From Peronospora farinosa (lineage: Eukaryota; Oomycota; Peronosporomycetes; Peronosporales; Peronosporaceae), in NCBI GenBank assembly GCA_947646735.1, contig CANTFK010000141.1, positions 174,207 to 238,206 of the forward strand: 64,000 bases of DNA, read 5' to 3'. The position numbers were made by a program, and so were the translations under genes. Every line of letters starts with the position of its first letter. Positions within the stretch are counted from its first letter, which is position 1. Shown in pieces: positions 1-64,000 of the stretch. Below the pieces are notes generated by a model that was not told the origin of the DNA, did no database searches, and saw nothing but the letters and a program-made list of their open reading frames with translations.

Positions 1-235
1 TGCGCGATGTGAGGGCGAGGAACCGACAGTAATATGACCGTCTGAAACTCCGTTTGGATCTGTTGGAGCGACTGGTGATGAGAGACCCGCGTCAAGCGCG
101 GAGTCCTCCTCGATCACCGAGTCCTCTATCGCCTCGTTCATATACGGGGAGCCTCTCGGCTTCCTCGTCGCCCAATCGGTCGCGACACTCGACTCACAGT
201 CGACGTCACCATCGGTCTCGTTAGACCGATGTGGA
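1..235 (+). pseudogene. Remnant of the opposite-strand ORF of element B1
   Basis: About 230 bases are nearly identical to the end of the plus-strand ORF of element B2 (30562-30790), which encodes a coiled coil followed by an Arg/Ser/Pro-rich tail. Here a CAG-GGG pair has become CAG-TAA, giving an in-frame stop near base 30, so the frame is dead. It runs opposite to the pol of its own element and overlaps the chromodomain end of pol. The upstream part lies outside the window. It shows that B1, like the other elements here, carried an antisense 3' ORF. Confidence 0.7.
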
Positions 236-246
236 TATGTGATCTC

Positions 247-3200
247 TTATGGATCAACATACCGTTTCAGACGACCCACGTAAAATACGGGGTGCGTCTT
301 CATATACGGTGGGAGAGTGAGCCTAAAGTTTAGGTCTCCAACTTCTTCAACCACTGTAAAGGGCCCAATGAACCGGGGCAATAGCTTAGTAGTACCACTA
401 GGTAGTACAGAGATTGCATTTTTAGGTAGGGTAGTAGTACTTAATAGCACTTTTTCCCCCACACTAAAGTGTTCATTGTTTTTGCGACCATGCTGGTCTG
501 CATATTGTTTTTGCTTGTCATGTGCGCTTGCTATCGCGTCACGGACTTTACGTGTGATGGCTAATCGCTCATCCACAAAGCGCTGAGCTTCGCTCACGCT
601 TTTAGCATCCAGCTCGCCTATGACGCCTCGAAGAGGTCGTTCATGGGTCGACGCTGTTGATAACACTATAGTGTCATCGTCAAGGAGCACTGGCATGTCT
701 TGCCGTGCCTCCTCTGTGACACCTATAGGTGACGTGACCACTGCTAAATTAGCAGTGTCACTAGGGAAACCTTGGCCCTCTTTTGCACTCGCACCGAGCG
801 AAGTGAGGGGCCCTCCCCCACTAAGACTCGGGCTGCGTACAAACGAGACTGGCGTTCGAGGATGACGCAGTCCGTTAATGTAAAACGGTGTTTCACCCGT
901 ACTGGCGTGAACAATGTCGTTAATAGCGAACTTCACGAATGGCAATTGCTTGCTACATTCTTTGGGAGTCGCTATTGTACGCAACACATCCGTCACGACT
1001 CGATTGGCCCGTTCTGTTTGGCCATAGGTCTGGGGATAAGTAGCGGTTGACATGTGGAGCTTGCTTCCCAGCCGCTCAAACACATGTCGACAAAAAACCG
1101 ACGTAAAACGCGGATCCCGGTCCGATACTATGGACTCGGGCATCCCGTGTAGTCGATACACGTGATCCAGAAACAAGAGGGCAGCCTCTTTTCCTGAGAT
1201 CTTGGTGCTACATGGTGCCAAATGCACCATCTTGCTCAGTCTGTCTACAAATAAGACGAGCCCCGTCCTGCCTTGATGGTCAGGCGGTAAGCCAAACATG
1301 AAGTCCAAACTGACCGACTTCCAACAATCCGTTGACATCGGCAATGGTTTCTATAGCGCATTGCTAGAAGGTGCAGGCTTTATGCGCTGACACTCTTTGC
1401 AAGAGCGAATATAGTTGGCCACCCACCGATATAGGTGGGGCCACCAAAATTCCTCTGACACTCGTAAGAATGTCTTTTCACGGCCCAGATGCCCACTAGA
1501 TGACGCATCATGGCACTCGTGAAGTATCATCAGCTTGAGATCTGTGTCATGAGGGACATAGATTCTCAAGGGATCACAGGGTGATAGTTGATGCCATAAC
1601 AGGCCATCACTGTAACTAAAGCGATTTAGTTTCGCTTTGAGGTGCGACGGAAGGGTAACCTTTCGTCCACCAAAATGATCCAACAGCAGGCGACAATGTT
1701 CGTCCTGACTGTAGCACTCCTTTATATCGGAGGCCATTAAGCTCGTCACATGGTAGGCCTTCATGGCTGCCAATGTTGACGACTCAACTTGTGCTTTCAC
1801 ACGAAACACACTTTCCTGGTGTCTTGTCTCGAAGTCTGGTCTGCGCGATGCCGCGTCAGCCAAGACATTCGACTTACCCGGCTTATATTCAACTGTGAAA
1901 TTAAATTCAGAAAAAAATGTTAGCCATCTCGCCGAGAGGTGCGGTGAATTGATAGCGGTCCGCAGTGATGCGTGATCCGTATAAACCACAAAAGGTTCGG
2001 TGCCCAAGAGGTGCACACGAAACTTTACAAGGGCATACTTAATGGAAAGTAGCTCCTTGTCATGCACAGGGTAACTCAGCTCGGCAGCTTTTAAAAGCCG
2101 AGACTGATAAGATATGACACGGTCAACGCCGTCGTCATCCTTCTGCATGAGCGCGCTGCCGATTGCAAAACTGCTTGCATCGCAGACGACGCTAAAGGGC
2201 TTATCCGCGTCTGTCAATGCCAAGACCGGTGCCTCTACAAGAGATTGCTTCCCTGAAGTGAACGCATCTTCTTGTTCCTTTGACCAAGCCCATTCTGTAT
2301 CCTTTTTTAAAAGGTCAGACAATGGCTTGGTCTGCTCCGCATAATTCTTGCTGTACTTATGCAAGTAATTAGCGAGCCCAAGTAATTGGCGCAGATCCTT
2401 CACATTACGTGGGACTAGCCATTCCTTTACAGCCTTTACCTTTCTGGGTCTGCTCGTACACCATGTGCACCTACGATGTAGCCCAGTACAGGTATCTCGG
2501 GGACCCCTATTACGCACTTTTGCAAGTTCACGTATAATTGGGCGTCACCCAGAGTCTGCAACACAGTGTCTAAATGACGCTTGTGCGACTCTATTGCACT
2601 CAGCCCGTCTTCTGCCCCACTATGCATGCACGAATACATCGTCAAAGTAATGGGGCGCGTATGCATGGTGCTGACGCATCACGTGAGCCACTACTCGGTT
2701 GAATGTTGCCGGAGCATTTTTCAACCCTTGTGGCATCACAAGCCACTCCCACAGCATAATGCTTACTGCCGTTTTGGCTACATCGGTATCTCTCATGAGA
2801 ACCTGATAGTAGCCATCCTTCAGATCCAACGCGGAAAAGATAGTTGACTTTCCCATGGAGTTCAACAAGGCATCTTTCCGCGGGATCGGCGTTTGAGCCG
2901 GAATGGTGGCCGTGTTCAGATTGTTGTAAGCATTAACCACGCGCCATCCACCCGTGGCTTTACGCACACAGAAGGTCGGGCTGCAGTAAGGCGACTTGCT
3001 CTCACGTACATGTCCCGCCTTGGCTCGCTTGTCGAAGAACTCATCGATGTAATCGACTTGTTCCTTCGGCAACGGCCATTGCCTGGTCACACAATACTTG
3101 GTGCCAGGCTCCAGGTCAATTTTGTGCCTGATGCCCCTATCGGCCGGTAGGCGGCTCGGCACTTCTGCTGGAAACACATCACGGTGTTTCCACAGAACAT

Positions 3201-3344
3201 CATAGAACGGGCTGTCCTTCAAGGCATCCCAGCCTTGAGCAGCGAACCGTTTCTTCTTGTCGGTCTCCAAGACGCTCTCATCCATTGTGGATGAAGAGCA
3301 ACAGTCCACCACGTTCTCGTCTGGAACTGGTGCGACTATCTCGT
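247..3344 (-). pseudogene. B1 pol: reverse transcriptase, RNase H, integrase (broken)
   Basis: Minus-strand pieces in order: RT (3344-2620) with the palm motif YFDDVFVHA; the RT thumb/connection (2666-2436); RNase H with VCDASSFAIGSAL and the integrase zinc-binding HHCC region ending in CKECQRIKP (2517-1351); then the integrase core (1344-247) with LDFMFGLPP, VSDRDPRF and GQTERAN. Frame changes occur near 2640, 2470 and 1348. At 247 a GAA codon, still present in sister copy B2, is TAA, which cuts off the C-terminal tail and chromodomain. The 3344 end is the A1 insertion point. RT copies element RNA into DNA and integrase inserts it, but none of this can be made intact here. Confidence 0.92.
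3340..3344. repeat. Target-site duplication of A1, left copy
   Basis: CTCGT directly precedes the TGTAATGG start of the A1 5' LTR and is repeated directly after the 3' LTR at 11128-11132. A 5-bp duplication is usual for gypsy integrase. It proves that A1 is one complete insertion into B1. Confidence 0.93.
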
Positions 3345-3660
3345 TGTAATGGGTCTACCTATTACATAAGTAGTTATAGGATTAACACATAATTACATAA
3401 GTAGGCATAGGGCAGTATCCGATTAGCGGATACTGCGCGTCAATTTATTATTGGTTTATTATTGGGGTGCCAGACCCAATAATTAGCCAATAATAAATTG
3501 ACTTCCATATTTGAGTGGTTCCCATGAGCTAGGGAACATATTCGCACTTACTGCGAATTAAAACTAAAACAAAAATCAGAGTTATATTTACGAATTAATT
3601 GAGAGCGCTTCCTCAACGCCCTTTTAGTGTAAGACGGTAGCGGGTCCTTAGCCCGTTACA
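3345..3660 (+). repeat. A1 5' LTR
   Basis: Starts TGTAATGGG and ends CCCGTTACA, the usual TG...CA ends, which are themselves inverted repeats. It is almost entirely made of hairpins, for example CAGTATCC...GGATACTG, and a long nested pair GTCAATTTATTATTGG...CCAATAATAAATTGAC. Near-identical to 10808-11127. Confidence 0.97.
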
Positions 3661-3662
3661 CC

Positions 3663-3681
3663 TGGTAGCACTTCGTAGTCC
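3663..3681 (+). other. A1 primer-binding site
   Basis: TGGTAGCACTTCG begins two bases after the LTR. TGGTAGC matches the complement of a 3' end GCUACCA, as found in eukaryotic initiator tRNA-Met. C1 and the decayed copy at 60.5 kb carry the same motif and B1 a variant (TGGTGGCAC). The primer identity is an inference from seven to eight bases. Confidence 0.6.
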
Positions 3682-3701
3682 TTCCAATGATCAGATAGGA
3701 G

Positions 3702-4727
3702 ATGAACACGGGAGAGTCTTCGGTGGCTCCAGCGGTCTCGCTGGAGCATTCTGATTTTCCACATCTCACCTTGGTGGAGTGGCAGGCATTACACCGTCTC
3801 GCGGTGGTGTCTGGTGAAACTATTGTGACGTCTCTACTGAGCACAGCGACGCCTGATGATCAACGTGCCGCCATCCAAGACTTTATGGTGCGCGAGCTCG
3901 CCGAAGCGAATCGGCGAGTATTGAATTCCTCGCGCACTTCGCACCATGACGCTATCAAGATGGAGACGTCAACGTACTCCGGTGATGGTCCGGATCGTCT
4001 CCCCCTCCATCGCTGGTTTCGCGAGGTGGATATTGCAATAGCGTCAAGATTAATTGACGCTCCGACGGACAAGGTCAATTTCCTGTTGTCTCTTCTTGCC
4101 GGCAAAGCCAAGGAATGGGCCCTCGGAAAGCTCGTCGTAGATGAGTTGGCGTTTCCTACGCTGGACGATATCCAGCGTGACTTACGACTGGCTTTCGAGC
4201 CTCCTCAAGATGAATCTCGCTTGCGTGCAGATTTCTTCTCACTCCGACAGGGCAAGCTGTCGATGCGTGACTACGTGCAGAAGACACGTCATCTTGCTTC
4301 GTGCATTACCACGCAGCCAATTGACATGGCTTCACAAGTCCATGTCTTTATCTTTGGTATGCAAGAGGGCATGACGCGTTACTGCATCACACGTGCTGAG
4401 CCAAAGTCCCTCGAGGAGGCATTTGCCCTCGCGCTTCGTGAGGATTACACTGTCGCGTCGTCGTACCTGTACGCAGCGTCACAACATTCCCGGATGTCTG
4501 GCCCAGAGTCAATGGAAATTGATGCAATTGAGTCCTCTCGTGGTCGCGGCAAATAATTAAGCCGCGACATTCGCAATCCTAACACGATGAAGTGTTTTCG
4601 CTGTGGTAAAACAGGCCATCGTGCGGCTGTCTGTCGTGCACCTGCGCCGGTGACGATGAACACAGCTGTCTCACGAGGAGACGCTGTGTCGTCGGTGGTC
4701 CCGCCAAAAAACGAGCGGTTCCAGTAG
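3702..4727 (+). pseudogene. A1 gag (capsid/nucleocapsid), one internal stop
   Basis: Starts at the ATG at 3702 and ends at the TAG at 4725-4727. The capsid-like region carries [14 protein letters not shown] and [10 protein letters not shown], typical of gypsy Gag, and the C-terminus has a CCHC zinc knuckle C-FR-C-GKTG-H-RAAV-C (about 4595-4636). A TAA at 4554-4556 separates capsid and zinc knuckle but the same frame continues, so this is a point lesion. The ORF ends in the frameshift signal described at 4706. Gag packages the element RNA into particles. The homologous C1 gag is uninterrupted. Confidence 0.9.
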
Positions 4728-4745
4728 GCGCGGGGCGCCCTACTG
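4706..4745 (+). promoter_or_regulatory. -1 ribosomal frameshift signal at A1 gag/pol junction
   Basis: Slippery heptamer A-AAA-AAC in the gag reading frame (4706-4712), then a 9-nt spacer (4713-4721), then a hairpin at 4722-4745 with arms CAGTAGG and CCTACTG extended by CGC/GCG across one bulged base. The gag stop UAG is inside the 5' arm. Heptamer type, spacing and hairpin are shared with C1 and C2, and the same layout with a different heptamer is in B1. In A1 the protease frame now equals the gag frame because of a one-base insertion just downstream (see findings). Confidence 0.8.
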
Positions 4746-4751
4746 GCAGAA

Positions 4752-7700
4752 ATGGAGCCCCGAGTAGCTCGGGCTCCTAGCCCCAAATTGATTCATACCC
4801 ACTTCAATGCCACCACCATGCGCGATGATTCGAGACTGATTATTATCAGTCTCATCGTCGCTGGAGTGAAGCGATTACTTCGAGCGTTGTTGGATTCTGG
4901 CGCTTCCAACAACTTCTTTCGTGCATCCTGCTTGTCCCTTCTCCCGTCGACTTTCACGGTTCCAGAAGGTCCAGGTGACATCGTTGTCAAACTTGCCGAT
5001 GGACAACCAAAACGTGTCCCGCGTAAAACAGTGGTTTTACCGTACACTTTCGACGGTTTCCAGAGCAACGACGAATTTTTGGTGTACGAGATGAACTATG
5101 CATTTGATTGCATACTTGGGATACCGTGGCTGTCACGGTATCAGCCGAAGATAGATTGGCTATCTCGGTCCGTCAAACGACGAAGCGGTTATGACGTCAG
5201 TGAAGTGTTTACTCATTTGTTGGTCGCTTCATCCGATTGGCCTCACGTCAGGGTCGTGAACGAACTCGCCACGACTAGTAGTCAACACAGAGAGAGCGAT
5301 GGCCCTCTGTGCGCAGTATGTTCCGTTACACTGACGGAGCCACAGAACGAAGCGGTCGAACAGCGGTTCCCGCATACACAGACATCGGTCGAACAGGGTT
5401 TCCCGATGCACAACGAGGCGGTCGAACAGCGGTTCCCGCATACACAGACATCGGTCGAACAGGGGTTCCCGATTCACAACGAGGCGGTTGAACAGCGGTT
5501 CCCGCACACACATCGGTCGAACAGGGATTCCCGATTCACAGCGAGGCGGTCGAGCAGGGGCTCCCGCATACAAGCACATCGGACGAGCAGAGGCTCCCGA
5601 TCAATTTCGAGGCGGTCGAGCAGGGGCTCCCGCATACAAGCACATCGGACGAGCAGATGCTCCCGATCAATTTCGAGGCGGTCGAGCAGGGGCTCCCGCG
5701 TACAAGTACATCGGACGAGCAGAGGCTCCCGATAAATATCGAGGCGGTCGAGCAGGGGCTCCCGCACACAAGTGAAGCGGTCGAAGACGAGCTCCCGCTT
5801 TTGATTGACGAGAATGGGCGGACTACGGATCCGCATGAGACCGACGTGGTGGAGACAGAGCTCCCACGTCTAGAGGGGGGGGGTACATCATCCTCTTGTG
5901 ATAGCGACGTGCCAGTCTCGAGCAGGGGCTCGAGACGCAAGAGAAAACGCAAGAAAGGAGCACGCCGATCACCGAGACGACGAAATTCACGTCAAGATGC
6001 TGATGCATTTGATTCCGTAGTGACGGAATCCGTATGCGCGCTTGAATATGTGGAGGGATCCCCACATCGTGGCCGCTACATTGAGGTTGCAAGTCCACCG
6101 TGCACTGCTGCAGATATCACATCTCTGCCAGACCTTACATGTAAAGACTTCCTTCATGACCTCAAGGCCGGCGACATCGAGCAAGTGTGCATCGTTTTAG
6201 CCACCGAAGCAGCCAGTGAAGAAGTTCTGGAGGCTCGCCCGAAGAGCGCCGAGCCTAAATCAGCGCGCGAAGAACGCTTCGCGGCACAGTCTTGGGATGT
6301 TCTTCGTGCTTCGGGCAACCCTGTATACGATATCGCCCGTGAGTACGCCGATATTTTCCCGGAGAAAATTCCAGCTGAGCTTCCGGCGGATCGTGGTGTG
6401 CGGCACGAGATAGATCTCGTGCCAGGATCGAAATATTGCGTGACACGGCAGTGGCCGTTACCGCGCGACCAAGTCATCGCTATTGATGAATTTTTCGAGG
6501 GTCGCCGCAAGGCTGGCCATGTCCGCGAGAGTATCTCGCCACATTCGAGTCCGACTTTCTGTGTGAAGAAAGCCACCGGCGGTTGGCGCATTGTGCACGC
6601 CTTCAACAAGCTGAATGACGCCACGATCCCGGCTCAAACTCCTATCCCTCGAACAGACATGGTATTAAATACCATGTCCGGGAGCGAGATCTACGGCGCC
6701 ATAGATCTGACAGACGGTTTCTATCAGATCCTCATGAGGGACAGTGACATTCCGTTCACTGCGGTCAGCACCCCAAGCGGGATGCTTTGGGAGTGGCTAG
6801 TCATGCCACAAGGCCTTAAGAATGCTCCAGCTACGTTCAATCGGATGGTGACACAAGTACTCCGCCCACTTCGCGACTTTGCACCGAGCTACTTTGACGA
6901 CATTTTCGTTCACAGCCGCGCTGAGCAAAAGCTCAGCGCTACGGAGGTACACCTTCGACACTTGAAGCAGGTGTTTCAAGTTATGCGAGAGAATAAATAG
7001 TATGCGAATTTGAAGAAATGTGTCTTCTGCGCTCCCGAGATTCCGGTACTCGGTTGCTACGTCAGCAAGGAAGGTGTCCGCGCTGATCTTGAGAAGATCT
7101 CATCGATCTGTTCCTGGCCAACGCCCAGAAACCAAACTGAATTACGTCAATGGCTCGGTCTGGCGAATTACTTGCATAAGTATACGAAGAACTATGCTGA
7201 GCTAATTCAGCCATTATCGACTTTGCTCAAGAAAGATGCAGTATGGTTATGGACGGCAGAACATCAATCTGCCTTCGACTCCGTAAAGAAGAGCTTGTCC
7301 GAGGCACCAGTGCTGATGTTATCTGATGACTCTAAGCCATTCCACGTCGTGTGTGACGCGAGCAATTTCGCTATAGGATGTGCCCTCATGCAATTTGATG
7401 ACGAGGGTCGAGAGCGCGTCGTGAGTTTTCAATCACGACAGATGAAACCTGCCGAGAAAAATTATCCGGTACACGACAAGGAACTTTTGGCTATGCGTTA
7501 CGCACTAATCGCGTTTAGAGTATATTTGCTCGGCGAAAAGATGTTTTCTGTCTACACAGATCACACATCATTGCGTACCGCCGTCAAGAGTCCTCACTTG
7601 TCCCAGCGTATGGCACGGTGGTTGTCATTTTTTGCCGAGTATAATTTTGTGGTGCATTACAAGCCTGGCAAGAATAACATTCTGGCTGATGCGCTTTCTC

Positions 7701-10351
7701 GTCGTCCTGATTACGATCCTCGGCGTGATATGGGTCATCAAACGGAGTATGTTGATGACGACGAAGATATCTGTGTGTGTTGTATTGAACTGGGACTAAA
7801 TGCGGTGATTTCGACCCCCGTGCTTTCGATCCGAACTCAGATCGCTGAATCCTACGCGAATGATTCCTTTTATGCAGGAATCATCAACTATCTCAGGGAC
7901 CCGAGCGAAAAATTACTCGCGAAGTTGACGAAACCAACACGCGACAACATCAAGCGTTACGCGCTTGACGGTCCGCTGCTGACGTACACGATGGACGTCT
8001 TTGATTCCCCGCGTGTCGTCATCCCTGCTGATGACGACCTTCGAGCCCGATTGGTTCATGAATTTCACGACAGCCCAGCTGGCGGACACCTGGGTCGCGA
8101 AAAGACGTTTGCAGCTATTTTTCGCGTATTTTTCTGGCCGCGAATGTATAAATACATCCAGAAATGGGTGCGCTCCTGTGAAACCTGTCAGCGTGTGAAG
8201 CCTGCGCCGTCTTCACAAGCCCCATTGCGTCCGCTTCCGATTGCTACGGAAGCCTGGCGCTCGGTCAGCATGGATTTTATCTTTGGCCTTCCACCGGATG
8301 AACAGAAACGCACGGGCGTATTGGTTCTAGTGGATCGATTCAGCAAAATGGTGCATTTTGCTCCGGTCTCCGCCAACATTACGGCGGAGACGACAGCGAA
8401 GATCTTCATTGATCTTATCTTTAGGCATCACGGCTTGCCAGAATCTATTGTTTCGGACCGTGACCCGCGTTTCACTTCGGCTTTCTGGGCCGAATTATTC
8501 CAGCTATTAGGCACGCGGTTGCTTATGTCTACGGCGGCCCATCCAGAGACGGATGGGCAAACGGAGCGTGTGAACAGAGTGCTCGAAGATGTCTTGCGCA
8601 GTTATGCAACATCGTTCTCATCATGGAGTTCATTTCTCCCACTTGCAGAGTTTGCAATCAACAATGCTATCCACGCGTCAACCGGGTTGACGCCCTTTTT
8701 CGTTAACAACGCGAGGCATCCTCGCGTTCCGGCGCTGCTTGCTCTCTCAGCTTCAGAACACCCTGTCTCCAAGCTTGGTGGGGGAGTATCTACGGATGGA
8801 ATTGCGCCGAAAGTATTGCTGAGTGATTACGATGCGCATAAGGTTGCTGCCGATGCACCTACTACTGGTAATTTTGTGGCCAACGGCATATCGACGCCTG
8901 ACGCGATGCTTTCCATCGCGTCTCCCGTTGTCAATTTTGCTCCAAAAGAGAATACGTCGCCTGTAAGTTCGGCTGCAGTAACCGAATTTCTACTATTACG
9001 ACAAGGAATCACGCGTTTTGTGCGTGATGCATTACAAGAGGCAGTAGACAAGCAAAAGGAGAATGCAGACAGAAGAGGTCGAAAGAATATGTTGATGTTT
9101 CGAGAAGGTGACAGAGTATTGTTATCAACAAGTGGATTACCGAACACCTCAGTGACGAATTTATGCGCTAATAAGTTAGCGCCAAGATATATTGGCCCAT
9201 TTCGGGTTGTTAAGGTGCATGGTGACGCTTACACGCTAGACATACCTACATCTATGCGTTTGCACCCGACGTTCTACGTCGGGCGCCTCAAGGCTTACCT
9301 GCCGGCGAATCTATCTTCGAATCTTCCCCGCTCTTCTGTGCCGGCTCGAAATCCGACATCCCTTGACGACGACGTTGACGACGACTGGGACCAAGTCCTG
9401 CCCGAACGCGTGCAGACTCGATCTGCTGGGGCCCTCCGAACGCAGTCGTCTCAAGTTGACGTAGGCGCTCAACCAGTACCAGTTGCTCACGTCGGGTCCG
9501 CTCAGCAGCCTCAGTCGCAGCATCCGCACGATCTTGAGCTCTCTCAGCCATCTCGCGAGCATCAAGTAGGGCATTCTTCGATTCCTCAGCTTCAGCGCGG
9601 AGTAGGCGCAGCTCATCATTCGACTGTACAGGCGCCCGATTACGAGAATCGGCGCTCATCGCCAGAGGTCTTCCGTCGTGATGCTCCTCCTCCATTAGTC
9701 GATGCATCGGGTGCGCGACGCTGGATTGTCGACTGGATTGTCGATCACGCGGATCACAAGTCCCAGGCGCCGAGTAATAACTCGGCGCCCATGAAGAAGC
9801 GTGTCGAGAAACATTACAGGGTTCGCTGGTTGGGATATTTCCCGGCGGACGATACATGGGAGCCATCGAGTACGCTGTCCCAAGATGTCCCGGACGTGGT
9901 CGAGGACTACGAGTCCCGTAGAAAGACGGCGATCTTGACCGACGCTGAAGGTTCCATCCCCGATCTCGCGATCCGTAATGCTCGCGAGCAACGAAACCGC
10001 GACGACATCCCGAGCGACTTCGAGACCGAGACCTATTACGAGGCTCGGGAGCATATGGATGATACGATTGACGATCTCGGCTACGTGAATGCCGTCGGCG
10101 ATCGTAAGGACGCGTTCTCACTCGCCGTAGCTCGGACACCTGGAGCTCCGAAAGGCTTCTCTCATAACGGGCAATCCATGGACGAATATGGTCGGGCATG
10201 CCTCGCGCACACACTAAGTCGTCCCATTCCTGCCGGACCGGTCGCGACCTGCCCACGTTGCATGTTGGACATCCCTCACGAATGTGGACGTAACAAAGGT
10301 GATACTCGTCACAAGTCATACGACAGATGCGCCGGCGCAGGTCGCCAATAG
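4752..10351 (+). pseudogene. A1 pol: protease, RT, RNase H, integrase, chromodomain
   Basis: Protease active site LLDSGASNNF (about 4885) and ILGIPW (about 5115) come first, then the repeat spacer, then RT with YFDDIFVHS (6889-6915), RNase H with VCDASNFAIGCAL, integrase zinc finger (H-x3-H...CETCQRV), catalytic core (MDFIFGLPP, VSDRDPRF, GQTERVN), the IGPFRVV segment and a C-terminal chromodomain with YRVRWLGY and TWEP (about 9815-9870). A tail of about 150 residues follows up to 10351. Breaks: a 4-base deletion in one repeat unit near 5507 changes frame, and a single TAG at 6998-7000 splits RT where relatives have Leu. The last kilobase is overlapped on the other strand by the antisense ORF. 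Confidence 0.93.
5349..5790 (+). repeat. 66-bp in-frame tandem repeat in the A1 protease-RT spacer
   Basis: About six and a half copies of a 66-bp (22-codon) unit starting GAGGCGGTCGA, each coding for two half-motifs of the type EAVEQ-x-x-P and TS-x-EQ-x-x-P. The third copy is 4 bases short and breaks the pol frame. B1 shows a degenerate repeat at the same place and C2 a 24-bp repeat in its own spacer, so the spacer is prone to expansion in all three families. The repeats presumably encode a flexible linker. Confidence 0.93.
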
Positions 10352-10604
10352 CGTGTCTATCACGCGTTCCCTCGCGACCGTCTAACCAGGACGTGAAGGA
10401 CGTTCCTTCACGTCGGCTCGCGTTCCAGCGCCTGATGAAGGCACACCAAGATCTCTGCAACGAATCGTCGGTATATGCGTTATTCGTCGCTTTGCTTCTC
10501 ACTGTACGGTATCGCGTGAAGAGGTCCTTCATGACCTCCAGTGGCTCGGGTTCGACAGCACCTTCAAGACCATACAAGCGCCACGGTTTCAAGTCCCCAT
10601 CCAT
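9288..10604 (-). CDS. A1 antisense ORF: SR-rich, coiled-coil protein (438 aa)
   Basis: Open minus-strand frame of 438 codons, opposite to gag-pol. It starts 200 bp inside the 3' LTR and overlaps the last 1,060 bases of pol. Order of parts: a region with QRSWCAFIRRW (about residue 55), a Cys/His cluster with CPTC (about 125), a long Arg/Ser-rich stretch including RSRSRSRSG, and a charged helical segment near residues 340-400 rich in Glu, Ala and Arg that looks like a coiled coil. Related pieces occur at the same place in C1, B2 and D1. No known family is recognised. Expression from the 3' LTR in antisense is inferred, not shown. The main alternative is that the frame is open only because of codon bias in pol. 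Confidence 0.6.
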   Translation of the reverse strand: MDGDLKPWRLYGLEGAVEPEPLEVMKDLFTRYRTVRSKATNNAYTDDSLQRSWCAFIRRWNASRREGTSFTSWLDGREGTRDRHAIGDLRRRICRMTCDEYHLCYVHIREGCPTCNVGRSRPVRQEWDDLVCARGMPDHIRPWIARYERSLSELQVSELRRVRTRPYDRRRHSRSRDRQSYHPYAPEPRNRSRSRSRSGCRRGFVAREHYGSRDRGWNLQRRSRSPSFYGTRSPRPRPGHLGTAYSMAPMYRPPGNIPTSEPCNVSRHASSWAPSYYSAPGTCDPRDRQSSRQSSVAHPMHRLMEEEHHDGRPLAMSADSRNRAPVQSNDELRLLRAEAEESKNALLDAREMAERAQDRADAATEAAERTRREQLVLVERLRQLETTAFGGPQQIESARVRAGLGPSRRQRRRQGMSDFEPAQKSGEDSKIDSPAGKP

Positions 10605-10792
10605 GACCTGCGGCGCCTGCTCTCTACGGATTGTCGCTTAGTGTTCCCAGTTACGGTTGTCAGAGACATCGTTTCGTGAACGTCCAGGGTCCATGCTGCT
10701 CAGTTAAGTCTAACTGAGCAGGTTCGGAGTTACGCCGTTGGTCGAGAAGAAACTTTCTGCGATTCGCGCTTACGTTGAGGTAAGCGCAACTT

Positions 10793-10807
10793 AAAGAGGG
10801 GGGATGA
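10793..10807 (+). other. A1 polypurine tract
   Basis: AAAGAGGGGGGATGA directly before the 3' LTR is the expected plus-strand primer site. Equivalent purine runs precede the 3' LTRs of C1, B2 and D1. Confidence 0.85.
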
Positions 10808-11127
10808 TGTAATGGGTCTACCTATTACATAAGTAGTTATAGGATTAATACATAATTACATAAGTAGGCATAGGGCAGTATCCGATTAGCGGATACTGCG
10901 CGTCAATTTATTATTGGTTTATTATTGGGGTGCCAGACCCAATAATTAGCCAATAATAAATTGACTTCCATATTTGAGTGGTTCCCATGAGCTAGGGAAC
11001 ATATTCGCACTTACTGCGAATTAAAACTAAAACAAAAATAAAACAGAGTTATATTTACGAGTTAATTAAGAGCGCTTCCTCAACGCCCTTTTAGTGTAAG
11101 ATGGTAACGGGTCCTTAGCCCGTTACA
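10808..11127 (+). repeat. A1 3' LTR
   Basis: TGTAATGGG...CCGTTACA, 320 bp, a near-copy of 3345-3660 with an extra four bases in an A-rich run. It is followed by the target duplication CTCGT. Confidence 0.97.
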
Positions 11128-11132
11128 CTCGT
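11128..11132. repeat. Target-site duplication of A1, right copy
   Basis: CTCGT, matching 3340-3344. Beyond it the minus-strand protease-RT spacer of B1 resumes. Confidence 0.93.
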
Positions 11133-12174
11133 GGATCTTTCCTTCCTTTAGTTCGGACAGAAACAGATCCCACGTCATCTCCGAGAGATTTACTATCTCC
11201 TCGGCAGATGCCAAGACAAGCTGGAGCACCTCAACTGAGGATGCCACCGGCATTTTGTCTTCGACGACCTCGAATAACTCATTCGTAGGTCCGTCCTCTT
11301 GGACCGAGACTGATCCAAGGGTCACTCGTTTCGACGTGCCCTTGATCGTCTTAATACGTCTGGTGCTCTTTTCTCGATTCACCACGACCTTTGACCTGGA
11401 AGAAGGTGTCGTTGCTATCTCAGCTAACGCACTCCTTCCAACCGCACCAGGATCATGGCTCTGTGCCGGTTCTTGTGGCGCTTGACTTCCTGTCAGCCCA
11501 CCATCAGCTGCCACAGGATCTCGGCTCTGTGCAGAACTATTGGACTCATGACTACTTGTCATCGTCTTATTCACTACACCAGTCTTTTCGACCTGGGTAG
11601 GAATATGTGTCACCTGGCTTTCCGCCAGTGCATTCCCAACTACACCACTCCTTTCGAGCTGGGTAGTTCCTGTTGCCGATTGACATACCGTCATCGCACC
11701 CTCGACTGTGTTGGACACAGCATCAGCCAGATAAGCCTCTCGCAAGAGCACATCCTTTCCGGTGTCTTGCGTAGAGCTAGCGACTGTGCGTGTACGCCAG
11801 TCTATCCATGGTTGGTGTTTAGCCAACCAAGGCATGCCTAGGATGAGGTCATACGGACTCTCCATACCTAGCACTGTGAACTTCTCTTTACAAGAGAAGT
11901 CACTGAAACTGAAGGCGAATTCAACTTGAACTCCCTCCGATTTAACGAGCGCGCCGTTCGCTAAACGAACGATTGCCTCTTCTCGCTTGCCATCCTGGCA
12001 AAGCGACTCAGAACTCGCCGGTCTCTTTTTCAGAGCCGCGAATTTCACAAAGTTTTGTGATGCACCCGAATTCACGAGAAGGTTCATCACTTGATCATAG
12101 CCTCGTACTCGAGCGTTATAGACCAAAAGGGTTGAGGTCCGACCTTTCGGTACCTCAGGTACTATGCTACCCAT
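11133..12174 (-). pseudogene. B1 protease and spacer (5' part of pol)
   Basis: Minus-strand frame beginning MGSIVPEVPK. It holds an aspartic-protease-like core with LLVNSGASQNF (Asn where A1 has Asp, so the catalytic Asp is missing) and LILGMPWLAKHQPW. A Ser/Gln/Thr-rich spacer with a faint repeat follows, ending at the A1 insertion. The frame is -1 relative to gag, as expected for frameshifted gag-pol, but a TAA stands immediately before the ATG. The active-site change and the stop show decay. Confidence 0.85.
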
Positions 12175-12218
12175 TTATTCGATCACTCTGAACTTAGGGG
12201 TAGCTTCAGAGTCCGCGA

Positions 12219-12258
12219 CAGTAGGGCATCCCGCCCCTACTGCGCTCCCGCATTTCCC
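12219..12258 (-). promoter_or_regulatory. -1 frameshift signal at B1 gag/pol junction
   Basis: On the minus strand: in-frame heptamer G-GGA-AAT (12258-12252), 9-nt spacer (12251-12243), then a hairpin with 8-bp perfect arms CAGTAGGG and CCCTACTG (12242-12219). The gag TAG lies in the 5' arm. The protease frame is -1. The heptamer differs from A1 and C1 but fits the X-XXY-YYZ rule, and spacer length and hairpin position are identical. Confidence 0.72.
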
Positions 12259-13331
12259 GACCCATCTTGGGCAGGTGCTGAACCCGTGCGTCGTGCACGC
12301 TGGTTTTTCGCACCTCCCTTCGGGTTGGGAGACCTTTTGCTGGCTGCCTTAGCACCAGCAGCTACCTTGGCATAGCAGCGAGCCATCATATGGCCTCGCT
12401 TGCCGCACTTGTAGCAGATCACATCTGCATTGCCCAACTCCATAGGAGTGGCATCAGACTTCTCGGACCACGGCCTGTAATAGGCTGTCGCCGAGGCGCT
12501 GTTGTAGGATTGCTCCTCAACTAAGGCAATGTCAATTGCCTCTTCCATCGTCGCTGGCACCTTTCTGATAAGGGCCTGACGCGATGGGCCGTGCCTAAGT
12601 CCATTCATGAACTTGGCCACCTTGATACGTTCCGGTATCGGTTCCTTATTAATGGACGCCGACAGCGAACGCATCTCCTGCACAAATTCTTGCAGAGAGC
12701 GTTTCGCCTGTCACCAAAAGAAGCGCGCCATAAGCAACACTTCGTTGTTAGGCGGCTGATACATGGCGCGAATCTTTGCCTTAAAGATCGCCCATGATGG
12801 AAATGCATCAGCATTTGCCATCAGCACAGAGTATGCCCACTCTGACGCTTTGCCACGCAAGTTGGACATGGCATACGAAACCATTCTGGTGTCGTCTTCG
12901 ATGAGCTGCGCCACTCCACATTGCTCCACTGCTAATAGCCAGTGAACAATCGTGTGAGGGCTAGTTCCATCAAACTTCGGAGGGTCCATCCGAATGGACC
13001 TTGGTTGAGCAGGCCGGGCAGAGAGCGTCTCAACAGTTCTGTTGAGCGCCTCATTACGTGCCTGCTCAATCCTAAGCTCATCCTGAGTCTTAGTGATGGA
13101 CTCAGCGGTGGCTTGACTGTTTACCTCGGACGCGTTTCTACGCTGTCCGAGCACAAACGCCTCAAATTGCTCCAACTGAGCAACATGTTGCTCAGGAGGA
13201 AAATGCAAGAAATTGACCAGGGCTTGTTCACCAAGTCCCTGCGTCATATGCTCTTCCAACTCCCTATGATGTTGGGAGAGGTGAGGGAAGTCACTACAGT
13301 CCATGTTAAGGACCATCTTAACCACACGCAC
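12237..13331 (-). pseudogene. B1 gag, frameshifted
   Basis: The N-terminal half (13331-12711) begins MRVVKMVLNMD. It carries the gypsy Gag region with VHWLLAVEQC and KASEWAYSVL. The C-terminal half (12683-12237) carries the zinc knuckle C-YK-C-GKRG-H-MMAR-C and ends at the TAG inside the frameshift hairpin. The two halves lie in different frames, with the break at about 12700. Order and length match the intact C1 gag. Confidence 0.88.
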
Positions 13332-13362
13332 GCTCAGAGAGACGGGTCGTGGGAAGGACTAC

Positions 13363-13375
13363 TAGTGCCACCAAG
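13363..13375 (-). other. B1 primer-binding site
   Basis: On the minus strand CTTGGTGGCACTA directly follows the LTR end TCTACA. It is a one-base variant of the TGGTAGCAC site of A1 and C1. Confidence 0.55.
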
Positions 13376-13400
13376 TGTAGACGGGCACTTCTTCGAAGTT
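13376..13400 (-). repeat. B1 5' LTR, terminal fragment left of C1
   Basis: Begins TGTAGACGGGCACTTC, matching the start of the intact B-type LTR at 28654. It is cut after 25 bp by C1 and continues at 21535. Confidence 0.88.
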
Positions 13401-13861
13401 TGTAACGGGGTGAGCCCGTTACATAATATTGACACTTATATGAAGTGTCAATTAAACATATTATTATAACTAATAATATTTTGACAATATTTATCTTTAC
13501 TTATAATATTGTTCCTTGATCTCCTTGAAGTTGGAGATGCCCCTATCATTGGTTGATATGGGCCATTATGTCAGCCAGAGCGCTGACCAATGACCGATGG
13601 ACGCGCGCAATGAGTGGAGGGCAAGTTGTCAACATACATAGTTGTAGTTTAATATAGTTAACATAGGTTATAACAGATTAGTTTTATTAGACAGTTAACC
13701 ATATTAAAAACAGTTTTCTTTTTTTCTCAACTAAGTGTTTGTTTAGTTAATTCCCTTCCTCTGCTCACGTGTACGTGAGGTAATTGAGGCACCTGCTTTC
13801 ACTTTAATCAGTGAAAGTAGACTATACTGTAATCAGTATAATCGGAGGGTGCCTCATTACA
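13401..13861 (+). repeat. C1 5' LTR
   Basis: TGTAACGGGG...TCATTACA. It is a chain of hairpins: the terminal AACGGG/CCCGTT pair, GACACTT...AAGTGTC, AATATTATT...AATAATATT, TTGGTTGATATG with its partner arm, TTTCACT...AGTGAAA and ACTATACTG...CAGTATA. Confidence 0.96.
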
Positions 13862-13863
13862 CC

Positions 13864-13882
13864 TGGTAGCACTTCGTGGTCC
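13864..13882 (+). other. C1 primer-binding site
   Basis: TGGTAGCACTTCGTGG, two bases after the LTR and identical to A1 in its first 13 bases. It suggests an initiator tRNA-Met-like primer. Confidence 0.6.
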
Positions 13883-13961
13883 GTTCAGCGACCACCGCAA
13901 CATCCGCTATGAATCAGCGGGTGATGATCGTCATCACGCAACGCGTGATGATTTCCGCCAT

Positions 13962-15092
13962 TTGAGTGACCTCGAATGGAATGCGGTTCAGCGTATGGCT
14001 GAAACCATCGACGATGCCGCCGTCGGTGCAATTTTACTCTCTTTGGTAGGAGATGAGCAACATGCAACCATCGTTAAGTTCATACAACATGAACTTGACG
14101 AAGTTGTAAAGAAACTCACCTTGCTACAGGAGCAAGGTTCTCAACAGGTTGACCTGTTGAGAGAACAAGGCGCTCAACAACCTGACTTGTTGATGAAGCA
14201 GGGTGCTCAACAGACTGAACTGTTGAGACAACAGCAGGCTAGTGCTGTTGCTGCCGGGTCGACGTATACACGTCGACCCGAGTCCTTGAAGATTGATATC
14301 TCCAAGTACAAGGCAATTGAAAGCGACTCCTTGTTAAGATGGTTCGTCGAACTCGACGATGCCATTGAAGCTCGTCGCATCGATGACGATGCGTTGAAGG
14401 TCAAGTTCGTCATGTCGAACTTGGCAGGACGTGCCAAAGCTTGGGCCTTAGGGCTCAAACTGCATGACCCATACATTTTCCAAACGTATAATGTCTTCAA
14501 GGCGCGGCTCAAACACACGTTTGAACCGCCTCGCGCCGATTTCAGGGCTCGGTCTGAGCTCCTGGATCTGAAACAGGGTAAGCGTGATATACACGATTAC
14601 GCCCAGCACGTACGATACCTCGTTAGCTGTATCGTACTGAACCCAATAGATGAACACACGCAGGTTACTGTGTTCATCAAGGGTCTGACAGATGGTCCTG
14701 TCAAGACCCATCTGTTCCGCTTGGAACTAGAATCGCTGGATCAAGCGATCTCTGCAGCGGAACAGGAGGACTTTAGCCTGCAACAGGCTCACGTCCACTC
14801 GGGGTCCTATCGTCCACCGAAACGACAGGAGGGCGGAGGTCCAGAACCAATGGACCTCTCCTATGTAGAGAGCGAGCGGCCTCGCTCTCCAGGGTACAAG
14901 AGATTGCAAAAGTGCAATCGCTGTCAAAAGTTGGGCCACTACGCTTATGAGTGTAGTGCCCCACGCCCAGTGTCTCGTAACACTGGGAGTGACGATCGTC
15001 CGTCTGCCAAGAAGGGCCAGAGACGTGGGTCCCACGTTGTTGCGATTTCGCAACAACGTGGTGGACCATCAAAAAACGGTCGGGGTCAGTAG
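13962..15092 (+). CDS. C1 gag, uninterrupted (about 376 aa)
   Basis: Capsid-like domain with LLRWFVELDDAIEAR and GRAKAWALGLKL. Upstream is a heptad-like run of Gln/Leu repeats (LLQEQGSQQVDLL...) that could form a coiled coil. Downstream is a zinc knuckle C-NR-C-QKLG-H-YAYE-C, and the frame ends at TAG 15090-15092 in the frameshift hairpin. No ATG occurs in frame upstream of codon 13962 although the frame stays open through the primer site; the first in-frame ATG is about nine codons inside. The true start is therefore unclear. The frame is intact here and in C2 (about five residue differences) while pol is broken in both, so gag seems to be the better-kept gene. Confidence 0.9.
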   Translation: MSDLEWNAVQRMAETIDDAAVGAILLSLVGDEQHATIVKFIQHELDEVVKKLTLLQEQGSQQVDLLREQGAQQPDLLMKQGAQQTELLRQQQASAVAAGSTYTRRPESLKIDISKYKAIESDSLLRWFVELDDAIEARRIDDDALKVKFVMSNLAGRAKAWALGLKLHDPYIFQTYNVFKARLKHTFEPPRADFRARSELLDLKQGKRDIHDYAQHVRYLVSCIVLNPIDEHTQVTVFIKGLTDGPVKTHLFRLELESLDQAISAAEQEDFSLQQAHVHSGSYRPPKRQEGGGPEPMDLSYVESERPRSPGYKRLQKCNRCQKLGHYAYECSAPRPVSRNTGSDDRPSAKKGQRRGSHVVAISQQRGGPSKNGRGQ

Positions 15093-15110
15093 GGGCGGAG
15101 CGCCCTACTG
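15071..15110 (+). promoter_or_regulatory. -1 frameshift signal at C1 gag/pol junction
   Basis: In-frame heptamer A-AAA-AAC (15071-15077), spacer of 9 nt (15078-15086), hairpin 15087-15110 with arms CAGTAGGG-CG and CGCCCTACTG around a GAG loop and one bulged G. The gag UAG sits in the 5' arm. The protease frame is -1 relative to gag and is open from the heptamer onward. This is the layout known from retroviral gag-pro signals. Confidence 0.85.
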
Positions 15111-18100
15111 ATCCAGCAACGTCAAGAGAGTTCGTGGGACTCTTGACGAAGGTTGCTCCCAACACACAGTCACTGTGTGTTGCCGCTCCCAGTGATGAGG
15201 TATCCCTCATCACCTTGAAGATCGAAGTGACAAAGAACATGTCACTTCGCACCCTAGTTGATTGTGGGGCTTCGAAAAACTTTGTTCGATGCCAATCGCT
15301 AGATGATCGTAGGCTCAAATATATTGAGCGCGAGACCCCTCCAACGAGGATGACGGTTCGCCTTGCAACTAACGCATCCGTAACAGTAAAGAAACGTGTA
15401 GTGGGAATTCACTACACGCTTAAAGGCAAAAAGTACGATGATGATCTCATCGTACTTGATCTGGATGACAAATTTAATGTCATCCTAGGATTACCATGAC
15501 TCAGAAGGTACGAGCCATGGGTCAGCTAGCAGCATCGAACCGTGAAGATGCCTGCCGCTTGTTCATCAGATGGCCATCTGATGAACGTCTTGGAGCGTTC
15601 ACAAGCGTGTGAATGTACTACGAGTGAGTGTGATGGCCTCACTTGTGGTTCGGTCGTTAGTACGACTGCACAAGAACTCAGCGTGACTGTCTGTCACGCT
15701 GTGGAGCAAGCTGCCTGCGGCTGTGCACAAGCACAGGCAGCGCCGAAGGTCCACCACTCGAATAAGTCGAGTGGACCGGGACATGAATGCTCGCCTAGAG
15801 GGCAACATTCACCGAAGAGTAAACCGGTTGCCCAGAAGCGGCCACAAGGTAATCCTAGATTAACTGGAGAGTTGATCGTAGAGGATCTCGCTGTGGTTGC
15901 GCCACCACAGCTAGAGGAAGTCGATGGAACAGGTTCCATCGAACCTGCGGGAATAAGTCCCCAGGAAGTAACCGATATGTTGAACGTCTTGATAATGACG
16001 GATCAAATGTAGGCGCTTATGATTGCGCCTCCAAAGTTAACTTCGGAGATAACTCAGTTGGCTAGGCTAGAACCTAAAAGGTTCTTGCGTGATCTGCGTA
16101 GTGGAAAAGTCAAGCAGATCTGTGTGCTCGTCGCAGAGGACGAGTACATGACTGACATTCGGTCAGCAACAGTTTTTGCCGAGAACGAACGGGTTCTCAG
16201 CAGCTCATCAATTGACGAGAGTGTCCTTGATGAGAAGACTCGGATTGAGCGATATACATCGCAATCCTGGAAGTCGCTGAAGTCAAATCCTTTGTATAAG
16301 GATTTGGTCGAATTCAAGGATGTTTTCCCTGAATCCGTTCCGTGCGAGTTGCCTAAGGATAGAGGTACTCGACACGAGATCGACCTTGTTCCTGGCACAA
16401 AATATTGTATCATGGAGCAGTGGCCACTGCCTCGGGAACAGATCGAGGCGATTGACAAGTTCTATGCCGATCGCCTAGCAGCGGGCCATGTGAGGGAGTC
16501 AACTTCACCTCACAGCTCTCCGACCTTCTGTGTGCGCAAGGCCACAGGAGGGTGGCGGATAGTACACGCGTTCAATAAGTTGAACGCTGCAACGATACCG
16601 GCGCAAACGCCGATACCGAGAAAGGACGTAATCATAGATGGTATGTCTAAGAGTACCATCTTTTCGTCCATGGATCTGATGGATGGTTTCTATCAGATCC
16701 TTATGCGTGAACGGGACATCCCGTACACAGCAGTGAGCACTCCCAGTGGTATGCTCTGGGAATGGTTGGTGATGACGCAAGGGCTTAGTAATGCACCAGC
16801 CACATTCAATAGATGTATTTCACATCTATTGAGACCGGTGGGCGAATTCGCACCGAGTTACTTCGATGATGTGTTCGTCCATAGTCGGGCTATGGACGGA
16901 AAACCGACGTGGAAGTCCATAGACTCCACGTCCGTAAGGTTCTTACACTTATGCGCGAGCATAAGTTGTACGCCAACCTCAAGAAGTGTATATTCGCAGC
17001 TAGCGAAATACCACTTCTTGGGTGCATCGTCGGAAAGAATGGCGTACGCCCTGATCCAGAAAAGATCAAGGCGATCACCGACTGGCCAGTGCCAGTCGAT
17101 GTCAAGGGACTAAGGAAGTTCCTTGGGATAGCGGCGTACTTGCACAAGTACTCGCGCAATTACGCCAAAATGATAGTACATCTTTCTTGTTTACTCAAGA
17201 AAAATGTAAAGTGGAATTGGAACGCTGACTGTCAGCGTTCCTTTGAACGTATCAAGCAAAGCTTGGTGCAATCGCCAGTATTGGCGATTGCCGATCAAGA
17301 CAGACCATTTCATGTGGTCTGTGACGCCAGTGATTTTTCAATCGGCTGTGCACTGATGCAATATGATACAGACGGCGCAGAGCGTGTCGTCTGTTATCAA
17401 TCGCGTCAGCTGCAACCAGCCGAGCGCAATTACCCGGTGCATGACAAGGAACTCCTTGCCATGAAGTATGCACTGGCTAAGTTTCGCGTCTATCTCTTAG
17501 TAGATAGACCGTTCATTGTGTATACAGACCATGCGTCACTACGCACGGCTGTAAACAGTCCACACCTTTCGCAACGGATGGCGAGATGGTTGTCGTTCTT
17601 CGCGGAGTACAACTTCTCCGTGAAGTATAAACCGGGACGACTTAACGTCGTCGCCGATGCTCTTTCACGTCGGCCTGACCTAGAGCCGACTGTGCAATCC
17701 GACAGTGATGTGAGCACCACTGTTGCCACGCTGAGTACCAGCGTCTTGTCGTCGAGCTTACTCGACGACATTAGAAGGGCATGCGCACAAAATAATGATC
17801 TTGTACGCCTGATGGAGTACCTCAAACAACCCATCCACGCAAGCTAAGAAGCGCTTGCTTGCCATGTATCGATCTTCTCTAGATCGATACACCCAGCGGG
17901 ACGGCTTACTGTACTACACAGCCGTCAACAACGACACGCCTCGTGTCGTTGTACCGCCACAACATGATCTCAGGTTACGGATCATGTTTGAATGTCACGA
18001 TGCACCAATAAGTGGGCATCGCGGCCGTGAGAAGACTTACCTCACGGTCAGTCGCGACTTTTATTGGCCACGTCAGTATAAGTTTGTGCGCAAGTACGTG

Positions 18101-19939
18101 CGTGCTTGCGAGGTGTGTCAACGAGTGAAGCCTAGTCCTTCACTCCGTGCACCATTGCAGCCTCTAACTGTTCCGGCAGAGTGCTGGGAGTCCGTATCAA
18201 TGGACTTCGTCTTTGTGTTTCCCAAAGACGCTCACGGGAATAATGGTATTCTCGTGTTTGTAGACAGGTTCAGCAAGATGGTACATCTTGTTGCTGTACC
18301 GTAGTCGATCACAGCAGAGGGCTGTGCTCGAGTGTCTATTGATACAATCTTTCGATTGCACGAGTTACCCCGTGAACTTGTGTCCGATAGGGACCCCCGG
18401 TTCACGGCTGAGTTTTGGCGTTCCGTGTTCCAAACACTTGGAACACGGCTCACAGTGTCTACTTCTGACCATCCAGCAACTGATGGTCAGACTGAACGCG
18501 CCAATCGCGTCCTCGAAGACATTTTTTCGAGGGTACGTCCACTCGTTTACGAGTTGAAGCGAGTTCTTGTCGATGGTCGAATTCGCCATCAACAACTCCG
18601 TGCATGCTTCCACGACGCATACACCGTTCTACGTGAATGGCCTTTGCCATCCACGTGTCCCCACCTGAATAGAAAATGACTCTAATTTAAGGGGGGGGGA
18701 GGGACTCGCTCGAGCGAGAACCAATCTGGCTCTTGCTCATCTGGTTACTTTCGCGTCGACCATTACGTCGTCGCGAAAGTAACCGAAGTCGTACCATTCG
18801 ACTTCGGTGAAGAGGAAGAAATTGAGAGCGATGAAGCTCTTACTGATAACGATGCTGAAGATATCAGCATTGTTCGAGGTATCACAAGTGAAATCAGTAA
18901 TGTTCTCGCTGAATTAGTAACCGATATCTCTGCAGTGCACTCACAATGCACTGCAGATAAAAGCAACGAGTCAGCTGAGGATTTCCTGCTGACTCGTGAA
19001 GCGGTAGTCCGTTTCGTGCAAAACTCCATCGCAGAAGCGGTGGATAAGCAAAAGCGAAACGCAGACAATAATGGAAGGGCAAATGCTCAGAAATTTATTG
19101 AAGGTGATTTAGTTTTACTGTCAACAGTAAACCTACCTACACATGTAGTGACTAACGTGGGCAGCAATAAATTGTTGCCTAAGTACATCGTCCCGTCTCG
19201 TGTATTGCGCCGCCTAGGCAACGCATACACGATCGAGTTGCCACGCAGGATGCGTACGCATCCTACGTTTTACGTGGGACGTCTTCGTCCGTACGTTCAG
19301 TACGCGGCTTCTTCGAACGCCGAAGATAGCCATTACTCTCAAGAATCCCCTTCAGATTCTTGTTGTTACGAACCAGATTCGATACCTGGTCGTGTAGAGA
19401 TGAGATCGTCCCATGATATAGGACGATCTCCTGACGAGCTGTCGCCAGCTCGTTACTTAGAGAATGAAGCCGCCGTTCATACTCCAATAGTGCGACAGCA
19501 CTGTTTGCCCGAGACTTCTCATGGTCAAACCCAAGCTGTCGCACAATGTCCTCTAAGCGGCGACGCTTATCCCGTTCGTGATCAACATCACAACGGAGCT
19601 CACGAGTTACACGGGCAAACCCGTCTAACTCAGCAGCCAAGTCCGATAGAAGAATCGGACAGGGTTTTTCCTCCACCACCGCATCCGCTGGTGGACTCCC
19701 ATGGCGGGAAGCGCTTCCTCGTGGAACGCTTACTAAATCACCGCGAGATGAAGTGAACTCGAGCGAGTTATCTCGTCCGGTGGCGTGGCTATCCGCCTTC
19801 GGCGGATAGCTGGGAACCTCGGGCCCAACTGATGGCCGACGTTCTTGACCTTGTCGAACAGTACAACAAGGAACATCCGATGGTGAAGGGCCATCGGAAA
19901 ACGAACGCCCAGCGCGCTCGTAAAGGGATTGCAAAGTAG
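15111..19939 (+). pseudogene. C1 pol: protease, RT, RNase H, integrase, chromodomain (broken)
   Basis: Protease has TLVDCGASKNF (Cys where Asp-Ser is usual) and VILGLP, followed by TGA at 15497 in place of a conserved Trp. Then come a spacer, RT (16019-17113) with YFDDVFVHS, RNase H (VCDASDFSIGCAL), the integrase zinc finger ending CEVCQRVKP, the core (MDFVFVFPKD, VSDRDPRF, GQTERAN) and a chromodomain with YLVRWRGY and SWEP. Lesions: one-base loss near 15994, a frame change near 16900, stop near 17845, TAG at 18302, frame change near 18530, and TGA at 19754 just before the chromodomain. Palindromes run through the whole reading frame. Confidence 0.9.
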
Positions 19940-21033
19940 CAATTCCTTCACGCATCTCAGAAAAGATGCGAGCCCTCCACCAGGGCTCAGTAAGGAGGTA
20001 CGCCTCCTTAGGTGCTCTTGACGAGGTGCTCAGGCACCCCGGGCATGGGTCGCCCCAAGAGAGGCATAACAGGCCTGCCTCTCTAGATAACCGGTGCAAA
20101 CGATAGCATTCACCGGACGTACTTCGTTTCTCAAACTTATTGCGGCTAGCATAAAGTCTTTGAAACCAAGCCTCTTTCCCAACGTTTAAAACGTTGGTGA
20201 TAAACGCGTTCCAAGATTGGAGGAACGCGTCAGCCTCACGCTTCTTGTGTGGGCCATACCATCGATGTTCAAGAAATACATCGATGTAATAGTCGTTCTC
20301 AGTGCGAAAGTTCTTCGCACTGGCGTCAAGCCATGAAGCTTTGACGCATCAAACAACGGTATGGGAACCGTTCGTTGGTCTTTCCAGACCAACGATCAAT
20401 CAGATGCTTAGGTAGCATCTATGGCTTGCGATCAGGAGCAAGACGCAATACGTTGCGGTCTAAATCCTCCTGCGTGGTGTCAATAGAAGTACCGACACCA
20501 CGAGCATTAGTGTCAACAGAAGTACCGACACTATGATTATTGATGTCAGTAGAAGCACTGACATCACCCTTACGGTCCCCACCCGAGTCACTATCCTTCG
20601 ACTCGTTTGACGAGTCGTCTGATTCATCAGACGACCCGAACATTTCACGGTACATTGATTCACTCAATGTACCACGATCTCTCTTCGTAACACTTGACGA
20701 CGAGGTATCACCCCGGGGAGAGCCCGGGAGTGACACAGGTGGCTTTGAGTCGGATGCGTCATCCGACTCACCAGAGTAGTCAACGACTAACTCTGGGTCA
20801 ACATCTTCACGTGGCGAAGCGCTACGTGAACCTGCAACAGGCGTTGCAGGCTGATGATGAATTCCAGCAGACACATTAGTGTCTGCTGGCTGAGGCTGTG
20901 AAGCCTCAGTAGCGGCTGCACACAGGCGTGCAGCCGAGCTCTTAGCTGCCTTAGCAGCGACGCGCATTGACTTTGTCATAGCGTAATTGTTGAATGAAAG
21001 AAAATTCAACAAGTGCTCCTTTCTTATAGTCAC
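19263..21033 (-). pseudogene. C1 antisense ORF, split by one stop and one frame change
   Basis: Minus strand, starting about 40 bp inside the 3' LTR. The N-terminal part (21033-20419, 204 codons) is Ala- then Ser/Asp-rich and contains PELVVDYSGESDD. A TAG and a frame change around 20419-20345 follow. The C-terminal part (to 19263) contains FLQSWNAFI, a Cys motif with PCPGC and an extended coiled-coil-like segment (RRRLEDIVRQLGF, then VSNLVRNNKNLKG). It overlaps the last 680 bases of pol. The VDY motif recurs in B2 and D1 and the SW-AFI and Cys motifs recur in A1. Function unknown. Confidence 0.6.
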
Positions 21034-21060
21034 TAAACATCACTAATGTGACTGTTGGTT

Positions 21061-21074
21061 GAGGGAGGGGGTGA
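21061..21074 (+). other. C1 polypurine tract
   Basis: GAGGGAGGGGGTGA directly before the 3' LTR. Confidence 0.85.
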
Positions 21075-21534
21075 TGTAACGGGGTGAGCCCGTTACATAA
21101 TATTGACACTTATATGAAGTGTCAATTAAAAATATTATTATAACTAATAATATTTTGACAATATTATCTTTACTTATAATATTGTTCCTTGATCTCCTTG
21201 AAGTTGGAGATGCCCCTATCATTGGTTGATATGGGCCATTATGTCAGCCAGGTCGCTGACCAATGACCGATGGACGCGCGCAATGAGTGGAGGGCAAGTT
21301 GTCAACATACATAGTTGTAGTTTAATATAGTTAACATAGGTTATAACAGATTAGTTTTATTAGACAGTTAACCATATTAAATACAGTTTTCTTTTTCTTC
21401 TCAACTAAGCGTTTGTTTAGTTAATTCCCTTCCTCTGCTCACGTGTACGTGAGGTAATTGAGGCACCTGCTTTCACTGTAATCAGTGAAAGTAGACTATA
21501 CTGTAATCAGTATAGTCAGAGGGTGTCCATTACA
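21075..21534 (+). repeat. C1 3' LTR
   Basis: TGTAACGGGG...CCATTACA, 460 bp. It matches 13401-13861 with scattered substitutions. Confidence 0.96.
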
Positions 21535-22553
21535 TAAATGCCTCGTGCTACTAGCACACACCTTCAACACAAGCGAGGAAGCGGTTAGACCGTCTTACCT
21601 TCGCGTGGGAGGGTGGATATGCGGTTGGTCGACTGCTTAAGCAGTCGTACCACCAGTTGCCTCTCGCTTAAGCGAGATCGCAACGAACTTCTAAACAAGA
21701 AGTCACCGGCGTCACGCAGAAGCTTTTAGAGCTTCTCGTGCGCGGTGCTTTCGATTTAGCAAATTCAACTGAGCTATACTTATTTAATCTATATAATAAA
21801 GTTATTGTCCGTCCGGGCGATCCTTTTCCGGCATGTGGATTGGCTAATTTTGCATTATTCGCTAATTTTGGATTGGCTGATTTTGCATTTTGCACGACCA
21901 TTATTTGAGCTAAGTGCGTCTGGGTACGTGTTTCCTATACGTAAGTAAGTCACAGAACGATGCGTAATTAACCTTTGACCTATCATTACATATTGCTATA
22001 TCAACACAGCTTATTTATAAATAATAAATAAGACACATGCTTTATAAGCGTTTCAATTCATGGGCTCAGTGCTTATATATTACACTAGAAAGCTGGCAAA
22101 AGCAAGCGTTCTCATCAGATTATATCGGAGTTTATTACAATAAGTGATGTGACCCATATGTATTGTATCTGCATTTTGTATGAATTGTTACATGAGGAGA
22201 TTGTCATTATATAATTTAGTCCATCCCCGAGTGTCCATGTGTCGTACTTTAATTTATAAAAGTAATATACGAAACGATGGCACACATAAATGTTCATATG
22301 CATCATTACATATTGCAATATTAAACACAGCATTTTTTTAAATTTATTAGATTTGGCACATGCTTCACGATGTCTGGCTTCAACTAGCGTCATCCCTTCT
22401 CATGTGAATCCATAAATTGATATCACATTCACGCGGGTGGATCACATTTGTGTAACGCACCCAAGTGACAGGTCAAAAGTAATCATGGATACTTTTAGAC
22501 CAAACATTAAGTATATTACTTAATGTTTGCGTGTAACTAGATGCCCTGTTACA
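21535..22553 (-). repeat. B1 5' LTR, main part right of C1
   Basis: Both ends match the B2 LTR (28654-29253), for example GCCTCGTGCTACT at the left and GATGCCCTGTTACA at the right. The middle (about 21780-22374) is unrelated to B2 and about 450 bp longer. That insert holds two roughly 70-bp related segments (from about 21978 and about 22300, each with CATTACATATTG and ACACATGCTT-like words) and no coding frame. Total B1 LTR length is about 1,044 bp against 600 bp in B2. Confidence 0.85.
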
Positions 22554-22591
22554 CACTTCATATAAGTGTCAATATTATTAACCCCGTTACA
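22554..22591 (-). repeat. 38-bp terminal fragment of a C-type LTR
   Basis: On the minus strand it reads TGTAACGGGG then TTAATAATATTGACAC, the start of a C-type LTR with its first hairpin arm lost. It abuts the B1 LTR end directly. It may be the relic into which B1 inserted. Confidence 0.65.
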
Positions 22592-22813
22592 TTTTTTAAA
22601 CAAGTATAATACGTAGAGCAAATATATCAACTAGACTCATAACGTTGGAAACGTGTTTAAGTTATGAAGTAGGTCACTTTGAAGACTGGTCGAGGCTTGT
22701 GAAGTAGCGAAGCCACAAAAGTTCTTCGATCTTCGAAGACTAAGCGTACAAATCACTAATATAGCAGCTTCACTGGGGCAAGCGCACCCTTGCGAAGTAC
22801 TTGTTCACCTCGC

Positions 22814-24282
22814 CTACTGACGCCGATTAATATAAACACCTGCAGCTTTTTGTAGCGCGCTTCCGTACAGCGTATTTTCATTCCCTTCTGTTTTCACTAT
22901 AATCACGCTCAGGAGCACTCTCACGACAGGAGTCTCATCATCGGTCCAGATCTTCAGCATCTTATTTTTCAATTCTTCTTCTAGATGCAAAGTAACATCA
23001 GGGTTTTTAACCGTATACAACAGTGTCTTTAAATACGGACGCGAATGCTTCTCCAATATCGAACACATCGATACTTTAAGTGTCTCGTGTACATTAGAAT
23101 TGTAGTAGGTAAGGTAGCTCGTCCAAAAGGGGAGTAAATGGTTTTCGAAAAGGGTGTCTCCGGCCTTGTCAAGTCCGAGGTTAGTGAAGGCATAATCTAG
23201 AGTACGACCTAGCCAAAACCAGAGGTCTCTTATTTCAGCTTCCACTCGCAACGCGACTTTGTCTTTTGGCGCCCTGGTTGCAGCGACCACCAAAGGTCCG
23301 ATATCATAAGCCTCTAGCAGTCTGGAAAGCATTGTTTGAGCCGGCATGTTGCCTTTGCTGGAATCGCCCATGTACTCTACCCAGTAGACTAGCTGTGGCT
23401 GTTCGAAAAGGGTGTCTCCTGCAAACTTAAGCCCATATAAATCGAAAACATCCTCGGGGTCGATATGATTCTTGAAAAAGTACTTGTTCGCTTCTTTAAA
23501 GATCGTGGCCCAATCTTCCTTTTTAAAGAGTGACATAACGTCGATGAAAGGCATTTTAGGCTTTTCACCTTCTTTCGTTTCCATGTTCAGCAATTGTGCA
23601 TCGTTTGCTTTGGCCAAAAAATCATTCACCACAATTTTACGAATCTTGGCGATTTTGTTCTCGGGCTCCAGCATTTCTGCCGGACGTTTTAAGGTATTCG
23701 TGATCGTGAAATTGACACACCTTCGATGGGAGTCGAGCTTAGGTCAAATTTTTCTGCCGAACCTTTAAAGGTATTCGAGGTATCTGACGCACCTTCGAAA
23801 GGAATCGAGTTTAGATCAAATTTTTCTGCCGGACCTTCATAGGTATTCGAGGTATCTGACATACCTTCGAGAGGAATCGACTTTAGATCAAATTTTTCTG
23901 CCGGACCTTCATAGGTATTCGAGGTATCTGACATACCTTCGGGAGGAATCGAGTTTAGATCAAATTTTTCTGCCGGGCGTTTCATGGTATTGGTAATCGT
24001 GGAATCTGATGCACCTTCAAGGAGATGCGAGTTTAGAAGCGAGAAATCAATATTTTTAGCCGCATGTTCGAGGTCAGTCGAGCTTACTATTTCTTCGCCA
24101 AAGTTGAGGTCATTTATCCTCTCTTCTACGTCTTCGTCACGTGCACGTTCTTGGACCCTTAAGTGCCTCTGAACTTCAAATTGACCATCGGTGGTGACGG
24201 CGTCCAACGGCTCTGCATGTGCACCAACACCCACTGGACGGGTAGTAACAGCCCAAAATATCGGGACGCAGGGAAGTCGCAT
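22814..24282 (-). pseudogene. RxLR-dEER effector with tandem repeats and LWY domain, frameshifted
   Basis: The first frame (24282-23689) begins with a hydrophobic signal-peptide-like start (about residues 1-23), then RHLR at 39-42 and an acidic run ending in EER at 53-55, the host-targeting pair of oomycete effectors. Then come four 24-residue repeats built on PAEKFDL-x-S. The second frame (23674-22814) holds two LWY-like modules, recognisable by AGDTLFE and paired Trp/Tyr residues, as in PSR2-type effectors. The frames are joined by a one-base loss near 23713, where this repeat copy lacks a G present in its siblings. As read, the LWY part would not be made. Such proteins act inside plant cells; this one's target is unknown. 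It lies between retroelements, the usual setting for effector genes. A sequencing error at this base cannot be excluded. Confidence 0.88.
23715..24005 (-). repeat. 72-bp tandem repeat inside the effector gene
   Basis: Four tandem copies of a 72-bp (24-codon) unit, plus a shortened fifth, between the EER motif and the LWY region. Each codes for an AEKFDL core and an EG-x-S end. The units differ by few bases, so the array is recent. Confidence 0.9.
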
Positions 24283-24731
24283 GGTTTTGGATTATAGACG
24301 TGCTTGAGGTCTGGTGGTCGAGTTTAGTAATGACAAATGGCGACTGTGAAGTGACTGGGGGTATAGGAGAAACGGTACATTATCCGATGTACATGTAGAG
24401 AGACAGGCAAAAAGTAACTGTAATTGTTTACCTAACATAAGGTATATAAGAGATTACGAGCGCATTCGATTTGAAGGTCGTGAAAAGCGGTCAAGCTCAG
24501 TGTTTTCTGCTATCAGTACATGCACACACCATACACCTTGAGAAGTTGAGAGTTTGATCGCCATTTGAATTGCTTGACACACAGGCACAGATTGAAAATA
24601 AAGTTGATTTGGTATTAACGAGTGAGGTTTGGTTGAAATGCTGATAGTTCTCTTCCACTGAAGAACTACGAGCAGTGTCGTTTCTTTCCTATGACTAGGA
24701 TATCATGAAAAGACCCAACGGGGTTGAGCAC
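24283..24731. other. Intergenic region upstream of the effector
   Basis: About 450 bp between the effector start and the end of the acyltransferase stump. I see no open frame, repeat or LTR signature. It should hold the effector promoter, but no defined element can be assigned. Confidence 0.5.
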
Positions 24732-25188
24732 CTAAGCACCGTGAATAACCTCAAGCAAGCTCGGGTTCTCGACAAACTCCTTGAGGCTCTTGGCCATACG
24801 AGCCACCTCACAACTGTTCGCGTACTGATGATCGACTGTCGTGGTAAGTGTTAGCATTGGACGCACTTCAACCTTGTCGTTCACAACTACGGCTTTGTCC
24901 AAGATTGAACCGATGTTCACGAGCATGGGCACTTGCGAATACAATGGAATAGAAGAGAACGCCATGTCCAACCCCATCATGCCGACGGATGTCACCATAC
25001 AGCTGCCAAACATGAACGGATCTTTACCCACCTGTGGAATGCGAACACCACAGGCACCCCCAAGCCACCCGAAGACATTACGCATAAGCCGAATGACCCA
25101 GGTTGGCAGCAAACTCATGCTTTTGTTTCGGTCCCCCTGGCCACTACACATTTTAGTAGAAACGCCACGCAGACAGTTATCGACGTCC
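24732..25188 (-). pseudogene. C-terminal stump of a 2-oxoacid dehydrogenase acyltransferase-like gene
   Basis: Minus-strand frame of about 150 codons ending at TAG 24732. The stretch FGSCMVTSVGMMGLD, then VPMLVNIGSI and a VDH motif, resembles the catalytic domain of E2-type acyltransferases. The usual H-x3-D-G active site here reads H-QYA-N-S, so catalysis is doubtful even in the intact parent. The upstream half is missing: at 25188/25189 the frame runs straight into the truncated element C2, and nothing homologous appears beyond C2. The gene was cut by insertion or by a deletion with one end inside C2. Confidence 0.6.
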
Positions 25189-26403
25189 CATCAAGGACAC
25201 TCTCGTCCATTGATGAGCTGCTGAAAACCCGTTCGTTCTCGTCAAAAACTGTTGCTGACCGAATGTCAGTCATGTACTCGTCTTCTGCGACGAGCACACA
25301 GATCTGCTTGACTTTGCCACTACGCAGATCACGCAAGAACCTTTTAGGATCTAGCGTAGGCAACTGAGTTATCTCCGAAGTTAACTTTGGAGGCGCAATC
25401 AGATCAAGCGTATAAGCGCCTACGTTTGATCCGTCATTAACCAAGACATTCAACGTCTCGGTTACTTCCTGGGGACTTATTCCCTCAGGGTACTGGGGAC
25501 TTATTCCCTCAGGGTACTGGGGACTTATTCCCTCAGTGATTATTTCCTGGGGACTTATTCCCGCAGGCTCGATGGAACCTGTTCCATCGACTTCCTCTAG
25601 CTGTGGTGGCGCAACCACAGCGAGATCCTCTACGATCAACTCTCCAGTTGATCTAGGATTACCGTGTTGCCGCTTCTGTGCAACCGGTTTACTCTTCGGT
25701 GAATGCTGCCCTCTAGGCGAGCATTCATGTCCCGGTCCACTCGACTTATTCGAGTGGTGGACCTTCGGCGCTGCCTGTGCTTGTGCACAGCCGCAGGCAG
25801 CTTGCTCCACAGCGTGACAGACAGTCACGCTGAGTTCTTGTGCAGTCGTACTAACGACCGAACCACAAGTGAGGCCATCACACTCACTCGTAGTACATTC
25901 ACACGCTTGTGAACGCTCCAAGACGTTCATCAGATGGCCATCTGATGAACAAGCGGCAGGCATCTTCACGGTTCGATGCTGCTAGCTGACCCATGGCTCG
26001 TACCTTCTGAGTCATGGTAATCCTAGGATGACATTAAATTTGTCATCCAGATCAAGTACGATGAGATCATCATCGTACTTTTTGCCTTTAAGCGTGTAGT
26101 GAATTCCCACTACACGTTTCTTTACTGTTACGGATGCGTTAGTTGCAAGGCGAACCGTCATCCTCGTTGGAGGGGTCTCGCGCTCAATATATTTGAGCCT
26201 ACGATCATCTAGCGATTGGCATCGAACAAAGTTTTTCGAAGCCCCACAATCAACTAGGGTGCGAAGTGACATGTTCTTTGTCACTTCGATCTTCAAGGTG
26301 ATGAGGGATACCTCATCACTGGGAGCGGCAACACACAGTGACTATGTGTTGGGAGCAACCTTCGTCAAGAGTCCCGCGAACTCTCTTGACGTTGCTGGAT
26401 CAG
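25189..26403 (-). pseudogene. C2 protease and spacer, truncated pol
   Basis: The frame 26296-26012 is the protease. It ends with the same TGA after VILGLP as C1. The frame 25969-25115 is the spacer before RT, intact where C1 has lost a base. Near the end it reads out of the element into the acyltransferase stump in another frame. No RT remains. Confidence 0.88.
25469..25560 (-). repeat. 24-bp repeat in the C2 pol spacer
   Basis: Three to four copies of a 24-bp unit (on the plus strand TACTGGGGACTTATTCCCTC) coding for EGISPQYP on the minus strand. C1 has a single copy of the motif, so C2 expanded it after divergence. Confidence 0.88.
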
Positions 26404-26440
26404 TAGGGCGCTCCGCCCCTACTGACCCCGACCGTTTTTT
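26401..26440 (-). promoter_or_regulatory. -1 frameshift signal at C2 gag/pol junction
   Basis: On the minus strand: AAAAAAC (26440-26434), 9-nt spacer, hairpin 26424-26401. Identical in sequence to the C1 signal. Confidence 0.82.
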
Positions 26441-27549
26441 GATGGTACACCACGTTGTTGCGAAATCGCAACAACGTGGGACCCACGTCTCTGGCCCTTC
26501 TTGGCAGACGGACGATCGTCACTCCCAGTGTTACGAGACACTGGGCGTGGGGCACTACACTCATAAGCGTAGTGGCCCAGCTTTTGACAGCGATTGCACT
26601 TTTGCAATCTCTTGTACCCTGGAGAGCGAGGCCGCTCGCTCTCTACATAGGAGAGGTCCATTGGTTCTGGACCTTCGCCCTCCTGTCGTTTCGGTGGACG
26701 ATAGGACCCCGAGTGGACGTGAGCCTGTTGCAGGCTAAAGTCCTCCTGTTCCGCTGCAGAGATCGCTTGATCCAGCGATTCTAGTTCCAAGCGGAACAGA
26801 TGGGTCTTGACAGGACCATCTGTCAGACCCTTGATGAACACAGTAACCTGCGTGTGTTCATCTATTGGGTTCAGTACGATACAGCTAACGAGGTATCGTA
26901 CGTGCTGGGCGTAATCGTGTATATCACGCTTACCCTGTTTCAGATCCAGGAGCTCAGACCGAGCCCTGAAATCGGCGCGAGGCGGTTCAAACGTGTGTTT
27001 GAGCCGCGCCTTGAAGACATTATACGTTTGGAAAATGTATGGGTCATGCAGTTTGAGCCCTAAGGCCCAAGCTTTGGCACGTCCTGCCAAGTTCGACATG
27101 ACGAACTTGACCTTCAACGCATCGTCATCGATGCGACGAGCTTCAATGGCATCGTCGAGTTCGACGAACCATCTTAACAAGGAGTCGCTTTCAATTGCCT
27201 TGTACTTGGAGATATCAATCTTCAAGGACTCGGGTCGACGTGTATACGTCGACCCGGCAGCAACAGCACTAGCCTGCTGTTGTCTCAACAGTTCAGTCTG
27301 TTGAGCACCCTGCTTCATCAACAAGTCAGGTTGTTGAGCGCCTTGTTCTCTCAACAGGTCAACCTGTTGAGAACCTTGCTCCTGTAGCAAGGTGAGTTTC
27401 TTTACAACTTCGTCAAGTTCATGTTGTATGAACTTGGCGATGGTTGCATGTTGCTCATCTCCTACCAAAGAGAGTAACATTGCACCGACGGCGGCATCGT
27501 CGATGGTTTCAGCCATACGCTGAGCCGCATTCCATTCGAGGTCACTCAA
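26419..27549 (-). CDS. C2 gag, uninterrupted (about 376 aa)
   Basis: Same length and order as C1 gag: Gln/Leu heptad-like segment, capsid domain, C-NR-C-QKLG-H-YAYE-C knuckle, and the end at the TAG in the frameshift hairpin. About five residue differences from C1. As in C1 the frame has no clear ATG at its left end. It is open although the rest of the element is truncated. Confidence 0.9.
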   Translation of the reverse strand: MSDLEWNAAQRMAETIDDAAVGAMLLSLVGDEQHATIAKFIQHELDEVVKKLTLLQEQGSQQVDLLREQGAQQPDLLMKQGAQQTELLRQQQASAVAAGSTYTRRPESLKIDISKYKAIESDSLLRWFVELDDAIEARRIDDDALKVKFVMSNLAGRAKAWALGLKLHDPYIFQTYNVFKARLKHTFEPPRADFRARSELLDLKQGKRDIHDYAQHVRYLVSCIVLNPIDEHTQVTVFIKGLTDGPVKTHLFRLELESLDQAISAAEQEDFSLQQAHVHSGSYRPPKRQEGEGPEPMDLSYVESERPRSPGYKRLQKCNRCQKLGHYAYECSAPRPVSRNTGSDDRPSAKKGQRRGSHVVAISQQRGVPSKNGRGQ

Positions 27550-27649
27550 ATGGCGGAAATCATCACGCGTTGCGTGATGACGATCATCACCCGCTGATTC
27601 ATAGCGGATGTTGCGGTGGTCGCTGAACGGACCACAAAGTGCTACCAGG

Positions 27650-28108
27650 TGTAATGGGGCACCCTCCGACTATACTGATTACAGTATAGTCTACTTTCAC
27701 TGATTACAGTGAAAGCAGGTGCCTCAATTACCTCACGTACACGTGAGCAGAGGAAGGGAATTAACTAAACAAACGCTTAGTTGAGAAGAAAAGGAAACTG
27801 TATTCAATATGGTTAACTGTATAATAAAACTAATCTGTTATAACCTATGTTAACTATATTAAACTACAACTATGTATGTTGACGACTTGCCCTCCACTCA
27901 TTGCGCGCGTCCATCGGTCATTGGTCAGCGCGTTGGTTGATATGATGGCCCATATCAACCAATGAGAGGGCATCTCCAGCTTCAAGGAGATCTAGGAACA
28001 ATATTATAAGAAAAGGTAATATTGTCAATATATTATTAGTTATAATAATATTTTTAATTGACACTTCATATAAGTGTCAATATTATGTAACGGGCTCGCC
28101 CCGTTACA
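27650..28108 (-). repeat. C2 5' LTR
   Basis: 459 bp, minus orientation, TGTAACGGGG at 28108 down to CCCCATTACA at 27650. It has the same hairpins as C1, with one hairpin arm (27933-27944 with 27951-27962) fully Watson-Crick paired where C1 has G-U pairs. Confidence 0.93.
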
Positions 28109-28653
28109 AGTACAAATTGACTTTAATTTTTATTAATATACTTGAGTCAACAGGATATTCTAAGGCAAAGTGATGGGATAATAAACTGTCAGCGTATAAT
28201 TTGCGCACCTATTCGTCGGACCTTTCCGTCGCAACGACCGAAATACACCCAATTAATTTTGCACTAACGAAAACAGATTCTGTAAGCAGATTTCCATCAC
28301 TATTATTTAGATTTTTTATTATATAACAGGTCTAGCAATAAAAGTTGTCGGACATTCATCTATAGAACTGGGTATTATGACTGAATTTGTTATAGTAAGA
28401 TTTATATAATAATTCCGTCCATCATGCTATGAATTTGGAAATTGATGTAACGACGGGTACACATTGAACTTTATACCAATCACATAACTTTACTCAACCA
28501 AATTTGTTAAGGTAAAAAGATGAATATGAAAATTTTCAGGAATCATGTCCGCCGAAACGACGAATACACAATTTTACGAAGTGCCCCATTAATTATGCTT
28601 ATATACTATCAGTGAAGACCTCGCACGCATGTCCGTCGGAACGACGGGTGAAC
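28109..28653. other. AT-rich spacer between C2 and B2
   Basis: 545 bp with no reading frame or LTR signature. A degenerate word of the type CCGTCGGAACGACGGGT recurs about four times (around 28214, 28455, 28548 and 28631), roughly 90-240 bp apart, itself imperfectly palindromic. It may be the relic of a larger tandem repeat. Confidence 0.5.
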
Positions 28654-29253
28654 TGTAGACGGGCACTTCTACGAAGTTGCCTCGTGCTACTTAGCACACA
28701 CCTTCAGCACAAGCGAGGAAGCGATTAGACCGTCTTACCTTCGCGTGCGAGGGTGTTTATTTGGTTTGTCGACTGCTTAAGCAGTCGTACCACCAATTGC
28801 CTCTCGCGTAAGCGAGAGTGCAACGAACATCTTAACAACAAGTCACCGACGTCACGCAGAAGCTTTTTCAGCTTCTCGTGCGTGGAGCTTTCGATTTAGC
28901 AAATTCAACTGAGCTATATTTAATGAATTATAATTGAATATAAACTTAACTACTGATTGGCTAATTATATATATATAGATCGGATACGCGACTCTTTAGA
29001 AGCGTATCCTGTCGCATGATTTTAAATATAGATTTAAGATCGCAACTGACGTCCTTCTGAGACGTCGCGATGCCTAGCTTCAACTAGCGTCATCCCTTCT
29101 CATGTGAATCCATAAATGGATATCACATTCACGCGGGTGGATCACATTTGTGTAACGCACCCAAGTGACAGGTCAAAAGTAATCATGGATACTTTTAGAC
29201 CAAACATTAAGTATATTACTTAATGTTTACGTGCAACTAGATGCCCTGTTACA
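28654..29253 (-). repeat. B2 3' LTR (600 bp)
   Basis: On the minus strand TGTAACAGGGC...CCCGTCTACA. It contains clear hairpins such as GACTGCTTAAGCAGTC, GGATACGC...GCGTATCC, GACGTCC...GACGTC and AACATTAAGTA...TACTTAATGTT. It is the reference for the interrupted B1 LTR. Confidence 0.93.
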
Positions 29254-29267
29254 CCATCCCCCCTTTT
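29254..29267 (-). other. B2 polypurine tract
   Basis: On the minus strand AAAAGGGGGGATGG directly precedes the LTR. Confidence 0.82.
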
Positions 29268-29348
29268 AGAACGATTTTTACATTTTGTATACCATCGCCT
29301 AGGCCTGCGAGCCGTTGTAAAACGTGCCGCTTAGTCTACTCGATTCTC

Positions 29349-30782
29349 ATGCCACCGAAACGTGGTAAGGCTGATGGGTCGCCTGCAAAGGCGCTCATGC
29401 AGTCCAACACTAAGCGCACGCACCGCGATTATTCGCAGCCGTCGCAAAGTGCTTCAGGCACTAATTTAAATACTATAATGTGGATGAAGATCCTTCTCTC
29501 ATTGTAGACTACAATGAGAATACGCCATTGTCATCACCCCAAAGTGGAGATGAGCAAAGCACATTGATGAAACATATGTCCCCTCATTTGAGGCACCCGT
29601 CCTTGAGGAAGCATCTATGCTTCCTACAAGCGAAGGTAAAACCCCGTCGTCTGCGCCTACGAGCGCAGCGACTGAGACTGAGCACGCTACTTCGAAAGGA
29701 GTAGTCGCGACTCAGTCAGATGTAACTTCTCATGCTGATGTCTTGACAATCCATAATGGAGAGTCAGACTCAGGTATTGTGTGAGCTTAAAGCTCCATCA
29801 AGTACACCTTCGGCCTCACTAGCCCGCCGTCGCGAGGTCGGCTCCGTGAGTGGTGGCTTGCCACCAATGCCACCTCCATCCGAGTGGATAAACTCGAAGG
29901 GTCTAGTGCAGCGCTTTTGCAGCGTGCCACTATTGACGCTCATAAGTTTTATAGCGTCTTTCCCTTGTGGAAAAAGCAGGACAAAGCACTTGATCGTGCT
30001 TTCCCAATTCCAGTCGTGTTGTGTTATAACTAAACAACCGACGAATACGAAGCAGAATTCCTGCGCCGTGTTAAACCGCATGCAGAGTAGTGAAAAAGCG
30101 GTTGCAGCGAATCAGCTTCGTTATAACGCGTGCGCATGAAATCTTGGGTGGTAAGCGACCCCCAATTGATTCTTGCTACGCTTCTTCTGCTAGTCCATCC
30201 GGACCCAGCAGAAAGAGTGAAGCTGATTCTTCTGCTCATAAGCATCCACCAGCCCAGGCACGTCAACGTGCAACGCATCAGTTTGTTTCCAAGAGTCAAA
30301 ACGATTCGGGTATCACTTCCACTGTACCAGGATTTGAAGCTTTCGCTTCACAAACCGGTGGGCCAACAGCCTTTCAACAAGGAAGGGCGTGTTCCCTTCC
30401 GCGTCCACCAACACAGGTGGCGCCCGATAGGAGTGGCGATTACGCCCACCTACTGGCGGCTGACTATACTGCTGCTGTTCATTCGCATGCTGAGTCTGCT
30501 GCGCTGAAGAGGCAGGTGGCAGATCTCGAGAGTCAAGTCTCGCGACTGAACTCGGATCTGCGCGATGTGAGGACGAGAGACCGTCAGGGGTATGACCGTC
30601 TGAAACTCCGTTTGGATCTGTTGGAGCGACTGGTGATGAGAGACCCGCGTCAAGCGCGGAGTCTTCCTCGATCGCCGAGTCCTCTATCGCCTCGTTCGTA
30701 TACGGGGAGCCTCTCGGCTTCCTCGTCGCCTGGTCGGCCGAGACGCTCGACTCACCTTCGACGTCACCATCGGTCTCGTTAG
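29349..30782 (+). pseudogene. B2 antisense ORF, several breaks
   Basis: Plus-strand reading opposite to B2 gag-pol, starting at ATG 29349 (MPPKRGKADG) about 95 bp inside the LTR. A frame change near 29470 leads to DEDPSLIVDYNENT, the same acidic VDY motif as in C1 and D1. A broken middle follows, with IPVVLCYN and DEYEAEFLRR (stops near 29783, 30030 and 30088), comparable to D1. Last comes an open stretch 30090-30782 with a coiled coil (LKRQVADLESQVSRLNSDL) and a Ser/Pro/Arg-rich tail. It overlaps the end of pol by about 470 bases. Confidence 0.6.
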
Positions 30783-33005
30783 ACCGATGTGGATATGTGA
30801 TCTCTTCTGGATCAACATACCGTTTCAGACTACCCACGTAAAATACGGGGTTCGTCTTCATATACGGTGGGAGAGTGAGCCTATAATTTAGGTCTCCAAC
30901 TTCTTCAACCACTGTAAAGGGCCCAATGAATCGGGGCAATAGCTTAGTAGTACCACCAGGTAGTACAGAGATTGCATGTTTAGGTAGGGTAGTAGTACTT
31001 AATAGCACTTTTTCCCCCACACTAAAGTGTTCATTGTTTTTGCGACCATGCTGGTCTGCATATTGTTTTTGCTTGTCCTGTGCGCTTGCCATCGCGTCAC
31101 GGACTTTACGTGTGATGGCTAATCGCTCATCCACAAAGCGCTGAGCTTCGCTCACGCTTTTAGCATCCAGCTCGCCTATGACGCCTCGAAGAGGTCGTTC
31201 ATGGGTCGACGCTGTTGATAACACTATAGTGTCATCATCAAGAAGCACTGGCATTTCTTGCCGAGCCTCCTCTGTGACACCTATAGGTGACGTGACCACT
31301 GCTAAATTAGCAGTGTCACTAGGGCAACCTTGGCCCTCTTTGGCACTCGCACCAAGCGAAGTGAGAGGCCCTCCCCCACTAAGACTCGGGCTGCGTACAA
31401 ACGAGACTGGCGTTCGAGGATGACGCAGTCCGTTAATGTAAAACGGTGTTTCACCCGTACTGGCGTGAACACTGTTATTAATAGCGAGCTCCACGAATGG
31501 CAATTGCTTGCTCCATTCTTTGGGAGTCGCTATTGTACGCAACACATCCGTCACGACTCGATTGGCCCGTTCTGTTTGGCCATCGGTCTGAGGATGATCA
31601 GCGGTTGACATGTGGAGCTTGCTTCCCAGCCGCTCAAACACATGTCGACAAAAACCCGACGTAAAACGCGGATCCCGGTCCGATACTATGGACTCGGGCA
31701 TACCGTGTAGTTGATACACATGATCCAGAAACAAGAGGGCAGCCTCTTTTCCTGAGATCTTGGTGCTACATGGTGACAAATGCACCATCTTGCTCAGTCT
31801 GTCTACAAAGACAACGAGCCCCGTCCTGCCTTGATGGTCAGGTGGTAAGCCAAACATGAAGTCCAAACTGACCGACTTCCAACAATCCGTTGACATCGGC
31901 AATGGTTTCTATAGCGCATTGCTAGAAGGTGCAGGCTTTATGCGCTGACACTCTTTGCAAGAGCGAATATAGTTGTCCACCCATCGATATAGGTGGGCCA
32001 CCAAAATTCCTCTGACACTCGTAAGAATGTCTTTTCACGGCACAAATGTTCACTAGATGGCGCATCATGCTACTTGTGAAGTATCATCAGCTTGAGATCT
32101 GTGTCATGAGGGACATAGATTCTCAAGGGATCACAGGGTGATAGTTGATGTCATAATAGGCCATCACTGTGACTAAAGCGATTTAGTTTCACTTTCAGGT
32201 GGTAACCTTTCGTCCACCAAAATGATCCAACAGCAGGCGACAATGTTCTTTCTGACTGTGACACTCCTTTATATCGGAGGCCATTGAACTCGTCACATGG
32301 TAGACCTTCATGGCTGCCAATGTTGACGACTCAGCTTGTGCTTTCGCACGAGACACACTTTCCTGGTGCCTTGCCTCGAAGTCTGGTCTGCGCGATAAAG
32401 CGTCAGCCAAGACATTCGACTTGACCGACTTATACCTTACTTTGAGGTTAAATTCAGCGAAGAACGTTATCCGTCTTGACATCCTAGGTGAGAGGCGCGG
32501 TGAATTTATAGCGTTCCGTAGTGATGCGTGATCCGTATAAACCACAAAAGGTTCGGTGCCCAAGAGGTGCACACGAAACTCAATAAGAGCATACTCAATT
32601 GAAAGTAATCTCTGCGGCATGTAAAAGCCTAGACTGATACGAAATGACACGGTCAATGCCGCTGTCATCCTTCTGCATGAGCGTGCTGCCGATTGCAAAA
32701 TTGCTTGCATCGCAGAAGACGATACAGGGCTTATCCGCGTCTGGCAATGCCAAGACCGGTGCCTCAACAAGAGATTGCTTTACTGATGTCAACGCATCTA
32801 CTTGCTCCTTTGACCAAGTCCATTCTGCATCCTTTTTAAAAAGGTCAGACAATGGCTTAGTCTACTCCGCATCATTCTTGCTGTACGTATGCAAGTTGTT
32901 AGCGATCCCAAGGAATTGGCGCAGATCCTTCACGTGTCGGGGGACTGGCCATTCCTTGATAGCCTATACCTTTTCTGGGTCTGCTCGTACACCATGTGTA
33001 CCTAC
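30313..33005 (-). pseudogene. B2 pol: RT fragment, RNase H, integrase, chromodomain
   Basis: Minus strand. Scattered RT/RNase H pieces (33005-32195) are followed by a 529-codon open integrase frame (31902-30313) with LDFMFGLPP, VSDRDPRF, HPQTDGQTERAN and IGPFTVV, then a Pro/Ser-rich tail and the start of a chromodomain ending LVQWK. A TGA then replaces what should be Gly, and the rest of the chromodomain (YPNRFDSW...) continues in frame. Several frame changes lie between 32000 and 32900. Confidence 0.9.
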
Positions 33006-33270
33006 GTGCGAGCTTAAACATTTTCAAGCTCGCTGATGACATCCATCTGTGACGTCATCATGACGCCTAGTCTTAACTGGGCGTCATCATGACGCTTTGT
33101 CTTAACTGGCGTCATCCCCTTGAATGTGAGTTCATCAATGGATTAAAAATTCACGAGGGTGGGTGCCTTAACGGGGAGGCCTAAAAAGGTACGTATGTTT
33201 TTTTAGACCTCCCGTTAAGGATTACATACTTAATGGGTACGTATAACCAACCTCCTTAGATCCGCCGATC
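33006..33270. repeat. Divergent LTR-like fragment at the right edge of the repeat block
   Basis: Words in the same order as the B-type LTR (GGCGTCATCC, AATGTGA, TTCACG-GGGTGG, TTTTTTAGACC, TACTTAATG) but strongly diverged. It has a short tandem repeat of GCGTCATCATGACG-like units near 33050-33110 and the inverted pair CCTTAACGGGGAGG...CCTCCCGTTAAGG. It marks the end of the retroelement nest. Confidence 0.55.
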
Positions 33271-33518
33271 CGGAAACACACACAATCCGACTAGGGCGCA
33301 ACCATCTATAATTTCTGTCGATATGTAAGACGCGATTGTGCAAGAGTGGAATTGACTCAAAGCTATTACATGTTGTTGCATATGTCGTGTTGCCACAAGA
33401 GTGTCAACAAACTGAAAGACGCAGCCAATATTCTATATGGAGCTACTATAATGTGACAATTGCTGTAAAACCAAGGCTTCTTATGAAGCTTTTTCTTTCA
33501 TCCCATGATCTCGGTGAA

Positions 33519-34771
33519 TTAATGTGTCTTAAAGCACAGACCACGACATTTCTCGCTTGCATCATAAAGAAAACGCTCAAACTGCAGCAAAGACTCCTTT
33601 TCCATCATATCTCCTCCATTTCGTGTCATAACTTTGCGAGTAAAAAGCTTTTGTACTAAACGCGCCTGGTCCTCTGAACCGATTTCCATCAAAAGGCAGT
33701 TTTTTGTCGTGTGATGTCCCAGCACTCCTTCCCCGAATCCTTTTACACGCTCTGCGTGGTTTTTGAAGAGGTTATCAACACTCTCGTACAGCAATTGGTA
33801 CATTCGTAACCCATCGGGGTCCGCTCCAGTGTCTTTACGTGTGGGTCCACCATCCGGAAACAGTGCGAGATGTGGTTCATACTCGAGCACATCAGGCTCT
33901 ACAAGATGAAGTTCTCGACGTGGTATGTACGGAGGGTTGCACAAGATAACGTCAAAGCGTTGGTACATGGCTTCATCATCATTTTGAAGCCCCGGCAGCG
34001 TCTGCAAGTCTCGAAGAACAAAATTGCTACGACCATCTAAGTTGTGAAAACGGGCATTCTCTTTTGCAGCCTCAAGAGCACCTAGAGATATGTCGATTCC
34101 AACTCCAGTAGCACGCGGGAACTCGGACAGCGCTGAGAGTAGTAAACAACCGGTGCCTGTTCCAATATCCAGAATCTGCAGTGGTGTCTGCGGGTGAAAT
34201 TGCTCCTACATTGTTTTTAATCACGACACATTTTCAGAACAAGTGTTTCTTGTCTTCTTTTCAACGCTCTCTAGCTATTCTCTCACCACCAAAGTTTCAA
34301 TTAGTACTTCACTATCACTTCGTGGAATGAGTGTGTCTTTAGTCACTCGAAAATCCATTGACCAAAACTCTTTTTTACCAATAATGTAAGCTAGAGGTTT
34401 ACCCTTGGCACGTTGTTCCACTGAGACCCTCAACTGTGCAGCCTCCAGCTCGGTCAACTAAAAATTAACATTAATAACCTATTTTTAAACCATTTCACCC
34501 ATTTTTGTGCATTGTATTGCGCTCGTACCTTTCGTTCCCCATGAAGAAAGACGTCGTTGCTAAATGGGAGTCGTGGCAGCAAAGCATTGGCTACCAGCGC
34601 TTTGGCGTCATTGCAAGCTGACTTAGAGACGGAGGAGGAGGTTGCTAGTAAAGTGAAAGTGTGGCTTAGAAGCTCACGGATTTCTTGTACAGCTTTAGAA
34701 ATTGTTTGTTGATTATGGACATTGCGTCGCAAGGTAGTGGCAGATCTCGTCCAAAGAGTACGGCGATGCAT
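33519..34771 (-). CDS. HEMK1: HemK/PrmC-type protein glutamine N5-methyltransferase
   Basis: Three exons on the minus strand, join 34771-34529, 34457-34287, 34205-33519, giving 366 residues with GT-AG introns and consistent phases. The N-terminus is basic and Ser/Thr-rich (MHRRTLWTRSATT), like a mitochondrial presequence. The SAM-binding loop ILDIGTGTG is near 149-157 and the catalytic NPPY at 228-231. The family methylates the Gln of the GGQ motif in translation release factors. With the presequence this is most likely the mitochondrial enzyme (Mtq1/HEMK1 type). First gene of the gene island. Its 3' end faces the repeat block. Confidence 0.9.
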
Positions 34772-35168
34772 TCTGGTTAATTGATCTACTAAAAAGACAC
34801 GTCACTATAGAGAGGGAATCTACGAAAGTGTTTGATGAAAGGCAGGTGTGTCATTCAAGGGAATTTCTCGTAATTCCATTTACGAAAGTGCCAGGCAGGC
34901 GTGTAAGTAGCAATTATACTAAATTTGATTGGTAAAAAGGCTTATTATTTTCTTGTAAGACTAGCATCATGACCAATCAAATGTTACCAATTTCTTGCGC
35001 CTGAAATAAAATAATTTTAATTATCTTAGGTACTGGTAGGACCCATTTTAATTATTGTGAATAATTGCGCATTTTTGAAACTAGTATCGACAAAGGTACT
35101 AAAAAAAATAAAATCAGCGTCATGACTCTGGCTCGTTAGCTTTCGACTAGATAATCACTGCTGTTTTA
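34772..35168. other. Intergenic, promoter side of the methyltransferase
   Basis: About 400 bp with no open frame. AT-rich toward 35100. Confidence 0.5.
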
Positions 35169-35525
35169 TGACTGACGAGTGTGCAACAGCATCTACACGT
35201 GGGATACATTTGCTTCAAATCTGCAATCAACTTGGTAACATCATTCTCCCATGAGCGTGGCGATCTGTTGCTTTTGGATGTGGAACAACATATGGACGTG
35301 TTGCCGGAGATAACGGAACTTATACAGGAAGTAACGAGCGACAAAGTTCATGTTGGCGATCGTGGATTACTTCTTTTGGACGAACAAAAGGAGAAGCCCA
35401 GATTGCTGATCTGGAAGAGTTGTCATTTATTGAAGGGAATAGGCAACGCACTTGCCTCCAGCATTGGAATTCGGAAAAAGCTCACGCTTCTGTCAACGCG
35501 TGATACAACCAAAGTCCTACTTTAA
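35169..35525 (+). CDS. Hypothetical small gene, structure uncertain
   Basis: A plus-strand frame of 114 codons (35181-35525) is rich in Leu, Asp and Glu (RGDLLLLDVEQHMDVLPE) and looks more protein-like than chance. It has no ATG at its left end. An ATG at 35169 in another frame (MTDECATASTRG) would join it only through a 21-base GT...AG segment, which is implausibly short for an intron. The end overlaps the last bases of the ankyrin gene tail to tail. Not recognised; it could be a decayed gene or a non-coding frame. Confidence 0.3.
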
Positions 35526-37629
35526 TTGCATGAGCTCTTGCTGCAAATCAAATTGGGCCTCGATACGCTTAGCTTCAAGTACTCGCGTTAATTCGATCTG
35601 CAAAAATCAGAGAAGAGATTCACATTGTGAGGTGAGGTCGCATTTTCCATGATATAATCCCTTACCTTTTTCTCATTGAGATAATGGTACGCCTGCCAGT
35701 GTGACTCCTGTAGCACTTCAACTTGAGAGATACTCAAGCTTTCGGTAGGCTCAAGCTCACGATCACTGACCGATGATGCAATAAGAAACTTTTCGACGTC
35801 AATCTCTAACTCGGCTGCAACAGGGAACGTTCGGTGGAAGCTTCCATTCATCATGTCGTATGACATGATCGATCTTGTTGTCCGATCAGCATCCTCATTC
35901 AAAGCCATTTGGCTATGCTGGGGTGCAAACATGAACGCTTTTGTCGGTTTAGGGGAAGGTTGGCTTGCCCTAGGAACTTTACAGGCTGTTGCTGTGGATG
36001 ATGCTGCTATCGAGTGATCAGAATTCACCTCCAGGGAAAGGACGGTCTCTGACTTGGGGGTGATTTGTGGCTTCTTTGCACTTATGTTGTTGTTAGCAAG
36101 AAGCCTGTGTTGAGAGCTTTTGGTGTTCCGCTGTCGTAGAGCTTCTGCGTTTTTGCTTGACAGTTCCTTGCGACCTAAGAGCACAAGCATTATACTTCCA
36201 TCAACTATGCTTGAGTTGCACAAGTATACAAAACTCACGATTCTTGGGAATAACAATTTGCCAGGGGCCAGCATTGTTTTCAAATTCACGGTCGTCGACT
36301 CCCAGCACGTTATGATCAGTTGCATTCGATTGTAGTCGGGCTTCAGCACTTGCAGGATCCAATACAGATGATGCACTTATCATCTTGTTAGTGTTTTCAA
36401 CAGTTTCGCCATCCAGCTCTTGTGATGTAGAGGTCTCGGCTGACGACTCCTCAATTGTGTTCCTCGTAGCCTGAGCTTTCTTCTTGTTCTTTCTGTTCTT
36501 CTTTTTGCCAGTTTTCTTCCCAGTGGTCTTTGCGCGATCCGAGGCACCCTTAACTTCATTCGCCGCCAACTCCATCAACTCTTGCTCCACCTTGGCGCTC
36601 ATTCGAGCAGCTTCGATCTCGTATTGAGCCCACTTTTCGCTCAATAGATCCTCTATCTGCGCAGATACCACTGCTGAAATCTGCTTACTCAAGTCCAGCG
36701 CCGTATTTCCAGCTTTATTTCGCAAGGTAATATCAATGTTTCGTGCGTTTGAAATAAGAGACGCTACCGCAATAGGGTTTTCACTCAGCACAGCAATGTG
36801 CAATGCCGTGTTGCCAGCCTTCTCCACGGCATTCACATCAGCTCCATACACAAGAAGATTTTTCACGATAGAAGCACTTTGCTCCATCATTTCATCGATA
36901 CTCGGTGCGCCAGGGCGTGGATCTTTGCCAACGCGTGCAGCGCACATGAGAGCGTTCAGTCCACTCGCATTGGCTGCGCTCATGCTAGCGCCCATCTCAA
37001 GAAGTAGCTGCACTGCCGTCATTTGTTTTGCCACACAAGCCATCATAAGCGCTAGAATCAGTATACAACGTCAGTCTCATTTTCCACATGGCACGCTTTC
37101 AACAAAAAGCAATTAGCTACCAGTGTCTCCATGGGCATTCATCTGGTCAATGATTTTCTGCACCTTGTGCCTTCTTTCTGCAGTAGCAACCAGCTCTTCC
37201 ATCACCAGAGTCTAGTTAGTGCAAAAAAACATCATGTTAGCTCTTCTACTCAATACACAAGGTATGTCAATTCATACCGTACGTTCTTAGACATGGCAGT
37301 CAAATGCAGTACAGTCGTTCGATTAGTGACAGATCCGCAGTCAAGTGCCGTAGTTCTATCGACAATGAATCCCACAAGGTCGTTACGTCCTGGAAATATT
37401 TTTACAGGTCCACAAGACACAAGACAAGTCTTAAAACACAAATATATGTCGTCAAGAAGGTGAATTTTAACGTACCGTAGGCACAGACACTCATAAGAAG
37501 GGTATAACCCATGACATTGGGTCGATCAAAGTCAAGATTTTTATTAGTAAAATACTGAATGCATTTTTCATAGTCGGCAAATTCCACGAGGCGATGGGCA
37601 AAAGCCTGTGCTTTTTCCATCGAGTCCAT
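35517..37629 (-). CDS. Ankyrin-repeat protein (584 aa, six exons)
   Basis: Minus strand, join 37629-37476, 37389-37283, 37211-37121, 37051-36239, 36174-35666, 35597-35517. All introns are GT-AG and phases close exactly. Ankyrin units are visible from exon 1 (GYTLLMSVCAYG) through exons 3-4 (TALMMACVAKQMTAVQLLLEMGA, then LNALMCAARVG and NTALHIAVLSENP, NTALDLSKQ). A Lys-rich segment (KKTGKKKNRKNKKKAQ) follows, then a Ser-rich middle and a helical C-terminus that ends QQELMQLK. Ankyrin repeats bind proteins; no enzyme domain is seen. An alternative in-frame ATG lies at 37689. Confidence 0.85.
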
Positions 37630-38011
37630 TTTGATGATGATTAATTTATACAGTTCAGATTTTCTGTAGCTACGTTGCTCAATGACCAATTAAAATAGTT
37701 TGGACTTTTAAATCGTACATAGTTGGATAGGAATGACTATGATTATTGTATGAAAGGGTAAAGATGAGCTGCTCGGTTTAGTCACAGGAAAGTGCAGCAC
37801 TGTAAAAAGTTTGTAGAATTAAGTAAAAAAAAATGTGACGAGTACTTTGAGCACCTAGTTAGCTGATAGATGGCTACATTGCAGCCGATTGGCTGGTGAT
37901 GTTGAAGTAGATGGGCTTGAATGTAACCTGGCTAAATGGCTACAGTCGATTTGAAGTCATGAACCGTGAGCTTAATGGACTGCTAAAAAAGTTGAGTATG
38001 GGTGTAGTAGG
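37630..38011. other. Intergenic between ankyrin gene and SNARE-like gene
   Basis: 380 bp, head-to-head promoters if both gene starts are right. No other feature seen. Confidence 0.4.
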
Positions 38012-38577
38012 ATGGAAGATGATGACAGTAAAATTAAAAAGAAGGACAAGACCAATGACCAATTTTTCACGAGCTGAAAACGAGGACCGGCGGAAGACGG
38101 CATCATTTGAAATTAAAGACTCGCGCAGGTGTGATTGGGAATCTGATGATGGATGGTTGATACGCTGCAGACGATACAAGACAATGATATGGCGGCGACG
38201 AAAAGAGGCAAACACCCTCGCGAGATTATTGAACGGGAACGGTAGATTCATGGAAGAGATGCGACTGGCTGGTATCGACATTGCAAACCCTACGAATGCT
38301 AAATGAAGAGCTGCAGCAGCAAGCCATGATGATTGAGGGTATCGGCAACCATATTTATACCACGCGAGCGCATGGTAAGAATGCAATTCATCGTAATTGT
38401 GCGCTGTAATGCGTATTAGCACTGATCCCATCCACCACTGTTTTCGTAGTGAAAGGTGTTTACAAAAACATGAAAGACACGCTGTTGAAGGTCGGTTGCA
38501 GTCTAGGCAAATGCATGATGGACATGATTTGCCTTATCTGCTGCTCGGAGTCTTCGCAGTTATCTACAGGTTGTTAA
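38012..38577 (+). pseudogene. SNARE-like (SNAP-25-type) gene, frame disturbed or with unseen introns
   Basis: The clear part is the C-terminal half: an exon ending at 38374 (LQTLRMLNEELQQQ, then MMIEGIGNHIYTT), a GT-AG intron 38375-38449, and a last exon to TAA 38577 (VKGVYKNMKDTL...). The helical stretch fits a Q-SNARE motif with Gln at the central layer (EEL-x-x-Q), like the second helix of SNAP-25. The end has a Cys cluster (CMMDMICLICC) that could be lipidated. The upstream half, from ATG 38012 (MEDDDSKIKKK), cannot be read in one frame: changes are needed near 38080 and 38241. It may be a decayed gene, or extra introns exist. Confidence 0.4.
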
Positions 38578-38977
38578 CAAGAACCACTAGTGACACCACA
38601 ACATGACAATAAATCACCTGAAAGCATACCAGATTGCCTGCCAAACTACTTAGCAGGATCAAACCTGCTCTTCATTCGGCAGAGTCGTTTAGTGAAGTAG
38701 TTCACAAGAAATTGATAAAGTACCGTAGGAGAAAAGAAGTACGCACGTCCATTCCAGTTCGCCAAGATTTCATAAATTCTGCATTTATGCATCGCTCTCA
38801 ACTTGTTGCCAGTTTCCACATCACCACAGCTTTACCATTGTATGTCAACTGTAGCTCATGCAAAATTGTCCATACTGTGTAAACTTTGCAGTGAGACTTG
38901 GCATTTCTCAACGCGATTATCCTACAAAAAATCAAGTCCAAACTTTGGCTTTCTTCTGACTCATGTTAAGATCACTA
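38578..38977. other. Intergenic, tail-to-tail
   Basis: 400 bp between the SNARE-like gene end and the U1-C end. Short plus-strand frames are present but not convincing. Confidence 0.4.
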
Positions 38978-39613
38978 TTATGGTCCATAGATTGATCGTG
39001 GTGGAGGTCCACCCATGCTACTTGGTCCAGGTGGCCCTCTCATGCCTATACCTCCCATCAGTGGCGGTCCACGCGGAGGTCCTAATCACAAAAAGATACA
39101 CATTAATTCTTAGACATCATCTCTCCCATCATTCCTTCTCTGCTCTTCTAGTACTTGCCTCGAAACATGGGCGGTCGCATTCCTAAAGGAGCCATCATGC
39201 CTCGGGGAGGGACACCACGCGGTGGATATCCACCGGGCATCCCGCCATTAGGAAGTCCACTGGGTCGAGGAGGCAATGAACCAGACAGTGTCGGTCCGCG
39301 TAACCACTCACCAGCTATAGCAGCAAAAGAGAAACGTCAATAGTGATAGTAAATGTGTCTTATAGCACGACGTACGCGTCATAACGACGCCCTGTCCAGC
39401 CAAGAATTGCTCATAATAAAGCTTGACATTTTCACGATGTTTCCAGCCGCGATTATGCTGTTTACGACCTGCTTGCTGTATATGAAAAGAAAGAGGAGAT
39501 ACAGATAAGTTTGATACAAGCGATTGTAGCATTGTAATCGCTCTGCTATGAGAGATACACACCGAATCATGCGTGAGGTACGTGTCACAATAGTCGCAAT
39601 AGTATCGAGGCAT
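38978..39613 (-). CDS. SNRPC: U1 small nuclear ribonucleoprotein C (136 aa, four exons)
   Basis: Minus strand, join 39613-39563, 39475-39376, 39314-39159, 39081-38978. The N-terminus [17 protein letters not shown] is the U1-C zinc finger start. The matching His pair is in exon 2 ([15 protein letters not shown]). The rest is Gly/Pro/Met-rich, as in all U1-C proteins, ending [10 protein letters not shown]1-C stabilises U1 snRNP on the 5' splice site. The third intron begins GCAAGT instead of GT (39158), the only phase-consistent solution: a GC-AG intron inside a splice-site-recognition gene. Start chosen at 39613 because U1-C proteins begin with this MP-x-[FY]YCDYC motif. Confidence 0.92.
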
Positions 39614-39833
39614 TTCAAATGGATTTTGTGTACACATTGTGTGGAACGGTAGTATACACGACGTACCGTTTTTGATACCACCGATATGTGTAAAAGCCAG
39701 GGCAACTGCCTTCCTAGCCAGTCGTTTTCAAGTCGGTGAGTCACTCAAGATTTCTCGGTTTCGTCGACTAGCTGTTGCTGTCTTGCAGTCTTCGCTTCCG
39801 TCTTTGAAAGTCTTAGCTCCTATAGTCACTACC
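39614..39833. promoter_or_regulatory. Shared divergent promoter, U1-C / spermidine synthase
   Basis: 220 bp between two divergent start codons. The plus-strand frame stays open through it, but the downstream ATG at 39834 gives the normal spermidine synthase length. No defined motif assigned. Confidence 0.45.
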
Positions 39834-40721
39834 ATGTCCATCTCCACTGAAGCAACAAAACAGTGGTTTAGTGAAACTGAAGCCATGTGGCCTGGTCAGA
39901 AATTCTCGATTGAGATTGAGCAAGTGCTTTTTAAAGGCAAGTCCGATTTCCAGGATGTACTCGTCTTCAAGTCAGCCACGTACGGTAATGTACTTGTGCT
40001 GGACGGTGTGATTCAACTCACGGAACGCGATGAGTTTGCGTACCAGGAGATGATTACTCACTTGCCCATGTTCGCACACAAACAGCCTAAACGTGTGCTC
40101 ATTGTGGGTGGTGGTGATGGTGGCGTGCTGCGTGAAGTCACAAAGCACGACTGTGTACAAGAGGTTGTCATGTGTGAGATTGACTCGATGGTATGTGACG
40201 TATCCAAAAAGTTCTTCAAGGACACAGTGGCCACGGCCTTTGATGACCCACGGGTTACGCTACTGCACGCCGATGCTGCCGTCTACCTTCGTGAGAACAG
40301 GAGCGACAAGTTTGATGTGGTCATTGTAGACTCATCGGATCCAGTCGGACCCGCTGAGGTCCTTTACCGCGCTGAATTCTACGAGAACATGAAAAAATCG
40401 CTGTCTCCTGACGGAATTTTCTGCACACAGGGCGAGTGTTTATGGCTGCATCTTGACCTCATCGTAGACGTCATGACACGCTGCCAGAACCTTTTCTCCT
40501 CAGTCAATTACTCGTACACGACAATCCCAACCTACCCGTCTGGTCAGATCGGCTTCATCATGTGCTCACTTGACGACAGTGAGGGTGTGCTGATCAAGCC
40601 GAAGCGCTTGCCAGATGCCAAGATGGAGCAGACCCTGCGGTACTACAATCCCAAGATACACGAGGCGTCGTTCGTGCTGCCTAACTTTGCTGAGCGCAAG
40701 ATTACCACTGTACGCAAGTGA
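39834..40721 (+). CDS. SPDS: Spermidine synthase (295 aa)
   Basis: Single exon. The sequence contains the aminopropyltransferase hallmarks: LDGVIQLTERDEFAYQEM, the decarboxylated-SAM loop VLIVGGGDGGVLREV (about 86-100), a VVIVDSSDPVGPAE stretch (catalytic Asp) and PTYPSGQIGF near the end. It transfers the aminopropyl group from decarboxylated SAM to putrescine. The length fits eukaryotic cytosolic enzymes. An in-frame extension upstream to 39639 exists but has no homology I recognise. Confidence 0.95.
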   Translation: MSISTEATKQWFSETEAMWPGQKFSIEIEQVLFKGKSDFQDVLVFKSATYGNVLVLDGVIQLTERDEFAYQEMITHLPMFAHKQPKRVLIVGGGDGGVLREVTKHDCVQEVVMCEIDSMVCDVSKKFFKDTVATAFDDPRVTLLHADAAVYLRENRSDKFDVVIVDSSDPVGPAEVLYRAEFYENMKKSLSPDGIFCTQGECLWLHLDLIVDVMTRCQNLFSSVNYSYTTIPTYPSGQIGFIMCSLDDSEGVLIKPKRLPDAKMEQTLRYYNPKIHEASFVLPNFAERKITTVRK

Positions 40722-40847
40722 CACTCTTAGCATGTCACCGATACCGTATCAATTTACCAATCCAGAACTTCACCAACTGTGAATAGAGCGAATGTTTAAT
40801 GTCCAAAGCCTACGAGTTATCTCCATTCACGCGTCTACTACCTGCCT

Positions 40848-43604
40848 TTAGCTTGTCACGACATGAGTAGGCGCGGAACTGCAACTGGGCACGAACAGTG
40901 TGATCTTATCGACTTTCCAGCAGCAATCGGGCGTCTGCTCCTGGATGTGCTTCCAAATGTACGGCACGAAAAACTGCTCTGGATCACTCTCCTCTTCATA
41001 TCGGTAGCTCGTATCGTCATCGTCGACCAACCTCCTCGCATTTGTACAATCTCCTGCTCTTGATCCAGCACTTGATGCTGCCAAAAGGCTAACGCATTCG
41101 CCACGGATAATGTTTAGCACCATGTCTGCGTCGAGCACGTCATCGGGTGAGGTCTTCGCATCCACGACTGTCTGGAACCGCGCCAACGTGCTCCAGACGG
41201 GTCCGTTGTGCACGTGCGCAGCAAACTCGGGATGCTGCTGCAGCGCTGCAAACGTATCGGCACGGTGCAACACTGAATAAATAAGTTGCGGATTTCGCGG
41301 CAACAGCTTTGCCTTCAGACAAGATGACACGACACCGAGCAACAACCGGATAAACTCGACGTACGCGGAACGTCTTTGAGCGAAGGCATCATTTTTCTCT
41401 TTGTCTGTAGCCTTCAAGCGTTTCATCTGTATCACTAGCTTTGCTTCGTTCTTAACCAGCATGTCAATGAGCTCCACGATGCCTTGAGCAGCACACATGT
41501 GCAGATTCTCGGCCGAGCGGGCGAGGTTGGACAAGGCTGCAAAAGCGTTCAGATGGATAAAGCTGTCCTGAAAGTGGGTGATGTTGCGGATTATGAGCCG
41601 TGTGAAGATAACCATCATGAGACTGCCCAGCGAAACATCTACCATGTAATGCTTCTGGTACCACGACACATTGGGTACAACCAATTGCGTATGAGCAGTA
41701 TGAACAAACGTTTGGTCTTGTGTGAACGTCAGTAACACGACCACCAGCATGTACAAGCGGCTAGGCTCGACAGACCGCGCGTGATACAATGTCTCCAATA
41801 AAGGCAGCAATAGACGCTCCATGTCTGCGTCGCTCACAGCCCTATCCAAAATCATTGGATTCGAGTATAGTAATGTGTACAGCATGAGATGACTAGCTTC
41901 GTATGGTGCGTGGCTTCCAATGACCTTGAACAAATCTGAGAATGGTAGCTCCAATTTCTTCGCACCTAAGCTTTGAGATGCCCCACCATGCTGCATTGGA
42001 TAAGCTCTCGTGCTCTGGCTGTCGATGCCAGTATCATCTGTGATGCCACAAAGTGCGCCTCGAAAAGGATTACTAGTCACGGGCGAGTCACTATCTCGGC
42101 AACTCTGAAGCAAAACCAGTAGTAGCAGAACACTACGATCGGCGAGCGGGCTTGCAGTACCCTCCCAAGTGGTAAAATAACTCATGACGCTCCATGGGAA
42201 GTGGACAATGGATGCTGGTTGGCAGAGGAAAAGCATGCAGCAGTGAGACAGTGGCCGCAAAGAGGATTACGACGCCAGAATACTTACCCGCAATCGAGCC
42301 AACGCCTTTCAGTGTAAAATAGGAGAACTGGTCTTCATCGTATTCGTGGTTGGAGATTTCTGACATCGCAACAAGCGACATCTCTTGTGCCATTTGCAGA
42401 GCAACCAGTGCAGTATTTGTTATCGAACTTGGTCCCGTGGCTTGGAGCTGATCGATGGTATTCAGCAGCAAGCGGCGAACTACACCGGAAGCCCAGTACG
42501 ACTTTTTACTTTGTGGCATAGCTGACACCATTAGCATATGAAGAAAAGGATTGTGCGAACGTAGATCACCAGCTTGCTTCGAATGATCCCGCGGATATAC
42601 CACAGGAGACAAGAGCACCAAGAGCGTATTCACTACTTCCACGTGCAAATCATATGTCTTTTCACTGCAGATACAGTTTAGAATCAAATGAACATGCAAG
42701 TAACAAGGAGCCGTTAGATTCCTTCTAAATGATACCAGTACAGTTGTAATGGACGATAGATGCACGTACTTTGGTGGAAATTCAATAAGAGCGGTAAGCA
42801 GTGCATCCAGAAAGCGAAAAGCAAGATCGTCTGACGGATGTTGATTCGAGCATGCATCATTGTAGCTAGCAGTCTCTGCTTCCATCTGAATAGATAAGCT
42901 ATCTACTACATAACCAGAACGTCAGTCGTGATATTTACCTCTCAACATCAACATTTCATACTAATACCCACGTCTTGTAGTAGTCTCAGAGGCAGCAACA
43001 TCTGCCGGTCGTTGGTGTTGGAAATGAGCGAGTAACGAACATTCATCCGTTCTTTCCACAAATCTCATTGTAAATTGTCGAACCAAAAATAGTGCATTTA
43101 CAGCTCGATGCAAGTGCATTTCCACTGTCTGTGGCGTCCCATCAATCAAGTCAGGACCTACTGCACCAGGTGCAAAAGCCGCCAATTGTTTCTCTGTCAT
43201 ATTCGCCACTTGACAGCTGAACGGCAGTGCGTGGATCACATTACGCACCAACACGCAGAAATTCCGTGACTTGAGACTATTCTGGGCTATTAAAATACAA
43301 TTTAAATGAACTTGTCAGCATCCATTTTATTATTATTGCAATAATAATATTAATAATAATTGTAAAATTATTCCTACAATATTGAATTTAAATTACCTAA
43401 AGTCTCTCCATACTCGCGGGTCAAAAGCTCCACTTGCGTCTGTGACAATTGAGGTAATGGCTTGGCAGATGATAGAACCGTATGATAAGCTACATCCTCA
43501 CGAGGAATATGCGTCTTGTCTGCAATCTTCTCAAAAGCAGCTTGTACCTTAGCAGAGGCAAAGACCTGCTCAACTTTAGTCGGTGACGAAGTCGACGCTC
43601 CCAT
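40848..43604 (-). CDS. DYM: Dymeclin (about 817 aa, four exons)
   Basis: Exons 43604-43397, 43286-42972, 42905-42288 and about 42161-40848. The N-terminal MGASTSS is a myristoylation-type start as in dymeclins. Family blocks include LVRNVIHALPF, GTASPLADRSVLLLLVL, SFIHLNAFAALSNLARSAE and the C-terminal EEESDPEQFFVPYIW. Dymeclin is a Golgi-associated protein of secretory traffic. The third splice junction is odd: the good donor GTAAGT (42287) and the only nearby AG (42162) are one base out of phase, while the protein clearly continues on both sides. Either an unusual site is used or one base is wrong here. It is tail-to-tail with spermidine synthase. Confidence 0.9.
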
Positions 43605-43681
43605 GTCACGTTGTGTATGTGTATTTTCAGCGTTTAAACGATTTTAATTGGTTAAAATGGCGTTTTGAAGTGTAGCCATCT

Positions 43682-45133
43682 TCACTTCAAACTGATTACT
43701 TTGTGGGACTGAGGCAGGACGTAAAACTCGCATAAAAGTGGCAGGTGATCAGATGGTGATAGAGTGCTCGGCAAAGCGACTTCTCTGGTTGCATCTTCAA
43801 GCGACATTATTTCCATGAGCGCTGTCGGTCGAATCCTGCATTGCAACAAACGAGTTAGGAGCTGCTATTGACTATGAAAAGCATTTGCACATACCTATGA
43901 GAACGATAGAAAATGTAATCCAGAGTGCCAATGAAGCGTGGCACGTGCTTGCCATTATCCATCTTAGCATCACCATTAACATTGGTGAACTTTGGTTCGC
44001 CTTCTGCTTCGTACTGGGAGTAGGCGCTGTTGAAATCGTTGCTGTTCGTGATAAAATTATAGACTTTGCTATCCGGTAGTGAATTAAAGTCCCCGGAGAA
44101 AATGGTCGGTGTGGATGCATCCATCGTACTCGTAAACATGTCAATTGCTCGCAACATTCGACGCGATTGCAGCAGTTTCACATCTTCTTGCATTGGATCC
44201 CAAAACAAATGGGTCGTCGCGACGACAAACTCGAGCTGCGTCTCGAGGTGCTCAAAGTAAACAATCACACCAACACTTCCTCTTGTGGAAGCCCTTGAAA
44301 GTAATTCGTAATCGATATCTAATCAAAACGATCCAGCAAGTACCAGGTCGTAAGCTATTGAGTCATTTCAACAAAAAACGGTCCGAATGCAGCATACCAG
44401 CTTACCTGACTCGACTCCATTAGGCAGGTCTAGACAAACTTGCTTCGACTCTTTCACCCTCAGCTTCTTTGTATCCCAAAACACAGCCACACCGTCTCGT
44501 TTAGCGCCTGTTTTCTTGACAAAGAGGCTATTATTGCAACGCACAACCATAAGTCAAATCAAAACTCAAGTCTACCATAAAAAGACATATACAATGCAAA
44601 GATCTTTAGGTCACCCTTGATATCCCAATTTCTTCATCATGCCAGCCCAGAATTCGTCGTAATTGTCCACTTCCTGTATTATAGCATAATGAAATTATAA
44701 GTACTGCCTTATCGTCCACTTCATAGCTACTATCCCTATAGGCACAGACCTGCAAGCAGATGACATCAGGTGATACCGGCAGACTCGAGGTGAACACCTC
44801 CGCCTACTCAATTACTCGTCAGTAACCTCTCATTCTTGATTCACCCAGTTATGTAAGACTCTTTGACTATCTACCAGATGCTTCGACCGATTTTTCCACT
44901 TGATTTCACTATACTTGCAATACGGGAAGAAGCTCGAGCGGACGTAGCACTGTGCCAGTACATTATACGTCATCACTAGTAGCTTCTGTGCGACATCAGT
45001 GGCTGTAATATATAATTGTATTAATTTTATGCATACAAAGGTCTTAATTGTGACAACCGTTTAGGAGTTTGACCAGAAATGGGACCTTACCAGCGCCATC
45101 ATGTGGCAGCACGCGTAATCCCTGCGTCTTCAT
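43682..45133 (-). CDS. CCR4/nocturnin-type endonuclease/exonuclease/phosphatase protein (337 aa)
   Basis: Seven exons on the minus strand: 45133-45091, 45002-44845, 44803-44750, 44673-44615, 44527-44406, 44318-43895, 43835-43682. All are GT-AG and phases close. Catalytic blocks in order: MTYNVLAQCYV, VICLQEVDNYDEF (metal-binding Glu), KRDGVAVFW, TTHLFWDP, SGDFNSLPDS (Asp/Asn) and LSPSDHLPLLCEF (Asp-His). No leucine-rich repeats or presequence, so it is closer to the short Angel/nocturnin group than to full CCR4. The likely role is poly(A) or RNA 3'-end shortening; substrate unknown. It starts 391 bp from RPL32, divergently. Confidence 0.88.
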
Positions 45134-45524
45134 GGACAAGAATCGCAATAACAGCTACAATTGGTCATAAATATGGGTTTACTTTTATCGAATCGTAATT
45201 CTCTATTTTATGTTACGGTCGTATGAGTGGTTGAAATCAAATAGAGGATTGAATGGCGAGCATGCTTTCGTCCTGACCTTACAAATTCCAGGCTCAAGTA
45301 GTGCTAAAATCACAAAGGCTTCCTCAATTCAAAGGTAAGAAATGAGCTACTACTGCTTTTGTATGCACACTATCAATATGAATACAATTACCTTTGCTAT
45401 CAACTGAAATGGAGACAGCGATGCAATTGACTTGAATGCAATAACGTCACTAAAATGGCTACAAAATACAGGACACAAACAGGAAAAACGCTAACAGACA
45501 TGGTGATGATATTTTGTATTGTAG
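45134..45524. promoter_or_regulatory. Shared divergent promoter, CCR4-type gene / RPL32
   Basis: 391 bp between divergent starts. A TTGTAG directly before the RPL32 ATG would suit a 3' splice site of a 5'-UTR intron. No other motif assigned. Confidence 0.45.
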
Positions 45525-45932
45525 ATGGTGCAGGTTACTCCCGTCATTCGCCCAAAAATCGTCAAGAAGAAGGTGACAAAATTCAAACGTCACCAGTCCA
45601 ACCGTTTTAAGCGTGTGCCAGAATCATGGCGTCGTCCAAAGGGTATTGATGGCCGTGTGCGCCGAAAATTCAAGGGTGCCATTAAGATGCCAAACATCGG
45701 TTACGGCTCCAATAAGAAGACGCGTCACCTGCTACCCAACGGCTTCTTTAAGTTCGTTGTCAACAACGTGGCTGAGCTCGAGGTGCTGCTTATGCACAAC
45801 CGCAAGTACTGTGCCGAGATCGCTCACAACGTGTCGGGCCGCAAACGTCGTGAGATCATCGACCGTGCTGAACAGCTTAACGTGCGCGTGACCAACCCTA
45901 ACGCCCGTGTCCGTGCTGAGGAGAACGAATAA
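45525..45932 (+). CDS. RPL32: 60S ribosomal protein L32 (eL32, 135 aa)
   Basis: Single coding exon. Typical eL32 blocks: [51 protein letters not shown] and [19 protein letters not shown]. Full length for the family. The codon choice is strongly biased to C- or G-ending codons, as expected for a highly expressed gene. Component of the large ribosomal subunit. Confidence 0.98.
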
Positions 45933-46497
45933 GCGCTCTTTTCGGCGAGCATCTAACTACAGGAGTGACGACTCAAAGGACGGACGTTTGTGCGTTTGGA
46001 TGAGGCTAAGCTTTAGGACGAGGACAGGAACCAATTGTGAGAAAGCAAGGAAGCAGATTCAGCTTTGGGCGGTAATCGATAATTCACCGCTAGCGCCCAG
46101 CTGGTTTTGTGGACTAGCTCGTGTGTAGTGTTTTTTCTCTTTATCTGCATCACGCACGTAATTTGTAGATGAACTTGGTCATCGTGTAGATATTATCGCA
46201 TCGAAGGCTCGTGAGTGTTGGCTCTGTAGCTTTGTGTCTATCTTACTCAGCAGCGGCTATCGTGTTACGCGATCTGATTGACCAGGTAGGAGCACAAGGT
46301 GAATTATAGTGTAGCCATCTTGTATGTATACTGATACCCTATGCTGTATAGCTACTATTGAACTCTTATATCGACTAAAACTTAGCTAAAATGTTGCTAC
46401 GTCCTACCAATTATTATTCTCGAGACGACATAATTAATTACACATCGATAAAAAATAGAGTATATTCTATTAAGAGGCATTATAAACCTAGATAAAC
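45933..46497. other. Intergenic between RPL32 and COX11
   Basis: 565 bp with no convincing frame. Holds the RPL32 terminator side and the COX11 promoter, with no recognisable element. Confidence 0.5.
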
Positions 46498-47214
46498 ATG
46501 CAGCCCTCTTTGCTTCTGCTGCGCATGGCCCGCCATAGCAGCAGCATCTCAACGTCTTCATCCCTTCACCTATTACGACCTCTTGGTTCCACTGGTGTGC
46601 GCTTTATTACCAAACGTGCGGCGGATGAGGCTCGTCGCATGTCCATAAAGAAGCGCAACCGTCGTGCTGTCATTTATCTCGCTGGCACGGCCATCGCTTG
46701 GGTCGGTATTTCGTACGCCGCTGTCCCGCTGTACAAGATCTTTTGCCAAATGACGGGCTTTGGAGGAACAACGCAGCGTGTTGACGAGTTTGTAGCTGAT
46801 AAACTGACGCCTCGAGAAGACTCGAATCCGATTCGGATTACATTCGATGGTGGTGTTAGCGCCAATATGCCGTGGGTCTTTCGACCACAGCAGCGTGACT
46901 TGTTGTTAGCACCTGGTGAGACTGCATTGGCCTTTTACACGGCCAAGAATAAGACGGACAGGGCAATTACGGGAGTTGCTACGTACAACGTGTACCCGCC
47001 ATCGGCTGGCGTGTACTTTAACAAGATTCAGTGCTTTTGTTTTGAGGAACAGCGACTCAAGCCAAATGAGGAGATTGACATGCCTGTGTTTTTCTTCATC
47101 GATCCTGAAATCTGTGACGATCCAGCGATGAATGGTGTGCATAATATCACGTTATCCTACACGTTCTTTAAGACGGACGACGTCAGTGAAGACGAAGTGA
47201 ATGACGAGGACTAA
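46498..47214 (+). CDS. COX11: Cytochrome c oxidase assembly protein COX11 (238 aa)
   Basis: Single exon. The N-terminal basic presequence (MQPSLLLLRMARHSSS...) is followed by one membrane helix (about 60-78, VIYLAGTAIAWVGISYAAV) and the CtaG/Cox11 domain with PLYKIFCQMTGFGGT and the copper-binding CFCF at 179-182. It delivers copper to the CuB site of Cox1 from the mitochondrial inner membrane. The acidic C-terminal tail is short. Confidence 0.97.
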   Translation: MQPSLLLLRMARHSSSISTSSSLHLLRPLGSTGVRFITKRAADEARRMSIKKRNRRAVIYLAGTAIAWVGISYAAVPLYKIFCQMTGFGGTTQRVDEFVADKLTPREDSNPIRITFDGGVSANMPWVFRPQQRDLLLAPGETALAFYTAKNKTDRAITGVATYNVYPPSAGVYFNKIQCFCFEEQRLKPNEEIDMPVFFFIDPEICDDPAMNGVHNITLSYTFFKTDDVSEDEVNDED

Positions 47215-47453
47215 ATATAGGTCTGATCAGGCCGGAAAAAAAAGAGAAGACAAAAAAACGAGAAAGTAGGCACGAATACCCAAATTCACCACGCTTTTTC
47301 TTCTTCTTAGTCATAACCCATTTTATTCATGTAAAACTGGGTTTTATCCAATTTCTATTTTAGTTGCAAATATCGAAAAACCCAGTCAAAAGGACGCATA
47401 TACAGACATACCTCCAATACAAAAAAAGTCGTTTGTCAAAACCAATCCGAATT

Positions 47454-47825
47454 ATGGCGAGTAAAGAAGAACATAACGATGATGAGATCCGTGAACAAGA
47501 CCGTTTTCTACCTACGGCCAACATTTCTCGAATCATGAAGGTCTCCCTTCCTTCCACTGCTAAAATTGCAAAGGACGGGAAAGAAACAGTGCAAGAATGT
47601 GTGAGTGAATTTATCTCGTTCATAACGAGTGAAGCCAGTGACAAGTGCCAGCAGGAGAAACGCAAGACCATTAATGGAGATGATATTATTTGGGCCATGA
47701 GTACACTTGGTTTTGATTCGTACGTTGAGCCACTAAAACTTTACTTGCAAAAATATCGCGAGTCCGTGAAAGTGGAGAAGAATGACAAGAAAGACAATGT
47801 GGGATCCTTTGGAGCGTCTTCGTAG
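47454..47825 (+). CDS. NFYB: NF-YB / HAP3 CCAAT-binding factor subunit (123 aa)
   Basis: Starts at ATG 47454 ([10 protein letters not shown]). An upstream in-frame stretch from 47364 lacks family similarity. Histone-fold core: [50 protein letters not shown] and [16 protein letters not shown]. It pairs with NF-YC and NF-YA to bind CCAAT boxes. Single exon, compact, with almost no flanking regions. It is tail-to-tail with the kinesin gene. Confidence 0.96.
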
Positions 47826-48159
47826 GGACACGAGATGCTGTAGATAACACTTGAAGAGAAGATGGAGCTTTTAGTTGAGCAGTAAAAATACCATGGAAAC
47901 AAAAGACACTAAAAAATTTATTGTCGTTTATGGCGACGATAGAACGGATGGATGGAATTTCGTTCGACTAAGTCTGAGCTCCTTTGCCTTCTTGCCACTT
48001 TCTTGTTGAACAATGTTGTTGATTTAAAGGTATTGGAGGTCATCGTTAGTAGCAAAAGAGATTGATGACAAGTACATTCACTTCGATAAATGCTACGCGT
48101 GCATTGCTTAATACTTACAATCTAACTTTTCCATTCGTTATTGATGCACCAACTTGAAG

Positions 48160-51100
48160 CTAATTCTGCCAACCCGGTCCTGATGAACTTATATGTGACC
48201 TTGCTCGTTTCTTGGTTGGTCCAGGTGACGCCGAACGACTGATAGAACCACCTCGTGCTGCTAATTTTGCTGCTTCTCTTGCAGCAGAAGCTGCTGTTCC
48301 AGCAGTTGCACTTGACGCGCTGCCAAGACTCGGCCTCTTGACTTTCATTACGGGAATTGATCCGCTTGACGAAGTGTTTGAGATAGGCGACACGGTTGGC
48401 GGCGTATTACTTGTAGGTCCCACAATGTTCTCCTTCTCCTTGAGCATCGTCTGTAGCTTCTTGAGCGAGCGCTGCAATTTAAGCTTGTCGTCTGTCAGCA
48501 GTCGCACCTGGTCCAGTAGACGGTTGTTCTCCTCCTTCACCTTCACGTGGTGCTGAATTTTTTGCCGGCTGTTGTGATGACCGACTAGCTTCTCGTTTTC
48601 CTTTGACAACATCCCCACTTTTTTCGTAAGAGTTTGAATCTCTCGCTGCATCTTCACCTTCTCAGCTAAAAATTTGCGCTTAGCTTGACCATTTACATCT
48701 TGAGCCGCTGTCGCCGCCTTGACTTCCTTCAGAGCATTCTCAGCTGATGCCTTCTGTGCTTCCAACGCTTTTTGAAGAGACTTCATTTCCTCCTCGGCAA
48801 CGTCAAGTGCACTGCGACGACGATTGAGCTCGTCTTCCTGCTCCTTCAGCTTGAACACTGCCTCCTTCTTAAGATCCGCGTTTTCGAGTTGAACCGATTT
48901 GTGCTTCGCCTCGAGTTCTTCGATTGCACCCTGCAAATCTTTAACCTTGACGCTGTTGTCGCTCTGTGCCACGCGGTCCTTGAACTCAGCCAAAGTTTTA
49001 TTGGCAAACTCAATCTGTTCGTCTTTTTGTCCTACGGTTGCTTCAAGCTGCTTGATCTCTTGCATCAGCTGCTCAGTCTGCTGCGCCAAGATTTCCTCTC
49101 CTTCCTCGAGTTTCTGCTCAAGCAAGTACTTCTCCGTCAAGAATGATCCCTCGGCCTTCGCAAACGCCGCAGTCTTCTCGGCCACTAACTGTTCAAATGC
49201 CTGTACCTGGCCGTGTGCGGCCCCCAGCTCAGCTTTGTATTCACGCGTTTTCAGGTCCCACTCAACCTCGTCGTCATGCACACGATCTCTTAACGTTGCA
49301 ATGGTGTCGTCTTTTTCCGTAATAGCAATCGTCTTCTCGGCGAGCTTCGCTTCCTGTTTCGTTAACTGAGATTCGAGGCCACGCACACTGTTTTGCAGCT
49401 CGGCGATAGTGCTAGCCTGTTTCTCCTTTGTTGCGGCTGAGCTGGTAGTGTTGGACTCCAGCACAATAATCTTGTTCTCCCTGTCGGTAACACGATCCTG
49501 AAGCTGTTGAATTTTCCTAACCTGCTCTGCAACTGACGTCTTGAGTGATACAGTCTCTTGCTCCAATTCATGCTTCAGAGATATCAGCGTCTTCTCACTG
49601 AGAGCCAATTCATCAACTCGCTTCTCAAGAGCCAAGATCGATGCGGAAGAGTGTTGTTCCAGCTCACTCTTTTCACTCATCCACACCTCTCGGGCTTTAG
49701 CAAAATCCTTTTCGATGCTCTGCCTGAATTCTTGTTCTATTTTCAGCGCCTTGGCTACCTTGAGACGATCAAATTCGAGATTTTTCAGCTCGTCGCGCAG
49801 CGTGGATTGAGTTTCTCTGTACAGCTTAATCTCTTCGCGCTGGCTTGAGATGATCCCTTCAGCATCTCGAATCGCAATTGATGTCTTCTCAAGCTTGTTT
49901 GTCATATCCTTCACGATATCCAAGCTTTCAGCAAGTTTCTGCTGCTGCTCTTCAATCTTTTTAGCATTGGAGGCAAGTTCATCACGCTGTTGAGAATGCG
50001 TAATTGCAGCCTGGCGACAATCGTCTCGTGCCAATGCAAGATCCTTATAAAGACTAGCTACTTCATTCGACCGCAAGACAATCTGCTGCTGCAGCTCCTC
50101 AACTTCTTGGGTGAGCCTATTGATATTGACCTCCGAACTCGACAACTGAGCTTGCTGTAGATCGCATCGCTCCAGCAACTCCGCGTTCTGATCATCCAGT
50201 TCTTTCGTTTTCACCTGCAATTCTTTTGAATGCTGTAACAAACTATGGATCTTACCTGTCATTGCGTCCTTCTCGGTTTGAAGTTTCTTCATACCATCCT
50301 GAAGATCCTCGATTTCGTGCATTGCAGCAACACGATCTATTTCGACTTTGTTCTTCTCTTCAAAAAGCTGAGAAAGATCAGCGAGTGTTTTGGACAACTT
50401 CTGCTGGACGTCTCCCAACGCTAGCTGAGATTCCTGTTTCTGGTCATCAAGCTGCTGCTGAAGCACCGTAAGTGACAAGTCCTTCTCTTTCAGCATCAAG
50501 CTGTGGAGACGATCAGCTTCTTCTGCACCGGCTCTATATATATCAAAGTCAGAGCGAAGCTGCTGCAGCTTTTCATCTTTCAATCGAAATTTCTCCTTAA
50601 AGTCCTCAATCAACATTTGCTCTTCCTCCTGTGCGTGACGCTTCAACGACTCTATCGCTTCTGTATGGTTTTGCGCGGTGGCACAAGCATCCTCCTGCAT
50701 CTGTCTCAGGGACTGACTGAACTCCTCAAGCTTTTGTTCCAGAATATTCTTTTCCACAATAACCACGGCTTCAGAACGCTTTTGCTCATCAATTACACTC
50801 TCACATTCGACAATCTTGGCTTGTAGGTGGACTGTTTGTAAGACAGTTTTCTTCAGTTCATCGCGAGTGTCACTAACTTCCAACAATGTCCTCTGGTTTG
50901 CCTCTTCGAGTTTGCTCACTTCCACCTTTACACGAGCCAACTCGTCGTCGGCATTTTGGACCTGACACTCACGTTGTAAGAGATCCCTATTCGCAGCAGC
51001 AAGCTGATGCATCAACAATGTGTTGGAATGCTCAAGAGATTGATTAGCAGTGGCACGGTCAGCCAGTGCAGCCTCAAGCTTAAGTTGGGCACTATGATGC

Positions 51101-53262
51101 ACTCGATCCAGTTGTATCTGCAGTTTTTCAGCTCTGGTCTTTTCTTCCACCAGCAGTCGTTTGGTCGCACATTGAGCTTCCTCTAAATTTTGTAGAGCTG
51201 CTGTGGAATCTGCAAGTCGGCGTTCAAGGTCGTGTTGCTGGACGGACCAGGAAGCTTTCAGCTCCTTCATCTGGAAAAGCTCAAGCGATGTCTCTGCTAC
51301 TTTCTCTTCCAAAACTGCATTGACGGATGCCGCAGAGTCCACCTTTGCCTGATATTCGCTTGCCTGCTGCTTTAGCGATTCCTCCAACCGGGCAGAAAAG
51401 TCTGCATCTACAACTTCTTGCGAAAACAAACCCACTGAGCTTTTGTCCTTGTCAGCTTGATTCTCCAACAGTCGGTCTTGTAAGTCATGCTTCTCGCGCA
51501 GCACAAAAGCAAGCTGTTTCGTCAACGTTAACAGCATCATATTGACATTCTCAACTTCGCTGTTAACCTTTTCTGCGATGCCAGTATCTTCAATTCCATT
51601 GCATTGTAGCTTGTCCTGAAGCTCAACAACGCGCTCCTCCATCTCCTCGTACTTCATCCTCCATTCAATGGCATCCGCTGAAGGCTTATATTCATGCACT
51701 TCTGTGCCGCCAATTCCACGAAGTCGTAGCATCATTTTTAGCTGCGCAACACTTTGCTTTAAATCTGCGCACAGCGCTTGAAAGTTTCCATTTTGAAGCT
51801 GCAGAAACTCGCACGAACGCAGTAGTCTATCATTTTTCTCAGCAGTCGTTGCAAACGATTCTTCCAGCTCGCGAAAGCGCGTGTCAGTGACAGGATCGTA
51901 GGGTCCATATTGCTGAGACGATGGAGCAACAGAGTCTTGGCTTGATGTGATATCTGATAGTGTTCCGCCTTGCTGTAGAAGCAAACTGCACCCTCGAATA
52001 TCGGGCGATATTTTTTGCTGTGTCTTCTGCAGCTGAAGCTGCCGTCGAAGTCGTTGAATTTCTTCTTGCAATAAGAGGGCACTGCCGACAGAGTCTTCGT
52101 TAATGACTGCACTGTTCTGAATCATCTTTGCTCTTTGGGCAAATTTTAAAGTAGAGAGTGTCTCGAAAGCAGAGTCTTCTGCTGGTGAAATGGTTGCAAT
52201 CATAAATGTTTTCGAGTTTCCACCAAGCGAGTCCTTCAGTAGAAATGTCAGCTTCGAATCACGGTAGTGCACATGGCGATGTTTGCCCACTGACTGCTCT
52301 GACAAGCCCAGAATGACATTACCAAGAGCCGACAACGACTTGTTAATATTGCCAGCTTCCTTTAATCGTTCTCCTGCTGCATCAGTGCTTCGTTGTCGTT
52401 CTGAACCTGCTAAATCTACCAAATTGAACCGCGACGTGCGGATCTTGGTGCCTTCCGGTGTCACTTCTTTCGACTGAAGCTGTAAGATGAAAACACTATG
52501 TGACCTGCTGCTTTCTCTGTTCATCGAGGTCTGCCCCACACGTCGATTCTGAGCCCCAATTGTCATAAGTTCTGCTGCTTGTTTTGAATTGGTCACGACA
52601 CTTTCAATCAGACCTTCCACATGTACACCTTTTCGTCCATTTTCTCTCAGCTGTAATCCTGTTGGATCTTTTGTACTTCCTCCATCTAAAAGATCGTATA
52701 CTCGTTCATTGTAAATTTCCAAGAACGAACATGCAAATGTATATTGCACCGTATTGGTTTTCTCCTTACCCATCACCGTATCAAAGAGGTAATCAAAGAC
52801 TCGAGGTACAAGACCCCGTAATGAAAGTTCTTCTTTTTGTGTAAAATTTTGTGTCTCCATCGTGTCAATAACATTATCAGGTCCTTGCATTGTAAATGTC
52901 TTGCCCGATCCTGTCTGTCCATAGGCAAAGATTGTGCCATTATAACCTTCAAGACACGCCTGGGTAATAGGTGCTCCCACCACCTCAAAAACATCATTTT
53001 GACTGGCACCTTCGTGAAACACGCGATCAAATGTAAATGTCTTGGTGGATGCGTGTTTACGATGTAAAAAGATCGTCTGCTGTGCTGAATCTGAGGCGGA
53101 AACGGTCACACATTTCTTTGTAAAGGACGTGGAAGACGCAGCGACGTTATTACGAGAAAAGAAGCCGGCAGAGCTACTTATGTTTGTGGTGTTAAGGCCG
53201 CGTTCGCGTTCGTTGGGCGGTCGTACACGGCAAAAGACCTTGACATTCGCATCCTGATCCAT
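48160..53262 (-). CDS. Kinesin, N-terminal motor with long coiled coil (1,700 aa)
   Basis: A single 5.1-kb exon. Motor domain residues 1-395: KVFCRVRPP, P-loop GQTGSGKT (115-122), switch I NRESSRSHS, switch II LVDLAGSER, and a neck with NSAVINEDSVGS. Residues 430-1600 are almost continuous heptad coiled coil (Glu/Leu/Gln/Lys-rich). The end is Ser/Ala/Arg-rich and basic, a possible microtubule or membrane tail. The neck sequence resembles kinesin-12 (KIF15/PAKRP), although CENP-E-like kinesins share the long stalk. Likely mitotic or transport plus-end motor. The absence of introns in so long a gene is notable beside its intron-rich neighbours. Confidence 0.96.
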   Translation of the reverse strand: MDQDANVKVFCRVRPPNERERGLNTTNISSSAGFFSRNNVAASSTSFTKKCVTVSASDSAQQTIFLHRKHASTKTFTFDRVFHEGASQNDVFEVVGAPITQACLEGYNGTIFAYGQTGSGKTFTMQGPDNVIDTMETQNFTQKEELSLRGLVPRVFDYLFDTVMGKEKTNTVQYTFACSFLEIYNERVYDLLDGGSTKDPTGLQLRENGRKGVHVEGLIESVVTNSKQAAELMTIGAQNRRVGQTSMNRESSRSHSVFILQLQSKEVTPEGTKIRTSRFNLVDLAGSERQRSTDAAGERLKEAGNINKSLSALGNVILGLSEQSVGKHRHVHYRDSKLTFLLKDSLGGNSKTFMIATISPAEDSAFETLSTLKFAQRAKMIQNSAVINEDSVGSALLLQEEIQRLRRQLQLQKTQQKISPDIRGCSLLLQQGGTLSDITSSQDSVAPSSQQYGPYDPVTDTRFRELEESFATTAEKNDRLLRSCEFLQLQNGNFQALCADLKQSVAQLKMMLRLRGIGGTEVHEYKPSADAIEWRMKYEEMEERVVELQDKLQCNGIEDTGIAEKVNSEVENVNMMLLTLTKQLAFVLREKHDLQDRLLENQADKDKSSVGLFSQEVVDADFSARLEESLKQQASEYQAKVDSAASVNAVLEEKVAETSLELFQMKELKASWSVQQHDLERRLADSTAALQNLEEAQCATKRLLVEEKTRAEKLQIQLDRVHHSAQLKLEAALADRATANQSLEHSNTLLMHQLAAANRDLLQRECQVQNADDELARVKVEVSKLEEANQRTLLEVSDTRDELKKTVLQTVHLQAKIVECESVIDEQKRSEAVVIVEKNILEQKLEEFSQSLRQMQEDACATAQNHTEAIESLKRHAQEEEQMLIEDFKEKFRLKDEKLQQLRSDFDIYRAGAEEADRLHSLMLKEKDLSLTVLQQQLDDQKQESQLALGDVQQKLSKTLADLSQLFEEKNKVEIDRVAAMHEIEDLQDGMKKLQTEKDAMTGKIHSLLQHSKELQVKTKELDDQNAELLERCDLQQAQLSSSEVNINRLTQEVEELQQQIVLRSNEVASLYKDLALARDDCRQAAITHSQQRDELASNAKKIEEQQQKLAESLDIVKDMTNKLEKTSIAIRDAEGIISSQREEIKLYRETQSTLRDELKNLEFDRLKVAKALKIEQEFRQSIEKDFAKAREVWMSEKSELEQHSSASILALEKRVDELALSEKTLISLKHELEQETVSLKTSVAEQVRKIQQLQDRVTDRENKIIVLESNTTSSAATKEKQASTIAELQNSVRGLESQLTKQEAKLAEKTIAITEKDDTIATLRDRVHDDEVEWDLKTREYKAELGAAHGQVQAFEQLVAEKTAAFAKAEGSFLTEKYLLEQKLEEGEEILAQQTEQLMQEIKQLEATVGQKDEQIEFANKTLAEFKDRVAQSDNSVKVKDLQGAIEELEAKHKSVQLENADLKKEAVFKLKEQEDELNRRRSALDVAEEEMKSLQKALEAQKASAENALKEVKAATAAQDVNGQAKRKFLAEKVKMQREIQTLTKKVGMLSKENEKLVGHHNSRQKIQHHVKVKEENNRLLDQVRLLTDDKLKLQRSLKKLQTMLKEKENIVGPTSNTPPTVSPISNTSSSGSIPVMKVKRPSLGSASSATAGTAASAAREAAKLAARGGSISRSASPGPTKKRARSHISSSGPGWQN

Positions 53263-53747
53263 CGTCCGACGTCCTGGCGCACTTCTGGTTTAATTTTGTG
53301 TAAAGAAATTCATTTTTGTCTGTAGAAATGTCGCTTGAACGTGGGTAAGTATACAGACAACTTAACGATACCTATTCCTAACTGCGAAATAATTCCGGTC
53401 CCGATGATGCCCCATACCCTGGAACCGGTCTATTATACTACTTCTGTAACTGATAACCTGTCTTAGCTGTCCTAACCTAAGGGTATCACTTTGGGCAGGG
53501 TTTTAGGTAAGGCATAAGTACGATACGAATTGTCGTCGGAAGGTTGTCCATGTTCGTAACATGAATTGGGCATCCAATCAATTTCGGTGGCATCCTATCA
53601 TAAGTACAAAAGCGTAATGTAATCAACGGGAACATGGAGAAATGTTTTCATGTGGCCTGACGAAATGAAATCTCGTATGTATTAAGAAAGCAAATTTGCA
53701 GCAGCTTTTGTAAAACACTAACAGAAAGCAGCAGTCTAACAGCCCAT
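53263..53747. other. Intergenic upstream of the kinesin
   Basis: 485 bp, kinesin promoter side and 3' flank of the H-protein gene. Contains a pyrimidine/purine-mixed unique sequence with no repeat. Confidence 0.45.
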
Positions 53748-54457
53748 TTAGTGCTCTTCCTTTTCACAGTGCTCCTTGTAGGCGGCCTCATCCAGCAAAT
53801 CGTCCACGTCCGACACGTCGTCCAGCTGCACACACACACACGACATCGTTAGTTTAGACATTCTCGATTGCATACAACTTGCGAGTTTGTAAAACATCAC
53901 AACGCACCTCCAGTTTAATAAACCAGCCACCAGTCATGGCCTCGTCGTTCACGAGATTCGGTTCGTCAGCCAAATTCTGCACATCAGCATCAGTTGGTTC
54001 ACATTCCATGAGAAAAACAGCAAAAGCAGCTGCAACTTACCTCGTTTATAGCCGTGACTGTGCCAGTAGCAGGCGCGTACACGTCACTCGCGGCCTTAAC
54101 AGACTCTACGGCACCAAAAGCGTCACTTCAATGATACACAACAACACAATGTCAGAATAAAAACACACTGACTGACAGTCAATAGCATACACAATATCAC
54201 ACTCACCCCTTCTTCAACTTGTCACCTACTTCCGGAAGGTCCACGTACACGACGTCACCCAGTGAGTTCTGAGCAAAGTCAGTGATCCCAATGGTGCCCT
54301 CCTTGCCATTGATCGTCACGTATTCATGTTGCGGTGTGTATTTGGTCGAAAAGCAAGCAAGACCTGCAGGACATTGCGAGGTTGCACGCCAGGCTGCAGG
54401 AGCAACCGACTTGAAAGCACGTGCACGAAGAGACTGCGAGAAAACACGAAGTGCCAT
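53748..54457 (-). CDS. GCSH: Glycine cleavage system H protein (160 aa, four exons)
   Basis: Minus strand, join 54457-54207, 54125-54041, 53976-53908, 53825-53748, phases consistent. Mitochondrial presequence at the N-terminus ([16 protein letters not shown]), then [32 protein letters not shown], the lipoyl-attachment segment [14 protein letters not shown] (Lys94) and GWFIKLE. It carries the aminomethyl group between P and T proteins in mitochondrial glycine decarboxylation. The CA-repeat before exon 4 (53829-53840) is the polypyrimidine side of that acceptor. Confidence 0.95.
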
Positions 54458-54675
54458 GATGTTATAACGGGAATAAAGAGAGAGCGAAGTGTGGGGTTTT
54501 CTTCCAAATGTCGAATGATGCTCATGCGCTCGACCGTTTTTGTTGATGGTGTGGCTACATTCAAATATCTTGAGTTAACAAAGGCATACAATTTACTAGT
54601 CATATATGGAAACCAGAAGTTGATTAGCAGCTCTCAAAGCCAGTGGTTGAAACTGTTTAACTGCGTGTGATAAAG
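54458..54675. promoter_or_regulatory. Shared divergent promoter, GCSH / PUS1-like
   Basis: 218 bp between divergent start codons. No defined motif assigned. Confidence 0.4.
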
Positions 54676-56634
54676 ATGTTGACGCGCTTTGTTCTGCGTC
54701 GTAATGGACGCTCCAGTTTTCGTCGCTCGTTCAGTCGTGAACTCACTACGGTATCGGGTATCGATGAGGACGTTGCAGCTGGTTGTCGCGTAGTGGAATC
54801 ACCGGGTATCAAGCTGGTTAAGCGCAAAGTCGCGATTGTGGGAGGTTACATGGGCACGGGTTACCATGGGTTACAGTTGAATGACAATGTGAACACGATT
54901 GAAAACGAGATACGCCGTGCCATCTTTGACGCTGGAGCCATGCGTGAATCTAACTTTGAGGACTTGGGAAAGATTGACTGGGCGAGGAGCAGCCGCACGG
55001 ACAAGGGTGTGCATGCCGGTTGCATTGTAGTGCGTATGCAGACACTGCACGTTATTGTTTTTGAGATGTGAGAGTAACGAGGATTTTTGTTGGGCTTGTG
55101 TGCTGCAGTTCTCTGGTAAGCTGCTGATCGATGAAGAGAACAAGGTGGACCATACATCGGGTCGAGTAAATGGACTTGCGGAGGCGCTGAACGCGTCGCT
55201 GCCGGAAAACATCCGCGTGTTCTCGTGTACAAGAGTGAATAAGCGTTTTTCTGCTCGCAGGAACTGCGTGCTGCGTGAGTACGAGTACTTCATGCCGCTG
55301 TCGTTCTTGCAAGGTAGCGCTCTTGGATCGGATGAAAAGGATGAGTTTGACACGGATGAGGCTGTCGCTGAGTTCTGTCGCGCGCTTCGGCGATACGAGG
55401 GGGTTAATGACTTTCACAATTTTACACGTTGCAGGTCACACTATTACAAGTTGCAGGCAAAACGGGAGCAGTGGAAGGCACAAAACCGAGGAGATGCAGC
55501 TGCTATTGAAGCGGTGGAATACGACGACGTGGTCGAAGAATCTCAAGTTACTGACGACGATGATGAGGAAGATGAAAGCTTTGGTGTTAACGACTACTCT
55601 AAAGAGTCAAGCCAATTTGGAGACGAAGCGGCAGTGACTCGCAAGCTGTTGCTTCGTCACCGCCGATCCATTTACTCTTGCTCGGGTAGCCTTGTTCATA
55701 ATTTTTGCGGTGAGCCATTTCTACGGGTACACATTGTCGGACAAGCGTTCTTGCTGAACCAGATCCGTTGCATGGTCGGTGGCGCCCTTGCTGTGGCGAC
55801 GAAGGGCATGTCCCGTGTTGCTTTTGATGCTGCTCTGTGTAAGTCACGATTGTTGTGTGCAAACTGAGATGGATTTTTGTAACGGATGTGTTTGTTATGC
55901 TGTTGACGCTGATTCAGTGACAAACCGCATCGTACGCGTTCCGATAGCTCCAGCCGAGGGACTTGTACTTCTTAGCAGCTCGTTTGGAGGAAAACTTCAC
56001 ACCGTCTCCCTTTTCGAGGACCCGAACACAGTTCTTGCAAATGAGCGTAAGGATTTGAAACATCGGATCCTCTTGAATAGCCGTGAGGACAAAGAAATGA
56101 AGAAGTTTCGTGAAGAGGTGATTTACAAGGAAATTTCACGCAACTGGGACATGGAAGAGAAGATGGATCCGTGGCGTGCGTATCTCGAGCGCTGCTACGA
56201 GTCCAATGAACGCCTTGATGAAGATGAGTTAATGAATGTGCTGTACGAACTGGACGAAACCAAGCTCGCGATCAAGAAGAAGAACCAATTGTTTGTTGAG
56301 CGGAACCGCATTGACCTGACTGAAAAGGGACGCCAGGGTGCATTATTACCGAAGCAATTTACTACAAAGCTTTGCGTTCGGTATAACGTAGCCCCGGGTA
56401 TTTTCACGTCGGACCTGCGTCGTGCAGTTACATGGGTAAGTCTTGCTATGGATGGAAGAATATCATATTTGCAGTGTGTTGACACATTAAACTTTTGTTG
56501 TGTGGCAGCACCTTAAAATAGGTAAGATGCCTCTTGACACGAATGAAGAGCAGATGATGGTTTATATTGACAAATACGGCCCTCAAAAGCTTGCTATAGA
56601 GGGACGCAAGCTGCGTTTAAGCATTCGAGCGTAA
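54676..56634 (+). CDS. PUS1: tRNA pseudouridine synthase, TruA/PUS1 family (575 aa, four exons)
   Basis: Exons 54676-55029, 55109-55838, 55918-56435, 56509-56634, all GT-AG, phases closing. Presequence-like N-terminus (MLTRFVLRRNGRSSFRR), then VAIVGGYMGTGYHGLQ, the catalytic block SSRTDKGVHA (Asp about 109), REYEYFMPL and LNQIRCMVGGALAVATKG. The family isomerises uridines in tRNA. An acidic insert (DDDDEEDESF) lies between the two halves. After the usual end (APAEGLVLL...) there are some 190 further residues not typical of PUS1, ending RKLRLSIRA. I read these as one gene because the splice phases fit, but a second gene fused here is possible. Confidence 0.9.
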
Positions 56635-56818
56635 ATAGAGCACCATATTGATCGGATAATAGAGTATTAGATATGAGCTTTCAAATATGGTAGATTATAA
56701 TCTCATTGGCTGTAATATATGGTTTTCATCCAATCATATTAATCTTCTAGTGTTGTTTCCCCGTCCCATTAGGGGCATTCTCAATTTGAAACTGTATTCA
56801 GGATCGTAAGGAAGACAA

Positions 56819-58441
56819 ATGGTAACGACATTAGTTACAATTTAACATCTGTTATATCAGCTAACTCATTATATATCGTTAATAGTTTGGAGGTTTTGGT
56901 GGAGACGGTAATCCCTTTAACGTGCAATTTAATTTTGGTGACTTTCCACAGCGGTATTTGAGCCATCGTCAACACCTAAACCCCATCTTTTTCTTACAAT
57001 CGTTTATTGTATGTTTTATGTCATAAATAGGTTTAATGAGCACTATCGAGTGTACCCTGTGTCATTTTGTGACAAAGGACACTTGGAAGATGGTGACAAG
57101 AGTGAGTTTACAAATTGCTTATTAGGTACAAACAATTTAACCTCTTGATTACATTAACATTTTCTTTTCTATGTTTTGTTTGGTAGTTTTACTACCACCT
57201 TCTGCCCTTGAGACGTTAGGTATGTATTTTTTGTACAATAAATGAGATAGAAGTCAGTTAATGATATTCTGATTTTTTTTATTGTTTCTTGTTTAGCACG
57301 TCTGCATATTGAATATCCGATGTTATTCAAGGTGACCAATGAAGGAGTAGAACGCTCATCGCACTGCGGTGTATTGGAATTTAGTGCTCCGGAGGGGAGC
57401 TGTTACATGCCATACTGGGTATACACTGCTTTTTGAATTGGATTAAATGACAAGTAAACTGACTCAAATGGTCATTTTCTTGTATTGCAGATGATGCAAA
57501 ATCTTTTTGTAACGGAAGGTGGAATTTTGAACATCCAGAATGTTTCGCTACCGAAAGCAACGTTCGTGAAGCTACGGCCACAATCTCAAGATTTTCTGGA
57601 CATTTCGAACCCGCGTGCCGTGTACGTTGTTTGAACGGTTGAGATATGGACTGTTTTTTCTGTGTGCTAACAAAGAATGTACTGATTGTAGCTTGGAGGG
57701 CTCTCTCCGAACGTTTTCATGCATGACAGTAGGCGACACAATTTGCCTCAAGTACAACAACAAGAATTACATGCTGGACGTACGGAAAGTGAAGCCTGCA
57801 CCTGCTGCCTGTATCATCGAGACCGATTGTGAGGTGGATTTTGAACCTCCTCCCGACTACAATCCTCCTGCTCTTGCCGCTGCAGCGGCATTGGCAGCTC
57901 CCGCGGTGCCATCGGATATTCCATATGGCGGTAAAAGATGCTGTCTGTTGTAGCTTTTTGCTCATATATATTCTCAAAGCTCATACATTGGTGCCCGTGT
58001 GTTGATTTGGTAGGCGTTCCAACAATGAAAGCGGAAGATATTAACTTGGTACATCGTGGTGGAACGGGATTCGGTAGTGGTTTGCGTCTCAAGAAAAGTG
58101 GTGAAAAAAGCTCGACCGACGCAGCAGCACTCCGCGCTGCTCGCTTACGCAAATACGAGGCCTTTCACGGCGCTGGTCGCTCGCTCAGTGGGAAGACGTC
58201 CAAACTCAGTAGCTCGTCTTCTGATGGCTCTTTCTTGGGAAGCTGTAACAGTACATTGCCGCTTAATGGAGGCAGCAACAGCAGCTCAGCCATTGGAAAC
58301 AGCACTAAGCCTTCTGTGACCTATCGACTGAATGGTGAGGCAGTTCATTTAGCTGATGAGATTGTGGAGGAAAAGGACGAAGAGATGAAAGAAAATGGCG
58401 ACCCCAAGCCTTTTCAAGGCGAAGGCCGGCGGCTGAGATAA
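56819..58441 (+). CDS. UFD1: UFD1, ubiquitin fusion degradation protein 1 (364 aa, eight exons)
   Basis: Exons 56819-56821, 56886-56953, 57031-57101, 57187-57219, 57297-57418, 57491-57621, 57692-57930, 58014-58441. The first coding exon is only the ATG, followed at once by GTAACG. Exon 2 then reads [11 protein letters not shown], the Gly/Phe start of UFD1. Further blocks: [48 protein letters not shown] and a C-terminal [17 protein letters not shown]1 pairs with NPL4 as the CDC48/p97 cofactor that pulls ubiquitinated proteins from membranes and complexes. The Ser-rich C-terminus is longer than usual. Confidence 0.93.
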
Positions 58442-58641
58442 ATGTCGATTTGAGGCACGCAGCAAAAACTCTTAACGGCGAAGCTTACAAGTTATTGAGG
58501 ACGAAGAATGAACGGATTTGCATTTACTTGCCTTGTTTTACCGTTTGCACTTCATTTCAGCGATGATTGAACAACGTATCGACAATTTATGTCGCATGCA
58601 GCTGGCTCTAACGTTATGCTTTCAGAATGAAATAGACCGAG

Positions 58642-59688
58642 TTACTTGTCAGCCAGCGAGACCAAGACGCCCGACGTCACTCTGGTCCGCCGAATCAACC
58701 CACAGCCGTCCATATCGGCCAGATGAAACTCCAGCTGAAAACGCGAGTGCCTCAGCTTGACTTTTTGCAACTGCTGCTCTTGCATCTCTTTGTACTTTGC
58801 GCGCTTCAGTGTGCTTAGAATGAGCATACGCGTCTTCTTGATCGCAGATATGAGTTTTCCTATCCCTGGCACAGAGAAGAAATATGCCTCGTCATCCAAC
58901 CGAGTCGTCGGCAGCAAAAACCCAAGCCGTTGAATTTGCCTACAATTGTACACGCAACACACCTTCAATGGTTACAAAACATACAACAACCTCCATACAA
59001 TCACTTCTAAACGTACCCCACTACAGCTCGGATTTCCTGGTCGTCCGTAAAGCTCCCGCTCTTACTCAATGTCGATATCAAGACTTTCAGTGGAGCAGTT
59101 GATAGCGATGTGATTGACGCCAGTACTTGTTTGAACGAAATTATGGCATTCAACTTGCACGAGATAGCATTATCTTGTGGGTGTTGGCGTAACTGCTCAC
59201 GAAATACATTCTCGTACTTGTCCACCTCAGCAATATAGTCCTCTGTACGTAGAATTGCTACGTCATCTATCCCTGAAGGAATCTTGAACGTTATCAATTG
59301 GCCTCTGGTTCGGAGTCGATGTACCTGCAGTAAGACAGCAAAAAAAAGAAGCCAATTAGCTCAGTGCGTTCCTCAATTATTGCAATGACAGCAAACTTAG
59401 CTCACATTTTGGTCGACAAAGGTCCGGTTGGGTAAAATGGAATACCTACAAGTAAGAACCAAACAATGAGACACATTATAAAAGTTATGAGTGACAAGTA
59501 AAGACTTACAGTTGGTGCCAGACTATTAAAGGAGGTAAGCTCAGAGACGCATATCCATTGGCATTGCGGTTTAACAGCAATTGGATCGATGCCATGGTGT
59601 CGTCAATGAGATCGACGGATGTGGCCCATTCATCTTCTTCTGCAACTATATTGACAATGTCAAGCTTACGTTTTTGACGTCGTAGCAT
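58642..59688 (-). CDS. STK19: STK19-like winged-helix protein (274 aa, four exons)
   Basis: Minus strand, join 59688-59510, 59445-59406, 59324-59017, 58939-58642, phases close. Blocks: LPPLIVWHQLYSILPNRTFVDQNVH split over three exons, RGQLITFKIPSG, YFFSVPGIGKLISAIKK and a C-terminal MDGCGLIRRTRVTSGVLV. This matches STK19, a DNA-binding tandem winged-helix factor now linked to transcription-coupled repair rather than kinase activity; no kinase motifs are present. Length matches the short human form. Last gene of the island, tail-to-tail with UFD1. Confidence 0.85.
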
Positions 59689-59918
59689 TTTCTTGTTTGT
59701 TCATACAGATTAATATCAGGAATTCGTCTTAAAATAAACATTCCATCTCGTGGAGTTACAATACATTTGTAAAAGTTGACAGCAGTTTCATTATTGTACT
59801 GGAAATACAACCATAAGGCTGGAAAACCGGGACGAAATACAGAAATTGGTTCTTCTTGCACATTTTGAGCTTACCTTTTAATTTTAATACTGTAGCAGTG
59901 TCTCATAATATGTTCAAT

Positions 59919-60033
59919 GCTACCACTTGGTGCAACGTTATGCTACGACTTAGTGTAACGTTACGCTACCACTTAGTGCAACGTTATGCTACGACTTAGT
60001 GTAACGTTATGCTGCTACTTAGTCGTAACGTTT
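59919..60033. repeat. 23-bp tandem repeat, five copies
   Basis: Unit GCTAC-x-ACTTAGTG-x-AACGTTAT (59919, 59942, 59965, 59988, 60011). Copies alternate in pairs (CCACTT/CGACTT), suggesting a 46-bp higher unit. It lies directly before the decayed LTR. Confidence 0.9.
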
Positions 60034-60054
60034 CGAAACGCCCTGCTCCTGTTA

Positions 60055-60600
60055 TGTAGCGGGGTGACCCCGTTACATAACATTGGAATCAACATTAAAT
60101 GCCAATGTAAACATTATCTTAGTGGATAATATTCAGCAACATTATCATACTTCGTGTATCTCCTTACAGTTGGAGATGCCCTTCGAGCTTATTTAGGCCA
60201 TAGTATCGCTATCCAATGAAGGATGAACGCGCGTAATAGGCGATGGGCATTATACATAAAAGTAATGACATATACTTAAGGTAGATTTCAAATAATTGGT
60301 ATTGAGAAGACTTTAGTTACATTAAATACATTTTCCCTTCTCCCTACAATTAAGCGTGTTCGTTTCGTTTTATTACTTCCTTTCGCCCCTCGGTGTACGT
60401 GAGGTTTCAAGTTACCTGCTTACATTGTCATCCGTGGAAGCAGACTATACTGTTGTTGGACGATGCCCCGTGCTTTTGGTAGCACTTCGTGGTCCGTTCA
60501 ACGACCAACCACATGCCCACTATGGAACAAGCGGATGTGGAACATTATTACGCAACGCGTGATGACTTCTGCCATTTTACCTCTGTTAGGAAATGAGAAC
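60055..60600 (+). repeat. Decayed C-type 5' LTR with primer site and gag leader
   Basis: TGTAGCGGGGTGACCCCGTTACA start, GGAGATGCCC, GAACGCGCGTAAT and TGTACGTGAGG in the order of the C1 LTR, then TGGTAGCACTTCGTGGTCC and a leader with ACGCAACGCGTGATGA matching 13862-13960. Similarity stops near 60600. An old, truncated relative of C1; nothing of pol remains. Confidence 0.82.
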
Positions 60601-61553
60601 TTGAGCGAAACGAAGAGAAGAAAAGCTTAAAAGTCGAAGTAAGTCTGCACTTGAGTGAAGACTGAACGACATGAGCAGAAGAGATTATATTCAAAAGTGA
60701 TTCATTTATCGTAGCTAATTCTACCTACTACATGATCTACATGTAACTCACATATAAATCATGTTAAACGTCTCCTCATCATATGCGTTTCTTCATCATA
60801 CGCGTAATCGGATTTGTGGTGGAGTGGATCCTCAAACAGCGGAGAAGAACCACAAACACACACAGCGTCGAACTGCCGGCTTACGGAGGGGGTACCCCGA
60901 TACCGTGTCGTGTTAACCTTGGGTCTCACCTTGTGTACCCGTCGGCTTGGCTGGTCTTGCTCCTCGGTTGACGCAGAAGACTTAAAGACTTGGTCTTTGT
61001 ATAAGACTTGGACTTGGTGGTCCACGAGCGGATATGCTTCACTTGGGACCTAGTTTCTTGTGCTCGAACGACTGAGTCGAGAGCGATGCACCTGGTACTA
61101 CGTACCCCTTTGGTGGCTGACTGTTCTTGGTCCTTGGACCCCTTTGTGTTCTTTCCCGCAGGGAAACCGCTTCCTGTAGCGGGTTGTAGAGTCTTGACAC
61201 TTACTTGACGCCTCAGGCCAACTATCTTGAGGTTCAACTTGCGTAGCTTGAGCCGACTAACACCTGCTGACGTCGGGGGGCCAAAGGGTATCCCGCCCGG
61301 AAGAGGTGAGGCGACGGAGAAGCTTGGAAGGGGCGCTTAAAGCTGCCACGTGTAATGCAAATTTGAGTGTTTATTTATCTTATTCTCTGTATGCTTTTCT
61401 TGCCTAACCATAACCCTCGCTCTGGCCGGTGCCACGTATCAACTTGTGACAAAACAACTGGCTCTTTTAGGACATGGGACTTGTACCGGCTCTGCACTTG
61501 CGGGGATCTTGTATCTTCTATAACCTTGGGTCACCTGGCCACATGAGGCTCGT
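60601..61553. other. Unassigned repeat-like stretch
   Basis: Frames of up to 103 codons on the minus strand (61237-60759) show no recognised domain. Their shifting frames suggest a decayed coding repeat. I cannot name it. Confidence 0.35.
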
Positions 61554-61559
61554 GTGACA

Positions 61560-61800
61560 TTGAAGTCCACCGGTCACCTGGGGTCCACCGGTCATCTGGG
61601 GTCCACCGGTCACCTGGGGTCCACCGGTCATCTGGGGTCCACCGGTCACCTGGGGTCCACCGGTCACCTGGGTCCACCGGTCATCTGGGGTCCACAGGTC
61701 ATCTGGGGTCCACCCGTCGTCTGGGTCCACCGGTCACCTGGCCCCACCGGTCACTTGGGGTTCACCGGTCACAAGGGGTTCACCGGTCACTTGGGGTCAA
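61560..61800. repeat. 18-19 bp minisatellite
   Basis: About 13 copies of GGTCCACCGGTCA-[CT]-CTGG, partly with GGG in place of GG, drifting toward TTCACCGGTCAC at the right end. The plus-strand frame (STGHLG repeats) is a by-product of the unit length. Confidence 0.93.
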
Positions 61801-62391
61801 CCTAAGCTGCCCTAGCATCACTGGACCTTCGGGCTGTTGTGTAGGTAAACATGGTACCTCACACTCGATCACGCACTTGACATCACAGGTAGCGACGCCA
61901 CAAACTGTGGATGGTGAGCGTTATGTCACATATCATCCTCATGGCTTGTTGCATCCCGCTGTTCTCTATGCTTGCTACTGCTACCGAATCGACCTGCGAT
62001 TCCGTTCCCGCTTTTGCTAGCTTCGACAGATGTCGTCTGACAGTCCAGTCTATGTCGCGATAACGATCAGGCTGTACACACTGCCGATACCCACATCTCC
62101 TTTCACATCGACCACAACGTACTTCGACGCATGATTGCATCGCCTCTGATCATCTGTTACACTTCTCAAGTGCAGCATAGATAGTCGGTATACCGTACCC
62201 GATGTTTGCCATCGCTGATGTCTGTCCTCGAAATGTTGTCCGTCACCAGCATCGTACCTGGAAGCACGGCACTGCGGCAGCGTCTTTCGTACTCTGTAGT
62301 CGCGGAGATAAGTGATAAGACGATGCACAACGTGTCCGCGGAGCTGGTAGGAGCAGATGTGAGTCTAGCAGATGATTAGGCAGCGAGGTGA
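61801..62391. other. No gene recognised
   Basis: 590 bp, short frames only, no LTR hairpins. Confidence 0.4.
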
Positions 62392-63031
62392 TGTAGCGGA
62401 GCTGCATAGCTCTTTAGCCAGAGGAAGACTTTAGGCTGGAAGCCTCTTAGTTCTAGAGAACTAAATTGAGTTAAGGCTAAAAGCCACTTAGTTCTAAGGA
62501 ACTAATTAAACGACTTAAAGTCACCCTGTTCTAAGGAACGAGGAAACAGACTTTAGTCAGTCAAGCAATAAGCTTAAGGTTCAGAGAACCAACGCACAGA
62601 GTGCAAGAACAAGCTAGAAGCTTAAAGGTTCAGGGAACCAACGCACGAAGTGCACAAGAGAACAGGTCAGAACGACTTGTGGTCTTAAACTCAAAAGAAG
62701 AACTGATTCTATTTACGCTTTAAGATTTTATGAATAGTCCTACTCTAAGTACACTACACTAGATTAATTACTATAATAGTAATTATTATATGCAGACTTT
62801 GCTATTAGACGGTGTATCGTCCAGACATCCGTGTATGATGTACTTAATACAGCGTTAGTGATTTATCGAATCCCAATCGATAAGATACGGTATTACCGAA
62901 TACCATATCTTAACGCTAATACTTAATACCTCTAAAAGAGAAATATAATAATGCATTTCATGCAATACAAAAGGAGAGTTTAACCGTAAACTCTCTGAAA
63001 GACGCTACCACCGTCGTGTAACCCCGTTACA
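62392..63031 (-). repeat. 3' LTR of element D1 (640 bp)
   Basis: On the minus strand TGTAACGGGG...CCGCTACA. Bounded on its inner side by a polypurine tract. Rich in small hairpins: AGTTCTAGAGAACT, GGCTAAAAGCC, AGTTCTAAGGAACT, GACTTAAAGTC, GGTTCAGAGAACC, and a larger pair ATCGATAAGATACGG...CCGAATACCATATCTT. The outer end at 62392 is inferred from the TG...CA rule. Confidence 0.75.
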
Positions 63032-63047
63032 CCCTCCCCCACCAGAC
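63032..63047 (-). other. D1 polypurine tract
   Basis: On the minus strand CTGGTGGGGGAGGG directly precedes the LTR, as in the other elements. Confidence 0.75.
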
Positions 63048-63143
63048 TGACATTCCCATAGAATTTCACTCGTCATTTATCCTCGTAGAGGTAGTGCTTT
63101 AGCGAACGCTTTTAAACCTCACGGTTTGTTCACGGCACATAGC

Positions 63144-64000
63144 ATGACGCCTCCTGGTAATGAGTCAAAGACTCTTCGGGACCTCATTGAAAACAACCTT
63201 GACGAAGCGGTTGATTACGAAAGTGACACCGTCTTTGTGGGACCCGATGGGTCCCCTTTAGCCACCCTCACGGGTGAAGATGACAGTCTTCATGCACCGA
63301 ATCCGTTCCCGGAGCGTGGTGCTGCAGATGCGCTAACAGCGTTACGTGACCCGCCTGAAGTGTCATCAACGGTAATGGTTACCAACCCACTCGACGAGCA
63401 GCAACAGCAGACTATCGACAAGAGGAAGGCGCCAAGCGCCGGACGAAGAATATAGCGAGACTTCAGGACCACCGACAGTACCGGTTCAAGCCACCTACGG
63501 TGGAAGAGCGCCTAAAGGAAGCATCTGGGCATTACCTTTCTGGCTGGACCATTGGGCCTGAGGCCATTTCGCCTGAGGATGTTGCCACGCGCACGGCACT
63601 TCAAAAACGATATCTGGAACCCCACATTACTACCCAAAGCCAATACTTGGCACGCATTAACAGGCAAGTGCGCGGTGCGCCAGTTCCTCCCATGAAGGGT
63701 GTTCCCATCCTTCTGTTCGCGGGGGAAACCGAGGACGAAGAAGACACGGCTTTCAGCCGCTGGGCGCATTATGCGCGACGTTTATGCAGCATGTGGGCCC
63801 TACGGGCAAGTGCCGATGTGGCAGATGTTCGACTCGAGCGACAGATGCGTTACGATTACGCTAAATTGAAGACCCGGGGAAAATTGAAATCCCAACGAAC
63901 GCATTATGCGTCTGCTACCCAGCATCCCAATGTATCGGATACACCTGTAGCCGCGAGTCCACGACAGGCCGAGGCCGTTAACTCGCCTATCCCCACCACT
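63144..64000 (+). pseudogene. D1 antisense ORF, partial at window end, one frame change
   Basis: Plus strand, starting at ATG 63144 (MTPPGNESKTL) 113 bp inside the D1 3' LTR and running opposite to the element. N-terminal LDEAVDYESDT repeats the acidic VDY motif of C1 and B2. The frame ends at TAG 63453, but the overlapping frame from about 63410 is open to the window end and carries VPILLFAGETEDEEDTAFSR and WAHYARRL, comparable to the B2 middle region, then a basic helical stretch. Either one indel or a frameshift joins the two. No pol is visible yet; it would lie to the right. Confidence 0.55.

What the first reader, a model, noticed from the sequence alone, without database searches (positions are those of the whole stretch)
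13401..21534. Element C1 is a chain of short perfect inverted repeats, through its LTRs and its coding sequence
Reading C1 base by base, a hairpin-capable palindrome appears every 30-60 bases. Examples: 14255-14280 (arms CGGGTCGACGT/ACGTCGACCCG), 14649-14678 (GATGAACACA/TGTGTTCATC), 15032-15061 (14-bp arms, 2-base loop), 15431-15457 (AAGTACGATGA/TCATCGTACTT), 15561-15586 (a 26-base perfect palindrome), 16807-16831, 17219-17241 (11-bp arms). I noted more than forty by eye between 13.9 and 17.6 kb. For exact 8-base arms with loops of 3-12, chance predicts about one per 7.7 kb. The host genes in this window, such as the kinesin, do not show it. Because the arms lie inside codons, synonymous choice must accommodate them. 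Possible roles: ordered RNA structure for packaging or resistance to silencing, a source of small RNAs, or a mutational origin by template switching during reverse transcription.
Basis: seen in the sequence. Interest (0 to 1): 0.92.

Follow-up and report, generated by a model that had tools for sequence, protein, structure and literature searches.

The report
Retrotransposon family packed with perfect hairpins
One family of mobile elements in a downy-mildew genome carries about a hundred short, perfectly paired hairpins along its whole length, genes included; this is far beyond chance, is eroded in mutated copies, and looks partly functional and partly the mark of a copying process that keeps writing mirror-image repeats.

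Summary
C1 (13401-21534) has 88 perfect inverted repeats (arm >=8, loop 0-12); dinucleotide shuffles give about 1.2-1.4. Codon-preserving shuffles of a better-kept copy give 1.4 where its pol ORF has 42; kinesin and dymeclin have 0. C1 is a Ty3/Gypsy chromodomain LTR element in Peronospora effusa or a close relative. Copies with fewest private mutations hold most hairpins, though LTR identity does not track the count. Related families A and D are enriched; one Copia family is not clearly so.

One hairpin, 15086-15111, looks like a -1 frameshift signal: slippery A AAA AAC, 8-base spacer, stem-loop over the gag stop, kept in 33 of 34 copies. Between families A and D, 13 of 36 hairpins persist (null about 1.75), three with compensatory changes; most C hairpins have no counterpart in A or D. 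Arms end abruptly, are Watson-Crick perfect and show no consistent G.U preference. Thirteen loops (nine of 3 bases or more) occur as exact reverse complements in different copies, so template switching acts at them. I favour fold-back template switching as generator, with selection holding a subset (0.45); selection alone is nearly as likely (0.35).

The parts
13401..13861 (+). 5' LTR of C1, beginning with the hairpin TGTAACGGG..CCCGTTACA
   Evidence: direct repeats with 21075-21534; end TTACA and adjacent PBS; hairpin at 13401-13423
13864..13876 (+). tRNA-type primer binding site TGGTAGCACTTCG (read from sequence, tRNA not identified)
   Evidence: a like PBS stands in families A and D; no 9-mer match to the own LTR, so no sign of self-priming
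13962..15092 (+). gag ORF with dense hairpins
   Evidence: Retrotrans_gag 2.4e-13, Ty3_capsid; 14 IRs against 0.47 in codon shuffles
15032..15061 (+). longest perfect hairpin in C1 (14-bp arms, 2-base loop); loop TT in C1 and C2, AA in 33 copies
15071..15077 (+). slippery heptamer A AAA AAC, in gag frame
   Evidence: kept in 33 of the 34 copies read there; also in family D
15086..15111 (+). conserved stem-loop (9-bp arms) over the gag stop codon 15090-15092: probable -1 frameshift stimulator; conserved in families A and D
15561..15586 (+). 26-base perfect palindrome
15679..15701 (+). hairpin whose 5-base loop is inverted (TGTCT in C1, L009, C2; AGACA in 29 copies)
16019..17113 (+). reverse transcriptase ORF (C1 changes frame before the end of pol)
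   Evidence: RVT_1 4e-17; 9 IRs against 0.46
16909..17847 (+). RNase H ORF, other frame
   Evidence: RT_RNaseH 4.8e-34
18464..18491 (+). hairpin conserved in position in families A and D, with a compensatory C-G to A-T change
18935..19756 (+). ORF with SH3_Tf2-1 domain (in copy L010 a chromodomain follows)
19160..19179 (+). hairpin conserved in position in A and D, with compensatory changes and one G.U in C
19261..19279 (+). hairpin conserved in position in A and D, with a compensatory change and one U.G in C
19263..21033 (-). C1's broken remains of the antisense ORF (633 aa in L010)
20872..20881 (+). inner part of hairpin 20864-20889; loop ATTA in 16 copies, TAAT in L026
20921..20928 (+). loop region of hairpin 20913-20936; loop ACAGGC in 16 copies, GCCTGT in L023
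21061..21071 (+). polypurine tract GAGGGAGGGGG (read from sequence)
21075..21534 (+). 3' LTR of C1, about 98% identical to the 5' LTR
25186..28109 (-). C2, second, shorter copy: 35 IRs against 0.6
3345..11128 (+). A1, related element of family A: 33 IRs against 1.5

Best explanation
C1 belongs to a Ty3/Gypsy chromodomain family whose best-kept copies carry about 110 short, perfect stem-loops (arms 8-12, loops mostly 3-7) from LTR to LTR. Shown: the excess, its fall with private mutations, its absence in the host genes tested, conservation of a subset between families, and exact loop inversions. Inferred: the hairpins are written and re-perfected when the growing DNA strand folds back on itself at a short inverted repeat and copies its own arm (quasipalindrome correction), most likely during reverse transcription, because host genes lack the excess; it would have to be special to these Ty3 elements, since the one Copia family looked at has at most a slight excess. 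Protein selection then removes the events that damage gag, pol or the antisense ORF. Some hairpins were taken into use or were functional from the start, above all the probable -1 frameshift stem-loop at the gag stop, and selection holds those. The result is an element whose two strands both fold strongly.
For: (1) Strand symmetry: interruptions of stems show no consistent preference for sense-strand G.U. C lineage: G.U 9, A.C 20, other 15; single-copy variants in arms 51 and 53, shared variants 39 and 27; A to D 21 and 27, D to A 23 and 29. Selection on sense RNA alone should favour G.U throughout. (2) Sharp ends: pairing beyond the first outer mismatch is near chance, C 0.254, A 0.291, D 0.214. 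(3) Near-binary identity: A has 36 perfect hairpins of arm >=8, but single-mismatch stems 5 against about 3.3 in shuffles; D 22 and 7 against 3.4. (4) Template switching acts here: at 13 hairpin centres of 40 aligned sequences two loop alleles are exact reverse complements, 9 with loops of 3 bases or more; segments of 3-8 bases flanked by arms >=6 show this in 20 of 232, those with flanking arms 0-3 in 16 of 48,092 (one event can count at several lengths). (5) Element specificity: kinesin 0, dymeclin 0, an 18-kb gene stretch 4 against 3.1; one Copia family 2 per locus against 0.7. (6) Density is much the same in LTRs (15-17 per kb), gag 18, pol 11, double-coded 14.8, antisense-only 16.6. (7) Few C hairpins have counterparts in A or D. 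(8) Literature: template switching between inverted repeats homogenises arms and inverts spacers in yeast genes (PMC8604942, abstract and one results section read); it can create and maintain perfect stems (PMC8794818, abstract and opening read).
Against: Loop inversions are known from yeast nuclear replication, and here 8 of 13 rare alleles sit in single copies, so they may be post-insertion; 4 of the 13 have 2-base loops. One-arm rewriting predicts that one arm diverges more; no polarity or excess asymmetry was seen. Multi-base gains are few: of 433 clusters of changes in 22 sequences, 7 create a hairpin arm (four distinct places; one is counted in both LTRs of two copies) and 17 destroy one. 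Between the C1 lineage and the other copies no compensatory double change is fixed in arms, where conversion should leave some. The C lineage keeps 44 imperfect stems beside 105 perfect ones. Position-conserved hairpins with compensatory changes between A, D and C need at least some selection. Excess arm length peaks at 8-9 with a cut-off near 12, which a simple mutational process does not predict. Hairpin number does not follow LTR identity, rho 0.31, p 0.23, 17 sequences.
Confidence: 0.45

Rival explanations
1. Selection alone: the element needs a highly structured genome (RNA, or RNA and minus-strand cDNA), for packaging, Gag binding, protection from dsRNA sensing or translation control. 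Hairpins arise by ordinary point mutation, are kept for their folding and turn over between families.
For: Folding z -4.6 and -4.4 on the two strands. A to D 13 of 36 hairpins kept against null mean 1.75 (max 7 of 500), D to A 9 of 36 against 2.05 (max 7), A to C 4 of 32 against 0.37 (p 0.002). Compensatory changes in the core, with G.U in C. Arms of A hairpins 72% identical to D against 65% in local flanks. In the active C lineage arms changed in 4 of 1,351 columns where about 16 are expected (the expectation rests on my estimate of decay). Hairpins fall as private mutations rise, rho -0.61, p 0.009, 17 sequences. One hairpin has a probable function.
Against: No consistent G.U preference. Abrupt stem ends and few near-miss stems in A and D. 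C to A 2 of 63, C to D 1 of 59 and D to C 2 of 25 kept, no more than null. The test least biased by how hairpins were chosen found no depletion of shared variants in arms (arm against outside p 0.47 at threshold 1, 0.27 at threshold 3; 0.02 only for hairpins common to at least 9 copies). Density no lower where both strands are coding.
Confidence: 0.35
2. Antisense protection, a special case of selection: C elements carry an antisense ORF, and hairpins that fold equally well on both strands keep sense and antisense transcripts from forming long dsRNA and being silenced.
For: The family with the conserved antisense ORF has the highest density (L010 13.5 per kb of locus; A 36 and D 23 per 8-kb locus). 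Hairpins that must fold on both strands should not favour G.U, as seen.
Against: A correlation across three families; A and D show no homologous antisense ORF and still have an excess. No transcript or small-RNA data. Complementary hairpins can also speed antisense pairing by loop contacts (general knowledge).
Confidence: 0.1
3. A host DNA replication or repair bias acting on inserted copies made the hairpins.
For: Loop inversions, 8 of 13 with the rare allele in a single copy.
Against: Hairpins decrease with private mutations; host genes show no excess and one Copia family and the elements B1 and E little.
Confidence: 0.04
4. Chance, base composition or low complexity.
For: None found.
Against: Dinucleotide and codon-preserving shuffles.
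Confidence: 0.005

Closest known systems
Coding palindromes in mitochondrial genes of Nematomorpha (PMC6649704; abstract and discussion read)
   Same: Perfect inverted repeats inside protein-coding genes, few imperfect ones (here in families A and D), dynamic gain and loss, bias against third-to-third codon pairing (my reading of their 'phase 3'), template switching offered as a possible cause.
   Different: There up to 284 bp, in mitochondria; here 8-14 bp, about a hundred per element, in an LTR retrotransposon, in LTRs and a double-coded stretch too, with loop inversions between copies.
Template-switch mutations at short inverted repeats in yeast genes (PMC8604942; abstract and section on spacer inversions read) and in RNA genes (PMC8794818; abstract and opening read)
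   Same: Exact spacer inversion at hairpins with similar arms; a mechanism for perfect stems.
   Different: Scattered single events there (10 spacer inversions in yeast coding sequence); here a whole element is filled with hairpins.
Genome-scale ordered RNA structure of some RNA viruses (recalled; only a search listing seen)
   Same: Folding energy far below shuffles along the whole genome.
   Different: Here units are short, abruptly ended and Watson-Crick perfect, on both strands alike, in a retrotransposon.
-1 programmed ribosomal frameshift signals of retroelements (general knowledge)
   Same: A AAA AAC in frame, 8-base spacer, stem-loop at the gag/pol overlap.
   Different: Nothing unusual; frameshifting itself not measured.
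Oomycete Ty3/Gypsy groups Chronos and Archon (PMC5348765; abstract read)
   Same: Oomycete Ty3/Gypsy; Chronos has a chromodomain.
   Different: Those groups carry an extra plant-related RNase H; I did not test C1 for it and do not assign C1 to either.

Membership tests
Ty3/Gypsy LTR retrotransposon | two LTRs bounded by TG..CA | tested here: met
Ty3/Gypsy LTR retrotransposon | gag, protease, RT, RNase H, integrase in that order | tested here: met
   Pfam hits in copy L010, with chromodomain in ORF3; C1 itself is frame-broken
Ty3/Gypsy LTR retrotransposon | tRNA primer site and polypurine tract | tested here: met
   read in sequence; the tRNA was not identified, and ARAGORN found no tRNA gene in the window
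-1 programmed frameshift signal | X XXY YYZ heptamer in gag frame, short spacer, downstream stem-loop | tested here: met
   also in family D
-1 programmed frameshift signal | measured frameshifting | not testable with these tools
   needs a reporter assay
Genome-scale ordered RNA structure | folding energy far below composition-matched shuffles along the genome | tested here: met
   C family; A and D weak (-0.98, -0.94)
Genome-scale ordered RNA structure | RNA-type pairing, with G.U tolerated | tested here: not met
   exceptions: shared variants in copies (39 G.U, 27 A.C) and two core hairpins
Genome-scale ordered RNA structure | link with persistence in the host | not testable with these tools
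   no phenotype data
Template-switch (quasipalindrome) mutation | spacer inversion between perfect arms | tested here: met
Template-switch (quasipalindrome) mutation | arm homogenisation by multi-base events in a lineage | tested here: inconclusive
   7 gains and 17 losses among 433 clusters; one two-base compensatory change in the LTR near 13730; no arm polarity
Nematomorph-type coding palindromes | perfect repeats in coding sequence without excess of imperfect ones | tested here: inconclusive
   holds in A and nearly in D, not in C, which has 44 imperfect beside 105 perfect
Nematomorph-type coding palindromes | codon-register bias against third-to-third pairing | tested here: met
   12 of 68; not seen in the antisense-only stretch, 7 of 18
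Nematomorph-type coding palindromes | long arms in mitochondrial genes | tested here: not met
   arms at most 14 bp, nuclear-type element

The most novel reading that the evidence does not exclude
A retroelement coded on both strands has evolved strand-symmetric hairpin armour: short Watson-Crick stems in its sense RNA, antisense RNA and cDNA keep each strand folded on itself, so that sense and antisense transcripts coexist without long dsRNA, with its own reverse transcriptase writing the stems by fold-back template switching.
Probability: 0.1. Interest if true: 0.92.

Novelty: new variant of a known kind. Interest (0 to 1): 0.77.

Why it matters
A multicopy element with some hundred hairpins, better and worse kept copies and sister families is a natural experiment on an open question: whether perfect stems in coding sequence come from selection or from a copying process. 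If the second, many 'conserved RNA structures' need a mutational null; if the first, an LTR element has a genome-wide RNA architecture. The density in a stretch with ORFs on both strands also shows how much structure coding sequence can carry. None of the papers listed by my searches on this point (top rows only, openly licensed papers only) describes such a retrotransposon in title or shown abstract.

Tried and rejected
Relatives elsewhere: viral contigs and genome contigs gave none. Candidates picked by protein identity as other families, L029-L033, proved to be copies of the same family, 94-97% identical to L010 in DNA. Self-priming by the RNA 5' end was considered and dropped: tRNA-type PBS, no match to the LTR. 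Arm polarity, to tell minus- from plus-strand synthesis, gave nothing. Amino-acid conservation did not differ between arm and other codons, mean identity 0.623 (64 codons) against 0.634 (345) over 103 homologues. Controls by other transposons are thin: the four Copia loci share the same two hairpins, so they are one family, and the extra hairpins in L035 and L037 lie in flanks that match the C family; the only PF13359 locus, L054, has 2 in 3.5 kb; PF10551 loci could not be cut out. LTR identity as an age measure did not track hairpin number, rho 0.31, p 0.23. The antisense protein's predicted structure is poor, pLDDT 56, pTM 0.31, so I ran no fold search. In counts over copies, 17 sequences (C1 and 16 of the 20 full-length fetches) were used; L023, L024, L027 and L028, with less than 7,900 covered columns, were left out, and C2. 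Wobble asymmetry in the C lineage (A.C 20, G.U 9, p 0.06) is too weak to name a strand.
Full report
WHAT IT IS. The window lies in an oomycete: its dymeclin is 99% identical over 97% of the query to one of Peronospora effusa. C1 is a Ty3/Gypsy element: LTRs 13401-13861 and 21075-21534, gag, RT, RNase H and SH3_Tf2-1 matches. A better-kept copy, L010, has gag (407 aa), a 1,289-aa ORF with protease, RT, RNase H and integrase, an ORF with SH3 and chromodomain (411 aa), and an antisense ORF of 633 aa (stop-to-stop lengths). A search of the assembly listed 40 stretches, C1 included, of at least 93% identity to a 1-kb piece of C1, a lower bound.

THE OBSERVATION. C1 has 88 perfect inverted repeats of arm >=8 and loop 0-12; shuffles give 1.2 (20 shuffles) or 1.38 (50 shuffles). 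Codon-preserving shuffles do not produce it and the host genes tested lack it. L010 has 110, covering a third of its length. Loops peak at 4-5; the excess of arm lengths peaks at 8-9 and ends near 12. Folding z is about -4.5 on both strands.

WHERE ELSE. Families A (L038, 36 against 1.4) and D (L039, 23 against 1.1) are enriched. Four Copia loci have 2, 5, 2 and 9 against 0.7-0.8; all four share the same two hairpins, and the others lie in flanks that match the C family, so this is one Copia family with two hairpins. B1 and E in the window have little. Within C (L010), density is alike in LTRs, gag, pol, a stretch with ORFs on both strands, and a stretch coded on the antisense strand only.

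BETTER AND WORSE KEPT COPIES. Over 17 sequences, hairpins between the LTRs fall as private substitutions rise (rho -0.61, p 0.009; 95 in L010 and L013 with almost none, 72 and 68 in L009 and L021 with most). L010 and L013 are 99.2% identical to each other, so part of their low private count is kinship, and LTR identity does not track the number (rho 0.31, p 0.23). C1, C2 and L009 lie on one contig; C1 and L009 share decay: 33 pairs are intact in the others and broken in both, and 4 the reverse (union set). Where C1 and L009 keep the arms, the others changed 4 of 1,351 arm columns, 20 of 410 loop columns and 182 of 6,022 outside. Correcting for decay I estimate about 16 arm changes expected (p 0.0005); the estimate is mine and rests on equal mutation rates in arms and outside, for which single-copy variants per column give 0.098 in both. 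Against this, shared variants are not depleted in arms in the test least biased by hairpin choice (p 0.47).

BETWEEN FAMILIES. With the reading frames aligned, 13 of 36 A hairpins keep at least 85% of pairs in D (null 1.75, which moves the observed change pattern to neighbouring places at the same codon phase), 9 of 36 the other way (null 2.05), and 4 of 32 from A to C (null 0.37, p 0.002). D to C (2 of 25), C to A (2 of 63) and C to D (1 of 59) do not exceed their nulls. Of the 13, three carry a compensatory pair change. The four A-to-C hairpins, at 15086, 18464, 19160 and 19261 in C1, all show one or more compensatory changes, and two show G.U in C. Most C hairpins are thus family-specific, while a core is old.

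A HAIRPIN WITH A PROBABLE JOB. At 15071-15077 the gag frame reads A AAA AAC; after 8 bases follows the stem-loop 15086-15111, which holds the gag stop codon, and pol is open in the -1 frame. D has the same arrangement; in the A copy L038, gag and pol form one frame, with the stem-loop still present. Of 34 copies read there (of 40), 33 keep the heptamer; 33 keep at least 8 of 9 pairs and the remaining one, with a gap in the loop, was not scored. This is the usual form of a -1 frameshift signal.

SIGNS OF TEMPLATE SWITCHING. At 13 hairpin centres one allele of the loop is the exact reverse complement of another (40 sequences, 18 of them about 3 kb only); nine of these loops have 3 bases or more, four have 2. 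Segments of 3-8 bases flanked by arms of at least 6 show this in 20 of 232 cases and segments with flanking arms 0-3 in 16 of 48,092 (nested lengths can count one event repeatedly). For lengths 5-8 alone: 16 of 181 against 7 of 32,021, p 1e-31. In yeast the same event is explained by template switching in DNA replication (PMC8604942). At 8 of 13 places the rare allele is in one copy, among them L027, L030 and L031, which are among the most diverged from C1. I read the inversions as proof that switching happens at these hairpins, not as proof of when.

WHY I LEAN TO A COPYING PROCESS. Stems end abruptly with near-chance pairing beyond. In A there is almost no excess of stems with one mismatch. 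G.U interruptions are not consistently commoner than A.C. RNA selection would leave near-miss stems and favour G.U. Reverse transcription is the step these elements have and host genes lack, though the Copia family, which also reverse transcribes, has at most a slight excess, so the cause would have to be special to these Ty3 elements. Against this stand the absence of arm polarity, the lack of fixed double changes, the 44 imperfect stems in C and the peak at 8-9 bp. Selection alone therefore remains a close rival.

COMPARISON. The nearest described case is the nematomorph mitochondrial coding palindromes (PMC6649704), whose authors also saw perfect-or-absent repeats, gain and loss, and codon-phase bias, and also suggested template switching among other causes. 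My searches listed no retrotransposon of this kind; only the top rows were shown and only openly licensed papers are held.

Noticed in passing
L010:6019-7917 (-); remains in C1 19263-21033 (-): An antisense ORF of 615-633 aa at the 3' end of C elements has relatives at about 40-50% identity over much of its length in Peronospora matthiolae, one cluster with 1,335 members; only weak, single-member Pfam hits, no PDB match better than E 0.18, and a poor all-helical model with a long C-terminal helix. It overlaps the chromodomain ORF for about 0.7 kb.
   Followed up: partly
L010:5457-5563: In C copies the integrase ORF ends before the SH3/chromodomain ORF, which lies in another frame; none of the 118 matches listed has an open frame longer than 1,289 aa, while the A and D copies read through in one frame.
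   Followed up: partly
window 13401-13423, 21074-21098; L038:162-183; L039:7159-7177: LTR tips of families A, C and D start with a short stem-loop of the kind TGTAAY..RTTACA, with different pairs in the families (read by eye).
   Followed up: no
window 13401-28109 and G000:C32:154562-162912: C1, C2 and L009 lie on one contig and share mutations, as if copied by local duplication rather than separate insertion.
   Followed up: partly
window 5315-5838 and 23713-23991: Tandem repeats of 33-base spacing inside A1 and of 72-base spacing outside C1.
   Followed up: no
protein P0046: A reverse transcriptase named as Nitrospira sp. (MAG) is 61% identical to the oomycete RT, probably an oomycete contig in that assembly.
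   Followed up: no
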